From contig JAIXTT010000032.1 of assembly GCA_027483795.1 (NCBI GenBank), positions 1 through 57,522 on the forward strand: a DNA stretch of 57,522 nt, written 5' to 3'. Positions 1 through 57,522 of this stretch are shown here, piece after piece; the stretch's first letter is position 1, and each line of letters begins with the position of its first letter. Position numbers and translations under genes: made by a program. Under the pieces are notes generated by a model, which saw nothing but the letters and a program-made list of their open reading frames with translations, had not been told where the DNA came from and did no database searches. Source of the stretch: Hyphomicrobiales bacterium (lineage in GTDB: Bacteria; Pseudomonadota; Alphaproteobacteria; Rhizobiales; Beijerinckiaceae).

Positions 1-2226
<2,226 letters not shown>

Positions 2227-2354
2227 GGACGCTCCGTCTCAAGACCGAGCGTTCCACCGCAAATTCGCCGGTACCTTCCCCGCGCTCTCGGGTTTACCAT
2301 ACGTCATCCAAGAGACGCCGGTCCGTCCTCGACGGGCCGCGCAGGGAGGCGGCC

Positions 2355-2687
2355 ATGATTTCCATCGTCGACATCTGCGGGATGTGCGGTCTCGATCGCG
2401 ACCAGATCGACGCCATCGCCGAGCATGAGCATGTGCCGGAGGTCGCCGCGGCGGCGCTCGGCCATTATCTCATCGAACACATGCATCACGGACCGGAAAA
2501 GATCCGCGACATGATCGTGGACGATCTCTGCTCCGCGCTTCGTCGCGACGACCGTCATCACGCCGCCGAACTGCTGATGGCGCTGCGGCATTTCTACCAT
2601 GCGCATCCCGAGGTCCGGCACATGCCGGCGCGGACGCGGGACACGCCCGAGGTCGGAGATCCCGAGGCGGGTTCCGACCTGCCCTGA
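2355..2687 (+). CDS. conserved hypothetical protein, 110 aa, His-rich
   Basis: The start is the ATG preceded by a clear GGGAGG ribosome site. The 110-residue product is acidic and histidine-rich, with EHEHVPEVAAAALGHYL near residue 23 and AAELLMALRHF near residue 69, and is probably all-helical. I recall similar short proteins of unknown function in alphaproteobacteria, with the same 'AEHEHVPE' and 'MALRHF' signatures, but I do not know a function. It lies 128 bases after metH on the same strand and could be read through from it. No signal peptide or membrane segment is visible. The Cys, His and acidic residues might bind metal; that is speculation. Confidence 0.8.
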   Translation: MISIVDICGMCGLDRDQIDAIAEHEHVPEVAAAALGHYLIEHMHHGPEKIRDMIVDDLCSALRRDDRHHAAELLMALRHFYHAHPEVRHMPARTRDTPEVGDPEAGSDLP

Positions 2688-2721
2688 ACCGCTCGCGGAG
2701 ATCCGCGTCGCCTCGTTCGTC

Positions 2722-2760
2722 GCGACGGCGGGGAGACGGGGCCGTGCGCCCCGCCGCCGC
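2722..2760. terminator. strong GC hairpin between convergent genes
   Basis: Bases 2722-2733 and 2749-2760 form a 12-pair stem with one mismatch around a 15-base loop, exactly between the stops of the 110-aa gene and ettA. It has no U-tract, so a bidirectional terminator is an inference from position and stem strength. Confidence 0.4.
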
Positions 2761-4416
2761 TCAGCGCGTGAACTGCTTGTACTTGATCCGCTTCGGAATC
2801 AGGCTGTCCGTGCCGAGGCGACGCTTCTTGTCTTCCTCATAGTCCTGGAAGTTGCCTTCGAACCATTCGACATGGCTGTCGCCCTCGAAGGCGAGCATGT
2901 GGGTGGCGATGCGGTCGAGGAAGAAGCGGTCATGCGAGATGATGACCGCGCAGCCCGCGAAATCCTCGAGCGCCTCTTCGAGCGCCCGCAACGTGTCGAC
3001 GTCGAGATCGTTGGTCGGCTCGTCGAGCAGCAGGACGTTCGCGCCCGACTTCAGCATCTTGGCGAGGTGAACACGGTCGCGCTCGCCGCCCGAAAGCATG
3101 CCGACCTTCTTCTGCTGGTCGCCGCCCTTGAAGTTGAAGGCGCCGCAATAGGCCCGCGAATTGATCTCGCGCTTGCCGAGATAGATCACCTCGTTGCCGT
3201 CCGAGATCTCCTCCCAGACGGTCTTCTTCGGGTCGAGCGCGTCGCGCGACTGGTCGACATAGCCGAGCTTGACGCTGTCGCCGATCGTGATCGAGCCGCC
3301 GTCGGGCTTCTCCGTGCCGGTGATCATGCGGAACAGCGTGGTCTTGCCCGCGCCGTTCGGCCCGATCACGCCGACGATGCCGCCCGGCGGCAGCTTGAAG
3401 GACAGGCCGTCGATCAGCAGGCGGTCGCCGAAGGCCTTGTTGAGGCCGTTGAACTCGATGACGTTCTGGCCGAGGCGCTCCGCGACCGGGATGACGATCT
3501 GGGCGGTCGTCGGCGCCTTGTCGGCCTGCTTGGCGACGAGATCCTCGTAGCGCTGGATGCGGGCCTTGGACTTGGTCTGCCGCGCCTTGGGCGACGCCTG
3601 AATCCACTCGCTTTCGCGCTCGAGAGCGCGCATGCGGGCCTCTTCCTCGCGGCCTTCCTGCTGCAGGCGCTTCTGCTTCTGCGTCAACCAGGAGGAATAG
3701 TTGCCCTCGTAGGGAATGCCGCGGCCGCGGTCGAGTTCGAGAATCCAGCCCGTCACGTTGTCGAGGAAGTAGCGGTCGTGGGTGACGATCAGGATCGCGC
3801 CGGGATAGGTGCGCAGATGCCCTTCGAGCCAGTTCACCGTCTCGGCGTCGAGATGGTTGGTCGGTTCGTCGAGGAGCAGCAATTCGGGCTGTTCGAGCAG
3901 CAGCCGGCAGAGCGCGACGCGGCGGCGCTCGCCGCCCGAAAGCTTGGAGACGTCGGCGTCGTCGGCGGGGCAGCGCAGCGCGTCCATGGCCTGATCGACC
4001 TTGGAGTCGAGATCCCAGAGACCCTTGGCCTCGATCTCGTCCTGCAGGCGGGTCATCTCGTCCGCCGTCTCGTCCGAATAATTCATGGCGAGTTCGTTGT
4101 AGCGGTCGAGGATCGCCTTCTGCGCGGCGACGCCGTCCATCACGTTCTCGCGGACGCTCTTGCCCTCGTCGAGATGCGGCTCCTGCGGCAGATAGCCGAC
4201 GCGCGCGCCTTCCTGCACCCAGCCGTCGCCGACGAACTCCTTGTCGATGCCGGCCATGATGCGGAGCAGCGTCGACTTGCCCGAGCCGTTGACGCCGAGA
4301 ACGCCGATCTTGGCGTCCGGGTAGAAGGAGAGATGCACGTTGTCGAGCACCTTCTTGCCGCCCGGATAGGTCTTGGTCAGACCCTGCATGTGATAGACGA
4401 ACTGGTAGGAAGCCAT
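2761..4416 (-). CDS. ettA: energy-dependent translational throttle protein EttA (ABC-F)
   Basis: Soluble ABC-F ATPase that binds the ribosomal E site and gates translation according to ATP/ADP level. At 551 residues it has the EttA length. Two ABC cassettes are complete: Walker [10 protein letters not shown] and GPNGAGKTT, signatures LSGGERRR and LSGGERDR, and Walker [12 protein letters not shown] and [12 protein letters not shown] charged linker lies between them and there are no membrane segments. The start has a GAGGTCC ribosome site 7 bases upstream. The gene is monocistronic and convergent with the gene on its left. Family assignment is secure; EttA rather than Uup or YheS is favoured by length and by the absence of a C-terminal coiled coil. 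Confidence 0.95.
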
Positions 4417-4556
4417 CGAAGGACCTCGGCGCGCGGATGCGGCTTGAACGGGATGTCCGCTATGTAACGAGCGGCCCCACGGGCGGCAAGGGTCGGCTCC
4501 CGCATCCGATGCGAACGAAGTGCGTTCCCGCGCGTTTCCCCGGCGGGGAGAGCACC

Positions 4557-4703
4557 ATGAATCCGGACCGAGGACGCCCGCGCATCGATCGGATGAACGA
4601 CATCGACGCGCATGAGAAGAGTTATCGGGGTTTCTTGAGGGCCATCCGCCTTGCCGCCCTCACGCTCGCGCTCGTCGTCTCGGGACTGGCCCTGCTGCTC
4701 TGA
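4557..4703 (+). CDS. aa3-type cytochrome c oxidase subunit IV-like peptide
   Basis: A 48-residue peptide with a short polar N-terminus, the motif [14 protein letters not shown] and a single C-terminal membrane helix ([16 protein letters not shown]). This is the pattern of the bacterial aa3 oxidase subunit IV family (Pfam COX4_pro_2), a one-helix accessory subunit of proton-pumping cytochrome oxidase. The ATG at 4557 is chosen because GGGGAG lies 7 bases upstream; an internal ATG at 4593 (MNDIDAHEK) would give the more usual length and is a real alternative. The gene is divergent from ettA and stands alone, as is common for this family. Confidence 0.75.
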
Positions 4704-4754
4704 CGGTCCCCGCCGTTGCGGCGCGCCGCCCGTTCGGTTTATCTGCGACCGGAC

Positions 4755-4830
4755 GGGGGCGTAGCTCAATGGTCAGAGCCGACCGCTCATAACGGTCTGG
4801 TTGCAGGTTCGAGTCCTGCCGCCCCCACCA
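4755..4830 (+). tRNA. tRNA with CAU anticodon (Met or lysidine-type Ile)
   Basis: A complete cloverleaf of 76 bases: acceptor stem GGGGGCG/CGCCCCC, D arm GCTC...GAGC, anticodon stem GACCG/CGGTC with loop CTCATAA, T arm GCAGG-TTCGAGT-CCTGC, and an encoded CCA end. The anticodon is at 4788-4790. The initiator type is unlikely because position 1 pairs normally with G-C. Elongator Met and TilS-modified Ile2 cannot be told apart with certainty from sequence alone. Confidence 0.95.
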
Positions 4831-4839
4831 TTCGTCGCC

Positions 4840-5778
4840 TCAGCGCGGCAGGCCGAATTCCCGTAGAGCGTTCTCGTAGGCGACCTTGCGGATCACCGCG
4901 GGCGGCAGCGCCGGCAGGAGATGCTCGCGGATTTCCGAGACGAGCGCGTCGTAACGTTCCTCAAGACCGCAGCACGGGTCGGTCCCCAGCATGAAGCGGT
5001 CGGCATGGGCGACGATCACTTCGCGCCAGCCGGGCTTGATGCCGTTGCGGTCATAGACGCGCTCGACGCCGTGCGAGGGGCCCTGCGCCGACAATTCGCA
5101 GAAGACGTTCTTGGTGCGCGAAAAGAGTTCCGCCAGTTCGGCGGGCCCGGCGCCCGGCAGGCAATGCGACAGGATCAGCCGCGTGCGCCGGAACCGCTCC
5201 GCGACGCGCAGGATCTCCTCGAGGCCGCTGTTGCGCGAGGTATGGATCTGGACGAAGCCGCCGTGTTTGTCGGCGATGCGGAACATCTCCATCACCACCG
5301 GGCTTTCGAGCGGGATCTTCCGTTGAATGCCGGCCGGCGAGAAACGACTGACATTGTTGATGTGGATCTCGCCGAAACCGCGCACGGTCCCGGCGCGGAA
5401 CTCGCGTTCCGCCCGTTCGAACAGCGCCTTGAACTGCGGCCTGTCCGGATCGCTCAGCGCGGCGGCCCCGCCCATGAAGAAGACGGCGAAGAACTCCGTC
5501 TGGCCGATCGCGGGAAGGTAGCGCGGCCCCAAGGCGGCGCGCATGGCGACCGGGTCGTCCTTCGGCCCGCCGCCGACGCCGCCGCCCCAGCGGACGTTGT
5601 TGCGCTCCATCTGCGCCCGGTAATGCTCAGGACCGTATCCCTTGCCGAGATGCATGTGCATGTCGGCGATGGGAACGGTCCGCGCGAGTTCGGCGGAACT
5701 CTGCGCGCGAACGGGAAGCATGCCCCCCGATGCAAGGATGAGGAGAACGGAGGCGAGAAGACCGAAGACGCGACGCAT
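4840..5778 (-). CDS. secreted amidohydrolase-family TIM-barrel hydrolase
   Basis: 312 residues starting with a typical Sec signal peptide (MRR, a hydrophobic core, then an AQS cleavage site near residue 26), so the enzyme probably acts in the periplasm. Metal-ligand motifs of the amidohydrolase-2 family follow in order: ADMHMHLGKG near residue 38, GEIHINN, VQIHTSRN, LSHCLPGAG and MLGTDPCC. These suggest a metal-dependent hydrolase of a C-N, C-O or C-C bond; the substrate is unknown. The gene follows the tRNA tail to tail and is divergent from the M20 hydrolase gene across 119 bases, so a functional link with the catabolic island is possible but unproven. No strong ribosome site precedes the start. 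Confidence 0.85.
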   Translation of the reverse strand: MRRVFGLLASVLLILASGGMLPVRAQSSAELARTVPIADMHMHLGKGYGPEHYRAQMERNNVRWGGGVGGGPKDDPVAMRAALGPRYLPAIGQTEFFAVFFMGGAAALSDPDRPQFKALFERAEREFRAGTVRGFGEIHINNVSRFSPAGIQRKIPLESPVVMEMFRIADKHGGFVQIHTSRNSGLEEILRVAERFRRTRLILSHCLPGAGPAELAELFSRTKNVFCELSAQGPSHGVERVYDRNGIKPGWREVIVAHADRFMLGTDPCCGLEERYDALVSEIREHLLPALPPAVIRKVAYENALREFGLPR

Positions 5779-5897
5779 GCCGCAAGCTTAACCGAAAGTC
5801 CTCAGGCGAGGCATGCATCGAGCGCTTGTCCGGGGACGCATTTCCGGTCTAGGCCGAAGGGGGGACGCGGACGTCCCCTCACCTTCCGGAGCGTCCC

Positions 5898-7289
5898 ATG
5901 TCCCGCAATTCGGCCGTCGCCCATGCCCATGCCGCCTTCGACGGCGGCGCGTTCCGGGAGGTGCTGGCGCGCCGCCTCTCGATCCCGACGGAAAGTCAGA
6001 ATCCGGAGCGCGCGGCGGATCTCGCCCGCTATCTCTCCGACGAGATGATCCCGGAATTCGCTTCGCTCGGCTTCGCCTGCACGGTGCTGACGCATCCGAA
6101 GGGCAAGGGACCGTTCCTCTTCGCGGAGCGCATCGAGGATCCCGCCCTGCCGACGGTGCTGGGCTACGGCCACGGCGACGTGATCCGCGGCATGGACGAG
6201 GCGTGGAAGTCGGGAACGGGGCCGTGGACGCTGACGGAGGTCGGCGACCGCTGGTACGGGCGCGGCGTCGTCGACAACAAGGGCCAGCATTCCATCAACC
6301 TCGCCGCGCTGCGGGCGGTGCTGGAGACGCGGGGCCGCCTCGGCTTCAACGCCAAATATCTGATCGAGACGGGCGAGGAGGTCGGCTCGCCGGGCTTGAA
6401 GGAACTCTGCGCGGAGCATCGCGAGCGCTTCCGCGCCGACATGCTGATCGCCTCGGACGGACCGCGCCTCTCGGCGGAACGGCCGACCGTGTTTCTCGGC
6501 GCGCGGGGCGGCATCTCGCTGGACCTCGCGATCGAGGCGCGCGAGGGCGGGCATCATTCGGGCAATTGGGGCGGGCTCATCTCGAACCCCGCGATCCGGC
6601 TCGCCCATGCGATCGCTTCCATCGTCGGGCCGACGGGGCAGATCCGGCTGCCGGAACTCGTGCCCTCGGAGATCCCCGCAGCGGTGCGCGCGGCGCTGAA
6701 GGATCTCGAAGTCGACGGCGGCGAGGACGGGCCGGCCGTCGAACCGTGGTGGGGCGAGCCCGGGCTGACGCCTGCCGAGCGGGTGTTCGGCTGGTGCAAT
6801 TTCGAGGTTCTCGCCTTCGAGGCGGGGAACCCGCAGGCGCCCGTCAACGCGATCCCGCCGAGGGCCCGGGCGCGATGCCAGCTGCGCTTCGTCGTGGGCG
6901 TCGATCCCGAAGGGGTGGTTCCGGCGCTCCGCCGGCATCTCGCGCGGCAGGGGCTTTCGGACGTGAAGGTCGAGAAGGCGCGCGACGAGGTCTTCGCGGC
7001 GACGCGGCTCGACCCGGACCATCCCTATGTCGGCTTCACGCTGGCCTCGATCGAGAGGACGACGGGGAAGACGCCGGCGCTGCTTCCCAATCTCGGCGGC
7101 GCGCTGCCGAACGACATCTTCGCTGAGATCCTCGGCCTGCCGACGATCTGGGTGCCGCATTCCTATCCGGGCTGCTCGCAGCACGCGCCGAACGAGCATG
7201 TGCCGAAGGCGCTGGTGCGCGAAGCGCTGGGGCTGATGGCCGGGCTTTATTGGGACATCGGCGAGGCCGGGGCGCGGCTGAAGGGCTGA
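5898..7289 (+). CDS. M20 family metallohydrolase (ArgE/DapE-like)
   Basis: A cytoplasmic dizinc amidase or peptidase of 463 residues, normal for the family. Ligand motifs: GYGHGDV (His92, Asp94), GRGVVDNKGQ (Asp126, the bridging ligand), ETGEEVGS (Glu160 catalytic base, Glu161 ligand), IASDGPR, and the distal His in CSQHAPNEH near the C-terminus. An inserted dimerisation domain lies between about residues 190 and 340. The start has GGAG 7 bases upstream. It is the first gene of a catabolic-looking block and converges on the ABC permease. The family typically deacylates N-acyl amino acids or opens N-carbamoyl compounds; the true substrate cannot be read from the sequence. Confidence 0.9.
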   Translation: MSRNSAVAHAHAAFDGGAFREVLARRLSIPTESQNPERAADLARYLSDEMIPEFASLGFACTVLTHPKGKGPFLFAERIEDPALPTVLGYGHGDVIRGMDEAWKSGTGPWTLTEVGDRWYGRGVVDNKGQHSINLAALRAVLETRGRLGFNAKYLIETGEEVGSPGLKELCAEHRERFRADMLIASDGPRLSAERPTVFLGARGGISLDLAIEAREGGHHSGNWGGLISNPAIRLAHAIASIVGPTGQIRLPELVPSEIPAAVRAALKDLEVDGGEDGPAVEPWWGEPGLTPAERVFGWCNFEVLAFEAGNPQAPVNAIPPRARARCQLRFVVGVDPEGVVPALRRHLARQGLSDVKVEKARDEVFAATRLDPDHPYVGFTLASIERTTGKTPALLPNLGGALPNDIFAEILGLPTIWVPHSYPGCSQHAPNEHVPKALVREALGLMAGLYWDIGEAGARLKG

Positions 7290-7306
7290 GGGCGCTGCGG
7301 CCCCGC

Positions 7307-7384
7307 CGTCATGCCCGCGCATGCGGGCATCCGCGTCTTTCCGCCCCGAAGACGTGAATGGCCGGGACGAGCCCGGCCATGACG
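7307..7384. repeat. palindromic intergenic repeat, type CGTCATG
   Basis: An imperfect inverted repeat whose arms begin CGTCATGCCCGC and end GCCCGGCCATGACG, with inner CGTCTT/AAGACG arms. It fills most of the 138-base gap between two convergent genes. Dispersed elements of this form are common between genes in Hyphomicrobiales genomes; they may act as terminators or mRNA stabilisers. Confidence 0.6.
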
Positions 7385-7427
7385 ATGAAGAACGGCGATC
7401 TCGATCGAGAGGAAGCCGCAGCGCCCC

Positions 7428-8312
7428 TCAATTCTCCCGGCGGATGGCGCTTTCGTGCCAGCGGCGCAGGAAGAGATGCGCGATCCAGCTCGTGACGAGG
7501 AAGATCGCGATGCCCGACAAGGAGATCAGGATCAGCGCGGCGAACATGCGCGGGATCCGCAGCTGATATCCCGACTCGAGAATGCGGTAGGCCAGGCCAG
7601 ACGCATTGCCGCCCGAACCCGCGACGAATTCCGCCACCACCGCGCCGATCAGCGCGAGGCCGCCGGAGATTTTCAGGCCCGCGAGGAAATAGGGAAGCGC
7701 GGCCGGAAGGCGCAGATGGCGCAAGGTCTGCCAACGCGAGGCGCGATAGAGCTGGAACAGGTTGATGAGATTGTGGTCGGCCGAATTGAGGCCGAGGATC
7801 GTGTTCGACAGGATCGGGAAGAAGGCCACGAGCCAGGCGCAGATGAGCAGCGAGAGATTGATGTCGCCGACCCAGATGATGATCAACGGCGCGATGGAGA
7901 CGACGGGCGTCACCTGCAGGATCACCGCATAGGGGAACAGCGATTTTTCCAGCCATTTCGACTGGGTGAAGAGGATCGCGAGCGCCACGCCCACCGTCAC
8001 CGCCGCGACCAGAGCGGCGAAGGTGATCCGCAGCGTGATCCACAGCGCGCCCGACAGCGTGTCCCAATCGGTGACCAGCGTCTTGGCGATCAGCAGCGGC
8101 CCCGGCAGGATGTAGGACGGGACCCGCTTCCACTCGACGATCAGTTCCCACGCGGCGAGCGCGAACAGGCCGATCGTCAAGGGCGCGATGATTCCGGGCC
8201 AGGCCGAGACCGGCAGGCCGAGGACGCGACGTTCCTCGACGAAGACGGGACGGGCTTCGGCATCCGTGCCGTCGTGAGGGACGGAGGGGCCGGCGAGGGG
8301 CATGTCGGTCAT
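7428..8312 (-). CDS. ABC transporter permease, taurine/pyrimidine-precursor (SsuC/ThiX) type
   Basis: 294 residues with an N-terminal cytoplasmic tail and about six membrane helices. The EAA-like coupling stretch lies near RASRWQTLRHLRLPAALP, as in BPD_transp_1 permeases of nitrate, sulfonate, taurine and pyrimidine importers. The ATG at 8312 overlaps the TGA of the ATPase gene (ATGA), which settles the start. It is the last gene of a three-gene import operon (binding protein, ATPase, permease). It would form the homodimeric inner-membrane channel. The ligand is predicted only at the level of small organic nitrogen or sulfur compounds. Confidence 0.92.
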   Translation of the reverse strand: MTDMPLAGPSVPHDGTDAEARPVFVEERRVLGLPVSAWPGIIAPLTIGLFALAAWELIVEWKRVPSYILPGPLLIAKTLVTDWDTLSGALWITLRITFAALVAAVTVGVALAILFTQSKWLEKSLFPYAVILQVTPVVSIAPLIIIWVGDINLSLLICAWLVAFFPILSNTILGLNSADHNLINLFQLYRASRWQTLRHLRLPAALPYFLAGLKISGGLALIGAVVAEFVAGSGGNASGLAYRILESGYQLRIPRMFAALILISLSGIAIFLVTSWIAHLFLRRWHESAIRREN

Positions 8313-9115
8313 CCCGCGATGGCCTTCTTCAGGGTTTCGGACGCGACGCGGCAAAGATGCGCGTATTCGGCCGACGTACGGAACAGATCGTCGCGCGGAT
8401 AGGCCGCGTCGACGCGGAGATCGGCCATCACGCGACCCGGCCGGGCGGCCATGACCACGATGCGCTGGCTGAGATAGACGGACTCGAACACCGAATGGGT
8501 GACGAAGACGGCGGTGAAGCGGTTGCGCTCCCACAGCCCCAGAAGATCGTCGTTGAGCTTGTGCCGGGTGATCTCGTCGAGCGCGGCGAAGGGCTCGTCC
8601 ATCAGCAGGATCTTGGGCTTGGTCACCAGAGCCCGCGCGATGGAGACGCGCATCTTCATGCCGCCGGACAATTCGCGCGGATAGGAGGCCTCGAAGCCCT
8701 TGAGGCCCACGAGGGCGAGCATTTCGGCCGCGCGCGCCTCCGCATCCGGCTTGCTCACGCCCGCGAGCGTCATGGGGAGCATGACGTTCTTGAGCGCGGT
8801 GGCCCAAGGCATCAGCGTCGGATCCTGAAAGACGAAGCCGAGATCGGGCTCGGCCAGACCGCGCGAGTCGTGCGGCGCGGTCGGCCATTCGATGGTCCCG
8901 ACGCTCGGCGCGCCGAGACCCGCGATCATGCGCAGAAGCGTGGACTTGCCGCAGCCCGCCGGCCCCAGAAGGCTCACGAACTCCCCGTCCGCGAGGTCGA
9001 GATCGACCCCGCGCACCGCGAGCGTGCCGTTGGAGAACTGTTTCGAGACGCCCCTGACGGAGACGAGGGGTCGCCCCTTCGTCTCCCGGATCGCCGCAGC
9101 CGCGGAAGATGTCAC
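8309..9115 (-). CDS. ABC transporter ATP-binding protein (SsuB/TauB type)
   Basis: 268 residues forming one ATPase cassette: Walker A GPAGCGKST, Q-loop VFQDPTLMPW, signature LSGGMKMR, Walker B ILLMDEPFAALDE and the switch His in VFVTHSVFE. The signature has GGM where most families have GGQ, a known SsuB/TauB-type variant. Translation probably starts at GTG 9115, which overlaps the binding-protein stop (GTGA). It lies between the binding protein and the permease of the same importer, and energises uptake across the inner membrane. Confidence 0.93.
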   Translation of the reverse strand: MTSSAAAAIRETKGRPLVSVRGVSKQFSNGTLAVRGVDLDLADGEFVSLLGPAGCGKSTLLRMIAGLGAPSVGTIEWPTAPHDSRGLAEPDLGFVFQDPTLMPWATALKNVMLPMTLAGVSKPDAEARAAEMLALVGLKGFEASYPRELSGGMKMRVSIARALVTKPKILLMDEPFAALDEITRHKLNDDLLGLWERNRFTAVFVTHSVFESVYLSQRIVVMAARPGRVMADLRVDAAYPRDDLFRTSAEYAHLCRVASETLKKAIAG

Positions 9116-10140
9116 GCGCCGACGCCCTTGTTGATGAAGTCGAGGCTGTAGGCCTTGGTCACGTCGAGCCCCTTCGGGAAGGCGCCCGCATCGGCCATCG
9201 TATCGTAGAAACGCTTCCAGCGCTCGGCCGTCATCGCGCCGATGCCGAGCTTGAGCGCATCGCCGGACCGGACGATGCCGCGCTCGTTCATGACCTTGAT
9301 CGCATAAGCGATCTTGTCGTCGGTCATGTCCGGGTTGTCCTTCTTGATCAGGGCGTTGGCCGCCTCGATCGCCGAACCGCCCTTCATGTATTCCGCCCAG
9401 CCTTCCAGCGTCGCGGTCATGAAGCGCTGCACCACGTCCTTCTTCTCCTCGACCATCTTGCGGGAGATGTTGACGGTGGTGTTGTAGTTGTCGAAGCCCG
9501 CGTCGGCGATCAGATGCACGACGGGCTGCACGCCCGCCTGCATGATCGCGTAGGGCTCGGAGGACAGGAAGCCCTGCTGCGAGATGTTCTTGTCCGCGAG
9601 GAAGGGCGCCATGTTGAAGGTGTAGGGCCGCGCCTGCTCGTCGGTGAAGCCGAACCTGGCCTTCAGGAAGGGCCAATAGCTCGTCCGGCCCGCGGCGCCG
9701 ATCAGGATCGGCTTGCCCTTGAGGTCGGCGAGCTTGTCGTTGCCGACGCCCGGGTGCGAGATGATGACCTGCGGATCCTTCTGGAAGATCGAGCCGATGC
9801 AGAGGAAGGGCAGACCTTCGCGCACGTAATTGATGGCCTCGAACGAGTTCGACATGATCATGTCGACCCGGCCGCCGAGCAGAAGCTGCGAGGGATTCTG
9901 CTGCGGGCCGCCCATGCGGATGTCCGCATCGATGCCGTACTTCTTGTAGATGCCGTTGGCGACGGCGAGATAGAAGCCGCCGTGTTCGGCCTGCGCGCGC
10001 CAGTTTGTCTGGTAGCTCACCTTGTCGAGCGTCTGCGCGTTGACGCGCCCGCCCGGAACGGTGACGAGCGTGGAAGCCAAGGTGCCGCCGAGAAGCCCGA
10101 GGGCGGCGCGCCGGTCGATGCGGTATTTCGTGGTGGTCAT
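9112..10140 (-). CDS. ABC importer substrate-binding protein, NMT1/THI5-like
   Basis: 342 residues. The N-terminus has a twin-arginine-like leader (RIDRRAALGLLGG, ending near VNA), so it is probably exported to the periplasm, perhaps by Tat. The mature part begins with VSYQTNWRAQAEHGGFYLA, which is typical of NMT1/THI5-like proteins that bind pyrimidine precursors (formylaminopyrimidine, hydroxymethylpyrimidine), riboflavin-like or other small heterocycles. The ATG at 10140 has AAGGG about 8 bases upstream. It is the first gene of the import operon and is transcribed divergently from FAD oxidase 1 across a 252-base region. Ligand prediction is by family only. Confidence 0.9.
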   Translation of the reverse strand: MTTTKYRIDRRAALGLLGGTLASTLVTVPGGRVNAQTLDKVSYQTNWRAQAEHGGFYLAVANGIYKKYGIDADIRMGGPQQNPSQLLLGGRVDMIMSNSFEAINYVREGLPFLCIGSIFQKDPQVIISHPGVGNDKLADLKGKPILIGAAGRTSYWPFLKARFGFTDEQARPYTFNMAPFLADKNISQQGFLSSEPYAIMQAGVQPVVHLIADAGFDNYNTTVNISRKMVEEKKDVVQRFMTATLEGWAEYMKGGSAIEAANALIKKDNPDMTDDKIAYAIKVMNERGIVRSGDALKLGIGAMTAERWKRFYDTMADAGAFPKGLDVTKAYSLDFINKGVGA

Positions 10141-10279
10141 CGGAGAACCCTTCCCGATCGTGTCGGTGAGTGAAGCTGGCCTGAAGACGAAGCAACGAGC
10201 GTGCCGCATCGAAACACATGGAGCGGTCCGCCCCGGCGGTCAAAGGGGTGCATCGAATTCAGGCAGACCGGCGGTTTCT

Positions 10280-10287
10280 TGTGCACA
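10280..10287. promoter_or_regulatory. candidate operator TGTGCACA in the divergent promoter region
   Basis: The 252-base gap 10141-10392 separates two divergent operons, so it must hold both promoters. A perfect 8-base palindrome TGTGCACA sits near its centre, inside TCTTGTGCACAGTT, which resembles GntR-family operators. No regulator gene lies in the cluster. Confidence 0.3.
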
Positions 10288-10392
10288 GTTTTCCCGCAAA
10301 GGAGGCATGCGGCGGTGTGCATCGTCTTTGCCGCGCGGTACGCTAATTGCTCTCCACGGCAGACACGCCCGTATCGCGCAGCCGAGACCGCC

Positions 10393-11769
10393 ATGAACGC
10401 TCCCGTCCTTTCCCGTACCGATGCTCCCCGTTACGACGTCGCCGCTCTCCTCGCCGCGCTCGGAGACGTCCCGTCGATCACGGAGCCGCAGGTCGTCCGC
10501 AAGCGCTCGCGTGACTTCTTCTGGTACAGCCCGATCCTGAACGTCGAGCTCAACGGCAAATCGGCCGACGTCATCGTCGCGCCGCGCGACGAGGCGGATC
10601 TGATCAAAGTCGCGGCGGCCTGCGCGAAGCTGCGGATCCCGCTGACGCCGCGCGGCGGCGCGACGGGCAATTACGGTCAGGCCGTGCCGCTCGAAGGCGG
10701 CGTGCTGCTCGACATGACGGCTTTCTCCGCGATCGAGTGGCAAAAGACCGGCGTCGTCCGCGTCGGCGCGGGCGCGAAGATCCATGAGCTCGACGCCGAG
10801 CTCCGCCCGACGGGCTGGGAGATGCGCATGCATCCCTCGACCAAGCGCACCGCCACCATCGGCGGCTTCGTGGCGGGCGGCTCGGGCGGCGTGGGCTCGG
10901 TGGCCTATGGCGGCCTGCGCGAGCCCGGCAACATCATCGCGGCCCGGATCGTGACGGTCGAGGAGACGCCGCGGGTCATCGAACTGCGCGGCGACGCGGC
11001 GCAGAAGATCAACCGCGCCTACGGCACGACCGGGATCATCACGGCGCTCGAAATGCCGCTCGCGCCCGCTTGGCCGTGGGTCGACCTGATCGTCGCCTTC
11101 GACGACTTCTTCGGCGCGGTGGAGTTCGGCCGCGAGGTCGCGATGGCCGACGGCGTGGTGAAGAAGCTCGTCAGCCCGATCACCTGGCCGATCCCGTCCT
11201 ATTTCGGCCAGCTGACGAAGCATTGCCCGGAGGGCAAGAGCATCGTGATCATGATGATCGCGGAGCCGTGGGTGGAGACCGTGAAGTCGATGCTGGGCGA
11301 GAAGGGCGCGGTGACCTACGAGGCGCCGTCCGACGAGAGCCCCGGACAGGTTCCGCTCTACGAATACACGTGGAACCACACGACCCTTCAATGGCTCAAG
11401 GCCGATCGTTCGATCACCTATCTGCAGTGCCTCTACCCGCATGACCGACTGATCGAAAGCGTGCGCGAGATGCACGACATGTTCCCGGACGAAGTGCTGC
11501 CGCATCTCGAATTCATCCGCTTCGGCGGGCGGATGACGTGTTCGGCACTGCCGATCGTGCGCTACACCACGCCCGAGCGCCTCAACGAGATCATCGCGCT
11601 GCACGAGAAGCACGGCGTGATGATCGCCAATCCTCACGTCGTCACGCTGGAGGACGGCAGCCGCCACAAGCGCGCCGATGCCGACCAGCTCGGCTTCAAG
11701 GGCGAGGTGGATCCGCACGGCCTGCTCAATCCGGGCAAGATGCGGACCTACGTCCCCCTGAAGCCCTGA
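10393..11769 (+). CDS. FAD-linked oxidase 1 (GlcD/VAO-type)
   Basis: 458 residues of the vanillyl-alcohol-oxidase/GlcD flavoprotein family. The PP-loop FAD-binding domain is clear: PLTPRGGATGNYGQAVPLEGG at about residue 85 (quoted in part), then HPSTKRTATIGGFVAGGSGG and YGTTGIITALEMPL. The C-terminal substrate domain ends in the family-typical DPHGLLNPGKM. No signal peptide is present, so it is cytoplasmic. By eye it is a paralogue of the 474-aa oxidase at 13333-14757, with long shared motifs. It heads a two-gene block with the creatininase homologue, opposite the import operon. Substrates in this family are alpha-hydroxy acids, lactones or amines; this one is not identifiable. Confidence 0.88.
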   Translation: MNAPVLSRTDAPRYDVAALLAALGDVPSITEPQVVRKRSRDFFWYSPILNVELNGKSADVIVAPRDEADLIKVAAACAKLRIPLTPRGGATGNYGQAVPLEGGVLLDMTAFSAIEWQKTGVVRVGAGAKIHELDAELRPTGWEMRMHPSTKRTATIGGFVAGGSGGVGSVAYGGLREPGNIIAARIVTVEETPRVIELRGDAAQKINRAYGTTGIITALEMPLAPAWPWVDLIVAFDDFFGAVEFGREVAMADGVVKKLVSPITWPIPSYFGQLTKHCPEGKSIVIMMIAEPWVETVKSMLGEKGAVTYEAPSDESPGQVPLYEYTWNHTTLQWLKADRSITYLQCLYPHDRLIESVREMHDMFPDEVLPHLEFIRFGGRMTCSALPIVRYTTPERLNEIIALHEKHGVMIANPHVVTLEDGSRHKRADADQLGFKGEVDPHGLLNPGKMRTYVPLKP

Positions 11770-11819
11770 GCGTCCTCGCCGCGATCCCCCCTCGACCCGT
11801 CTTGCCGGAGGATGATGCC

Positions 11820-12608
11820 TTGCGCCGCCGTTTCTGGAGCGAACTGACCACCAAGGATTTCGAGGGTCTCGACCCGGAGACCACGATCGCGATCCTGCCC
11901 GTCGCGGCGATCGAGCAGCACGGCCCGCATCTCCCCGTCTCGGTCGACACGGTGATCGCCGACGGCATGATCGCCGAGGTGCTGAAGCGCCTGCCGGACG
12001 ATCTCGACGTGCTGGTGCTGCCGACGCAGGCGGTCGGCAAGTCGAACGAGCATCTGCGCTCGCCGGGCACGGTGACGATGACGTGGGAGACCGCGATCCG
12101 CGTCTGGACCGAGATCGGCGAGAGCGTGCACCGCGCGGGCCTGCGCAAGATCGTGATGGTCAACAGCCACGGCGGGAACGTCGATCCGCTCAACATCGTC
12201 GCGCGGGAACTGCGCGTGCGGCTCGGCATGCTGGCCGTGACATGCGCCTGGCGGCGCTTCGGCATCCCGGCGGGGATGTACACCGATCTCGAAGGTCAGA
12301 TCGGCATCCATGCGGGCGACATCGAGACCTCGCTGATGCTGCATTTCCGGCCCGATCTCGTGCGGATGGACAAGGCGGAGAATTTCGCGCCGACCTCGAT
12401 CGAGATCGCGAAGAGCTTCGACCTGTTGCGTCCCACGGGCTTCACCGCCTTCGGCTGGCTGGCGCAGGATCTCCACCCCTCGGGCGCGGCCGGCGACGCG
12501 TCCCTCGCGACGGCCGAGAAGGGCCGACTGACGGCGGAGATGCAGGCGCTGGAATTCATCAAGCTCGTGCGGGACGTGACGCGGTTCGAGCTGTCGCGGC
12601 TGGCTTGA
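11820..12608 (+). CDS. creatininase-family amidohydrolase
   Basis: 262 residues. The family metal site is visible: AIEQHGPHLPVSVDT (Glu, His and Asp ligands near residues 36-47), VMVNSHGGNVDP (His) and IHAGDIETS (Glu). Relatives include creatininase, 3-dehydro-scyllo-inosose hydrolase, MftE and FAPy deformylase (ArfB), which open cyclic amides or remove formyl groups using zinc or manganese. The start is taken as TTG at 11820 because GGAGG lies about 8 bases upstream and no in-frame ATG or GTG fits. It follows FAD oxidase 1 by 50 bases in the same operon. In the context of an importer and a deaminase homologue, lactam or ring hydrolysis is the likeliest chemistry. Confidence 0.88.
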   Translation: MRRRFWSELTTKDFEGLDPETTIAILPVAAIEQHGPHLPVSVDTVIADGMIAEVLKRLPDDLDVLVLPTQAVGKSNEHLRSPGTVTMTWETAIRVWTEIGESVHRAGLRKIVMVNSHGGNVDPLNIVARELRVRLGMLAVTCAWRRFGIPAGMYTDLEGQIGIHAGDIETSLMLHFRPDLVRMDKAENFAPTSIEIAKSFDLLRPTGFTAFGWLAQDLHPSGAAGDASLATAEKGRLTAEMQALEFIKLVRDVTRFELSRLA

Positions 12609-12622
12609 GGAGGAGTTCCTCC

Positions 12623-12720
12623 GTCATTGCGAGGAGCGGAGCGACGCGGCAATCCATGCCGGGCACGGAGCATGAAGGCCCGGCGTCCGCTGGATTGCTT
12701 CGCCTTCGCTCGCAATGACG
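12623..12720. repeat. palindromic intergenic repeat, type GTCATTGCGAG
   Basis: A 98-base inverted repeat with outer arms GTCATTGCGAG/CTCGCAATGAC and inner arms around GCAATCCA/TGGATTGC. It occupies the gap between the convergent creatininase and quinone-reductase-like genes. Elements of this design are scattered in many alphaproteobacterial genomes. It is distinct from the repeat at 7307-7384. Confidence 0.65.
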
Positions 12721-12727
12721 AAGGAGA

Positions 12728-13318
12728 CTAGCGCAGCCGCGCCGTCCGCTCCCGCACGCGCTCCAGAAACGCCTTGCGTTCCGGCTCCGTCGTCGAATCC
12801 ATCTTGTGGAGCGCGAGCCAGAGGGTCTTCGCGCCCGGGGCGCAGAGGACGGAGATGCCCGTCAGAAGCACGCGGCGGCCGGGCATGCCCATCAGGAACC
12901 ACCACCATTTCGGACTGCCCAGCGTCGTGATCGCGCCGATCAGGCGGATGTTCGTCAGCACGCGCCCGATCGGCTTGTCGCCCTCCGGCATCGTGAAGGT
13001 CGCATGCGGAATCCAGACACGGTCGAGCCAGCCCTTGAGCATCGCCGGCTGGCCGTACCACCAGGTCGGATAGGTGAAGAGCAAGCCCTCGCACCAACGC
13101 AGGGCCGCGAGGTGATCCTCCACGCCGGCCTCATTCTCGCCCGCCGTGTGATAGGCGGCCCGGCCCTCGCGGCTGAGGACGGGATCGAAATTCTCGGCGT
13201 AGAGATCGATCACGCGCGCCTCGTGGCCCGCCGCGGCGAGGCCCTCGAGCGCGGCGTCGCGGACGGCGGCCGTGAAGCTCGCCGGGTTCGGGTGGCAATG
13301 GACGAGGAGGATCCGCAA
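12728..13318 (-). CDS. NAD(P)H:quinone oxidoreductase-like flavoprotein
   Basis: 196 residues with the flavodoxin-like fold of the NQO1/MdaB/KefF family. Seen: an N-terminal beta strand and phosphate loop ILLVHCHPNPASFTAA, and the flavin-binding block TYPTWWYGQPAMLKGWLDRVW near residue 80 (quoted in part). The family reduces quinones or other electrophiles by two electrons using NAD(P)H and FMN or FAD. The start is taken as TTG at 13318, because a GGGGAGGGGG ribosome site lies just upstream and homology begins there. It is the last gene of a three-gene minus-strand block behind FAD oxidase 2 (14 bases apart). It might recycle a reduced or quinoid intermediate of the pathway; that is inference. 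Confidence 0.82.
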   Translation of the reverse strand: MRILLVHCHPNPASFTAAVRDAALEGLAAAGHEARVIDLYAENFDPVLSREGRAAYHTAGENEAGVEDHLAALRWCEGLLFTYPTWWYGQPAMLKGWLDRVWIPHATFTMPEGDKPIGRVLTNIRLIGAITTLGSPKWWWFLMGMPGRRVLLTGISVLCAPGAKTLWLALHKMDSTTEPERKAFLERVRERTARLR

Positions 13319-13332
13319 AGCCCCCTCCCCGG

Positions 13333-14757
13333 TCAGGCGTCGGCGAGCCGGGCTTCCAGGCCGGGGAAGAGATAGCGCTTGCCGGCCTTGTAGTCGTAGG
13401 TCGGGTCTTCCCAAGCGATCATCTTGCCGGGATTGAGCAGGCCCTTGGGGTCGGCCTCGCGCTTGAAGGCGAGCTGGACCTCGTCGGTCTGCTTCATGCC
13501 GCCCTCCTCCAGCGTGTAGCGATGCGGATCGAAGATCGGCGCGCCCATGTCCTCATGGATGCGCATGATCTCTTCGAGCCGCTCGTCGGTGGTGTAGCGC
13601 ACCAGAGGCAGCCCGAAGCAGGTCACCTTGCCGTCGAAGCGCACGAATTCGAGATGGGCGGGCACTTCGTCGCCGAAATGCGCATGGACCTTGTCCACGA
13701 GGTCGATCTGGTTCGGATAGGGATAGAGCACCTGCAGATAGGTCAGCGTCGGGTCGACGCGGATCGCACGCAGGGTCGTATGGTTCCAGCCCAGTTCGAA
13801 GCCCGGCGGCAGCCCCTTCTTCTCCTCGTCGGACAAGAGGTCGGTCCGCATCAGGATCTCGCCCGTGCGGAAGCGCCGGGTGAAGGCGAGCATGGCGTCG
13901 AGCGCCTGCTCCGCCACCGTCACGATGGCGACGTGGCTCTCGGGCTTCAGATACTTCTTGTGCCGGGCGAAATAGGTGTGCGGGACGGGCGCGGCGATCA
14001 CCGCGAGGTTCTTGAGCAGAATGCCGTCCTGCTCGCCCAGCGCATTGGCATAGGCGGTCGCGTCGCGCAGCGTGGGGAAGCCCACGATGACGTCGTGCCA
14101 GGTATAGGCGGGCGCGAGCGGCATCTCGACTTCGGTGATGATGCCGTTGGTGCCGTAGGCATGCGCCGCCTTCTGCATGTCGTCGCCCGAGAGTTCGAGC
14201 ACGCGCGGGCTCGCCTCCATGGTCACGACGCGCAGACGGATCAGATTGCCGTAATCGCGCAGCCCGCCCCATTTGATCGAGCCGACGCCGGCCGATCCGC
14301 CGGCCACGAAGCCGCCGATGGAGGCCGTATGGTAGGTCGAGGGGTGGATGCGCAGCTCCTGCCCGGAATCCGCGCGCGTCACCTTGTCGACCTCGGCGAG
14401 CACGGTGCCCGCCTGCGCCGTCACGCGGCCGGGCGCGATCTTCGTGACGCCGTTCAGCCCGGAGAGATCCAGCACGACGCCGCCCGAAAGCGGCATGGCC
14501 TGCCCGTAATTCCCCGTGCCCGTTCCGCGCGGCGTCACCGGAATGCCGAGATCGAAACAGGCGGCGAGCGTCTCGACGACCTCCGCTTCCGACGCGGGGG
14601 AGACGACCATGTCGCCCGTCACGTGGTCGAGCTGCTTCTTCAGGATCGGCGAGTACCAGTAGAAGTCGCGGCTCTTCTGCTTGACCAGAGCGGGATTGGT
14701 CTCGGTCCGGATGGAACCGAGGCGGCGCTTCAAGGCGTCGAGATCATAAGCGGGCAT
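13333..14757 (-). CDS. FAD-linked oxidase 2 (GlcD/VAO-type), paralogue of oxidase 1
   Basis: 474 residues of the PP-loop FAD oxidase family. Motifs: SRDFYWYSPILKKQL near residue 29, PVTPRGTGTGNYGQAMPLSG (FAD pyrophosphate loop), HPSTYHTASIGGFVAGGSAG, AYGTNGIITEVEMPL and the C-terminal DPKGLLNPGKM. The same motifs in the same order appear in the oxidase at 10393-11769, so the two are paralogues that may act on successive or related substrates, or as a heteromer. It is cytoplasmic. It lies 14 bases after the amidohydrolase gene and 14 bases before the flavoprotein gene in one operon. The substrate is unknown. Confidence 0.88.
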   Translation of the reverse strand: MPAYDLDALKRRLGSIRTETNPALVKQKSRDFYWYSPILKKQLDHVTGDMVVSPASEAEVVETLAACFDLGIPVTPRGTGTGNYGQAMPLSGGVVLDLSGLNGVTKIAPGRVTAQAGTVLAEVDKVTRADSGQELRIHPSTYHTASIGGFVAGGSAGVGSIKWGGLRDYGNLIRLRVVTMEASPRVLELSGDDMQKAAHAYGTNGIITEVEMPLAPAYTWHDVIVGFPTLRDATAYANALGEQDGILLKNLAVIAAPVPHTYFARHKKYLKPESHVAIVTVAEQALDAMLAFTRRFRTGEILMRTDLLSDEEKKGLPPGFELGWNHTTLRAIRVDPTLTYLQVLYPYPNQIDLVDKVHAHFGDEVPAHLEFVRFDGKVTCFGLPLVRYTTDERLEEIMRIHEDMGAPIFDPHRYTLEEGGMKQTDEVQLAFKREADPKGLLNPGKMIAWEDPTYDYKAGKRYLFPGLEARLADA

Positions 14758-14771
14758 CGGTCGGGCTCCGG

Positions 14772-16091
14772 TCAGGCGTGGAGAGGGTCGAGTTCGCGAT
14801 AGTCCGGCGGCGTCGTGGAGACGCCCGCGCCGCCGACGACGACCACGCGGTCGAATTGCGGGCGCGAGACGAATTCGCCGAGCGTGCGGGCGGAGACGAG
14901 CACGAGATCCGCCGGGCCGCCCGTCTTGATGCGCCCGTGATCGGCAAGGCCCATGACGTCGGCGGCGGTCGTGCCGAGCGCCCTCGTCCACGGCCGGTCG
15001 GAATGATCGAAATGGAGAATGCGCGTCGCCTCGCGGAAGACTTCGACCATGTCGAGATCGCCATAGGCGTAGAAGGGGTCGCGGGTATTGTCGCTCGCGA
15101 CCATGACGCGGACGCCCGCGGCGTCGAGTTCATGCAACGGCGCGACGCCGCGCCAGCGCGGGGTGCGGCCCGCCTTCCGGTCCTGCAGATACATGTTGCA
15201 CATCGGCAGACTGACGACGGAGATCCCCGCCGTGCCGAGCTTGTCGATCACGCGGGCGCGGTCGCCGTCGGAGGCGAGCGCGAGCGAGCAGCAATGGCCG
15301 GTCGTGATCGCGCCCTTGAAGCGATGGCGGATCGCGGCGTCGGCGATCACTTCGAGCGAACGGGCGTCCGCGGAATCGCTCTCGTCGACATGGAAATCGA
15401 GATCGAGGCCGTGCGCGGCCGCCGCCCCGAAGAGGCGTTCGAGCGCGAGATCGAGCTTTTCGTCCGGCGCGCGACCGAGAAAGGTGACCGCGCCGAGAAT
15501 GCCGCCGTTGCGGGCGACGGTGTCGACCACCGTGCGGAACTCGTCCTCCGCGTCGACCACGAGATCGGACGGGAGGAGAGAGACCGCCTGAAGGGCCATG
15601 CGGCCCTTCCACGCCTCGCGCAGTTCGGCGAAGACGGGCCAGCTGATCGCCGTCTGCTTGCCGATGGAATCGATATGCGTGCGGATCGCGCCCGTGCCGT
15701 GGGCGAAGGCGCAGCGGATCGCGAAATCCATGCGGGCGCGGACGTCGTCCGCCGTCCAATTCGCCTCGCGGTCGGCGCCGACGGCCTCGCGCGCGCCGAA
15801 GAAGCCGCCGTCCGGGTTCGGCGAGCGGGCGACGATATGGCCCTTGTCGAGATGGGTATGCATGTCGACGAAGCGCGGCAGGACCATGCCGCCGCGCAGA
15901 TCGACGGCGGGAAGCGCCGGGTCGGACGAGCCCGCCGGACCGATCGCGGCGATGCGGCCGCGGTCGATCGTGATCTCGACGGCGACGGGCGCATCGCCCT
16001 CCCCCTCGCGGCCGAGAAGCGGCGCGGGGACGCGGGCTCCGATCAGGCGATAGGCAGGTGCCTGGGGAACGGTCACGAAGCCGGCGCTCAT
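14772..16091 (-). CDS. cytosine-deaminase-like amidohydrolase
   Basis: 439 residues with the cytosine deaminase/atrazine hydrolase fold: an N- and C-terminal beta sandwich around a metal TIM barrel. Ligand motifs in order: VDMHTHLDKGHI, LDFHVDESDSAD, TTGHCCSLA and VMVASDNTRDPF, the full set used by cytosine deaminase and related isoguanine, creatinine or hydroxy-triazine deaminases. It is the first gene of a minus-strand operon followed by FAD oxidase 2 and the flavoprotein. A 160-base divergent region separates it from the Rid-family gene, suggesting shared control. It probably deaminates or hydrolyses a cyclic amidine or amide; the exact ring is not deducible. Confidence 0.9.
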   Translation of the reverse strand: MSAGFVTVPQAPAYRLIGARVPAPLLGREGEGDAPVAVEITIDRGRIAAIGPAGSSDPALPAVDLRGGMVLPRFVDMHTHLDKGHIVARSPNPDGGFFGAREAVGADREANWTADDVRARMDFAIRCAFAHGTGAIRTHIDSIGKQTAISWPVFAELREAWKGRMALQAVSLLPSDLVVDAEDEFRTVVDTVARNGGILGAVTFLGRAPDEKLDLALERLFGAAAAHGLDLDFHVDESDSADARSLEVIADAAIRHRFKGAITTGHCCSLALASDGDRARVIDKLGTAGISVVSLPMCNMYLQDRKAGRTPRWRGVAPLHELDAAGVRVMVASDNTRDPFYAYGDLDMVEVFREATRILHFDHSDRPWTRALGTTAADVMGLADHGRIKTGGPADLVLVSARTLGEFVSRPQFDRVVVVGGAGVSTTPPDYRELDPLHA

Positions 16092-16251
16092 CGGGCGACG
16101 CCCCGAGCGGTGATCGCGGGGCGGCAACGGTCGTGTCTCGGCATCGTTCACTCCGGCGGGACGCTTGCCGGGAGAGTCGCCCGGCTTATGCTCCATTGGT
16201 AAGCAAAAGCCGTGCTAGCGTCACCACGTCACGAGAGAGTCGGAGCCCGCC

Positions 16252-16641
16252 ATGAACACCCCTCTTCGCCCCACGACGATCCGTCCGCCCTTTTCGACCT
16301 ATGTCCACGGCGTCGCGGTGCCGGCAGGATCGCGTTTCGTCTTCGCGTCCGGGCAGCTGGGCGTGGGTCCGGACGACGTGATCCCCGAGGACATCGAGAG
16401 CCAGACGATCCTCTGCCTCGAAAACGTCCAGGCGGTTCTCGCCGAAGCGGGCATGACGCTGAACGACGTGGTGCGCTTCAACGCCTTCGTGACCGACCGT
16501 TCCTATTTCCCGATCTACGGGAAGATCCGCGACCGCTATCTGAACGGCGGCCCGGTGGCCTCGACGCTGGTGATCGTGTCGGGCTTCTCGAAGCCCGAAT
16601 TCAAGATCGAGGTCGAGGTGACGGCGGCGAAGCTCGACTGA
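16252..16641 (+). CDS. Rid-family (YjgF/YER057c/UK114) protein lacking the RidA arginine
   Basis: 129 residues with the Rid trimer fold: FASGQLGVGPDD, ENVQAVLAEAGMTLNDVV and KIEVEVTAAKL. Known RidA enzymes hydrolyse reactive 2-imino acids using an arginine in the PARSC motif. Here the aligned stretch reads PVAST, so that arginine appears to be replaced by alanine, while the downstream KIEVEV strand with its glutamate is kept. It therefore probably belongs to one of the non-RidA (Rid4-Rid7-like) subgroups that accompany catabolic operons. The start has GGAG about 7 bases upstream. It is divergent from the deaminase-like gene. Its role is unknown, perhaps as a hydrolase in the same pathway. Confidence 0.88.
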   Translation: MNTPLRPTTIRPPFSTYVHGVAVPAGSRFVFASGQLGVGPDDVIPEDIESQTILCLENVQAVLAEAGMTLNDVVRFNAFVTDRSYFPIYGKIRDRYLNGGPVASTLVIVSGFSKPEFKIEVEVTAAKLD

Positions 16642-16681
16642 GCCTCACGGCTCCCGGCTCGACTGAGCCTCACGGCTCCCG
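16632..16681. repeat. perfect 2 x 25-base tandem duplication across convergent stop codons
   Basis: Bases 16632-16656 and 16657-16681 are identical 25-base copies starting GCTCGACTGAGCCTCACGG. The first copy holds the stop of the Rid-family gene and the second holds the stop of the adaptor gene, so each gene ends inside one copy. This is a local slippage-type duplication. Confidence 0.85.
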
Positions 16682-18046
16682 CAGGCTTTCGTCGAGCCCG
16701 CGCAGGATCGGGTAGAGGAAATAGGACAGCACCGTCCTTCGCCCGGTCTTGATCTCGCCCGCCACGGTCATGCCGGGAAGAATGCTCACGCTGTCGGGCA
16801 CGCCCTTCAGCCTCACGGAATCGAGCGCGATGCGGACGCGATAGAAGGGCTGCGGGCCCTGCGGCCCGGCCTTCTTCCGCGTCTCGTCGGGCGTGAAGCT
16901 GTCGCGGCTGATGGTGCGGACGGTGCCGCTCGCGGTACCGTGCTTCTGGAAGGGAAAGGCATCGAATTTGACGCGGACGGGCTGGCCCGGCGCGATGCGC
17001 CCGATGTCCCTCGCGTCGACCGCCACCTCCGCCTCGATCGGTACGTCGAGGGGGACGAGGGTGACGAGCGGTTCCGCCTCGCGCATGACGGAGCCGAGCG
17101 AGCGCTGGGCGATGTCGAGCACGACGCCGTCCGACGGCGCGGTGAGCGTGACGAGGTTGCGGCGCAGTTCCGCCTTGCGGAGCTCTTCGAGCGCGGTCTT
17201 GCGTTGGTCGCGGGCCTCGACGAGATGTTCGAGCGTCGTCCGACGCGCGTCTTCGACATAGGCGCGGCGTTCCGCCTTCGCCTTTTCGAGCCCGTGCTGC
17301 ATCTCGGTGCGGCTGCCCTGCGCGCGGACGATGGAGGCCTCGATGTCGAGCCGGAGATCGCGCGACTGGAGCAGGTTCAGCCGCGATCCGCTCTGCCGGT
17401 CGACGAGCATGGTCCGCATGTCCTCGATCTCGGTCAGGGTCGCCAGCCGCTTGCGATTGACCTCCTCCTCGTTGACGCTCGCGGAAATGCCCGCCTCGGC
17501 CCGCGCGATCTGCTGGTCGTAATCGAGCAATCGCGCCTCGTGCGAGGCGCGACGTTGGTCGAAGAGGCGGCGCTGAAGCCGGATTTCGCTCCCCGCATCC
17601 GCCGCCACCTCCATGTCCCCCGCGCCCGCCTCCGCTTCGAGCCGGGCGAGCAGCGCGTCGAAATGGGCGAGCTTGGCGCGCAACTGCTCGAAGTCGGCGT
17701 CGGAGAAGGTGGTGTCGAGCGTGATCAGCGCCTGCCCGGCCTTCACCGTGTCGCCCAGCGCCACATGGATGCCGCGGATGACCGCGCGTTCGAGAGGCTG
17801 GACCACGAGATTGGGCCGGGTGGTGACGAGTTTGCCGGGTGCGACGGCGATCTCGTCGACCTTGGAGACCGCCGCCCAGACGACGGCCGAAGCGAGGACG
17901 CCCGCCGCGAGCCAGAGCACCGCCCCCGCCGCGGGCGGCGGCGCGCGGTCTTCGACCACCGCCGCAGCCGATTGAAACTCCGCCGCCGCTTCGATGCGGG
18001 ACGGTTCGCGCTGCGGTTCGGGACGAGCGGTCGGACGGGTCGTCAT
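16670..18046 (-). CDS. HlyD-family type I secretion adaptor
   Basis: 458 residues. A cytoplasmic N-terminal tail of about 55 residues is followed by one membrane helix (AVLWLAAGVLASAVVWAAVS), a lipoyl-like half motif (VQPLERAVIRGIHVALGDTV), a long alpha-helical hairpin (about residues 140-310), the second half motif (LTAPSDGVVLDIAQRSLG) and the family C-terminus LPGMTVAGEIKTGRRTVLSYF. It would bridge the inner-membrane exporter and an outer-membrane TolC-type channel; no TolC gene is in the window. The ATG has GGGAG just upstream. It is the last gene of the secretion operon, 26 bases after the exporter, and is intact, unlike the adaptor remnant at 54149. Confidence 0.94.
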   Translation of the reverse strand: MTTRPTARPEPQREPSRIEAAAEFQSAAAVVEDRAPPPAAGAVLWLAAGVLASAVVWAAVSKVDEIAVAPGKLVTTRPNLVVQPLERAVIRGIHVALGDTVKAGQALITLDTTFSDADFEQLRAKLAHFDALLARLEAEAGAGDMEVAADAGSEIRLQRRLFDQRRASHEARLLDYDQQIARAEAGISASVNEEEVNRKRLATLTEIEDMRTMLVDRQSGSRLNLLQSRDLRLDIEASIVRAQGSRTEMQHGLEKAKAERRAYVEDARRTTLEHLVEARDQRKTALEELRKAELRRNLVTLTAPSDGVVLDIAQRSLGSVMREAEPLVTLVPLDVPIEAEVAVDARDIGRIAPGQPVRVKFDAFPFQKHGTASGTVRTISRDSFTPDETRKKAGPQGPQPFYRVRIALDSVRLKGVPDSVSILPGMTVAGEIKTGRRTVLSYFLYPILRGLDESLREP

Positions 18047-18072
18047 CGAAACTCCCGGGTTGCGGTCGCCCG

Positions 18073-20208
18073 TCAGGCGACGTGCCGCGTCTGTTGGTTC
18101 CACAGATGGCGGTAGACGGTGGAGCGGGAGAGAAGCTCTTCGTGACGGCCCGCCTCCACCGCGCGACCGCGGTCGAAGACGATGATGGCGTCGGCGTCGA
18201 CGAGCGTGCTGAGGCGATGCGAGACGATCAGCACCGTCCGCCCCTCCGCTATCTGCTTGAGGTTCTGTCGCACCACCGCCTCGCTGTGCGGATCGAGCGC
18301 GCTCGTCGCCTCGTCGAGAATGAGGATGCGGGGATCGAGCAGCAGCGCCCGGGCGATGGACAGGCGCTGGCGCTGTCCGCCGGAAAGATCGGCGCCGTTT
18401 TCTTCGAGGGGCGTTTCGAAGCCGCGCGGCAGGCGGGCGATGAATTCCTCCGCCCCCGCGCGGCGCGCGGCGAGCGCGATCTCTTCGAGCGAGGCGTCGG
18501 GCCTCACGCAGGCGATGTTGTCGCGGACCGTGCCGCGAAACAGGAAGCTGTCCTGCAGCACCACCCCCACGTTCCGCCGCAGATGCGGGAGATCGATTTC
18601 GCGCAGATCATGCCCGTCGATGCGGATGATGCCCTGCCGGACGGGATAGAGCCCTTGCAGGAGACGGGTCAGCGTCGTCTTGCCCGAACCGCTCTGCCCG
18701 ACGATGCCGACCACGGTGCCCGCGGGGATCCGGATCGAGACGCCGTCGAGCGCGGGCGCGCGATCCTCGGCATAGCGGAAGGTGACGTCCTCGACCTCGA
18801 TCGCGCCGGTGATCGCCGGGCGGAGACCGCGGGCGTTCGGGGGACGCTCGGGCTTGCGGTTCATGATCTCGCCGAGCATCCGCACCGAGAGCGCGACCTC
18901 CTGATATTCGTGAACCATGGTCACGAGCTGCATCAGCGGCCCCGTGACGCGGCCCGCGAGCATGTTGAAGGCGACGAGCGCGCCGATGGTCATGGCGCCG
19001 TCGAAGACCTTCATCGCGCCGAGGCCCACGATCCCGACCACCATGGCCTTTTCCAGAAAGCCCGTCAGCGATTGGGCGAGGGTCGAGAGCTTCTCGACGC
19101 GGAAGCGGAGATCGGCGGCCTGGGCGGAGCGGTCGTCCCAGGCCCGGCGACGCAAGGGCTCCATGGCGAGCGCCTTGACCGTGCGCATGCCGTGGACGGT
19201 CTCGACCAGCATCGCCTGCCGTTCCGCCTCCACGGCGTAGAGATCGAGCAGACGGCGGCGGAAGGGGCCGACGAGCACGCCGATCACGATCCCGATCAGG
19301 GCGGTGAAGCCGAGCACGAGCAGGGTCAACGGCATGCTGTAGAGCAGCAGCACGGGCAGGAAGACGAGGAGCGAGACGAGATCGAGCCCGGTGAGGAACA
19401 GCCGGCCCGTCAGGAATTCGCGGATGCGCCCCGCCTGCTGCATGTGCTTCACCAGCACGCCCGCGGAGGTCTTTTCGAACACTTCGACCGGGAGATCGAG
19501 CAGATGCGTGAAGGTCTTCTTCGCCGTCCGGACATCGATGCGGTTGGTCGCGAAGAGCAGGAGATAGCGGCGCAGAAAGTTGAAGGCCGCCTCGAAGACG
19601 AGGGCCGCGGCCATCCCGATCGCGAGCACGGTCAGGGTCGTGTAGCTCTCATGGACCAGCACCTTGTCGATGACGAGCTGGAAGAAGATCGGGGTGGCGA
19701 GCCCCAGCGCGAAGAGGAAGAGCGCGGCGAGCGCCACCTCCCCGAAGAGCTTCCGCTGCCGCCCGATCTCCGGGAAGAACCAGGAGATGCCGAAGGGCCG
19801 TTCCGTCGCGGCGACGGAGGCGTCGCGGCCGAGGAGGACGACGTCCCCGTCCCAGACCTTTTCGAGCGCCTCGCGGCCGAGCGGGATCGGCTCGCCGAGT
19901 TCGGCGAGCGGATCGAAGATGATGACGTCGCCGTCCGGGCCCGGACCTTCGACGACGATCCAGTTTCCGTTGGCGAGACGCGCGAGCGCCGGATAGGCCT
20001 CGCCGAGGCCGCGCAATTCGTCATGGGTCAGGCGGACGGCACGCGCCGCGAGGCCCGCCTCCGTCGCCATGCCGACGACCTTGTCCGGATCGACGGGCTC
20101 GCGCCCGATCGCATGGGCATGGGCGAGACGATCGGGCGCGAGATCCGTCCCGTGCTTCCGCGCCGCCAGAGCAAGGCAGACGAGCGCGGTATCGGGATGC
20201 GGGGCCAT
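18073..20208 (-). CDS. type I secretion ABC exporter with inactive C39-like domain
   Basis: 711 residues in the HlyB arrangement: an N-terminal peptidase-like domain (1-130), six membrane helices (about 150-430) and an ATPase domain (about 470-711) with GQSGSGKTT, LSGGQRQRLSIARALL and ILILDEATSALD. In the N-terminal domain the catalytic Cys of C39 peptidases (D-C-G-x-x-C-L) is replaced: here the site reads DTALVCL. The catalytic His block reads NGNWIVV, with Asn in place of His. It is therefore a docking domain as in HlyB, and the substrate is probably exported uncleaved. It lies between the 96-aa gene and the adaptor, and exports the large protein upstream. Confidence 0.94.
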   Translation of the reverse strand: MAPHPDTALVCLALAARKHGTDLAPDRLAHAHAIGREPVDPDKVVGMATEAGLAARAVRLTHDELRGLGEAYPALARLANGNWIVVEGPGPDGDVIIFDPLAELGEPIPLGREALEKVWDGDVVLLGRDASVAATERPFGISWFFPEIGRQRKLFGEVALAALFLFALGLATPIFFQLVIDKVLVHESYTTLTVLAIGMAAALVFEAAFNFLRRYLLLFATNRIDVRTAKKTFTHLLDLPVEVFEKTSAGVLVKHMQQAGRIREFLTGRLFLTGLDLVSLLVFLPVLLLYSMPLTLLVLGFTALIGIVIGVLVGPFRRRLLDLYAVEAERQAMLVETVHGMRTVKALAMEPLRRRAWDDRSAQAADLRFRVEKLSTLAQSLTGFLEKAMVVGIVGLGAMKVFDGAMTIGALVAFNMLAGRVTGPLMQLVTMVHEYQEVALSVRMLGEIMNRKPERPPNARGLRPAITGAIEVEDVTFRYAEDRAPALDGVSIRIPAGTVVGIVGQSGSGKTTLTRLLQGLYPVRQGIIRIDGHDLREIDLPHLRRNVGVVLQDSFLFRGTVRDNIACVRPDASLEEIALAARRAGAEEFIARLPRGFETPLEENGADLSGGQRQRLSIARALLLDPRILILDEATSALDPHSEAVVRQNLKQIAEGRTVLIVSHRLSTLVDADAIIVFDRGRAVEAGRHEELLSRSTVYRHLWNQQTRHVA

Positions 20209-20223
20209 GACGAAATCCCGCCC

Positions 20224-20514
20224 TCAGCTGAAGTTCGGCGAACGGTTCGGCCGCAGCGGATCGGGTCCCGCGGGCGGCGGGACGGCGTTGCGGCGGATCG
20301 CGCCCGCCTCCTCGAGGCCTTTCAGGGCCTTGATCATCAGGTCGGCGGCATTGGCGAAACCGTCGAGCGGCATGATCACGCGTTGGCGGATCACGGGCTT
20401 CGGATTGCCCGAAGCGTCCTTCTCGACGGCCGAGAGGCTGACGAAGTCGATCCGGACGACCGAACCGCCGACGGTGATTTCACCGACCGCGTCGGCGAAG
20501 ATTTCCTGATTCAC
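20224..20514 (-). CDS. small conserved protein of the secretion operon, 96 aa
   Basis: The start is GTG at 20514, preceded at 8 bases by a strong GGAGGGGG ribosome site. The product has a beta-rich N-terminal half (EITVGGSVVRIDFVSLSAVE), a conserved core RQRVIMPLDGFANAADLM, a helix (KALKGLEEAGAI) and a Pro/Arg-rich tail. I recall similar short proteins beside type I secretion genes in alphaproteobacteria, of unknown function. It lies between the exported protein (26 bases) and the exporter (15 bases), so a role in substrate handling, as chaperone or regulator, is plausible. It has no signal peptide and no cysteine. Confidence 0.78.
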   Translation of the reverse strand: MNQEIFADAVGEITVGGSVVRIDFVSLSAVEKDASGNPKPVIRQRVIMPLDGFANAADLMIKALKGLEEAGAIRRNAVPPPAGPDPLRPNRSPNFS

Positions 20515-20540
20515 GATGTTTCCCCCTCCGATGGCGGCCG

Positions 20541-23500
20541 TCAGGCCGCGATCTGTCCGCTGAAGACCACGTCCACCCAGTAATTGCTTCGGTTGAAGGT
20601 CGAGGTCGGGAAGCTGCCCGAAGCCCCGTAGGCATAGACGCCGTTCCCGCCCGACGCGTCGGAGGCGGGCGCGGTGAGCGACCCCGCCGTCTTCGCGGTC
20701 GCGAAATAGTCGGGCGTGATCGAGTAGAAGCCGTTCGTGTGATAGGAGGCGACATAGGTCTGCCCCGCCGCGAGCGACACGGGCTGGGCCAGCGAGACGG
20801 TCTGCCAACCGCTCGCGCTCTCGCCGGAGAAGGTGGCGGAGGCGAGCAGCGTCCCGGTCGCCGTCCACAGATGGGCCTGATGCGGGCCGACATTGCTCGG
20901 CCCCTTGTAGAAGCTGATCCCCGTCACCTGCCCCGCGGTCGCCGTCGTGAACTTCATGCCGAGTTCGACGGGATTCGGGTCGTTGACGGTGAGGATCGAA
21001 GGCGTATCGGTCGCGGCGAAGAGCCCCGTCCCCGTCGCGGGGGCGGTGACGGTGAGCGCGACCTGCGCCGAAGCGGTGTTCCCGTTGCCGTCCGCGATCG
21101 TGTAGGTGAAGCCCGCATTTCCGGTGAAGCCGTTCGTCGGGGCGAAGGTGATCTTCCCTGCCTGCGCGTCGATCGCGGCAAGGCCGCCGGTCGCGCCGGA
21201 AACCGCGGTGACTGTGAGCCCGTCCCCGTCCGGATCGGTGTCGTTGGCGAGGAGCGCTCCGACGTCGATCACGATCGGCGTGTCGCGGTTCGTCGTGTAG
21301 CCCGTGTCGTTCACCGCGACGGGAGAGCGGTTCACGCTCGTGGCGGCACGGAAATAGACGACGTCGGCGAAGTAGTTCGTCGCGTTGAAGGTCGCGGTCG
21401 GGAAGAGCCCGGCGGCGCCGTAGGCATAGACGCCGTTCCCGCCCGCCGGGCCGCTTGCGGGGGCCGAGAGCGGACCGGACGTGATCGTGGTCGAAAGACC
21501 GCGGGACGTGACGGCATAGGTGCCGTTCGACGAATAGGAGACGATGTAGCTCTGCCCGGCCGTGACGGCGACGGGCGCGGCCAGTTCGGCGAGTTGCCGG
21601 CCGCTCGCCGTCTCGTTCGCGAAGGTGACGGAAGCGAGAAGCGTCCCCGAGGCGGTCCACAGATAGCCGCGATGCGTGCCCGTCTCCTGCGGCGCCTTGT
21701 AGAACGTCAGCGCCGCGATGGTGCCGTCGGCCGAAACGGTGAAGCGCGTGCCGAGATTGAGCGGCGTGCCGTCGGCGACGAAGCTTGCGGGCGTCACGGT
21801 CGAGAAAAGAGAATAGGCCGTGGCGGTTTCGCCGACGATCACGCCGACCGTCGCGCTCGCCGTGAGTTCCCCGTCGCTCGCGGCATAGGCGAACGAGGCG
21901 GGTCCCGTATAGCCTGCCGCCGGGGTGAAGGTGACGGTCGTCTTGTCGGAGGACAGCGAGACCGTGCCGTTGGTCGCCCCGCCGACCGAGGCGATCGTGA
22001 GGGTCCGACCTTCGGGATCGAGGTCGTTGGCGAGCAGCGTGCTCGCGGCGATGGTCAGCGTGCCGTCCGCGGCGACCGTGAAGCCGTTGTCGTTGGTCGG
22101 CACGGGCGCCTTGTTCGGCACGGTGCCGCCCTGCACGAAGACGACGTCCACGAAATAGTTCGAGTTCCGATAGGTGGATGTCGGGAAGGCGCTCGCGCCA
22201 TAAGAATAAACGCCGTTGCCCAGGCCCGACGACTCCGAACCCACGCTCAGCGTGCCGTTGACGTAGCCGTTCCGGAAGCCTTCGACCGTGACCGAATAGA
22301 AGCCCTGCGTGTGATAGGACGCGACATAGGTCACGCCCGCCGTGATCTGCACGGGTTGCGCGAAGAGCGCCGTCTGCCAGCCCGAAGCGGTCTCCCCGGT
22401 GAAGGTGACGGTCGCGAGCCGCTGCCCCGTCGTGCTCCAGAGGCTGCCCGTATGCGTGCCCGTATTCTGCGCGCCCTTGTAGAAGCGGATGCCCGTGATC
22501 AGACCGTCGGCCGTCGAGCGGAACCGCGTTCCGAGTTCGACCTGCGCCGCGTCGTTCACGGTCGTGACCGCGGGAACGACCGTGTCGGGAAAGAGGGACA
22601 GCGCGACATTCGCCACGGGCGTCCGGTCGAGGACCACGTCGACCCAGTAATTCGCCGCGTTGAAGGTCCGGTTCGGGAAGGTACCCGGCCCGCCATAGGC
22701 GTAGAGCCCGTTCTCGCCCGCCGGCGCGACGAGGTCGCCGTTCTCGCCGGGCGACATGAAATACCCGGTCGACTGACTGTAGCCGCCGGTCGTGTGGTAG
22801 GAGACGATGTAGGTCGTGTCGGCGGCGAGCCGGATCGGCGTGGGGAGCGTCGCCGTCTGCCAGCCCGAGGCCGTCTCGTTCGTGAAGGTCGCCTCGGCCA
22901 GCATGACGCCGCCCGTCGTCCAGATGCGGGCCGAATGCGTGCCCGTATTCGTCGACGCCTTGTAGAAGCGGAACCCCGTCAACAACGGCGACTCCGCCGT
23001 CGTGAACTTCATGCCGAGTTCGACCGGGGTCCGGTCCGAGATCGTGACCGCGTTCACGGGCGTCGCGAGATCCCACAGGCTCGTCGCGTCGGGCACGACG
23101 ACGTTCACCTTCACGCCCGCGCTTGCGAGCCCCGTATTCACGCTGTCGTCGGTGGCGCGGGCGAGGATCGTGCGCTCGCCCGCCGGACCGTTCACGGTCC
23201 AGGCGTAGCTCCAATTCGATGTCCCTTGCGCGGGGTGCCAGGTGAGCCCGCCATTGGTCGAGACCTCGACGCCCGCGACGAGGCCGCCGATGTCGACGGC
23301 GGAGCCCGTGATCGTGACCCGTTGTCCGGAAACGAAGGTGCCGCCCGCGATCCCGCTCGCGGAGATCGTCGCCGAAGGCGCGGTCCTGTCGGTCGAGGCG
23401 ACGGCGAAGACGAGGCTGGCTTCCAGCGTCTGCGGCCTTACCCCCATCTCGGCGAAGAGATTGACCATGGCCTGCCGGACGGCCGGATCGGTCGGGGTGG

Positions 23501-25409
23501 CCTCGTTGTCGTGGTTCTCGTCGAGAGCCCAGCTCCAATAGACCATGCCCGCGCCGAACACGAGCGCGCCGCTTTCGGGGTCGCGGTAGAGGGTCAGATT
23601 GTGCGTGGCCGTGCCCGGACCGACGGTGAAGCCGTAATCGAGCAGCTTCTGCTCCACCTCGACGGTGCTCGACGACAGCCGGATGAGGCCCGCCGGCGAG
23701 AAGCCGTTGTCGGGCGCGGCGTTCCATTCATAGCCGAGATAGGTGCCGTTGAGCGTCGTCGTGCCGCCGACGGGCGTCTGCGCGACGCGGGTGTCGCGCC
23801 AGAAGCGCAGGCGCGACATGTCGTAGGGCACGGTGACCGTATCGAGACGGTAGGAGTCGACCTCGAAGATCGTGCCCGTCAGCGCGTTTTCGGGAAGCCC
23901 CGTGCCGCCGAAGCGGGGGTCGCGCCAGGTGCCGGTCCAGATTTCGGAGGGGTCCGAGCCGAAATTGTCGCGGGTCTCCTTGTAGCAGACGATGGTGCGA
24001 TAGGCCGCGCCGCTCGCGTCGATGCTCGTTTCCCAACGGATCTTCCAATAGACCTCGTTGCCGCTCCAGAACTGCAGATTGACGCCCGCGTCCCGCGCCG
24101 CCTCGACATGGGTCCTCTGCTCCGCCGACCAATACTCGTCATGGCCGACGGACAGAAAGACCTTGTGGTCCAGCAGTCCCGCCCCGTCCCGCGCCACGTC
24201 GACGCCCGTGACGTAGCTCACGTCGAAGCCGTTGCGTTCGAGCCAGAGCAATGCCGGATATTCCGCGCCGAAGATCCAGTCCTGCGGCCCGGAAGCGAGT
24301 TCCCGGAGTCGGCTCGTGAAGGGCCGGTTGTAGCTGACCGCGACGGCCTTGCCGTTCGTGCCCGCATAGAGATTGGTGCCGCCCCAAGGATTGTAGGCGA
24401 CCCAGGTCGTGTCCGCGGTCTGGAAGAGGACGTCGCTCGGCGTGCCGTCCGCACGGACGACGAAGGCCATGTGGTTCTCGCCGAAGGTGCCGTCCTCGCG
24501 CACGAGCTTGGCGATGTAGATGCCGGAACAGGCGTCGGCGGGAATGGTCCATGAATCGGTGACGGACCAGTTGCCGCAATCGATCAGCTTGGTCGTCGGG
24601 TCGAAGAGCGGAGCGGGCTGGACGGTGCCCGCCGCGTTCCGGTCGATGGTGGCGACCTTGCGCGCGCCCATGCCGCCGTACCAGCCGAGCCGATAGACGT
24701 CGATACGGTAGTCGGCGGCGTTCGTATCGACCTTGAAGTCGACGCGGCCGCCGCGGTTCAGACTGATCTCGGTCGCGAAGCCCTCGATGTTCGTGCTGCC
24801 GACGCCGTTGCGGAGGTCCCATTCGGAGCGGGGATTTCCGGGTTTGCGGTTCTCGACGACGATCGCGTTCTCCGCGAGCGCGGCGGAGGAGGGGTCGCCC
24901 GTCGAAGGATCCGTCGACGCGCCGCCCGCCACTGTCCCCGTCGATGCCGCCGGGAAGATCATCACGAGCTCGTCCGTCCACGGCCCCGTGGGATAGGAAC
25001 TCGCAGGGGGCTCGGAGGACACGGCGTTCGCCGCGATCGTGGCGTCGGTCGTTCCGGCCGCCAAGGGTACCAGAAAGGCGCTCGGGACGAGCGAGGATTG
25101 CGGCCCCTCGATCGACGCCGTCGTCTCGACGGACGAACCCGTCGAACCCGTCGAAACGGGTGCCGCCGGCTGTGCGAAGACCTGGATCTCGAGCGCCTGC
25201 GCCTCCGGGCCGGCCGCGACGAGCGCGACGGGATCGAGCGCGCCTTGCGGCGCGGCGCCAGGCCCCGGCCCGGGCTCGGGTCGACGGAGCGCCTCGAGCC
25301 CCGGCGCGGCGCGGCCGTCGAGGCCGAGAAGCGCGAGCGGGGCGAGAGCGGGGAGCAGCGAGCCGGCACGCCGTCCGAGGCGGAGCTTTCTCAGAGGATC
25401 GAAGCGCAT
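20541..25409 (-). CDS. large type I-secreted protein: dimethylformamidase-like domain plus four DUF4082-like domains
   Basis: 1,622 residues; the ATG is preceded at 8 bases by AGGAGG. A low-complexity Ala/Pro/Thr segment fills residues 1-180. Residues about 190-655 resemble the large-subunit domain of N,N-dimethylformamidase (WDLRNGVGSTNIEG, VYRLGWYGGMGARKV, SVGHDEYWSAEQR, SGNEVYWKIRW, VYWSWALD). An Ig/fibronectin-like domain follows (about 670-775). Then come four DUF4082-like units near 780-925, 937-1093, 1199-1352 and 1464-1622, each with 'VELGxxF', 'FYKxxxNxGTH', 'ASGWQT' and 'NYxVDVVF'. Cadherin/Big_9-like repeats with LLANDLDPEG or LLANDTDPDGDG lie near 1101-1190 and 1362-1455. There are no RTX nonapeptides and no classical signal peptide. 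It heads the operon that encodes its likely exporter. Its function may be surface adhesin, matrix protein or enzyme. Confidence 0.9.
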   Translation of the reverse strand: MRFDPLRKLRLGRRAGSLLPALAPLALLGLDGRAAPGLEALRRPEPGPGPGAAPQGALDPVALVAAGPEAQALEIQVFAQPAAPVSTGSTGSSVETTASIEGPQSSLVPSAFLVPLAAGTTDATIAANAVSSEPPASSYPTGPWTDELVMIFPAASTGTVAGGASTDPSTGDPSSAALAENAIVVENRKPGNPRSEWDLRNGVGSTNIEGFATEISLNRGGRVDFKVDTNAADYRIDVYRLGWYGGMGARKVATIDRNAAGTVQPAPLFDPTTKLIDCGNWSVTDSWTIPADACSGIYIAKLVREDGTFGENHMAFVVRADGTPSDVLFQTADTTWVAYNPWGGTNLYAGTNGKAVAVSYNRPFTSRLRELASGPQDWIFGAEYPALLWLERNGFDVSYVTGVDVARDGAGLLDHKVFLSVGHDEYWSAEQRTHVEAARDAGVNLQFWSGNEVYWKIRWETSIDASGAAYRTIVCYKETRDNFGSDPSEIWTGTWRDPRFGGTGLPENALTGTIFEVDSYRLDTVTVPYDMSRLRFWRDTRVAQTPVGGTTTLNGTYLGYEWNAAPDNGFSPAGLIRLSSSTVEVEQKLLDYGFTVGPGTATHNLTLYRDPESGALVFGAGMVYWSWALDENHDNEATPTDPAVRQAMVNLFAEMGVRPQTLEASLVFAVASTDRTAPSATISASGIAGGTFVSGQRVTITGSAVDIGGLVAGVEVSTNGGLTWHPAQGTSNWSYAWTVNGPAGERTILARATDDSVNTGLASAGVKVNVVVPDATSLWDLATPVNAVTISDRTPVELGMKFTTAESPLLTGFRFYKASTNTGTHSARIWTTGGVMLAEATFTNETASGWQTATLPTPIRLAADTTYIVSYHTTGGYSQSTGYFMSPGENGDLVAPAGENGLYAYGGPGTFPNRTFNAANYWVDVVLDRTPVANVALSLFPDTVVPAVTTVNDAAQVELGTRFRSTADGLITGIRFYKGAQNTGTHTGSLWSTTGQRLATVTFTGETASGWQTALFAQPVQITAGVTYVASYHTQGFYSVTVEGFRNGYVNGTLSVGSESSGLGNGVYSYGASAFPTSTYRNSNYFVDVVFVQGGTVPNKAPVPTNDNGFTVAADGTLTIAASTLLANDLDPEGRTLTIASVGGATNGTVSLSSDKTTVTFTPAAGYTGPASFAYAASDGELTASATVGVIVGETATAYSLFSTVTPASFVADGTPLNLGTRFTVSADGTIAALTFYKAPQETGTHRGYLWTASGTLLASVTFANETASGRQLAELAAPVAVTAGQSYIVSYSSNGTYAVTSRGLSTTITSGPLSAPASGPAGGNGVYAYGAAGLFPTATFNATNYFADVVYFRAATSVNRSPVAVNDTGYTTNRDTPIVIDVGALLANDTDPDGDGLTVTAVSGATGGLAAIDAQAGKITFAPTNGFTGNAGFTYTIADGNGNTASAQVALTVTAPATGTGLFAATDTPSILTVNDPNPVELGMKFTTATAGQVTGISFYKGPSNVGPHQAHLWTATGTLLASATFSGESASGWQTVSLAQPVSLAAGQTYVASYHTNGFYSITPDYFATAKTAGSLTAPASDASGGNGVYAYGASGSFPTSTFNRSNYWVDVVFSGQIAA

Positions 25410-25563
25410 CGGTCGGACCTCCTGCTGCGGACGGAAAGGATGGTCGCCCGGGACCGTGAAAGAAGAAATCGACCGGACGGGACGTCGTGGGGCGAGACGC
25501 GCGCCCGATCGGACGACCCCTACGCCCCTCGGCGGAGACGGAGGCTGGAGCGCGGCTCCCCTT

Positions 25564-26643
25564 TCAGAGGAGTTGTGCGACGGGATCGCGCACGGCGGCC
25601 TCGCCGCGGAAGACGCGCCGTGCGGCGAGCAGCCCGCCCGTCTGCAGACGGACCACCGCTTCCGGTCCCGTCGCATCGAGCAGCGCGGCCATATGGCCGG
25701 GAGCGGGTTCGATCTCGGGCCAAAGCGCAACGCCCGCCTCCCGCAGCGCGCGCCGGTCGACGTCGCCCCAGAATTGGGCGAGCACCGCCTGCGGCGCGAC
25801 GCGCGCCAGCCGTTTCGCGTCGCCGGGGCCGATGCGGGGCCGGCGCGTCGGGCGCAGCGCGCAGACCACGGCCTGCCAGGAGTCGGCGGGCAGCGCGCCG
25901 ACGCCGTCGAACACCTGCACGCGGGCGCCGAGGCCGGTGAGCCCGCGCATGATGAAGGGACCGAAATCATTGTCGCAGAGCAGCGCGATCCGGCTGCCGT
26001 AGACCGAGATCCCGGCGTCGAAGAGCATCTTCACGCAGGTGAGGCCGAGATAGGAGAAGACGTCGATGCTTTCGTGCCGCTCGTTGACGCCGACGATGCG
26101 CACGCCCTTGGCCCGACAGGCCGCGAGATCGATGTCCGCGGCGCGGAACTCCCACGCCTCGAACATCAGCGCGATCACGGCGTCGGGCCGCATGGCGGCG
26201 ACCGCCGCCGCATCGATGGGGCGGAGATGGCCGCTGTTGGTGACGATGTCGGCGGCACGCCAAAGATCGGGAGGAACGGTTTCGACGACGGCGATGCGGT
26301 CCGCCACGCCCGCCTGCAGCGCCAGTGCGCCGACGCGGTCGCGGATCTGCTCCACACTTCCGTGGCGCGACGCCCGTGCCAAGGCATGCACGCGCGCGCC
26401 CGCCATGGCGGCGATCACGGGCGTCGTCCCGTAGGCGCCCGTCGCCGCTTCCGTGAGGACGGTCAGGCCGCGCAGATCGAGCCCCGTGCGCTGCACGGCC
26501 TCGCGGATCAGGGCTTTGAGCCGGAGCGGCGCGAAGCCGGGCCTCGCGGCGACGGCGTCCGGCGGAGCGCTCGGCACGGGGCCGCGCAGCACGTAGCCGG
26601 GCGCGCCCTCGCAAGGCCTTGGGAAAGCCGAAGCGTCGTTCAT
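25564..26643 (-). CDS. unrecognised protein, two Rossmann-like halves, in polysaccharide operon
   Basis: 359 residues that I cannot assign to a named family. Two nucleotide-binding-like segments are visible: TVLTEAATGAYGTTPVIAAM near residue 60 and RIALLCDNDFGPFIMRGLTG near residue 220, each a beta strand, turn and helix, though neither has a perfect GxGxxG. VNERHESIDVFSYLGL between them recalls the hinge region of 2-hydroxyacid-dehydrogenase-like or adenosylhomocysteinase-like proteins. There is no membrane segment or signal peptide. Its ATG overlaps the stop of the aminotransferase gene (ATGA), so it is the last gene of the nucleotide-sugar operon and is followed after 154 bases by the secreted-protein gene. 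A role in sugar precursor or polymer modification is inference. Confidence 0.8.
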   Translation of the reverse strand: MNDASAFPRPCEGAPGYVLRGPVPSAPPDAVAARPGFAPLRLKALIREAVQRTGLDLRGLTVLTEAATGAYGTTPVIAAMAGARVHALARASRHGSVEQIRDRVGALALQAGVADRIAVVETVPPDLWRAADIVTNSGHLRPIDAAAVAAMRPDAVIALMFEAWEFRAADIDLAACRAKGVRIVGVNERHESIDVFSYLGLTCVKMLFDAGISVYGSRIALLCDNDFGPFIMRGLTGLGARVQVFDGVGALPADSWQAVVCALRPTRRPRIGPGDAKRLARVAPQAVLAQFWGDVDRRALREAGVALWPEIEPAPGHMAALLDATGPEAVVRLQTGGLLAARRVFRGEAAVRDPVAQLL

Positions 26644-27779
26644 GCCAGCGCCTCGGCGAGCGACTGCACCACGCGGCGGCGAACGGCCTCGTCGGTGCCG
26701 TCGTGAAGGGGCAGCAGGATGCAGCGATCCCGCGCGGCCTCGGAATGCGGCAGCGGGAAGCGGAGCGGAAGATCCGCATGGGCGGCTTCCTGATGGACGT
26801 TCATGATGCCGCGCCTTGTGGCGATGCCGTCGTCGAGCATGCGCTGCATCACGCGTTTCTGATCGGCTCCTTCGGGCAGGCGGATGGCGTAGCTCTGCCG
26901 GTTCGAGCGGGCATAGTCGGGCTCGAAGGGCGGCGCGATCTGCGGCGTCAGTTCGGCGAGGAGCGCGGCATAGGAGTCGGCCGCGACCCGGCGCCGCTCG
27001 ACGATGGCGGGAAGACGCTTCAACTGTTCACGCCCGATCGCGGCCTGAACGTCCGTCATGCGGTAGTTGAAGCCTTGGACGGGATAGTCCTCGAAGATCA
27101 CGCGCGTGCCCGAATGGCGCACGGTGTCGGGCACGCTCATGCCGTGCTGGCGCTTCAGGCGGAAGAAGCGGTCATGATCCGGGTTCGCCGTGGTCAGCAT
27201 GCCGCCGTCGCCGACCGTCAGGATCTTGCGGGGATGGAAGGAGAAACAGGCGACGTCGCCCGCGGGCGCGCCGATCCTCGACCATGCATTGCCGATCCGC
27301 ACCTCGCTGCCGACGGCGCAGGCGGCATCCTCGACGAGCGCGACGCCTTGGGCGCGGGCGATGCCGAGCAGGCGCTCGAGATCGCAGGGCATGCCCATCT
27401 GGTGGACGCAGAGGATCGCCTTCGTCTTCGGCGTGATCGCGGCCGCGACCGCGTCGGGGTCCATGTCGTACGTGAGCGGGTCGATGTCGACGAGCACGGG
27501 GACCGCGCCGCATTGGCGGATCGCATTCGCCGTGGCGATGAAGGTGTGCGAGGCGGTGACGACCTCGTCCCCCTCCCCGACCCCGACCGCGAGCAGCGCG
27601 AGATGCAGCGCGACGGTACAGTTCGCGACCGCGCAGGCGAAGGGCGCGCCGACCGCCTCGGCGAATTCGGTCTCGAAGGCGGCCACTTGCGGCCCTTGAG
27701 TCAACCAGCCCGAAAGGACGACGGCGGCGGCCGCATCGGCCTCCTCCCGGCCGAGGACCGGACGTGCGATCGGGATCAT
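26640..27779 (-). CDS. DegT/DnrJ/EryC1 sugar aminotransferase
   Basis: 379 residues of the PLP-dependent sugar aminotransferase family, which convert a keto-sugar nucleotide to an amino sugar using glutamate. Seen: the N-terminal IPIARPVLG start, NCTVALHLALLA (phosphate/cofactor site), VEDAACAVG and the PLP lysine motif FSFHPRKILTVGDGG, then FNYRMTDVQAAIG. It is coupled by four-base overlaps to the epimerase gene before it and the 359-aa gene after it. With the GDP-mannose dehydratase and formyltransferase elsewhere in the locus, a perosamine-synthetase-like role is possible; the sequence alone does not fix the sugar. Confidence 0.9.
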   Translation of the reverse strand: MIPIARPVLGREEADAAAAVVLSGWLTQGPQVAAFETEFAEAVGAPFACAVANCTVALHLALLAVGVGEGDEVVTASHTFIATANAIRQCGAVPVLVDIDPLTYDMDPDAVAAAITPKTKAILCVHQMGMPCDLERLLGIARAQGVALVEDAACAVGSEVRIGNAWSRIGAPAGDVACFSFHPRKILTVGDGGMLTTANPDHDRFFRLKRQHGMSVPDTVRHSGTRVIFEDYPVQGFNYRMTDVQAAIGREQLKRLPAIVERRRVAADSYAALLAELTPQIAPPFEPDYARSNRQSYAIRLPEGADQKRVMQRMLDDGIATRRGIMNVHQEAAHADLPLRFPLPHSEAARDRCILLPLHDGTDEAVRRRVVQSLAEALA

Positions 27780-28813
27780 TCGGCGGCTCCCCGCGCTTCG
27801 GCGCTTTCCGCGCGCCACCATTCGACGAGTTCCGCGAGGCCTTGTTCGGGCGTCAGCGTCGCGCGGAAGCCGAGGGCCCTTTCGGCCTTCGACGTGTCGG
27901 CCAGCCGCCGCGGGACCGGGTTGACGCTCCGCTCCGGCTCGTGCACCGGCACGAGATGCGGCCTTCCCATGACGCGGGCCAGCGTCTTCGCCAGGTCGAG
28001 AAGCGAGGTCTTCGTCCCGCTCGCGACGTTGAAGACCTGATCGGAAGCGTCGGAGGTCGCGGCGAGGATGTTGGCGCGGGCGACGTCGCGGACATGGACC
28101 ATGTCCATGGTCTGCAGCCCGTCGCCGAAGATCACGGGCGGAAGGCCCGCCGAGATCCGCTCCATCCAGCGCACCAGCACTTCCGTGTAGCGGCCATGAA
28201 TGTCCATGCGCGGGCCGTAGACGTTGAAATAGCGCAGCGCGACGTAATCGAGCCCGTAGACGTCGTTGAAGGACCGCATCAGCCCTTCCGCGAAGATCTT
28301 CGCCGCGCCGTAGAGCGTGCGGTTGCCGTAGGGATGGTGGTCCTCGGCGGTCGGGAAGCTTTCGGCCATGCCGTAGACGGAGGCCGTCGAAGCCATGACC
28401 AGCTTGCGCACGCGCTCCTCGACGCAGAGGTTCACGATCTCGTAGGTCGCGTCGACCATGACCTCCATCGCCGTGCGCGGCTCGGCCGCGCAATGGGTGA
28501 TCCGGAGCGCGGCCTGATGGAAGACCGTGTCCGAGCCCGTGATCAGCGTCCGCATCAGCCCGCGGTCGCGGATGTCGCCCCGGACGAGACGGACGTTCGG
28601 CCGGCCGAGCACGCGGGCGAGATTGTCGGGCCGCCCGCGGACCATGTCGTCGACGACGACCACGTCGCCCGCACCGGCCGCGACGAGCAGGTCGACGACA
28701 TGCGAGCCGATGAAGCCGGCGCCGCCCGTGACCAGCACGCGCTTGCCCCGAAACACGTTCCGCGCCTGCCTGACGGCCGTGCGGACCGCCGTTCCCTGCG
28801 TCTCATGCCGCAT
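27776..28813 (-). CDS. NAD-dependent sugar epimerase/dehydratase (SDR)
   Basis: 345 residues of the extended short-chain dehydrogenase family. Motifs: VLVTGGAGFIGSHVVD (NAD site near residue 26), STASVYG (catalytic Ser) and LYGAAK (Tyr-x-x-x-Lys), then RYFNVYGPRMD and DMVHVRDVARA. This matches UDP-glucose/UDP-GlcNAc 4-epimerase-like or WbpP-like enzymes acting on nucleotide sugars in the cytoplasm. The ATG at 28813 lies 11 bases inside the end of the preceding aminotransferase gene, and its own end overlaps the next gene by four bases. Which hydroxyl is inverted, or whether it dehydrates, cannot be decided from sequence. Confidence 0.9.
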   Translation of the reverse strand: MRHETQGTAVRTAVRQARNVFRGKRVLVTGGAGFIGSHVVDLLVAAGAGDVVVVDDMVRGRPDNLARVLGRPNVRLVRGDIRDRGLMRTLITGSDTVFHQAALRITHCAAEPRTAMEVMVDATYEIVNLCVEERVRKLVMASTASVYGMAESFPTAEDHHPYGNRTLYGAAKIFAEGLMRSFNDVYGLDYVALRYFNVYGPRMDIHGRYTEVLVRWMERISAGLPPVIFGDGLQTMDMVHVRDVARANILAATSDASDQVFNVASGTKTSLLDLAKTLARVMGRPHLVPVHEPERSVNPVPRRLADTSKAERALGFRATLTPEQGLAELVEWWRAESAEARGAAE

Positions 28814-29915
28814 CGCGCGCGCCCTCCGTGAAGCGGCGCACCGCGGCTGCGACCGTGCGGACCTGCGCTTCGGTCATTTCCGGGAAGATCGGCAGCGACA
28901 GCGCCTCCCGCGCCATGCGCTCGGCTTCCGGAAACGCGCCGGGGCCGTAGCCGAGAGAGGCGTAGCCCGTCTGCAGATGCACGGGCTTGGGATAATGGAT
29001 GCCCGTCGCGACGCCCGCGGCCTCCAGCGAGGCACGCAGCCCGTCGCGGTCGTCGACGCGCACCGCATGGACGTGGAAGACGTGATCCTCGCCCGCGGGG
29101 GCCGGCAGCCTGAGCGCGGCGCCGTCGAGAAGCTCTCGATAGAGCGCCGCGACGGCACGGCGGCGTGCGTTCCAGCCGTCGAGACGGGGCAGCTTCACCC
29201 TCAGAACGGCGCCCTGAACATTGTCCATGCGCAGGTTGAAGCCGAGCTTCACATGCTCGTAACGCCTGATCTGGCCCCAATCGCGGAGGAGACGCACTTG
29301 TTCGGCGAGTTCGGGGCGGTCCGTCACGACGGCCCCGCCTTCCCCGCAGGCCCCGAGATTCTTCCCCGGATAGAAGCTGAAGCAGCCGATGTCGCCGAAG
29401 GCGCCGGCGCGGCGGCCGCCGCGCTCCGCGCCGTGCGCCTGTGCCGCGTCCTCGATCACGACGAGCCCGTGTCTCCGTGCGACGGCGACGATCTCCGCCA
29501 TGTCGGCGAGCCGTCCGTGCAGATGCACGGGGAGGATCGCCTTGGTCCGCGAGGTGATCGCCGCTTCGAGCTCGACGGGATCCATGGTCCAGGTCGACGG
29601 ATCGATGTCGACGAAGACGGGCGTCGCGCCCGTGTAGAGGATCGCCGCCGCCGTCGCGACGAAGGTCATCGGCACGGTGATGACCTCGTCGCCCGGGCCG
29701 ACGCCCGCCGCGAGCAGCGCGAGATGCAGCGCCGCGGTGCCGGAACTGACCGCGACCGCCTCCTGCGTGCCGCACCAGGCGGCGAAGTCGCGCTCGAAGG
29801 CCGCCACGCGCGCGCCCTGCACATAGTCGCCGCTGCGCAGCACGTCGGTGACCGCGGCTTCGATGTCCTCGCCGACGGTGCGGTATTGGGCCTGAAGATC
29901 GAGAAACGGGATCAC
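28803..29915 (-). CDS. DegT/DnrJ/EryC1 aminotransferase, WbpE-like
   Basis: 370 residues starting at GTG 29915, which overlaps the stop of the oxidoreductase gene (GTGA). Family motifs: PFLDLQAQYRTVGEDIE at the N-terminus, VSSGTAALHLALLAAGVGPG, VIEDAAQAHGAER and the PLP lysine in FSFYPGKNLGACGEGG. It directly follows a Gfo/Idh oxidoreductase and a hexapeptide acetyltransferase, the same trio as WbpD-WbpB-WbpE. In that pathway the aminotransferase puts a 3-amino group on UDP-3-keto-GlcNAc-uronic acid. The WbpE assignment is by context plus family, not by a diagnostic residue. Confidence 0.9.
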   Translation of the reverse strand: MIPFLDLQAQYRTVGEDIEAAVTDVLRSGDYVQGARVAAFERDFAAWCGTQEAVAVSSGTAALHLALLAAGVGPGDEVITVPMTFVATAAAILYTGATPVFVDIDPSTWTMDPVELEAAITSRTKAILPVHLHGRLADMAEIVAVARRHGLVVIEDAAQAHGAERGGRRAGAFGDIGCFSFYPGKNLGACGEGGAVVTDRPELAEQVRLLRDWGQIRRYEHVKLGFNLRMDNVQGAVLRVKLPRLDGWNARRRAVAALYRELLDGAALRLPAPAGEDHVFHVHAVRVDDRDGLRASLEAAGVATGIHYPKPVHLQTGYASLGYGPGAFPEAERMAREALSLPIFPEMTEAQVRTVAAAVRRFTEGARDAA

Positions 29916-30952
29916 GACGCCCTCCGGACGGTTTCGAATTCGACGGGACGACCGCGCTCGGCGAGGGAGCGGGAGGCGGCTTCGAGCATCTCGACGACCC
30001 TGAGACCGCTCTCCCCGCCCGTCAGAGGGGCGGCCCCGCCCGCGATGCAGGCGGCGAAATGCTCGACGGCGGTGAGCAGCGCCTCGCGGGTGGAGAGCTG
30101 GGGAGCCCACATGTCGCCGGAGCGGTAGGAGACGAGGATGTCGCGGATGCGGTCCGCATCGGCGGCGACGGTGACGCCGCGGTCGTAGACCTTGATCTTT
30201 TCCGAGGGCTCGAGATCGTCCCAGACGACCATGCGCCGGCTGCCGCCGATCAACGTGCGGCGGATCTTCACGGGCGCGAGCCAGTTCACGTTGAGATGGG
30301 CGATGGTGCCCCTCGGAAAATAGAGCGCGATATGGGCCGTGTTCTCGGGCCGGCCCGCCACGTGACGCGCACCCGTGGCCGAGATCGAGGCGGGGCCGCC
30401 GCCCATCAGGAAATCGAGGATCGCGAGATCGTGAACCGCGAGATCCCAGACGACGTTCACGTCCGTCTGGAACAGGCCGAGATTGATGCGCGTGGAGTCG
30501 TAATAGAACACCTCGCCCAGCACGCCGTCCGACATCAGGTCGCGGATCTTCCGGACGGCGGGGGTGAAGACGAAGGTGTGATCCACCATCAGCACGAGAC
30601 GGCGGCGCGCCGCCTCCTCGATCAGGATCGCGGCTTCGGCGGAGCTGCGCGTCATCGGCTTTTCGACGAGCACGTGCTTGCCCGCCTTCAAGGCCGCGAG
30701 GGCGACGTCGAAATGCGTGGCGACCGGCGTGGCGATCGCGACGGCGTCGACCGACGGATCCGCGACGAGATCGCGCCAATCCTCATGGAGCGCGATGCCG
30801 GGGAAGCGTTTGCCCGCCCGCGCACGCGCGGCGGCCGATCCGTCGGCGACGGCGGCGAGGCGCATGCCCTCCGCCTCCGCTCCGACGCGGGCGATGTTCG
30901 GACCCCAATAGCCGTAGCCGACGAGGCCCAGTCCGATGTCGCGGCTCGTCAT
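29912..30952 (-). CDS. Gfo/Idh/MocA oxidoreductase, WbpB-like
   Basis: 346 residues: an N-terminal NAD(P) Rossmann domain ([17 protein letters not shown]), the family EKP motif ([14 protein letters not shown], catalytic Lys near residue 95), [18 protein letters not shown] and the C-terminal alpha/beta substrate domain. Between the WbpD-like and WbpE-like genes, with four-base overlaps on both sides, it probably oxidises C3 of a UDP-N-acetyl-glucuronic acid to the 3-keto sugar. Other Gfo/Idh enzymes of similar length oxidise other sugars or inositol, so the substrate is inferred from neighbours. The matching UDP-GlcNAc 6-dehydrogenase (WbpA) is not in the window. Confidence 0.9.
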
Positions 30953-31449
30953 GCGCGGACCTCCCGGAGCGCGGCGGACGCCCGCCGGGCATCGCCCGTG
31001 ACGCGGGCGGGCACGCCCGCCACGACGGCATGAGGCGGCACGTCGCGCGTGACGACCGCGCCCGCGCCGACCATCGCGCCCTCGCCGATCTCCACGCCTC
31101 CCAGGATCGTCGCGTTCGAGCCGATCGACGCGCCCTTGCGGACCATGACGGGCAGGAGCGTCCAATCGCCGTCGGCGAGGAGCGAACCGCCCTCGCCCAC
31201 GGCGCGCGGCGCGGCGTCGTTGGCGAACATCACGCCGTGGCCGATGAAGACCTCGTCCTCGATGGTCACGCCGGAACAGATGAAGGCGTGCGAGGAAATC
31301 TTGCAGCGTGCGCCGACGACGACGCCGCGCTGGATTTCGACGAAGGGGCCGATCCGCGTCTCCGCCCCGACCCGACAGCCGTAGAGATTGACGAGTTCGG
31401 GCCGGAAGACGACCGCGTCCCGCCCCAGTTCCACATCCTTCAGCGGCAT
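30949..31449 (-). CDS. left-handed beta-helix N-acetyltransferase, WbpD-like
   Basis: 166 residues made of hexapeptide repeats ([LIV]-G-x-x-x-x), for example [35 protein letters not shown] and [20 protein letters not shown], ending in [11 protein letters not shown]. This is the trimeric acetyl-CoA-dependent sugar N-acetyltransferase fold; the insertion carrying FANDAAPRA resembles that of UDP-3-amino-GlcNAc-uronate acetyltransferases. The ATG has GGAGAGGT just upstream. It is the first gene of the six-gene minus-strand precursor operon and is transcribed divergently from a glycosyltransferase operon across 272 bases. The third step of UDP-diacetamido-uronate synthesis is the favoured role. 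Confidence 0.88.
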
Positions 31450-31721
31450 TCGCGACCTCTCCGGCATCGCGTTTCGGTGCTGGACGCTAGCCCCGGGCCT
31501 GCCGCGGCGAAGCCTCGGAAACCGGATGAAGGCGAGGGCCGAAACGGGGGTCGTCGCCCGTCGCCCGACGGAGAAGGTACCGACGAGGGCGTAGGAACGA
31601 GGGCCGGGGACGCGCGGGTTTACGTCATATTCCGGCATTGCCGACGGGTGCCCCGCGCCGGGACGATCACGGTCCGGACTTCCGTCGGGACGAACCCGCG
31701 GAGCCGTCGGAAACGCCCGCG

Positions 31722-32960
31722 ATGCACATTCTCCACATCATCGGATCCTTGGATCCGGCCCGCGGCGGTCCGGCCGCGGCGGCGCTCCGCCTCGCCGCGG
31801 CGCAGGCGGAGCTCGGTCACGAGGTCGGCATCGTGGCGCCGCGCGAACCGGACGCGGAACGGAGGCTCGAAGGCGCGATCGCGCGCGTGCCCGGACGGAG
31901 CCGGATCCGCCGCATCTCTCCGCCGGGCGCGGAAAGGTTCTGCCGGCTGGAGCCGCTGCTGCGGCGGAGCGCATGGAACGCGATCGCGACCGAGGCCGAC
32001 ATCCTGCATCTGCACGGCGTGTGGGAGCCGATGCTGCTCGCCGCCGCCGCCGCGGCGCGGCGCGCCGGCAAGCCCTATGTGCTGGAGCCGCACGGCATGC
32101 TCGATCGCTGGAGCCTGGGCGAGAAGGCGTCGAAGAAGCGCATCGCCTTGGCGCTCGGCTTTCGGCGGATGATCAGGCGCGCGGCCTATATCCATGCGCT
32201 CAACGACGACGAAGTGCGGCTGATGGGCGTCGTCGGCGCGAGCCCTTCGCCCCCGCGGCTCGTGATCCCGAACGGCGTGTTCATGGAGGAGATCGAGCCT
32301 CTGCCGTCCGAGGGAACGTTCCGGCGCATGCATCCGGCGCTGTCGGGCCGGCGCTACGTCCTGTTCCTGTCACGGCTCCACCGCAAGAAGGGGCTCGACC
32401 ATATGCTCGGCGCCTTCCGCCGGATCGCGCCGCTCCATCCCGAGGTCGATCTCGTCGTGGCGGGACCCGACGGCGGCGAAGAAGAACGGTTCCGTCGCGA
32501 CGTCGCGACGGCGGGCCTCGTCCCGCGCGTGCATCTCGTCGGGGCGCTGTGGGGCGCGGACAAGATCGCCGCCTTCGTGGACGCGGCCTGTTTCTGCCTG
32601 CCGAGCCGGCAGGAGGGCTTCAGCATGGCGATCACCGAGGCGCTCGCCTGCGGCACGCCGGTGGTGATCTCGCGGGAGTGCCGCTTTCCCGAAGTGGCGA
32701 CCGAAGGCGCGGGCGAGGTGCTGCCGCTCGATCCGGACGCCTTCGCCGACGCGCTCGACGGACTTCTGTCCTCGCCCGTGCGGGCCGCGCGCATGGGCCG
32801 CGCGGGCCGGGCTCTGGTGAAGGCGGCCTATACCTGGCCCGTCATCGCCCGCCGCACCGTCGCCGCCTATCGCATGTTCGTCACGGACCGGACCGCCGGC
32901 GGTCGGGCGGAGGTCGTGCGCCTGCACCGCTTGGCGGGATCGGGAGACGCACGCGCATGA
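31722..32960 (+). CDS. glycosyltransferase family 4 (GT-B)
   Basis: 412 residues. The N-terminal domain begins [20 protein letters not shown], a GT4 nucleotide-sugar enzyme start with a Gly-rich acceptor loop. The C-terminal donor domain has [24 protein letters not shown] and the E-x7-E motif [15 protein letters not shown]. It has no membrane helix and is probably peripheral on the inner face of the inner membrane. It is the first of three plus-strand glycosyltransferase genes joined by four-base overlaps, and divergent from the precursor operon. It would add one sugar to the lipid-linked repeat unit; donor and linkage are unknown. Confidence 0.9.
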
Positions 32961-34213
32961 AGATCGTCTTCGTCAATCGCTTCGCTTCTCCCGACGAGTC
33001 CGCGACGAGCCGCATCATCACGATGCTCACGGGATCGCTCGCATGGGAGGGCTGGGATCTGCACGTCCTGGCGAGCCGCAACCTGCACGACGATCCTTCG
33101 GTGATGCTGCCCGAAGTGTCGGCGGAACGGGGTGCGATCGTCCATCGGCTGCGCTGCAGCCGCTTCGGCCGGGGGACGATCCCGGGCCGGGCGGTCGACC
33201 TTCTCACCTTCCATGTCGGCGTGTTCTTCGCGCTGCTGCGCCTCGCCCGACGCGGCGACGTCTGCGTGGTCTGCACCGACCCGCCGCTGGTCTGCGTGAC
33301 GGCGGGGCTGGCGGCGGCGATCAAGGGCGCGCGGACCGTGCAATGGGCCTTCGATCTCTATCCGGAGGTGGCGATCGAACTCGGCGTCCTGCCGAAGCGG
33401 AGCGCCGTCGGGCGGATCGCGACGAAGCTGCGCGACCACGCCTATCGACGCTCGGAAAGGATCGTGGTGCCGATCAGGCGCATGGGCCGGGCCTTGGAAG
33501 AGCGCGGGCACGACGCCGACCGGATCGCCTTCATTCCCAATTGGTCCGACGGCGACGCGATCCGTCCGACCGTTCCGGAAGGATCGGCGCTTCGCCGCGA
33601 ATGGGGGCTCGGCGGCAAATTCGTGGTCGCCTATTCCGGCAATCTGGGCCGGGCGCATGAATTCGACACGCTGCTCGAGACCGCCGAACGGCTCCGCGAA
33701 CGCCGGGACATCGTATTCCTCTTCATCGGCGGGGGCCACAAACGCAACGGCCTCGAAAGCGAAGTCCGCCGGCGCGGGCTTCCGAACGTGATGTTCAAGC
33801 CGCTTCAGCCCGCCGAGAGGCTCTCGGAATCGCTGGCGGCGGCGGATCTGCACGTCGTGTCCCTGCTGCCGGAGATGGAGCCCTATGTCGTGCCGAGCAA
33901 ATTCTGCGGCATCGCCGCCGCAGGACGACCCACGCTCTTCATCGGCGATCCGAAAGGCGAGATCGCGCGACTGGTGACGGAGGGCGAATGCGGCGTCGCG
34001 GTCGAGATCGGGGCCGCGGACGCCGCCGTCGCGACGATCCTCGATCTCGCCGCCTCTCCGCTCCTGCGGATCGCCATGGGGCATCGCGCGCGAAGCCTTT
34101 TCGAGACCCGCTTCACGCGGCGGATCGCGACGGCGGAATGGGTCGCGCTCCTTCGGCAGGTCGGCGCGGGCGCCGCTTCGGCCGCCATGCCCGCGAAGAG
34201 CCTCCGATCGTGA
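32957..34213 (+). CDS. glycosyltransferase family 4, WbuB-like
   Basis: 418 residues beginning [18 protein letters not shown]. Other features are DPPLVCVTAGLAAAIKGARTV and WAFDLYPEVAIELG, typical of WbuB/WcaI-like transferases that use N-acetylamino sugars, and a C-terminal donor domain with VAYSGNLGRAHEFDTLL, FIGGGHKR and VPSKFCGIAAAGRPTLFIG. The ATG overlaps the TGA of the previous gene (ATGA). It is soluble and cytoplasmic or membrane-peripheral. By analogy with WbuB it may transfer an amino sugar such as a fucosamine or uronic acid derivative, which would suit the precursor operon next door; that is inference. Confidence 0.9.
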   Translation: MKIVFVNRFASPDESATSRIITMLTGSLAWEGWDLHVLASRNLHDDPSVMLPEVSAERGAIVHRLRCSRFGRGTIPGRAVDLLTFHVGVFFALLRLARRGDVCVVCTDPPLVCVTAGLAAAIKGARTVQWAFDLYPEVAIELGVLPKRSAVGRIATKLRDHAYRRSERIVVPIRRMGRALEERGHDADRIAFIPNWSDGDAIRPTVPEGSALRREWGLGGKFVVAYSGNLGRAHEFDTLLETAERLRERRDIVFLFIGGGHKRNGLESEVRRRGLPNVMFKPLQPAERLSESLAAADLHVVSLLPEMEPYVVPSKFCGIAAAGRPTLFIGDPKGEIARLVTEGECGVAVEIGAADAAVATILDLAASPLLRIAMGHRARSLFETRFTRRIATAEWVALLRQVGAGAASAAMPAKSLRS

Positions 34214-35487
34214 ACGGACCGCCGGCGCAACGGCGCTTCCTCGTCGCCCAGATCGGCGCGCGGATGCATTATGCGGTTCCGCGGATCCTCGCCGCGCAGG
34301 GCATGCTCGAACGTCTCCATACCGATCTCTGCGCGACGGTGGGGTTGGGGCGGCTCGCCGCCGACATGCCTGCGGGTCTTCTCCCCGCCGCGCTCGCCCG
34401 ACTCGCGGGCCGCGCGGCGCACGACATCGACCCCGCGCTGATCCGCTGCAGCGAGGCCGCCGGGCTCGCGGGCTTCGTGCGCCGCGCGCGGGCACGCACG
34501 CGGACCGAGCGGACCGAGGCGGAACTCGCGGGCGGTTCGCGCTTCGCCCGGCTCGTCGCCCGGGCGGGCTTCGGCGCGGCGACCGACTTCTACGGCTTCA
34601 GCGGGGAATGTCTCGAAGCGGCGGAAGCGGCGCGCAGCCGAGGACTTCGCGTCGCCGTCGAGCAGATCATCGCGCCGCGCACGATGCTGGACGCGATCAT
34701 GCGCGAGGAGGAGGAACGGTTCGGCTCATGGATCGCGCCCGAAGCCGATGCCGCCGCGGCGGCCTTCGCGGCACGGGAGAAGGCGGAATGGGCGACGGCG
34801 GATCTCGTGCTGTGCGGTTCGTCCTTCGTCCGGGACGGCGTCGTCGCCTCGGGGGGCGATCCGGCGGCCTGCGTCGTCGTTCCCTACGGCGTCGACACGC
34901 CGCGAAGCGTCGACCGGACCCGCCGCCCGCGGGCGGACGGGCCGCTGCGCGTTCTCACCGTCGGCGCGCTGGGGCTGCGCAAAGGAACGCCGCATGTCCT
35001 CGCCGCCGCGGATCGACTGCGCGGCAAGGCCGAATTCGTGATGGCGGGACCGGCGCCGGGCCTTTCCGCGGCCGCACTTTCGGCCGTCGCCTCCGCGGTG
35101 CGGTGGGTCGGCCCCGTCCCGCGCGCCGAGATCCCTGCGCTGCTCGCCTCCGCGGACGTGTTCCTGCTGCCCTCGCTCTGCGAAGGCTCCGCCACCGCGA
35201 TCTACGAGGCGCTCGCCGCGGGCCTGCCCGTCGTCTGCACGCCCAATGCCGGAAGCGTCGTGACCGACGGAGAGGACGGCTTCATCGTTCCGATCCGTGA
35301 CCCCGCCGCCATCGCCGTCGCTCTCGAACGGCTCGCGGACGATCCCGATCGTCTCGAGGCCATGAGCCGGGCCGCGCGGCGCAAGGCGGCCGAATACGAC
35401 ATCGCCGCCTACGGCCGACGTCTCCTCGCCGCGCTCGGCGTCGCGATCGAGAACGAAGAGCCGCGCACCGCAGGAAACGCGGCCTGA
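34210..35487 (+). CDS. glycosyltransferase family 4
   Basis: 425 residues starting at GTG 34210, which overlaps the previous stop (GTGA). The N-terminus RRFLVAQIGARMHYAVPRIL is unusual for GT4, but the C-terminal domain is clear: RVLTVGALGLRKGTPHVL, VMAGPAPGL, PSLCEGSATAIYEALAAGLP with the E-x7-E motif, and NAGSVVTDGEDGFIV. It is the third and last gene of the operon and ends just before a possible terminator hairpin, convergent with the polymerase-like gene. Substrate is unknown. Confidence 0.9.
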   Translation: MNGPPAQRRFLVAQIGARMHYAVPRILAAQGMLERLHTDLCATVGLGRLAADMPAGLLPAALARLAGRAAHDIDPALIRCSEAAGLAGFVRRARARTRTERTEAELAGGSRFARLVARAGFGAATDFYGFSGECLEAAEAARSRGLRVAVEQIIAPRTMLDAIMREEEERFGSWIAPEADAAAAAFAAREKAEWATADLVLCGSSFVRDGVVASGGDPAACVVVPYGVDTPRSVDRTRRPRADGPLRVLTVGALGLRKGTPHVLAAADRLRGKAEFVMAGPAPGLSAAALSAVASAVRWVGPVPRAEIPALLASADVFLLPSLCEGSATAIYEALAAGLPVVCTPNAGSVVTDGEDGFIVPIRDPAAIAVALERLADDPDRLEAMSRAARRKAAEYDIAAYGRRLLAALGVAIENEEPRTAGNAA

Positions 35488-35535
35488 ATCGAGGTCTCAT
35501 CCGAAGACCGCAACAGTCCGGAAAGACTCGATTTT
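35487..35535. terminator. possible terminator between convergent polysaccharide genes
   Basis: AATCGAG at 35487 pairs with CTCGATT ending at 35533, enclosing a second small stem GGTCT/AGACC, and is followed by a short T run at 35532-35535. It fills the 47-base gap between the glycosyltransferase operon and the polymerase-like gene. The fold was judged by eye. Confidence 0.35.
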
Positions 35536-36806
35536 CATGCCCGAACCGGAATCTCCGTCTCGACGGCGAAATCGCCCGGCCGATCGCGTCGCCGCACCGC
35601 GGCGAAGAGGAGGAAGGGGCCGAGCAGCAGCAGCATGTTCACCCAGCTCGACACCACCCATTGGGTGTGATGCGTGACCGCATGCATGCCCGGCACGATC
35701 CCGAGCACATAGATGATCCGGGCCGCGGCCCGGCCTTCAAGCGCCGTGCGGTGAACGCGGGCGAGAAGCCAGCCGACGAGCGCGAATTTGATCGCGCCCG
35801 CCCACCAGAAGGACGCGAAGGCGTCGGCCATTCCGGTCTCGGTGCTCCCGGTGACGGGCGTGTAGTCGACCGCCCGCGGCTCCGGGAACAGCAGCGCGTT
35901 CTTGAGGTGGTAGCCGACGATCTGCCCGGGGACGAAATTGAAGACGAGCACGTTCCAATGGAACGTGCCGTAATCGAGTTCCATCGTCCGGTTCGTATGG
36001 TCGATGCGCAGGACCGCGTTGCGCATTTCCGGCCCTCCGTTGCGCAGCACCTCCTCGAAATTGGCGGTGACGTCGATCCTCGCCAGGTCTTCCCAGACGG
36101 GCTTGCCCTGCCCGCGCACGCTCTCGCGATAGCTTCCCGTGCTGTTCATCAGCACGGCCGCGGCCAGAACCGCGACGAAGGCGACGCCGCGCGGCACGGC
36201 CCGGCCGCGCGCGAACCAGAAGGCGAGCAGGATCGCCATGACGAATTCCGTCAATTCGCCGCGCTTGCCCGTCAGCAGCAGCCGATCGATCACGAAGGCC
36301 GCATCGAACAGGACGATCGCCGCGGCGAAACCGCTCGGCCGATGGGCGAAGGCGATCACCGCGGTGACGAAGCCGTAGACGAGAAGCTTCGCGAAGAAGA
36401 GATAGACGACGGGCAATCCGGTCGCGAGCGTCATCAGGCGCTGCTCGTCCGGCAGGCGACCGAACAGGAAGAAGAAGAACGCGCCGATGCCCGACATCGC
36501 GGCCGCGGCGAGGAGCAATCGTCTCTCGTCGAAGACGAGATCGAGCGCCGCGACGGGCCGGTCGCCCGACCGCCAGCCCCACCAGGACGCCGCCGCGCAG
36601 AGCAGCGTGAAGGAGGCGGCGCGCGCATAGGCGCCTTCGGGCAGGAAGGGGTCGGCCGCGAGCGCGGGCATCTGCGGCAGGATGAAGCCGAAGAAGGTCG
36701 CCCCCGCGAGGAAGGGATAGCCGTAGATGCCGCCCTTGCGCATGAGGCCGGACACCATCATCGCGAGGGACAGCAGCGCGAGCGCGACGGCGAAGGGATC
36801 GATCAC
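35535..36806 (-). CDS. polytopic membrane protein, O-antigen polymerase (Wzy)-like
   Basis: 423 residues starting at GTG 36806, which overlaps the preceding stop (GTGA). About ten hydrophobic helices are visible, with a large polar loop (about residues 225-310) between helices. That loop count, the length and the place among glycosyltransferase, flippase and export genes fit a Wzy-type polymerase that joins lipid-linked repeat units in the periplasm. Wzy proteins share little sequence, and I see no diagnostic motif. Alternatives are a Wzx-independent ligase or an unrelated membrane acyltransferase. It is the last gene of the minus-strand assembly operon. Confidence 0.7.
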   Translation of the reverse strand: MIDPFAVALALLSLAMMVSGLMRKGGIYGYPFLAGATFFGFILPQMPALAADPFLPEGAYARAASFTLLCAAASWWGWRSGDRPVAALDLVFDERRLLLAAAAMSGIGAFFFFLFGRLPDEQRLMTLATGLPVVYLFFAKLLVYGFVTAVIAFAHRPSGFAAAIVLFDAAFVIDRLLLTGKRGELTEFVMAILLAFWFARGRAVPRGVAFVAVLAAAVLMNSTGSYRESVRGQGKPVWEDLARIDVTANFEEVLRNGGPEMRNAVLRIDHTNRTMELDYGTFHWNVLVFNFVPGQIVGYHLKNALLFPEPRAVDYTPVTGSTETGMADAFASFWWAGAIKFALVGWLLARVHRTALEGRAAARIIYVLGIVPGMHAVTHHTQWVVSSWVNMLLLLGPFLLFAAVRRRDRPGDFAVETEIPVRA

Positions 36807-37438
36807 GCCGCGCCTCCCGCGTGCCGGAAGGACGCGCCCGTTCCGCGGGCGACCTGATGGAAGGGCAGCACGCCGTAGCGCAATGCGTACCAGCCGAGCT
36901 TGACGTATTCCGCCGCGACGCGCGGCGCATCGGCGTCGGCGAGGCGGTCGAGCGCGCCGCCCGCGGGCTCGACGGGTGCGGCGAGCAGCGCGAGTCGCGG
37001 CGCGACGGCGTCGAAACAGGCCAATGCGCGCCGCATATGGAACCAGCTCGTGACCAGCACGACGCGCCGCGCCTCCATCCGCACCAGGATCGGCGCGGAG
37101 AAGGCGGCGTTCTCCATCGTGTTGCGGGACAGGCATTCGACCTCGACCGCGGGCGGCGGAACGCCCCGACGCACGAGTTCGTCGCGGATCGAGAGACAAT
37201 CGCCGTCGCCCGTGACGAGGATGCGGGGCGCGACGCCGTCCCGGAAAAGGGCCGCGGCCCGCGCGGCCCTGCGCGGCCCGTCGCCGCCCAGCACGACGAT
37301 CGCGTCCGCGGGCTTCAGAGCGCTGCGCACCGCGAGCAGCGGATCCGCCGCAAGAACCAGCGCGGCCGCGGCCGCGAGAACCGCAAGAGGCACGAGCAGA
37401 AGAAGGAGCGCGAGGCGCCGGAAAGGACCGGGCCTCAT
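36803..37438 (-). CDS. YdcF/DUF218-family protein
   Basis: 211 residues: one N-terminal membrane anchor (about residues 8-30) then a DUF218 domain with ADAIVVLGGDGPRRAARAAAL, LVTGDGDCLSI, SRNTMENAAFSAPI and VLVTSWFHMRRALACF. ElyC/SanA/YdcF proteins of this kind influence envelope polysaccharide or peptidoglycan lipid-carrier use in enterobacteria; the molecular activity is unclear. It sits between the GT2 gene and the polymerase-like gene with four-base overlaps on both sides, which suggests a role in polymer assembly here. The domain is probably periplasmic. Confidence 0.87.
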   Translation of the reverse strand: MRPGPFRRLALLLLLVPLAVLAAAAALVLAADPLLAVRSALKPADAIVVLGGDGPRRAARAAALFRDGVAPRILVTGDGDCLSIRDELVRRGVPPPAVEVECLSRNTMENAAFSAPILVRMEARRVVLVTSWFHMRRALACFDAVAPRLALLAAPVEPAGGALDRLADADAPRVAAEYVKLGWYALRYGVLPFHQVARGTGASFRHAGGAA

Positions 37439-38268
37439 ATCGGCAGCCCGTCCGCGCGCCGGCGCATCTCGGCCATCTTGGTCACGATCATGAGCTCGTA
37501 GGCCGCGAGCATGCGGCAATACATGAGCCCCTGCCGGCCTTCGAGAAAGCCGCCGCGCCAGAGATACATGTAGAGAAAGCGCAGGGTCGGCCGACAGGGC
37601 ATCCGGAAGGAAAGTTCCTTCAGCACGCGTCGGCGCACCGCCGGATCGCGGTCGAGGAGATCGCGCAGGGCGAGCCCGCCCGCATCGAGGCTCTTCAGGG
37701 ATTCCCGCGCTTCGTGGAGCGAGTAGCGGTTGTGCTTCTCGAACCAGTGATCGAGCCCCTTGTTGAAGCTGTAATGCACGAAATGGCCCTCGAGCCGCCC
37801 CTCTTCGCCTCGGACGTCCCAGGTGCAGTTGATCTCGCGGCGGAGCGCGACCCTGTCGGGCCGCACCAGCCGCATGATCCATGTGGGATAGAGACTGCTG
37901 CGCCGGATCCAGCGGCCCATGAACATGTTCTTGTACCGCGCCCGGAAGGCGACCCGCCGCTCGGCGGGGTCGCGCGCGATGGCGAGCATCTCGTCGCGCA
38001 GTTCGGGCGGCGTGGTCTCGTCGGCATCCGGCAGATAGAGCCACGAATGCTTGAAGGGGATCTTCTCGAGACCGAACATGCGTTGCTCGCGCTCGCAGTC
38101 GAAAACGCGACGGACCACGCGCGCTCCGGCGCGTTCGGCGATCTCGACCGTGCGGTCCGTGCTGCCGGAATCGAGCACCACGACGTCGTCGCACCAGCCG
38201 AGGCTTTCGAGGCAGCGCGGCAGGTTCTCTTCCTCGTTCAACGTCAGGATCAGGGCCGAAATGCTCAT
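37435..38268 (-). CDS. glycosyltransferase family 2 (WaaE/KdtX-like)
   Basis: 277 residues with the GT-A fold: ISALILTLNEEENLPRCLES at the N-terminus, VVVLDSGSTDRTVEIAERAG, and the metal-binding DxD equivalent in WLYLPDADETTPP. The middle region FRARYKNMFMGRWIRRS and the C-terminal pattern resemble LPS-core beta-1,4-glucosyltransferases of the WaaE type. Its end overlaps the start of the DUF218 gene by four bases, and it follows the acetyltransferase gene after 9 bases. It probably adds one sugar of the repeat unit or a side branch; specificity is unknown. Confidence 0.92.
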   Translation of the reverse strand: MSISALILTLNEEENLPRCLESLGWCDDVVVLDSGSTDRTVEIAERAGARVVRRVFDCEREQRMFGLEKIPFKHSWLYLPDADETTPPELRDEMLAIARDPAERRVAFRARYKNMFMGRWIRRSSLYPTWIMRLVRPDRVALRREINCTWDVRGEEGRLEGHFVHYSFNKGLDHWFEKHNRYSLHEARESLKSLDAGGLALRDLLDRDPAVRRRVLKELSFRMPCRPTLRFLYMYLWRGGFLEGRQGLMYCRMLAAYELMIVTKMAEMRRRADGLPI

Positions 38269-38277
38269 GCGTCGTCC

Positions 38278-38883
38278 TCATCCACCGCGCGGGCGATCGG
38301 CGATTCCGGACCGCCGCCGCATGCGGAGCGGCCGTGCGGGATTACCGACGGCGACGGTCCAGGCCGGCACGTCGCCGAAGACGGAGGCCCGCGCCCCGAC
38401 AACCGCCCCTTCCCCGACGACGACGCCGGGTCCGATGAAGACGTCGGCCGCGACCCAGGCTTCGGCCCCGATCGTGATCGGGGCGCCGACCAGCGGCATG
38501 TCGGGCAGGTCGGGATCATGCGTCGCGGCGCAGAGAAAGGCGTATCGGCTGACGACCGCATTCGCCCCGAGCGTGATCCGGTCGACCGCGTAGCAGTCGA
38601 CATCGGGGCTCAGACAGGCGTTCGGCCCCATTTCCAGATTCCAAGGAGCCCAGATCCGCACGGAAGGATGCACGATCGATCCCGGCCCCATCCGCGCGCC
38701 GAAGAGGCGCAGCAGCAGGCGTCGCCACGCATGCATGAATTTCGGACTGGGCCGGAAGAGCAGGAGATGCACCGCCCCCCACAAGGCCCGCATGGCCTTG
38801 TTGCGGAGCGGATGCGGGCTCGGGCGATGACCGCGTTCCCGCGGCGCCGCGTAGAGAGTGCGCGATCCGCCGGCGGCGCTCAT
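38278..38883 (-). CDS. hexapeptide acetyltransferase, WcaF-like
   Basis: 201 residues. After a basic N-terminal segment (ALWGAVHLLLFRPSPKFMHAW) comes a left-handed beta-helix: MGPGSIVHPSVRIWAPWNLE, AVVSRYAFLCAATHDPDLPD and IGPGVVVGEGAVVGARASVFG, ending VAVGNPARPLR. The 'CAATHDPDxPDMPL' stretch is typical of WcaF/colanic-acid O-acetyltransferases, which acetylate a sugar of the polymer using acetyl-CoA. Its ATG overlaps the previous glycosyltransferase stop (ATGA). O-acetylation of the exported polysaccharide is the likely role. Confidence 0.9.
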   Translation of the reverse strand: MSAAGGSRTLYAAPRERGHRPSPHPLRNKAMRALWGAVHLLLFRPSPKFMHAWRRLLLRLFGARMGPGSIVHPSVRIWAPWNLEMGPNACLSPDVDCYAVDRITLGANAVVSRYAFLCAATHDPDLPDMPLVGAPITIGAEAWVAADVFIGPGVVVGEGAVVGARASVFGDVPAWTVAVGNPARPLRMRRRSGIADRPRGG

Positions 38884-40076
38884 GCCGAGAACCTCTCCCG
38901 CGCGGTGCGCAGCATCGTCTTGATCGGCGACGGCAGGCGCGAGCGCCAGCCGTCGCGCAGACCCGCCGGGAAGCTCCAGCGCGAAAGCGGCAGCGGAGCG
39001 GGCGTTCTCACCCGGCGCGCGGTCCGGATCGCCTCGGCATATCCGGCAGCCATCGCCCGGGGCGTGCGGCGCTCGCGGATGCTGGCCACGGCGGCCATGG
39101 ATAGAGGGTCGAGCCGCCAAGGCTCCAGTGCGAGCCGGTCCAGGATGCGTGCCGCCGCGGCGACGTCGCCGATCTCGAAGAGGAAGCCGTTGACGTCGGA
39201 GGAGACGATGTCGTCGGTCACGCCGCGGATGCGCGAGACGACGGGTACGCAGCCCGCGGCCATGGCCTCCATCAGCGCCATCGGGTGCCCTTCGTAGCGC
39301 GAGGGCATCAGGGCGATGTCCTGCTCCGCGAGGGCGGCCCGGACCGCCACGGGCGGCATCATGCCGGTGAAGACGGCGGGAAGGCCCGCCTCGGCGATCT
39401 TCGTCCGCAAGGCGTCGAGATCCGGGCCGTCGCCGACGACCGTGAGCATCGGCGGCGTCTTCACGGCGGCAAGAATCCGGGGAATGAGCAACACCCCCTT
39501 CGCGGCTTCCTCGACGCGCCCGAGAAAGACCACGCGAAGACCCGCCGCGCCGACGGGGCGCGGTCGCCGCGGCTCCGCGCCGACCCTGATCGCGTTCGGC
39601 ACGGCGAAGGTGATCGCCGGTTCGAAACCGTGCTTGGCGATCAGATCTTCCCGGATGCGCCGCGACACGCCGACCGTCGCGTGGACATGGTCGCGGATCG
39701 CCTCGGCGGCCTCATAGGTGCCGACGGTGATGTTGTGCACGACCATCACCCGCAGGATCCGATCGGGCAGATAGCGGACGAGATTGGTCTCGGTCCGGTC
39801 CGCCAGCACGTTGACGAAGACGCCTTCGGCCCCGGCCGCCTCGAGCGCGTCGATCAGGAGGCGGGCTTGCTCCGCATCGTCGCGCCCGTCCTCGCCGACC
39901 GCGACGCCCGCTCGGACCGCCTCGGACGCGAAGGGATCGGCGAGGGCCGCGCGGGCGGCTTCCCCCCGGCCGATCCAGAACAGATCCACGCCCTCCGCCG
40001 CGAGCGCGGCCCGCAATTCCACGAAGACCGACCAGGTTCCGCCCGGATGGGGACGGCAGAAATAGGCCCATCTCAT
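38880..40076 (-). CDS. glycosyltransferase family 4
   Basis: 398 residues beginning RWAYFCRPHPGGTWSVFVEL. The C-terminal donor domain has LRVVFLGRVEEAAKGVLLIP, TVVGDGPDLDALR and the E-x7-E motif YEGHPMALMEAMAAG. It shows no membrane helix and is probably a peripheral inner-membrane enzyme. It is coupled by ATGA overlaps to the initiating transferase gene before it and the acetyltransferase gene after it, so it may add the second sugar of the repeat unit; that ordering is inference. Confidence 0.92.
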   Translation of the reverse strand: MRWAYFCRPHPGGTWSVFVELRAALAAEGVDLFWIGRGEAARAALADPFASEAVRAGVAVGEDGRDDAEQARLLIDALEAAGAEGVFVNVLADRTETNLVRYLPDRILRVMVVHNITVGTYEAAEAIRDHVHATVGVSRRIREDLIAKHGFEPAITFAVPNAIRVGAEPRRPRPVGAAGLRVVFLGRVEEAAKGVLLIPRILAAVKTPPMLTVVGDGPDLDALRTKIAEAGLPAVFTGMMPPVAVRAALAEQDIALMPSRYEGHPMALMEAMAAGCVPVVSRIRGVTDDIVSSDVNGFLFEIGDVAAAARILDRLALEPWRLDPLSMAAVASIRERRTPRAMAAGYAEAIRTARRVRTPAPLPLSRWSFPAGLRDGWRSRLPSPIKTMLRTARERFSA

Positions 40077-41167
40077 GGCAGCCTCTCCCTCGCGCCTTCG
40101 CCCCGCTCCGCGAGCGCGAGCTTCGGCCTGCCGCGCGGTGCGGCCGAGGCGGCCTCGCTCCGGTCCGACAGGACGAAGACCGTATGGAGCAGCAGGACCG
40201 GAACGAGCCCGACGAGCATCACCCCGTCGGAGACGCCCGCCGCCGCGCCCGCGATCCCGAGGCCGCCGAGCCCGAAACAGACCGCCGTGAGCAGAAAGGC
40301 GGTGCGTCCCGGCGAGCCCGTCCTGCGCAGGACGACGTGATGCAGATGGTTGCGGTCGGGCGAGAAGGGGCTGCGTCCGTCGGCGATGCGGCGCAGGGCG
40401 AGGCTCACGGTGTCGATGGCCGGCAGGGCGCAGACCCAGAGCAGAGCCGGAAATCCCGCAACGGGGGCCTCCCCCGACGACAGGGCGACGATGAAGAAGG
40501 CGACCGCGCCGCCGAGCATGGTGCTGCCCGCATCGCCCATGAACACGCTGGCCTTGCTCAGCCAAGGATGCCGGAGATTGAAGACGAGAAATCCCAGAAC
40601 CGCGGCCAGCAGCAGGACGATGGGCTGAAGCTCCGCCCGGCCGTGCAGGGCCGCGAGCAGCGCGAGCCAGAACAGCGCCGCGCCGACCGCACCTCCGGCG
40701 AGGCCGTCGACCCCGTCCATCATGTTGAAGGCGTTTACGATTCCGACGATGAAGACGAGCGTGAAGGGAACCGCGAGAACCGCGGCGTCGCCGAATCCGT
40801 CGGGCAGGACGGGCCGCACCGCGTGGTCCGCGCCGAAGATGAACACAAGCGCCGCGAACGACTGAAGAACGAGCTTGATCTTGGGGCCCAGTTCCGCCCG
40901 GTCGTCGACGATGCCCGTCGCGACGAGGACGGCCGATCCGCCGACGAAGGCCGCGAGCGGCCCCTGCACCGCGTCGAGAAGCGCCGTCGCGACGACGAAG
41001 GCGCAGAACATCGCGACCCCGCCGACAGCGGGCACGCCGCCCTCATGCAGCTTCCGCTCGTTCGGCATGTCCACCAGCCCGAGCGCGGGCGCGGCCCGCT
41101 TGAGCAGGAGCACGAGCACCACGGACATCAGAAAGGCGTTGAGGACATGGCTCGCGACCGATGACAT
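40073..41167 (-). CDS. WecA/MraY-type undecaprenyl-phosphate sugar-1-phosphate transferase
   Basis: 364 residues with about ten membrane helices. Signature motifs of the polyprenyl-phosphate N-acetylhexosamine-1-P transferases are complete: LVDMPNERKLHEGGVPAVGG, TGIVDDRAELGPK (DD catalytic pair), NAFNMMDGVDGLAGG, VFMGDAGSTMLGG and the His motif DRNHLHHVVLRR. It would start the repeat unit by loading GlcNAc-1-P or a related sugar on undecaprenyl phosphate. The ATG at 41167 follows a GGGGGG stretch. An upstream ATG with no ribosome site is possible. It heads the block of coupled assembly genes 183 bases after the flippase gene. Confidence 0.93.
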   Translation of the reverse strand: MSSVASHVLNAFLMSVVLVLLLKRAAPALGLVDMPNERKLHEGGVPAVGGVAMFCAFVVATALLDAVQGPLAAFVGGSAVLVATGIVDDRAELGPKIKLVLQSFAALVFIFGADHAVRPVLPDGFGDAAVLAVPFTLVFIVGIVNAFNMMDGVDGLAGGAVGAALFWLALLAALHGRAELQPIVLLLAAVLGFLVFNLRHPWLSKASVFMGDAGSTMLGGAVAFFIVALSSGEAPVAGFPALLWVCALPAIDTVSLALRRIADGRSPFSPDRNHLHHVVLRRTGSPGRTAFLLTAVCFGLGGLGIAGAAAGVSDGVMLVGLVPVLLLHTVFVLSDRSEAASAAPRGRPKLALAERGEGARERLP

Positions 41168-41350
41168 CCGCACCCCCCGAGCGTTCCGGTACGGCATGAT
41201 CGCCCTGCTCGCCGCGCCGCCCGATTCCTGCCTTGTGAGAGGCGGGCCTCTCCCGGATGAGGCTCCGCCGGGGCTCGCCGTCCTCTCGCCCTCCCCTTTC
41301 GACGGAACGGCTCGTCCAATGCGGGACGGCGGGCGAAGGAACACGAAACC

Positions 41351-42871
41351 TTAGGCCGAAGGCGGCGCGGCGGAGGCGGAGCGGGAGCGAAGCATCCGCA
41401 GACCGGCCCGGAGCGCGCGGCGGATCTCGCCCGCGAGCGGGTGCCGCAGGAGGAACAACGATGCGGCCCAGACCGCGACCGTCGCCGCGGCCGTTCCGAC
41501 CGAGACGGGACCGGACGGAGCGGGACCGACCGAAAGCAGCAGGATCGCGGGGACGGCGACGGTGCAGGCCGTGACGAGCGCCGCGGGAGCGAGCGCGGCG
41601 GCGAGTTCACGCAGGTCGAACGGCATGCGCCGGCGGATGAAGGCCAGCGCGACCGCGATCTGCAAGGGACCGGTCACGAGCATGCTCGCCGCCACGGCCT
41701 CGGCCCCGAACGGCGCGGCCGCCGCCGTGATCGCGAAGGACGGCGGGAGCGAGATCATGCTCGCCGAGAAGGTGTCCCTGATCCGCCCCAGAGAGACCAG
41801 CAGCGGGAAGGTCATGAAGGCGGGGAGCATCGTCATCGAAGCGACCGCCATCAGGCTCAGGATCGGCGCGGCGCCGACCCATTGCGGACCGAGCACGAGC
41901 ACCGTGAGCGGTTCCGCCGTCAAAGCGAGACAGGCGAGGAAGGGCCATTGCACGGCCGCGGCGAGACCGAGCCCGCCGAGCCAGGCGGCTTTGGGGTCAC
42001 CGCCGTTGCGCGCATGATCGGAGAGCGCGGGCAGGATCACGGGCTGCAGCGCGCCGAGGATCAGCCGTTCGGGCAATTGGCAGAGCTGCTGCGCGCGCCC
42101 GAAAAGGCCCACCGCCTCCATCCCCGCCGTTCGTCCCAGAAGCAGGGCCGGGAGCGCGCCATGAAACACGTTGAGGACGACGGTGGCGCTCGACCAGCCG
42201 CCGAAGGCCGCGACCTTCCGCCAGCTCCTCAGCGTCGGCACGAACATCCAGAGGCCGGGCGCGAAACGAAATGCGACCAGCGCGGAGGCCGCCGCGGCGA
42301 CGACGCCCGCCCAGACGAGGCTCATCGCGCCGAAGCCGAGCCATGCGAGCAGGATCGCGACCGCGCAATTCGTGCCCGCATTCACGACGCTCACCGCAGC
42401 GACCGCATCGAAGGCGAGACGACGACGCAACAGCGCGGTGATCGGGCCGATAAAGGGCGCGGCGAGCAAGGCGAGCGCGGAGATGCGCAGAACGGGGGCG
42501 AGGGCGGGATCGCCGTAAAGCGCGGCGACGGGATCGGCGACGGCGATGATCGCGGCCGCAAGGGCGACCGACAGGACGAGCCCCGCCGTGAAGGCGCTGC
42601 GCACGTCCTCGCGTCGGATGTCCTTTTCCTGAATCAGGAAGACGCCGACGCCGAAATCACGGAAGGCCTCGAGCAGCGCCAGCAGGCCGCCCGCGAGCAG
42701 CACGAGCCCGATCTCCGCGGGCGCGAGCAACCGGCTCAGCACCACCAGAGCCAGCAGATTGAGCGCCCCGGACACGTAGCGATCCAGCGCCGCGAAGCCC
42801 ATGGAACGGCGAAGACCGCCGGATTTCGGTTCGAACTCGCCCCCTTCGTCCCGCACGGCGTCCGCCTTCAC
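41351..42871 (-). CDS. oligosaccharide flippase (Wzx/MATE-like)
   Basis: 506 residues with 12-14 membrane helices and the polysaccharide-export (MOP superfamily) N-terminal pattern ALDRYVSGALNLLALVVLSRLLAPAE (quoted in part), then RDFGVGVFLIQ and FGRAQQLCQLPERLI. It would flip the completed lipid-linked repeat unit to the periplasm. The start is placed at GTG 42871, which overlaps the preceding stop (GTGA), the junction type used throughout this locus. An ATG at 42907 without a ribosome site would add 12 residues. A WzxC/TuaB-type (LPS O-antigen or teichuronic) transporter is the closest class by appearance. Confidence 0.92.
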   Translation of the reverse strand: MKADAVRDEGGEFEPKSGGLRRSMGFAALDRYVSGALNLLALVVLSRLLAPAEIGLVLLAGGLLALLEAFRDFGVGVFLIQEKDIRREDVRSAFTAGLVLSVALAAAIIAVADPVAALYGDPALAPVLRISALALLAAPFIGPITALLRRRLAFDAVAAVSVVNAGTNCAVAILLAWLGFGAMSLVWAGVVAAAASALVAFRFAPGLWMFVPTLRSWRKVAAFGGWSSATVVLNVFHGALPALLLGRTAGMEAVGLFGRAQQLCQLPERLILGALQPVILPALSDHARNGGDPKAAWLGGLGLAAAVQWPFLACLALTAEPLTVLVLGPQWVGAAPILSLMAVASMTMLPAFMTFPLLVSLGRIRDTFSASMISLPPSFAITAAAAPFGAEAVAASMLVTGPLQIAVALAFIRRRMPFDLRELAAALAPAALVTACTVAVPAILLLSVGPAPSGPVSVGTAAATVAVWAASLFLLRHPLAGEIRRALRAGLRMLRSRSASAAPPSA

Positions 42872-44511
42872 CGGAAACGCGCGACGATGCGCGAAGGGAT
42901 CCAGCATTTCACGAGGTCGAGTCTTCCGCCGAAACCCGGCCCGCGACGCAATGCGAGATCCAGCGCATGGGCCGCTCGCCGGGCGGGCGGCATGAGATGC
43001 AGTTGCGCGCAGACCAGCGCGTCGCGCTCCAGATCGGCGCCGTGGACGAAGGGGAGAAGCGCGTCGGGCAGGCCGGTCCGCATCGGGTCGGCCCTATCCT
43101 CCTCGGTTCCGCCGGGGCTGACGGGGTCGAGCGCGGCGATCGCGGTATGGACGGCGGCGAGGGAGGCTTTCCACGCCTCGCCGCAATGCGTCCCGACGAT
43201 GCCGCGGCGCGTCGCTTCGCCGAGGGCCGCACGTCCCTCCGGATCGTCGATCAGCCGGACGAGCGTGTCCGTGAGCGCGGCGACGGTGCCGGACGCGACC
43301 ATGGTCCCTTCGAGGCCGGGCATGTCCGCGCCGAGGATCTCCGCGCCGGGCGGGAAGGGATTGCGGCCGACGAGGGGCGTGGCGCGCAGCCCCGCTTCGA
43401 GCAGCGAGGTCGTCGAGACGAAGGGGAAGGAATCGGCATGGATGTCGGCCGCGTCATAGAAGTCGGCGACGTCGGGGGTCTCGGGAAGGACGAGGATCCG
43501 CCCGCCCGCGGCCTCCCGCGCGGCCGCCCAATCGGGCCGCTCGCCCGGCCCGACCACGACGAGCGAAGCCCGCGGCCGCGCGAGGAGGGCCGGGAGATGC
43601 GCATCGACGAAGCCGAGCCCGCCGACGGAGCGGTATTTGACGCGGCGCGCGACGGACACGATCAACGGCGCGGAAGGATCGAACCCCAGCCGCCGCTTGG
43701 CCTCGGCCCGCGACCGCCGCCGCGCGTCCGCTTCGACCGGGATCGGGAGCGCCAAGGACCGCTCGGGCGCGACGCCGCGGGCCCCCGTCGCGAGATCGCG
43801 GCCCGACCGGCGGAGTCCGATCACCGCATCCGCGATCGAGACCCCGGTCCAGAACAGATGATCCGCATGATCGAGCAGCGCGATCGGCGGCCGTTCGGCG
43901 AGGCCGGAAAAGGCGAGCAAGGGCACGACGTCCTGCGGCGCGACATGCAGCACGACGAGATCGACGCCCGCCGCGACCGCGCGCAGCTCGCGGGCGAGAT
44001 CGAGAAGCCCGGCCCGCCGGGTGCCGAGGCGGAAGATGCGGCCGCCCGCCGCGAGCACGGCCCGCGAAACGTCGGGCGGCACGGCCTTGCGCTGCCGGAT
44101 CAGCGCGATCGAATGCCGTGCGGCTTCCGCGTCGCGCTCGATCCAGCGACGGATCATCCGCGTGTGGCCGCCGACCGCCTCGACGGAGGTCGCCACATGC
44201 AGGACGGAGCGCGGCCGGCCCGTTGCGGCCGCAGGTCCCCGCGGAATCGCGCTTGAGCCGAGCGCCCGCCGCGCGATGCGCGCAGCCGGCGCCTCCAAGG
44301 CCCGCGACGCGAAAAGGCCGGAGGGATTGCAGACCGCATGAAAGGCGGCGATCTCGCACCAGGCCGCCGCATAGGCGTCGTCGCCGTCTCGGAACGCCTT
44401 TTCCGCCCGGCCGAGAAGCTGCCGGAAGGCCGCATGGTTCGCGGCCAGGATCGCGGGGCCCGCGGCGAGCCATCGCGCGACGAAATCGTCTTCCTGAGCT
44501 GCGACCTGCAT
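42868..44511 (-). CDS. large glycosyltransferase-like protein (GT-B)
   Basis: 547 residues, longer than usual GT4 enzymes. An N-terminal helical region of about 110 residues (FVARWLAAGPAILAANHAAF) precedes a GT-B core: VLHVATSVEAVGGHTRMIRR, LIVSVARRVKYRSVGGLGFV, VVVGPGERPDW, VADFYDAADIHADSFPFVST and a C-terminal helical tail. It has no membrane helix. It is the first gene of the minus-strand assembly operon, 225 bases divergent from the formyltransferase gene. The E-x7-E motif is replaced by SFPFVSTTSLLEAGL, so the donor site may be unusual. Confidence 0.82.
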   Translation of the reverse strand: MQVAAQEDDFVARWLAAGPAILAANHAAFRQLLGRAEKAFRDGDDAYAAAWCEIAAFHAVCNPSGLFASRALEAPAARIARRALGSSAIPRGPAAATGRPRSVLHVATSVEAVGGHTRMIRRWIERDAEAARHSIALIRQRKAVPPDVSRAVLAAGGRIFRLGTRRAGLLDLARELRAVAAGVDLVVLHVAPQDVVPLLAFSGLAERPPIALLDHADHLFWTGVSIADAVIGLRRSGRDLATGARGVAPERSLALPIPVEADARRRSRAEAKRRLGFDPSAPLIVSVARRVKYRSVGGLGFVDAHLPALLARPRASLVVVGPGERPDWAAAREAAGGRILVLPETPDVADFYDAADIHADSFPFVSTTSLLEAGLRATPLVGRNPFPPGAEILGADMPGLEGTMVASGTVAALTDTLVRLIDDPEGRAALGEATRRGIVGTHCGEAWKASLAAVHTAIAALDPVSPGGTEEDRADPMRTGLPDALLPFVHGADLERDALVCAQLHLMPPARRAAHALDLALRRGPGFGGRLDLVKCWIPSRIVARFR

Positions 44512-44736
44512 TCGGGGATTCCGCGATCCGTGACGGCCGCGACGAACCGGGCCGCGACGGAGGACGAGTTTAGAAAGGCGGTTCCGCCGCCGCATCCTGT
44601 CCGAAAAGGGGCAGCCTCCCCTCCCGGCGGACCCCCTCGAAGGAAGGCGAGGTCCGACGGAATGAGCGGCCGTCTACGCCTACGATGCGGACGACGCACC
44701 GCTTAGCTTCCGGGACGAGGACGGGAGGGACGACGG

Positions 44737-45669
44737 ATGCGGATCGCCTTGATCGGACGCACGCGCATGCTGCTGGAGGCGGGCCGAAGGCTCGCATCGG
44801 CGGGTCACGCCGTCGTGACCGTCCGGACCTCGGAAGCGGAGCCCTCCTACGACGTCGGCGTCGAGGATTTCCGGCGCTTCGCCGAGGATCGGGGCGCGGA
44901 ATTCGTCTGCGGGCTCGCGATCGGCACCCCGGAGGCGGCGGCCGGCCTCGCCGCAAGCGGGGCCGAAATCGGCATCGCGGTGAATTGGAAGACCGTGATC
45001 CCCCGCATCGCGCTCGACGCGCTGCCTTACGGCGTGCTCAACGCGCATGCGGGCGATCTGCCCCGCTATCGCGGCAATGCTTGCCCCAATTGGGCGATCC
45101 TGACGGGTGAGGAGCGCGTCGGCGTCACGGTCCACCGGATGAGCGAGGAACTCGATGCGGGCGACGTGCTGCTCAAGCGCTTCATCCCGCTGACGGAAGA
45201 CACCGACATCGGCGACATCCACCGAAGGCTGGCGACGCTCGTACCGGAGATGTTCGTCGAAGCCGTCGACGGACTCGCCGCCGGTCGGCTCCGCTTCGTG
45301 CCGCAATCCGACGATCCGGCCGGGATCCTGCGCTGTTTCCCGCGAAGGCCGGAGGACGGGCGGATCGACTGGTCGCATTCGGCCGAGCGCGTGCTGCGCC
45401 TCGTGCGCGCCTCGTCGCGTCCTTTTTCCGGAGCCTTCACGACGCTCGAAGGCGAAGGCAGGGTCACGATCTGGCGGGCGGAAAGGGCGCCGTTCCGCGG
45501 CGCGTTCCTCGCCGTGCCCGGGCAAGTCTGTTTCCGGATCGGCAACGATCCGGTGATCGCCTGTGCGGACGGCATGATCCGCCTTACGGACGTCGCGGTC
45601 GAAGGCGTGAACGACCCCGAAACGGCCAAGGCGACGCTGCATCGCAGCCTCAGGAACCGCCTCGTCTGA
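44737..45669 (+). CDS. sugar N-formyltransferase-like protein (formyl-THF dependent)
   Basis: 310 residues with the 10-formyltetrahydrofolate formyltransferase core: [20 protein letters not shown] gives the Asn102-x-His104 pair and [13 protein letters not shown] gives the catalytic Asp140. The C-terminal Fmt_C-like domain starts near [20 protein letters not shown]. Methionyl-tRNA formyltransferase has the same core, but its usual partner def is absent and the setting is a polysaccharide locus. The likely job is N-formylation of an amino sugar (as with VioF, WbkC, ArnA). GGGAGG lies 8 bases before the start. The gene is followed by gmd after 151 bases on the same strand. Confidence 0.88.
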
Positions 45670-45690
45670 TCGCCCGGCGGGTCTAAGCCG

Positions 45691-45707
45691 GAGGGTGCAG
45701 CACCCTC
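45691..45707. promoter_or_regulatory. 17-base perfect palindrome upstream of gmd
   Basis: GAGGGTGC-A-GCACCCTC between the formyltransferase stop and gmd. The arms match perfectly with a single central base, which suits a dimeric-repressor operator better than a terminator, since the loop would be very small and no U-tract follows. Confidence 0.35.
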
Positions 45708-45820
45708 TCCTTCCGCGCCGCCCCTGCGTACCCCCCTGCCCCGCCAAGGCCCGAACGGACAGGATGTTCCGGACACGGCGCGGTCCTAGCCTTCGCGGAG
45801 AACCCTGCGGAGGACATGCG

Positions 45821-46897
45821 ATGGCGTCGCGAAGAACCGCCCTGATCTTCGGAATCACGGGGCAGGACGGAGCCTATCTGGCCGAGTTCCTGCTCGCGCA
45901 AGGCTATGACGTCCACGGGGTGAAGCGGCGCTCTTCCTCCTTCAACACGGGCCGCATCGATCATCTCTATCGCGACCTGCACGCGCCGGACGCCGAAAGG
46001 CTGCGGCTTCATTACGGAGACGTGACGGACTCCACCAACGTGATCCGCGTCATTCAGGACGTGCAGCCCGACGAGATCTACAATCTCGCGGCGCAGAGCC
46101 ATGTGCATGTCAGTTTCGAGACGCCCGAATACACCGCCAATGCGGATGCGATCGGGACGCTGCGCTGCCTGGAGGCGATCCGGATCCTCGGCATCGGCGG
46201 CCGCACGCGGTTCTATCAGGCGTCCACCTCGGAACTCTACGGCGGCCTCGGCGCGACGGCGCAGGACGAGGACACGCCCTTCCGCCCGCGCAGCCCCTAT
46301 GCCGTCGCGAAACTCTATGCCTATTGGATCACCGTGAACTACCGCGAGGCCTACGGGCTGCACGCGTCGAACGGCATCCTCTTCAATCACGAGAGCCCGC
46401 TGCGCGGCGAAACCTTCGTCACCCGGAAGATCACCCGCGCCGCGGCGGCGATCCATCACGGACTGCAGGATCGGCTCTATCTCGGCAATCTCGACGCCAA
46501 GCGTGATTGGGGCCATGCCCGCGACTATGTGGAGGGCATGTGGCGCATCGTCCGGCAGGACGAGCCGGACGATTACGTCCTCGCCACGGGCGAGACGCGC
46601 ACCGTCCGCGAATTCTGCGAGCACGCCTTCGCCCGGGTCGGCCGCAGCATCGCCTGGGACGGTGCCGGCGTGGAGGAGAAGGGCTACGACGCCCGCTCGG
46701 GCGACCGACTGATCGAGGTGGATCCGCGCTATTTCCGACCGACCGAGGTCGACATGCTGCTGGGCGACGCTTCCAAGGCACGCCGCAAGCTCGGCTGGCA
46801 GGCCCGGACCGGCTTCGAAGCCCTCGTGGCCGAAATGGTCGACGCCGATCTCGACGCCGTTCTCGCGGAGGCATCGCGCAACGACCGCCGGGACTGA
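45821..46897 (+). CDS. gmd: GDP-mannose 4,6-dehydratase
   Basis: 358 residues, the usual length. Converts GDP-mannose to GDP-4-keto-6-deoxymannose with bound NADP. Diagnostic motifs: [39 protein letters not shown], the active site STSELYG and [12 protein letters not shown] (Tyr-x-x-x-Lys), [20 protein letters not shown], and [20 protein letters not shown]. The ATG at 45821 has GGAGG about 9 bases upstream. The product feeds GDP-fucose, GDP-rhamnose or GDP-perosamine; no GDP-fucose synthetase is in the window, whereas two DegT aminotransferases and a formyltransferase are. Confidence 0.95.
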
Positions 46898-46987
46898 AGC
46901 GCCCCTCGCCGCAGCGTCACCCTTCCGGCTCGAAGGCCGGCGGGTCCGGCGACGCTCTGCTCCTCGCGATGATGAGAAAGACGCGGA

Positions 46988-48169
46988 TCAACGGGTGCGC
47001 TCGACCCGCAGCACGTCGCCGGGCATGACTTCGGCGAGGTCGTCGACGGGGATCGATCGCCGTCCGCCCGGTTCGCGCCGCACCAGCACGTAGGACACCG
47101 TCGTGGTCCTCTCCTCGACCACGCCCGGTCCCTTGGCGCGCAATTCGTCGAGCGCGGCGGAGGCGGAAATGATCCTCCTCTCGGTCCGAGCCTGGGCGGC
47201 CTCCAATTCCCTGAGGGCGATGACGTCGTCACGCCGACGGATCATGTGGACCTCTTCGAGCCGCTGTCGGACCTCGAGCCGTTTCTGCGTGGCGCGCGCG
47301 AGAAAGGAACGCGCTTCGAGCAGGCTGCGCTGCAGGGCCGCCTGTTCGCGCCTGACGGCGTTGACCCGCGTTTCCACGGTGAGACCCTTCTTGAACAGCG
47401 TGTCCTGCGTTTCGGCCTCCTTTGCGAGCAGGCCGACCTCCTCCTCGTAAAGCACGATGCCCTGGCGGAGACTGTCGATCTCCGCGTCGAAACTGTCGCT
47501 CTGCGCCCGCAAGGAGGCGTCCTGCGCCTCCAGCAGGGCCTTCCGGCGGCGGAACAGTTCGACCTCGGCCGCGACGACCCGCTGCATCGCCTCCGTCGCG
47601 ACGAGCGCGTCGAGCGGAATGTCGGCCGCCGAGAAGGCGCGGCCCTCGGCCTCGGCCGCGAGGCGGGCGCGCTGCACCTGCCCCGTGAAATGCATCAAGC
47701 GAAGATCGGCCAATTCCTGCTCGGCGGAGATCAACGGCAGAATGGCGCCGTCCACTTCCCGAGGACGGCGGAGGCCGCCCGCCGAAGCGACCACTTCGAG
47801 AACCCGCATGTCGGGCGTGAAGGCGACCTGACCGGGCTTGTCCACGTCCCCCAGCACGAAGACGGGGGCATGTTCGGCGATCTCCACGGCCGCGGGGGAA
47901 CCCGCCGGAATGCGCTCGGCGAGCGCCTCTTCGAGGCGGCGCGCGATGTCCGCGGTCGACAGGCCGGCGACCGGAAAGGAGCCGAGCAGAGGAAAGCCGA
48001 TCGTTCCGTCCGGGCCGATGCGGAAGCGACCGGAGAGCTTCGTCTCGCCGTAGATCGAGACTTGGAGAATGTCGCCGGAGACTACCCGATAGGGCTCGAC
48101 GGCGCCCGCGCCGCCTCCGATCGACAGAAGGAGGCTTGCGATGACGGCGGCGGAACCGCGCTTCTTCAT
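46988..48169 (-). CDS. polysaccharide export protein, ExoF/OPX type
   Basis: 393 residues: a Sec signal peptide (MKKRGSAAVIASLLLSIGGG, cut near GAG/AV), a Poly_export domain (YRVVSGDILQVSIYGETKLS near residue 27, FRIGPDGTIGFPLLG), an SLBB-like segment (APVFVLGDVDKPGQVAF), then a long coiled coil (about residues 170-320) and a second small domain ending VMPGDVLRVERTR. This layout matches ExoF of succinoglycan export, a periplasmic/outer-membrane partner of ExoP. It is the last gene of the regulator-Wzc-exporter operon, coupled by ATGA to the gene before it. Confidence 0.92.
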   Translation of the reverse strand: MKKRGSAAVIASLLLSIGGGAGAVEPYRVVSGDILQVSIYGETKLSGRFRIGPDGTIGFPLLGSFPVAGLSTADIARRLEEALAERIPAGSPAAVEIAEHAPVFVLGDVDKPGQVAFTPDMRVLEVVASAGGLRRPREVDGAILPLISAEQELADLRLMHFTGQVQRARLAAEAEGRAFSAADIPLDALVATEAMQRVVAAEVELFRRRKALLEAQDASLRAQSDSFDAEIDSLRQGIVLYEEEVGLLAKEAETQDTLFKKGLTVETRVNAVRREQAALQRSLLEARSFLARATQKRLEVRQRLEEVHMIRRRDDVIALRELEAAQARTERRIISASAALDELRAKGPGVVEERTTTVSYVLVRREPGGRRSIPVDDLAEVMPGDVLRVERTR

Positions 48170-50373
48170 TCCGTTTTCTCCGCGAGCGGGCCGCGCGCCG
48201 CGACCGCCGGACGCGGAATCTTCGCGTTCGGACCACGGGGCGCGACGGCGGGACGTAGGGGATGCGGCTTCGCTTCCGCCGCGGCCGGGACGAACCGGAC
48301 CGGGACGGGTCCGCCGCTCGCCTCGACATCGGCGTCGCAGCCGGTGAGCACGAAACCGAAGGCTTCGACTCCCGTGAGCGCGAGGCGACGGACGGCCGTC
48401 GCCGCCGCATCGAGCCCGGTCCGCTTCCAGCGGGCCACCAAGAGGACGGCATCGGCATATTCGGCGGCGGGCAAAGCCTCCCCGGCCGTCGCCATCGAGG
48501 GCGCGTCGAGGATCACGACGTCGAAACGGCGCTTCACATGGTCGATGAGGCGCGCGAAGCCCTCGGTGTCGACGAGCACGCCGGGCGATCCGCCCGAAGG
48601 CCCCGCGCCGACGAAACACGCGCCGGATTTCGGATCGGGCCGGATCACGTCCTCGGGCGTGAAGCGGTCGCGTGCGACGGCGGCGAGATCCGTCGTCGCG
48701 ATCGCGCCGAAGGCGGCGGCGAGTTGCGGGGAGACCGCATCGGCTTCGACGGCGATCACCCTTCGGCCGGCGGCGGCGAGACTCCGGGCGAGAGCGACCG
48801 CAAGCGTCGTCCGGCCGTCCTGACGTTCGACCGAAGTCACCGTAACGATCTTGGCCGTCTCGACGTTGCGGGGACAGTCGAGCGTCGCGACGAGACGCCT
48901 CACCGCATCCGCATAGGCGGAGCCGGGCTCGGTGACGGGGAGGAGCTGCGGGGCTCCCCTGCCCCGCTCGGGCTCGGGAAGCTCGCCGACCACGGCAACC
49001 CCCGTCTCCTCCTCGAGACGGCGTACCGAACGGATGCGCCGATCGAGCCGTTCCTGCAGAAAGGCGAGCGCCACGCCCAGGCCCGCACCGGCCCCGAGCG
49101 CCAGCACGGCGACGGGCAGCCGCCGGGTGGAGGGCACATGCGGCGGTTCGGCCCGCGAAATGATGCGCGCCTCGGGAGCCGACAGGCCTTCCTGCTCCAC
49201 GGTTTGCTTGTAGCGGTTCAGGAAGCTCTCATAGAGCATGCGGTCGGCCCGGGCTTCGCGTTCGAGCTGGTCGAGCTGAACGCCCGCCGCCCGGACGCGT
49301 CCGAGCTCACGCTCCGCTTCCGCCGCCGCGGCGGCGAGATCGCTTTCCTTGCGCCGCGCGATCTCGGCCTCGTCGGCGAGCGCGCCGCGCATCCGCGCGA
49401 TTTCCGCGACGATCTGCCGACCGATCGACGCGACGCGATGGCGCAGCGCGGGAATGTCCGGACTTTTGAGCGCGCCGCTCCTTTCGATCTCGTCGAGCGC
49501 GCGCTCGGCCGCCGCGAGATCCCGCCGCAAGGCCTGAAGGGCGGGGCCGTCGAAGAGATCGGTGCGGACGTCGCCGCCCGTCGGGTCGAGCGCGGCGGAG
49601 AAGCGCGCCTCGGCCGCGGCGCGGGCGGTGCGGGCGGCCGCGAGCTCGGCGGTCAGGGCGTTGAGCCGCTGTTCCTGCAGCGTCGTGCCGCCCGCCTCGA
49701 GGAGGCCCGCCGAACGGCGGAAGGCCTGCACGCCGTTTTCGGACGTTTCGAGCCGCCGCCGGAGCGCGTCGAGACGACGCCCCAACCATTCGCCGGCATC
49801 GCGGGTCGCGGAGGTCTGGGCCGCCGTGATCTGTTCGAGATAGACCTCGGCGAAGGCGTTGGCGACGGCGGCCGCGCGGACCGGATCGACATGGTTGTAG
49901 GCGACCACGATGGTGAAGGAGCGGCCGTCATTGGTGACGCGCAGACCGTCGAGAAGATCGTCGACGGCGTCTCGCCGGCCGGGATCCTCGATCGCGGCGT
50001 CGGAGGTTCCGAACAGACGCGAACGAAGGCTGCGCTCGGCATCGGGCGGGGCCGCCTCGCCGAGTTTTTCGAGCACGCGCTCGGCCATGCCGCGGGAGGC
50101 GATGACGTCGAGCTCCGTGCGCAGGACCGGGCTCTCCTGCGGCAGGCGCGAGACCACCGTATCGAGCGGGAGAACCTGCACCTTGCGGGCGTCCAATGCG
50201 AGCACGGCCTCGGCCGTGTAGCGAGTGGTGCGGACCGTCAGATGGGCGGCGGCGAGCAGCGCCGCCCCGAGGGTGCAGACGATCACCCGATTGCGGCGGC
50301 GGCGCAGCACGCCCAGCGCGTCGCGCAGCATGCGGCCCTGATCCGCCTCGCGGCGGGGCTGGGAAACGATCAC
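48166..50373 (-). CDS. Wzc/ExoP-like co-polymerase with degenerate tyrosine-kinase domain
   Basis: 735 residues starting at GTG 50373, with GGAGGAGG a few bases upstream. A Wzz domain with membrane helices near residues 30-50 and 420-440 brackets a periplasmic coiled coil (about 180-400). The cytoplasmic BY-kinase-like domain lies at about 480-690. Walker B is normal (VVILDAPS), but Walker A reads SVERQDGRTT, with Arg in place of the essential Lys, and Walker A' reads VIAVEADAVS, with Glu in place of Asp. No C-terminal tyrosine cluster exists; the tail is Pro/Ala/Arg-rich. It should still control chain length and export with the ExoF-like protein, but its kinase activity is doubtful. Confidence 0.92.
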   Translation of the reverse strand: MIVSQPRREADQGRMLRDALGVLRRRRNRVIVCTLGAALLAAAHLTVRTTRYTAEAVLALDARKVQVLPLDTVVSRLPQESPVLRTELDVIASRGMAERVLEKLGEAAPPDAERSLRSRLFGTSDAAIEDPGRRDAVDDLLDGLRVTNDGRSFTIVVAYNHVDPVRAAAVANAFAEVYLEQITAAQTSATRDAGEWLGRRLDALRRRLETSENGVQAFRRSAGLLEAGGTTLQEQRLNALTAELAAARTARAAAEARFSAALDPTGGDVRTDLFDGPALQALRRDLAAAERALDEIERSGALKSPDIPALRHRVASIGRQIVAEIARMRGALADEAEIARRKESDLAAAAAEAERELGRVRAAGVQLDQLEREARADRMLYESFLNRYKQTVEQEGLSAPEARIISRAEPPHVPSTRRLPVAVLALGAGAGLGVALAFLQERLDRRIRSVRRLEEETGVAVVGELPEPERGRGAPQLLPVTEPGSAYADAVRRLVATLDCPRNVETAKIVTVTSVERQDGRTTLAVALARSLAAAGRRVIAVEADAVSPQLAAAFGAIATTDLAAVARDRFTPEDVIRPDPKSGACFVGAGPSGGSPGVLVDTEGFARLIDHVKRRFDVVILDAPSMATAGEALPAAEYADAVLLVARWKRTGLDAAATAVRRLALTGVEAFGFVLTGCDADVEASGGPVPVRFVPAAAEAKPHPLRPAVAPRGPNAKIPRPAVAARGPLAEKTE

Positions 50374-50419
50374 GCGACATCCTCCTCCACGACACGACGA
50401 ACGGCGGGGGAGGTCGCGT

Positions 50420-51172
50420 TCAGTCGGCGCCGCGATCAGGGAACAGGCCGCTGGTCAGATAGGCGACCTGCGTCCGGTTCTTCGCGTTGAGCTTCTTCAT
50501 GATGTTGCGGACATGCACCTTCACGGTGCTCTCGCACATGTTCAGTTCGTAGGCGATGATCTTGTTCGCCTTGCCCTGCCGCAACGCCTCGACGACGGCG
50601 GCCTGACGGGACGTGAACATGCCGTTGCCGGGGGTCGGGGCGCCGTTCGACTTCTGCATCGTCTTCAAGGCTCCGGCCGGCACATAGACCCCGCCGGCAC
50701 GGATCAGATGCATGGCTCCGACGACCACTTCGAGATTGACGTCGGTCGGGATGTAGCCGCGCACGCCGGCATCGAGCGCGCGGACGACGCATTCGAGCTC
50801 GTCGACGTCGGACATCAGCACCACGGGAGCACCCGCATCGTTGCGGGAGATCTCGGCGATGCCGCGGTCGATCTCGGCATCGGTCTCCTTGCGCCCCTTC
50901 ACGCACAGGATGACGACGGAGCGCCTGGGCTCGTAGCAGCCCGACGTCCGCCATTCCTGAACGCTCGAAAAAGTCTCCACCCCGAGCTCGCCGCCCGCGG
51001 TCCGCAGGCATTCCGCAAGACATTCGCGGATCAGGCTGCGACGATCGACGAGTACGACGACGTCGCGCCCCTGAACCTTGGCGGGCCCTCGATCCTCGCC
51101 GTCCTGAAGGGCGGAGTTGCCGCCACGGTCGATCACTTCGGGCTGAAACGCACGGCGCACGGCTGAAGACAT
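50420..51172 (-). CDS. LuxR-family regulator with pseudo-receiver domain
   Basis: 250 residues. The C-terminal LuxR helix-turn-helix is clear: TSRQAAVVEALRQGKANKII and NMCESTVKVHVRNIMKKL. The N-terminal domain folds like a response-regulator receiver (VVVLVDRRSLIRECLAECL; PVVLMSDVDELECVVRALDA; GYIPTDV), but the phospho-acceptor Asp is missing (SVVILCVKG), the acidic pair is reduced to one Asp, and the conserved Lys is absent. It probably acts without phosphorylation, perhaps through ligand or protein contacts. Forty-six bases separate it from the Wzc-like gene, so it likely controls its own exopolysaccharide operon. A GGGGGA stretch precedes the start. Confidence 0.92.
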   Translation of the reverse strand: MSSAVRRAFQPEVIDRGGNSALQDGEDRGPAKVQGRDVVVLVDRRSLIRECLAECLRTAGGELGVETFSSVQEWRTSGCYEPRRSVVILCVKGRKETDAEIDRGIAEISRNDAGAPVVLMSDVDELECVVRALDAGVRGYIPTDVNLEVVVGAMHLIRAGGVYVPAGALKTMQKSNGAPTPGNGMFTSRQAAVVEALRQGKANKIIAYELNMCESTVKVHVRNIMKKLNAKNRTQVAYLTSGLFPDRGAD

Positions 51173-51757
51173 GTTCTTGATCCCCCAAATTCATCCGAGA
51201 GTCGACGGGTGTCGACCGGCAAAAGGCGTGCGGATCCGACGCCCGCTCCGCATCCGCAACGTCGAGCGCGAAACACCCGAAACCCGGATAAGAGACGGAC
51301 CGCCCGGCCGCAGAGCCGAACTTATGTTACGTAGCGTAATTGTATATTTTTGTAATTTCAACCCTTGGGGGAGCGTTTTTACCAGCACACGTTTTTGAAA
51401 ATTCCTTCACTTACTCATGTCGTTTTTCGAACATGTTTCATTCCATCGAAAATATAAAAAAGTCTTCACCAGTGTTTTCTGTCATTCGATATCGTTTCGA
51501 CTTCATTCGGATAAAGTAGCATTCGGACAAGCGGAGGGGGGAGAAGCTCCGAAGACACGCCTTTCCACCCCCGGTTTGCACCGAATCACTTCGAACGTCG
51601 CCGTTTTTGCGCCATAAATATTCCGTTACGTCAACTTCGCATCGGAACGTAAGCTGCACGGGCCTGACGCCGGAAGGGTCCGCACCTCCGAAAGAGGGAG
51701 GGCGTTCGACCCGAAGGACCGATTCTCATGCTTACGGAGATGATTCGGCGGAGGCCG
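51173..51757. other. 585-base AT-rich intergenic region upstream of the export operon
   Basis: No convincing gene is present. By hand count, 51321-51530 is about 36% G+C against roughly 70% around it. It contains a perfect odd palindrome TTACG-TAG-CGTAA (51327-51339), four scattered CGTTTTT elements (near 51374, 51391, 51421 and 51602), the double site GTCGACgggtGTCGAC (51201-51216) and a CCTCC/GGGAGG hairpin near 51685. It must hold the promoter of the LuxR operon and separates it from the MFS gene. AT-rich DNA of this kind is the typical target of MucR/Ros regulators of exopolysaccharide in this class. Confidence 0.6.
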
Positions 51758-53002
51758 CTAAGCCGGGCGCGTCGCGGCCCGGCGGCGCAGCACGGCCGCG
51801 AGCCCGCCCGCGCGCATCAGAAGCCAGGCCGCGATCATGGCATGCACGAGGTTCCACACCGAGCCGTTGAGGAATGCGGCCGCATAGGAGCCCGTGAGGT
51901 CGAAGATCGCGCCGGACATCCAGCCGCCGAGCGCCATTCCGAAAAGGGTCGCCATCAGGACGACGCCGACCCGCGTTCCGGCCTCGGAGGCCGGGAAGTA
52001 TTCGCGCACGATGAGCGCGTAGCTCGGTACGATCCCGCCCTGGAAAAGGCCGAACAGGGCGGAGATCACGTAAAGCGAGGTCATGCCGTCGAAAAAGAGG
52101 TAGAGAACGAGCGCCGTGCCCTGCAACAGGGATCCGAGCAGCAGCGTGGCGAGCCCCCCGATCCGATCGGAAATCATGCCGGAAACGAGGCGGCTCACGA
52201 TGCCGAAGGCGAGCATCAGCGACAGCATTTCCGCGCCGCGCGCGACGCCGTAGCCGAGATCCCCGCAATAGGCGACGATGTGCACCTGCGGCATCGCCAT
52301 GGCCACGCAGCAGGCGACGCCCGCGACGACGAGCACCTTCTGCAGCGTGGCGGAGGGGAGCCCCAGCGAGGTCAGCCCCGGCCCGGCGCCGCCGGGCGAC
52401 GCATTCTCGTCCGCTCGTTCGGGGCGCGGCCTTCGGAGCAGCAGCACCAGAGGCGGCATCGCGACGAGGCAGAAGAGGCCGATGCCGATATGCGTCGCTC
52501 GCCATCCCGCCGTATCGATGAAGTGCTGGATCACCTTCGGCCAGAGCGCGCCGCCGAGATAGTTGCCCGAGGCGCAGATCGCGAGCGCGATCCCTCGACG
52601 GCGGTCGAACCAATAGGAGATGTCCGCGAGGAGCGGCCCGAAGGTCGCGGAACTCCCGAGAAGCCCGATGAAGATCCCGTGGACGATGGCGAATTCGAGG
52701 ATCGAGTTGGAGAAGCCCGCGAGCACATAGCCCAGCGACAGCGCCCCGATCCCGAACAGGACCGGCGGAATGATCCCCTTTCGGTCGGCGAAGCGGCCCA
52801 TCAACACGCCGCCGACGGCGAAGCCGATCATGGTGAGCGTGTAGGGCAGGGAAGCGCCGGCGCGCGCCGTACCGAACTCCGCCTGTACGGTCGGCAGTAC
52901 GACGACGACGGACCACATGCCCGCCCCGCCGATGGTCCCCAACAGCACGGAGGCCGCGAGGCGGATCCAGGAATAGGCGCTTTCGCTGCGGCTTTCGGGC
53001 AT
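51758..53002 (-). CDS. MFS transporter
   Basis: 414 residues with twelve hydrophobic helices in two halves and a cytoplasmic loop rich in Arg and Pro between helices 6 and 7. The major-facilitator loop motif appears as VLMGRFADRKG (helices 2-3) and in the second half as VSGMISDRIGGL. The overall pattern (GFAVGGVLMG; GLLGSSATFGPLLADISYWF) resembles monocarboxylate/oxalate-formate-type carriers. The ATG at 53002 has AAGGGG upstream. It is transcribed alone, toward the AT-rich gap. Substrate is unknown; an organic acid is the best guess. Confidence 0.9.
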   Translation of the reverse strand: MPESRSESAYSWIRLAASVLLGTIGGAGMWSVVVVLPTVQAEFGTARAGASLPYTLTMIGFAVGGVLMGRFADRKGIIPPVLFGIGALSLGYVLAGFSNSILEFAIVHGIFIGLLGSSATFGPLLADISYWFDRRRGIALAICASGNYLGGALWPKVIQHFIDTAGWRATHIGIGLFCLVAMPPLVLLLRRPRPERADENASPGGAGPGLTSLGLPSATLQKVLVVAGVACCVAMAMPQVHIVAYCGDLGYGVARGAEMLSLMLAFGIVSRLVSGMISDRIGGLATLLLGSLLQGTALVLYLFFDGMTSLYVISALFGLFQGGIVPSYALIVREYFPASEAGTRVGVVLMATLFGMALGGWMSGAIFDLTGSYAAAFLNGSVWNLVHAMIAAWLLMRAGGLAAVLRRRAATRPA

Positions 53003-53117
53003 GACGACCCCTTCCGGCCGCGAGACTAGGGCCAGAAGGAGCCTCGAGCCACCGCCTTTTTGCAGGGCCGGGGCGAGGACAAGGGCCACGCAGGGCCCGA
53101 GCCTCGATCACGAAGCA

Positions 53118-53300
53118 TCATTCGTCGCGGAGCTCCCGCACCTTGTCCTTGGCGACGCCCAGGGCGTTACGGGCTTCTCCTTCCGTCTTTTCGACCTGTC
53201 CTTCGGTCTTCGTCTTGCGATCGCCCGTCACGATTCCGGCGACTTCCTTGAGGCGTCCCTTGACCTTCAGGGCCATGCCCCTGATCCGATCCTTATCCAT
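53118..53300 (-). CDS. CsbD-family stress protein
   Basis: 60 residues, hydrophilic and Lys/Glu-rich, with the CsbD pattern MDKDRIRGMALKVKGRLKEV and a second half KTEGQVEKTEGEARNALG. CsbD/YjbJ proteins are small, abundant and induced in stress or stationary phase; their molecular role is unknown. The start is fixed by an AGGAGG ribosome site about 8 bases upstream. It is a single gene, divergent from the racemase gene. Confidence 0.93.
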   Translation of the reverse strand: MDKDRIRGMALKVKGRLKEVAGIVTGDRKTKTEGQVEKTEGEARNALGVAKDKVRELRDE

Positions 53301-53427
53301 GGGAATTCCTCCTCATTCGGCTCATGCGGCAACGCCCGGCCCTTGCGTCGGTTCCGATCCTCGCTTCACGCTTGACCGCCCCCGACCCGCCGTGATCCTG
53401 CTTCGAGCGGACGGAACGGAGCCCGCG

Positions 53428-54135
53428 ATGCGCATTCTCGTGATCAATCCCAACACCACGGCCTCGATGACGGCGAAGATCGGAGCGGCGGCGCGCGCCG
53501 TCGCCTCGCCGGGGACCGTGATCACGGCGGTCAACCCCCTGCGCGGCCCGGCTTCGATCGAGGGCTATTACGACGAGGCCTTTTCGGTTCCGGGTCTTCT
53601 CGAAGAGATCGCGAAGGGCGAAGCCGCCGGCGTCGACGGCCATGTGATCGCCTGTTTCGACGACACGGGGCTCGAGGCCGCCCGCAGCCTCGCGACCGCG
53701 CCCGTGATCGGGATCGGCGAAGCCGCCTTCCACATGGCGAGCCTTCTCGCCCACCGCTTCTCCGTGGTGACGACGCTGTCGCGCTCGATCGCCGCGATCG
53801 AGACCAATCTCATGAAATACGGGCTCATCGCCCGTTGCGCCCGAGTGCGGGCGGCGGAAGTCCCGGTGCTGGCGCTCGAAGACCCGCATTCGGACGCGCG
53901 CGCCCGGATCTCGGAGGAGATCGAGCGGGCGAAGATCGAGGACCGGGCCGAAGCGATCGTTCTGGGCTGCGCCGGCATGGCGGATCTCGCCGCAGACCTC
54001 ACGGCGCGCCATGGCGTCGTGGTCGTCGACGGCGTCTCGGCGGCGGTGAAGCTCGCGGAAGGGCTCGCCGCGCTCGGGCTCCGCACCTCGAAGAGCGGCG
54101 CCTATGCGCCGCCGCTCGAAAAGGCGCGGGGTTGA
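53428..54135 (+). CDS. Asp/Glu/hydantoin racemase family protein
   Basis: 235 residues of the cofactor-independent racemase family. Both catalytic cysteines are in their expected places: VIACFDDTGL (near residue 75) and IVLGCAGMADL (near residue 180). The N-terminus RILVINPNTTASMT is the family start. Hydantoin racemase interconverts 5-substituted hydantoins; allantoin racemase and maleate isomerase are related. No hydantoinase or carbamoylase adjoins it here; the amidohydrolase genes are 37 kb away. The start codon has weak upstream GGA sites. It converges on the truncated adaptor gene. Confidence 0.9.
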   Translation: MRILVINPNTTASMTAKIGAAARAVASPGTVITAVNPLRGPASIEGYYDEAFSVPGLLEEIAKGEAAGVDGHVIACFDDTGLEAARSLATAPVIGIGEAAFHMASLLAHRFSVVTTLSRSIAAIETNLMKYGLIARCARVRAAEVPVLALEDPHSDARARISEEIERAKIEDRAEAIVLGCAGMADLAADLTARHGVVVVDGVSAAVKLAEGLAALGLRTSKSGAYAPPLEKARG

Positions 54136-54148
54136 GCGCGGGGCTCGT

Positions 54149-54433
54149 TCAGCGCTCGCGCATGGCGCGCTCGAAATTGTCGGCGATCGGGCGGATCATG
54201 TACGACAGCGCGCTGCGCGTTTCGGCCTGCATATAGACTTCGGCGGGCATGCCCGGCCGAAGCCGATGCACATCGATCTTGGCGGCCTCGCTCGCGGGCA
54301 GCCTCACCCGGCCCGTGTAGAAGGCGTGAGGCGGCGCGCCGGGCGTCGTCTCCTGCGCGACGTCGACCGAAATCCGCTCGAGTACGCCCGTGATCTCCGG
54401 AGTGGTCCGCTGGTTCAAGGCGGGGAAGCGGAT
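54149..54433 (-). pseudogene. C-terminal remnant of an HlyD-type secretion adaptor
   Basis: The last 94 codons of a type I secretion adaptor are intact and in frame: RFPALNQRTTPEITGVLERI, then ISVDVAQETTPG, VDVHRLRPGMPAEVYMQ-type sequence (here IDVHRLRPGMPAEVYMQAET) and the family C-terminus ALSYMIRPIADNFERAMRE. These match the beta-barrel and tail of PrtE/HlyD adaptors. Upstream of about 54433 no homology continues in any frame, and base composition falls sharply. The N-terminal roughly 350 residues are gone, so this is a relic cut by an insertion or deletion. It is not a duplicate of the adaptor at 16670-18046; the two differ clearly. Confidence 0.8.
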
Positions 54434-55268
54434 CCCTCTCCTTCGTGCGGATTTTGGCGACGAAATCACGCCGGATCGCCAAGGAAAAAGCGTAACAGAC
54501 GTCAATTTACGCAGATCAGGGAGGCTGTCTCGCGACAGCAGGGGCTCATCTTCGAAAGATCAGGGATTTCGAGGAGGAAGAACAGGAACAACAGGGAAAT
54601 TTCGTCTTTTTTATTGCCGATTTCGGCAAGTCGGGCTGTCGGTGCGCGGGAACCCGACCGCCCCCGAACGCTGAACCTGCGAGAACGGTGACGGGAACCC
54701 GTGCGATCGGAAGATGGCGTGGTTCGACGGATGAGACAAGCGGCCCGTCTGCGAGAAAATCGGGAGGCTCCTCACGACGACAAGATGAAAGGCGCGGTGA
54801 AACGGCTTTCATGTTCGTCGAGAAGCGGAGATCGCAGCCCGCCGGGCCGGCTCAAGAGGATACGGGCGTTTCCGAAAACGCTCGATCGAAACGAAGGTGA
54901 ACCCTTGAAACGTCATGATGGGCAGATCGGCCGCCGAGAAACGGACGAATTTGCGACCATCATAAGAACGAGACAGAGACGGAGACGGAGACGGAGACAG
55001 AGACGGAGACGGTCACAGTACAGCTGCGTTCGCGGCGGCGGTCGCGGTCGCAGTAGAAGTTGCAGTTGAAGTTGCAGTGGCTTGTCGGTAGAATCTTGCC
55101 AATCGCGATCGGTGTCCCCCCGTTGTGGGATGTGGGTCCTGGTAAAAGGATCCGAGCCGAAAGCCGCTTCGTCGGCCCCCCGGTGCGGGTAGGACGATCT
55201 CACGAACAGGTGTGCCTGCGTCGATCATTGACGTTCGACGTGGAGCTTCATGTCGGAAGGTCGAGCCT
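54434..55268. other. gene-poor, lower-GC stretch with hexamer arrays
   Basis: No gene I can support. G+C is about 49% by hand count over 54481-54600. Short open frames here are Arg-rich or low-complexity and lack ribosome sites. Two hexamer arrays lie inside it: seven GAGACR units at 54970-55011, and seven diverged GTNGNA-like units at 55041-55082. It looks like degraded or foreign DNA at the edge of a mobile element. Confidence 0.6.
54970..55011. repeat. hexanucleotide tandem repeat (GAGACR)7
   Basis: Seven contiguous six-base units, five GAGACG and two GAGACA, with no interruption. Copies of this kind change number easily by slippage. They are followed 29 bases later by a second, more diverged hexamer array (GTCGCG, GTCGCA, GTAGAA, GTTGCA, GTTGAA, GTTGCA, GTGGCT). 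Confidence 0.85.
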
Positions 55269-56075
55269 ATGCGAGATGACGAACGTCCCACCGGTCGAAA
55301 GCAAGAAAATACGCTTGCGGAACGGCGTCGCGGAAGCGGCGGCTGCGAAACCTCCGGGTCTTCCGCGGAAACGACCGAGCGGAAGAAAAGGCACGCGCAG
55401 AGCCCTGCATCCGACGCGACGACGGGATATGGACGACCTCCCGTGCATTCCCGCTTCGTGAAGGGATTTTCAGGAAATCCGCGCGGCCGTCCGAAGGGAA
55501 GCAGGAACGCGAGGGCGGGGGCGGGGAAGGAACCGGGAAAAGACGGAAACGAACTGGCCGTTCTCATCGCGAGGGAGGGGAAGGTCCTCGTTCGCGTCGA
55601 AAGGGAAGACGGTGCTTATGAGGAAGTGTCCAGGATGGAGCTTCTCGTGAGGAAAATGATGGAGGCCGCCGAGAATGGAGACTTCAAGGCCCTCAAATTC
55701 GTCCTCGAACACGGCCTCCTTCCTTCGAACAGGAACGGAGGTCAGGCCGGTTCGAGAGGACGACAGGGGGACGCCAAGGAAAGCAAAGGCGCATCGCCGG
55801 CGACCGACGAGGATTTCTCCGTGACGGCGGAAAAACAGATCCTCTCACTCAAGGAAACAGAAGCCGAACTGCTCAAGGGCATAGCCCATGAAAGGGCCTT
55901 CCTTGAAAAATACCCCCGCTCGACGATGGTGGAAGCATCAAAAAGGCGATTGCAGGGACTGATCATCGAACTCGACTTCATACGGGCCTTTATCCGACGC
56001 ATCGCGTTCGCCAAGGAGGTGCATGAATACCGCTCGGAGAGGCGGATGCCTTCGAGGAGTCGGCAGGGGAGCTGA
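55269..56075 (+). CDS. DUF5681-domain protein, mobile-element type
   Basis: 268 residues. A disordered, Arg/Ser/Glu-rich N-terminus of about 70 residues leads to the DUF5681 hallmark RFVKGFSGNPRGRPKGSRNA. A conserved helix follows (LVRKMMEAAENGDFKALKFV), then a linker and a C-terminal coiled helix pair (ILSLKETEAELLKGIAHERA). The domain is common next to phage terminase genes and in integrated elements, where it may bind DNA. ATG 55269 is chosen because GGAAGG lies about 9 bases upstream; a GTG at 55212 would extend it by 19 residues. Base composition is below that of the neighbouring chromosome. Confidence 0.78.
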   Translation: MRDDERPTGRKQENTLAERRRGSGGCETSGSSAETTERKKRHAQSPASDATTGYGRPPVHSRFVKGFSGNPRGRPKGSRNARAGAGKEPGKDGNELAVLIAREGKVLVRVEREDGAYEEVSRMELLVRKMMEAAENGDFKALKFVLEHGLLPSNRNGGQAGSRGRQGDAKESKGASPATDEDFSVTAEKQILSLKETEAELLKGIAHERAFLEKYPRSTMVEASKRRLQGLIIELDFIRAFIRRIAFAKEVHEYRSERRMPSRSRQGS

Positions 56076-56191
56076 CCACTGGGCCGGAAAAAGCGCGAGG
56101 ACGGCTCCTTCACGGTTCGAAGGTCTGACCATCGATCTACGGATGGTCACGAGAACAGAGCCGACGGAGCCTCGATCGTTATTCTTTTTAC

Positions 56192-56626
56192 ATGATTTTT
56201 ACAGTAACGTCGCCCATGGGAAACGATCTTGAAGTCATCCAAATGATGAATTCATTGAACGACGAGCCTTGGAAGCCGGGAGTCCTTGCCGAGGAGGGCG
56301 TTGTTACGGACAGGCCTTTCGAAAGCATCCTTCATATCGTCGGCGGGATGAGGCCACTGGTCGAGGCTACGGGTGACGATTACGACCTGGCGGTCGTGTA
56401 TCTGGCTGTCGGGTCGCTTTCGGTCGAAAGCGACCGTCCTGACATGACGGTCATCAAGAGCGTCTCCTTGTCCGAGATCACGAAGAACGTCGGAAGGCCG
56501 AGAGAAACGGTGAGGAGAAAGCTCCTGCGGCTGGTGGCAAAGAGGATGCTTGCAGAGGCGGACGGGCAATATCGGATCGCGGACATGGAGATCTGGCGGA
56601 AATCCATCCTCGCATTCAAGAGATGA
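56192..56626 (+). CDS. small winged-helix DNA-binding protein
   Basis: 144 residues. The C-terminal half holds a clear helix-turn-helix with wing: SLSEITKNVGRPRETVRRKL followed by LRLVAKRMLAEADGQYRIA. This resembles Crp/MarR-type or plasmid/phage regulators in which the recognition helix is 'RETVRRKL'. The N-terminal half (ESILHIVGGMRPLVEATGDD, VVYLAVGSLSVE) is helical and unrecognised. No ribosome site marks the start; ATG 56216 (MGNDLEV) is an alternative that would drop 8 residues. G+C near the start is under 50%. It is probably a regulator carried by the mobile element. Confidence 0.7.
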   Translation: MIFTVTSPMGNDLEVIQMMNSLNDEPWKPGVLAEEGVVTDRPFESILHIVGGMRPLVEATGDDYDLAVVYLAVGSLSVESDRPDMTVIKSVSLSEITKNVGRPRETVRRKLLRLVAKRMLAEADGQYRIADMEIWRKSILAFKR

Positions 56627-56856
56627 TGAAAGGTCGCTCATTACGAGATCCGTGAAAGGCGACATCCCGGGCATCCGGCCTCGATGCATCGACGAGACTC
56701 ACCGCCTCGTCCATTGCGTCCATGACGAGGCGTCGGCAGCGACCACCTCCGAAAACAGCAGATCTCAAAACGCTCAAATTTACACGACGGGCGAAAAAGA
56801 ACCCAAGCTCAGGCCCACCGAGGAGGTCAACGCCGGCGGCACCTCCGAGAATATCC

Positions 56857-57090
56857 TCATTGCCGCTTCAGCACGACGCCGGGTTGCTCGGGCGTGCCGA
56901 TGAACTCGATGCCGGCTTCTTCGAAGGCTCGCTTCAGATCAGCCAGAGTTCTTCCATGGCTAGCCGGAATACCCGTCTGGCGTTCAAGCCGCTGGATCGT
57001 GGCGAGGCTCACAGCTGACTTCACGGCCAAATCTCGAGCCGTCCAATCAAGCAGAGCGCGTGCAGCGCGAATTTGAGATGCCGTGATCAC
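56857..57090 (-). CDS. XRE-family helix-turn-helix regulator
   Basis: 77 residues from GTG 57090 (ITASQIRAARALLDWTARDL), with the Cro/C1 helix-turn-helix SAVSLATIQRLERQ and the family tail LKRAFEEAGIEFIG, then PGVVLKR. Family members usually begin exactly at this 'M-I-T/S-x-x-Q-I-R-A-A-R', so the GTG is preferred over ATG 57105, which would add MCPCQ and overlap a TATATA box. It is divergent from a phage-type gene, the arrangement of a repressor controlling early phage genes. It probably binds the repeats between the two genes. Confidence 0.85.
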   Translation of the reverse strand: MITASQIRAARALLDWTARDLAVKSAVSLATIQRLERQTGIPASHGRTLADLKRAFEEAGIEFIGTPEQPGVVLKRQ

Positions 57091-57114
57091 TTGACAGGGA
57101 CACATATATAAGGT

Positions 57115-57148
57115 TTTTTACCTCATATGCCGCTTTTTACCGCACATG
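57115..57148. promoter_or_regulatory. direct-repeat operator candidate between divergent regulator and phage-type gene
   Basis: TTTTTACCtCAtATG at 57115-57129 recurs as TTTTTACCgCAcATG at 57134-57148: 13 of 15 bases identical, 19 bases apart, about two helical turns. A TATATA box (57105-57110) and a TTGACA (57091-57096) adjoin. The position between an XRE repressor and its divergent neighbour suits an operator. Confidence 0.5.
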
Positions 57149-57158
57149 GAAAAGTTCG

Positions 57159-57522
57159 ATGAGAGACTCCCTCACCTACTGGCACAACGCCCTTTCTGGC
57201 AAGTTCGGTCCCGTTCACGAGAATGATCCACAGCCCGGTTGGTATCGGACGCGCGGGACGCGGGAGCGGCGTGCGGCGGCGGTGGAGATCTTCGTCGACG
57301 TGGACGGATCGCTGCGGGCCGTGCGGGACGGGATTTCGGTGGATCCTTGTTCGGTGTGGACATGGGTCTGCATGAACCCGGTGTCGCGGGAGGATTATTG
57401 CGCCGTGGTCGGGCGGGGCGAGGCTTGGCCCGACGAGGTGCCGGTGGTGCAGTGGGGACACAATGCGCTGTCGGCGGATCCGGTGGAGCTGATCGAGGCG
57501 GAGATTTCCTTGCTGTGGTCCG
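57159..57522 (+). CDS. phage-type hypothetical protein (3' end outside window)
   Basis: The frame is open from ATG 57159 to the window edge, 121 codons. The product starts RDSLTYWHNALSGKFGPVHE, then NDPQPGWYRTRGTRERRAAA, VDGSLRAVRDG, a Trp-rich core (VWTWVCMNPVSREDYCAVV) and WGHNALSADPVELIEAEIS. The 'WxxALAGKFxPVHE..PQPGxYR' start and late 'GHN' motif resemble short prophage proteins found beside phage replication or structural genes in Hyphomicrobiales; I recall the pattern but know no function. Its G+C is chromosome-like. A weak GGAAAAG site lies upstream. It is divergent from the XRE gene, as expected for an early phage operon. Confidence 0.65.
   Translation, partial: MRDSLTYWHNALSGKFGPVHENDPQPGWYRTRGTRERRAAAVEIFVDVDGSLRAVRDGISVDPCSVWTWVCMNPVSREDYCAVVGRGEAWPDEVPVVQWGHNALSADPVELIEAEISLLWS

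Follow-up and report, generated by a model that had tools for sequence, protein, structure and literature searches.

Altogether, our analysis supports a reading in which the island at positions 7428-16641, taken without the adjoining M20 gene, probably equips the cell to take up and break down folate or a related pterin, the island's functions being transferred to it from other proteins. The island lies in a stretch of 57,522 nucleotides from a Hyphomicrobiales bacterium (contig JAIXTT010000032.1), which as a whole we call the window; genes in the region 5898-16641 were called from open reading frames and from Pfam and NCBIfam scans. An earlier note had described this region as a candidate catabolic island for an unidentified cyclic nitrogen compound. 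All of the genes that it named are present, and co-occurrence makes the catabolic island look real, but the compound need no longer go without a name, as a folate or pterin class can be proposed. We base this substrate class, folate or other pterins, on the title of PDB entry 6v42 and on a published Variovorax pterin deaminase that has an apparent orthologue in a similar cluster.

Gene content and recurrence of the island

The region comprises the following genes:

5898..7289, + strand: M20 hydrolase (PRK07079; NCBIfam 726.2 bits, cut-off 330), outside the conserved set
7428..8312, - strand: ABC importer permease (BPD_transp_1; Pfam PF00528, E 9.1e-29), adjoining the ATPase and binding protein in relatives
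8309..9115, - strand: ABC importer ATPase, SaoA/taurine/nitrate-like (best NCBIfam match 215.9 bits, below the cut-off of 360; GTG start by inspection)
9112..10140, - strand: periplasmic binding protein, NMT1/THI5 family (PF09084, E 1.8e-23)
10393..11769, + strand: FAD1, a paralogous flavin enzyme of the FAD_binding_4 type (47% identity to 6v42; 14-row clade, 96/99)
11770 (approximate left end)..12608, + strand: creatininase-family metal hydrolase (PF02633, E 4e-73)
12728..about 13336 (approximate start), - strand: Flavodoxin_2 / NQO-like NAD(P)H flavin or quinone reductase (PF02525, E 1.6e-29)
13333..14757, - strand: FAD2, the 6v42 orthologue by sequence, FAD_binding_4 type (65% identity; shared clade, 100/100)
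14772..16091, - strand: amidohydrolase PRK07583, probable pterin (or related) deaminase (NF005759, 598.4 bits, cut-off 403)
16252..16641, + strand: Rid-family protein, probable imine/enamine deaminase (PF01042, E 2.8e-20)

The three importer genes all overlap end to start, and 14 bases separate the deaminase gene from FAD2. Co-occurrence was scored in 164 loci: 140 surround homologues of the FAD enzymes or the deaminase, and 24 serve as controls (20 arbitrary 19-kb stretches from the same genome sets and 4 neighbourhoods of distant FAD paralogues in the window's own genome). All four scored partners are found in 44 of the 80 named loci, while at the same bit thresholds none of the 24 controls holds any. 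Only one partner is present in 22 of the 80, 13 of which are named Bosea or Boseaceae, and none in three (L070, L079 and L088), all of them incomplete loci; in the order set, 6 of 20 FAD neighbourhoods have none of the four (L156, L157, L159, L160, L161 and L165). Around deaminases, where the deaminase is there by construction, a FAD enzyme occurs in 17 of 20 loci. The Flavodoxin_2 / NQO-like reductase is present in 78 and a Rid homologue in 49 of the 80 named loci, and Alpha-, Beta- and Gammaproteobacteria alike show the recurring combination of importer with deaminase, FAD enzyme, reductase, creatininase-family hydrolase and Rid. The earlier note had staked its claim beforehand in part on co-occurrence in related genomes, and this part held: the partners recur around FAD2 homologues and are absent from the 24 controls, so that the packing of these genes goes beyond chance. 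In 11 of 87 loci, limited to Bosea-like genomes, FolD (family F29) lies directly before the Bosea-type cluster, a placement that may be chance.

The left edge of the region is different. At a threshold of 100 bits, none of the 164 loci, not even the nearest relative (L036, with a FAD2 94% identical), matches the M20 hydrolase, to which the final amide hydrolysis had been ascribed, or the neighbouring Amidohydro_2 gene. We therefore reject the M20 hydrolase as the final amidase of the set. Nor do we take it for a carboxypeptidase G, as its nearest solved structure by sequence is Sso-CP2 (E 5.2e-28) and a carboxypeptidase G2 construct reaches only 8.6e-4. Among the conserved genes we saw neither a carboxypeptidase G nor a p-aminobenzoylglutamate hydrolase, which counts against the folate reading.

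Relatives of the flavin enzymes and hydrolases

PDB entry 6v42 (companion entry 6v43) is titled "flavin oxygenase ... involved in folate catabolism", a role known from this title alone. FAD2 is 65% identical to it in sequence comparison, and the predicted FAD2 model matches 6v42 with Z 42.0 (rmsd 2.4 over 443 residues), well above other VAO/PCMH-type enzymes, the next of which reaches Z 27.4. In the tree of flavin enzymes, a 27-row clade with support 100/100 joins FAD2 and 6v42 to the exclusion of FAD1, and 6v42 itself groups with Mesorhizobium and Rhizobiaceae genes (L115 and L071) whose loci both carry the whole set. Judged by sequence, FAD2 is an orthologue of the 6v42 flavin oxygenase. The window differs in carrying a second paralogue, FAD1, which is only 47% identical to 6v42 and falls in a 14-row clade of its own (96/99). 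A third FAD clade holds L156, L157 and L159, and L161 and L165 lie beside but outside the FAD1 clade; the tree carries a long-branch warning for L172 and L139, and L160 is not placed.

The PRK07583 amidohydrolase is a probable pterin (or related) deaminase, as judged by its likeness to other sequences. It scores above the cut-off of the NCBIfam model named "cytosine deaminase" (NF005759), a name that reflects annotation rather than an assay; the apparent Variovorax orthologue described below falls short of the same cut-off, at 344.2 bits. Asp314 of E. coli CodA is an active-site residue of cytosine deaminase, and the window deaminase lacks this hallmark and has Asn there. The same Asn is found in all 52 deaminases from 51 chosen sources, including the Variovorax-type orthologue, and being common to all it is not specific to pterin deaminases. 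The window deaminase is homologous to CodA (1k6w) and keeps the metal and catalytic positions, as do the aligned deaminases, but the two are only 24% identical, as against 37% for the apparent Variovorax orthologue. At the position of CodA Gln156, 9 of 51 aligned deaminases have Glu (that of Klebsiella among them) and one has Asp, so that the substrate may differ between deaminase clades. Relatives 47-50% identical sit in other kinds of clusters; from the plasmid contexts of relatives in Aminobacter and Rhizobium no consistent substrate emerged.

The published pterin deaminase (PDA) of Variovorax sp. F1 has 399 residues, acts on folic and pteroic acid and is related to Arad3529, and the 5' primer for its gene specifies MKLEAVR; in V. 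paradoxus an 'endoribonuclease' gene lies downstream of the deaminase gene, and the main text, which uses neither the word 'transporter' nor the word 'cluster', leaves further degradation open (PMC9513972). In one Variovorax-like genome (G924), a 399-residue open reading frame with the N-terminus MKLEAVR stands at the 5' primer site with one mismatch, followed by Rid and then by PDR, NQO, binding protein, FAD enzyme, permease, ATPase and creatininase-like genes. We identify it as an apparent PDA orthologue from four features taken together: the 5' primer site, the exact length, the start of the protein and the order of the genes. The 5' primer matched in 30 of 250 genomes in a family-wide scan and in 32 of 61 in a genus scan, and of three regions from the latter one has the full cluster (L258), one all but the NQO-type reductase (L260) and one only deaminase and Rid (L259). 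With up to 3 mismatches allowed, the loci of the first primer scan gave no match to the primers for the 5' and 3' ends of the deaminase gene or for the Rid gene, nor did L176-L225 to the 3' and Rid primers with up to 4 allowed. Seen through this putative orthologue, the window deaminase has the same kinds of partner genes as the F1 type. It shares with F1 PDA the amidohydrolase family, the metal and catalytic pattern, the Asn at CodA 314, a Rid-type neighbour and, in the Variovorax-like genome, the same kind of cluster; it differs in sequence, the identity of 37% being to the apparent orthologue and not to the F1 sequence.

The window's creatininase-like enzyme belongs to the Pfam Creatininase family, but the segment NGHYEN of creatininase reads NSHGGN in it, and it reaches the cut-off neither for creatininase (TIGR04448, 93.8 against 235) nor for MftE (TIGR03964, 121.8 against 172), so that neither identity is adopted. 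The Rid protein scores 59.7 on TIGR00004 (cut-off 106.25). On the RutC model it scores 32.4 (cut-off 169.1), and we set aside the Rut pyrimidine pathway.

Competing readings of the island

The same chemistry could act on another amino-heterocycle, for instance a free pyrimidine like that of thiamin or the products of its degradation, which would be imported, deaminated and then opened by the flavin and creatininase-like enzymes. The fold of the binding protein, in which a TNWxAQAEHGG-type segment is conserved, speaks for this as it does for the folate reading: its AlphaFold model comes nearest to formylaminopyrimidine- and thiamin-binding proteins, at Z 28 (3ix1 with 28.3, 4nmy with 28.2), HMP-related proteins are also among the closest folds, and proteins that bind sulfonate, taurine, nitrate or bicarbonate score 19-22. 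The best 50 structural matches include no pterin- or folate-binding protein, a finding that settles nothing. The NCBIfam name of the deaminase and the occurrence of its relatives in other clusters also speak for another amino-heterocycle. We nevertheless consider such a substrate improbable, because the PDB title of the enzyme to which FAD2 is orthologous speaks of folate catabolism, because the Variovorax-type cluster holds the apparent orthologue of a proven folic and pteroic acid deaminase, and because the CodA Asp314 position is Asn in every sequence aligned. Degradation of riboflavin or lumichrome is far less likely still. Folate and riboflavin both give pyrimidine-fused cofactors, and the lum pathway, likewise one of vitamin catabolism, also opens a pyrimidinedione by hydrolysis, but its enzyme set is another than that of the island and the main text of its description contains neither 'folate' nor 'folic' (PMC12746152); the Pfam scan of the island turned up no P450, TPP-enzyme, molybdoprotein or Rieske component of the lum kind (PMC12752717).

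A division into two parallel pathways, in which a FAD2 module for folate-type pterins was fused in this lineage to a FAD1 module for a different heterocycle, is a serious possibility towards which we do not lean, and it is compatible with the folate reading as far as FAD2 is concerned. Consistent with it, FAD1 has its own clade, members of which occur in genomes where only one FAD match reaches E 1e-100 (G171, G215 and G274); their neighbours are importer and creatininase-like genes in L149 and genes for a deaminase, a reductase and an importer in L162 and L163. Against it, in the 8 of 80 named loci that hold both FAD1 and FAD2 there is one creatininase-like gene and one binding protein in all 8 and one deaminase in 7, which suggests that the two flavin enzymes share a substrate class. 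The local peculiarity of the window is a pair of paralogous oxygenases that share a single deaminase, a single creatininase-like enzyme and a single importer. That unrelated hydrolases and oxidases came together by chance would suit the left edge, where the M20 and Amidohydro_2 genes are not conserved with the rest, but hardly deserves credence given partners that recur in three classes of Pseudomonadota and in no control stretch.

Proposed pathway and its meaning

In our model of folate or pterin catabolism, of which substrate and step order are inferred, as are the roles of the reductase, the creatininase-like enzyme, Rid and FAD1, a pterin would be taken up by the NMT1-type ABC importer. 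The PRK07583 amidohydrolase would then put oxygen in place of the 2-amino group of the pterin ring, which would yield the lumazine form and set ammonia free. Acting as a flavin oxygenase, with the NQO-like reductase to keep it reduced, FAD2 would oxygenate the ring system after this deamination. A cyclic amide of the oxidised product may be opened by the creatininase-family metal hydrolase, and Rid may hydrolyse an imine or enamine intermediate, so that a second ammonia is released. FAD1 would be a second enzyme of the FAD2 kind that arrived with its own module and acts on a second pterin or a second position.

The title of 6v42 shows that others have already worked on a folate-catabolic flavin oxygenase; in the open-licence literature we found no paper describing the whole cluster or pathway, or the work behind that entry. 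It is tempting to speculate, at somewhat less than even confidence, that the island represents a widespread pathway that breaks down the pteridine ring of folate, undescribed in that literature and spread over Alpha-, Beta- and Gammaproteobacteria, a pathway in which the ring is deaminated, oxygenated by a flavin enzyme and opened by one of the creatininase family, with a Rid-assisted step and interchangeable reductases of the Flavodoxin_2 or PDR/VanB type, and that the window's lineage gained a second oxygenase for another pterin or a second ring position. The 2022 Variovorax paper closes with the question whether bacteria break down pteroic and deaminopteroic acid, and by what route (PMC9513972), and the gene set offers cloneable candidates for these missing steps in many named rhizobial genomes. 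If the model is right, a large group of genes that at present go under the names cytosine deaminase, creatininase family protein and FAD-binding oxidoreductase would be named correctly, a direct test of how the nitrogen and carbon of folate are recycled in soil would become possible, and the breakdown of vitamin B9 in nature would be easier to explain.

The island as a conserved unit

Frame analysis and Pfam/NCBIfam scans recovered every gene listed in the earlier note, all within 5898-16641.

Genes of the island
Starts at 5898 (left edge), + strand: M20 hydrolase
Binding protein at 9112-10140, - strand: NMT1-type importer operon, binding protein-ATPase-permease
FAD1 at 10393-11769, + strand: FAD_binding_4 enzyme FAD1 and creatininase-family protein
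12728-16091, - strand: single run of PRK07583 amidohydrolase (deaminase), FAD_binding_4 enzyme FAD2 and Flavodoxin_2 (NQO-like) reductase
Ends at 16641, + strand: Rid protein

The island is real, conserved and catabolic. Genome contigs were scanned with FAD2 and the best 80 loci taken with flanks of up to 10 kb, partner presence being scored by family-specific bit thresholds fixed by the analyst; the deaminase was found at 77/80 loci, the reductase at 78/80, the binding protein at 55/80, Rid at 49/80 and the creatininase-like protein at 46/80. The expectation that the core set co-occurs in other genomes was borne out, as deaminase, creatininase-like protein, Rid and binding protein were all present at 44 of these 80 loci (three at 7, two at 4, one at 22, zero at 3; all four at 34 of the 60 loci of at least 21 kb), and any partner at 0/24 controls, comprising 20 arbitrary stretches from genomes of the searched sets (0/20) and four regions around distant FAD paralogues from the genome of the window (0/4). 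A phylum-wide FAD search (E 1e-70; 32/398 genomes, 38 places) yielded 20 scored neighbourhoods covering 21/38 places, with four partners in 8, three in 6, two in 3 and one in 3. Order-wide (E 1e-100; 106/297 genomes), 20 chosen regions in which second copies are over-represented gave four partners in 6, three in 1, two in 6, one in 1 and zero in 6. A deaminase search (E 1e-60) of family f86, taken as a Burkholderiales family because a named Comamonadaceae plasmid is the nearest match of one of its clusters, L135, hit 31/250 genomes; among 20 scored regions, where the deaminase is present by construction, 11 had four partners, 5 three and 4 two. The same gene kinds are grouped on annotated plasmids of a Comamonadaceae bacterium, Klebsiella, Pantoea, Rahnella, Pseudosulfitobacter, Paroceanicella, Rhizobium and Agrobacterium; on the three Enterobacterales plasmids (Klebsiella, Pantoea, Rahnella) the adjoining reductase is a PDR/VanB family oxidoreductase, and the Pseudosulfitobacter run is without an annotated reductase. 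The M20 hydrolase, which the earlier note had counted in the set, drops out of it, being found at 0/164 scored loci (controls included), as was the Amidohydro_2 gene beside it.

That Amidohydro_2 gene, with a signal-peptide-like start, lies next to a tRNA-Met, the pair occupying 4755-5778, and is not conserved with the island. Farther left, 226-4416 encodes the C-terminal half of a B12-dependent methionine synthase, which uses folate, together with an ABC-F-like ATPase. To the right (16670-25970, - strand) lies a probable type I secretion set: an HlyD-type adaptor, an ABC exporter carrying a C39-like domain and, as the likely large secreted substrate, an ORF of 1809 residues in which four DUF4082 stretches, a DMFA2_C domain and cadherin/Big domains occur. 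The source assembly comprises 120 contigs (2.85 Mb).

Evidence bearing on the substrate

PDB entry 6v42 is titled 'Crystal structure of the flavin oxygenase with cofactor bound involved in folate catabolism'. Its orthologue in the window is FAD2, which is 65% identical to it; the predicted structure of FAD2, of middling quality (mean pLDDT 77), matches 6v42 with Z 42.0 over 443 residues, and both fall in one clade (support 100/100), within which 6v42 groups with Mesorhizobium and Rhizobiaceae genes, both from full clusters.

According to PMC9513972, the 399-residue pterin deaminase of Variovorax sp. F1 deaminates folic and pteroic acid, and in V. paradoxus an 'endoribonuclease' gene lies downstream of the pterin deaminase gene. 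Genome G924, of the same genus as G636, encodes a 399-residue ORF starting MKLEAVR with the primer site of the Variovorax gene (one mismatch), followed by Rid and, on the opposite strand, PDR, NQO, binding protein, FAD enzyme, permease, ATPase and creatininase-like genes. From primer site, start, length and gene order we infer that this protein is the orthologue of the F1 enzyme and the genus Variovorax or a close neighbour of it. The window's deaminase is 37% identical to this presumed orthologue and 24% to E. coli cytosine deaminase (CodA). The deaminase comparison covered 52 sequences from a chosen set of 51 sources, including three relatives located in other clusters; wherever a sequence extends that far, it retains the metal and catalytic residues, whose roles are those known for CodA. 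The position of CodA Asp314 is Asn in 52/52; that of Gln156 is Glu in 9 and Asp in 1 of 51 aligned, and this type may have a different substrate.

The binding-protein model (mean pLDDT 85.9) is closest to formylaminopyrimidine-binding (Z 28.3) and thiamin-binding (Z 28.2) proteins, followed by Thi5 (Z 23-26) and PqqT (Z 22), compared with Z 19-22 for sulfonate, taurine, nitrate and bicarbonate binders. Together, FAD2 orthology, the Variovorax comparison and the binding-protein fold point to pterins, and the island most likely functions in folate or pterin degradation.

Deaminase relatives also occur in other cluster kinds. In Rhizobium leguminosarum GLR17 p2 (L119, 5288-11293), the relative is named 'cytosine deaminase' and shares 47% identity with the enzyme of the window; it lies with an oxygenase of the isopenicillin-N-synthase family and an ABC importer, possibly as a sister pathway. 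On three Aminobacter plasmids (L118, L120, L121) a relative is grouped with RidA, GTP-binding protein, tautomerase, isochorismatase-family and DpsA-like genes, with transposition genes near in two. In Rhizobium sp. T136 (L116, 15466-24026), a BMP-type transporter, two isochorismatase-family genes and a ring-opening amidohydrolase of the barbiturase/cyanuric acid hydrolase family directly adjoin that strain's version of the island and are perhaps a further N-heterocycle pathway.

Cluster variants and the two oxygenases

In Bosea-type loci, deaminase, FAD2 and reductase stay together, often with an added MarR-regulator-like gene (judged by eye; family F8, 29/87 loci), and the NMT1-type importer is absent within reach of the clusters. 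FolD directly precedes the three genes in L038, L040, L044 and other such loci (family F29, 11/87).

FAD1 is 47% identical to FAD2 and belongs to a separate clade (14 rows, support 96/99). Members of this clade occur in genomes with a single FAD match at E 1e-100 (G171, G215, G274), and the FAD1 module can therefore occur without FAD2. Importer and creatininase-like genes adjoin the member in L149, and deaminase, reductase and importer genes those in L162 and L163; none of the three has the complete partner set. FAD1 and FAD2 stand together in 8 of the best 80 FAD2 loci, with one binding protein (8/8), one creatininase-like gene (8/8) and one deaminase (7/8). Seven have two reductases; L036, a Hyphomicrobiales MAG and the closest named relative among the matches listed (FAD2 94% identical), has one, as in the window. 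This joined state is the variant found in the window, and its two enzymes may work side by side or one after the other.

In our model of the pathway, the importer would bring in a pterin, which would be deaminated to the lumazine form; FAD2 would then oxygenate it with electrons supplied by the NQO-like reductase, the creatininase-like enzyme would open a cyclic amide by hydrolysis, and Rid would hydrolyse an imine. What has been demonstrated comes from other systems: pterin deamination by the Variovorax enzyme and, by PDB title only, the role of the oxygenase. We infer all steps past deamination from enzyme families. The system is known in parts, and the window is a variant of it with two oxygenases.
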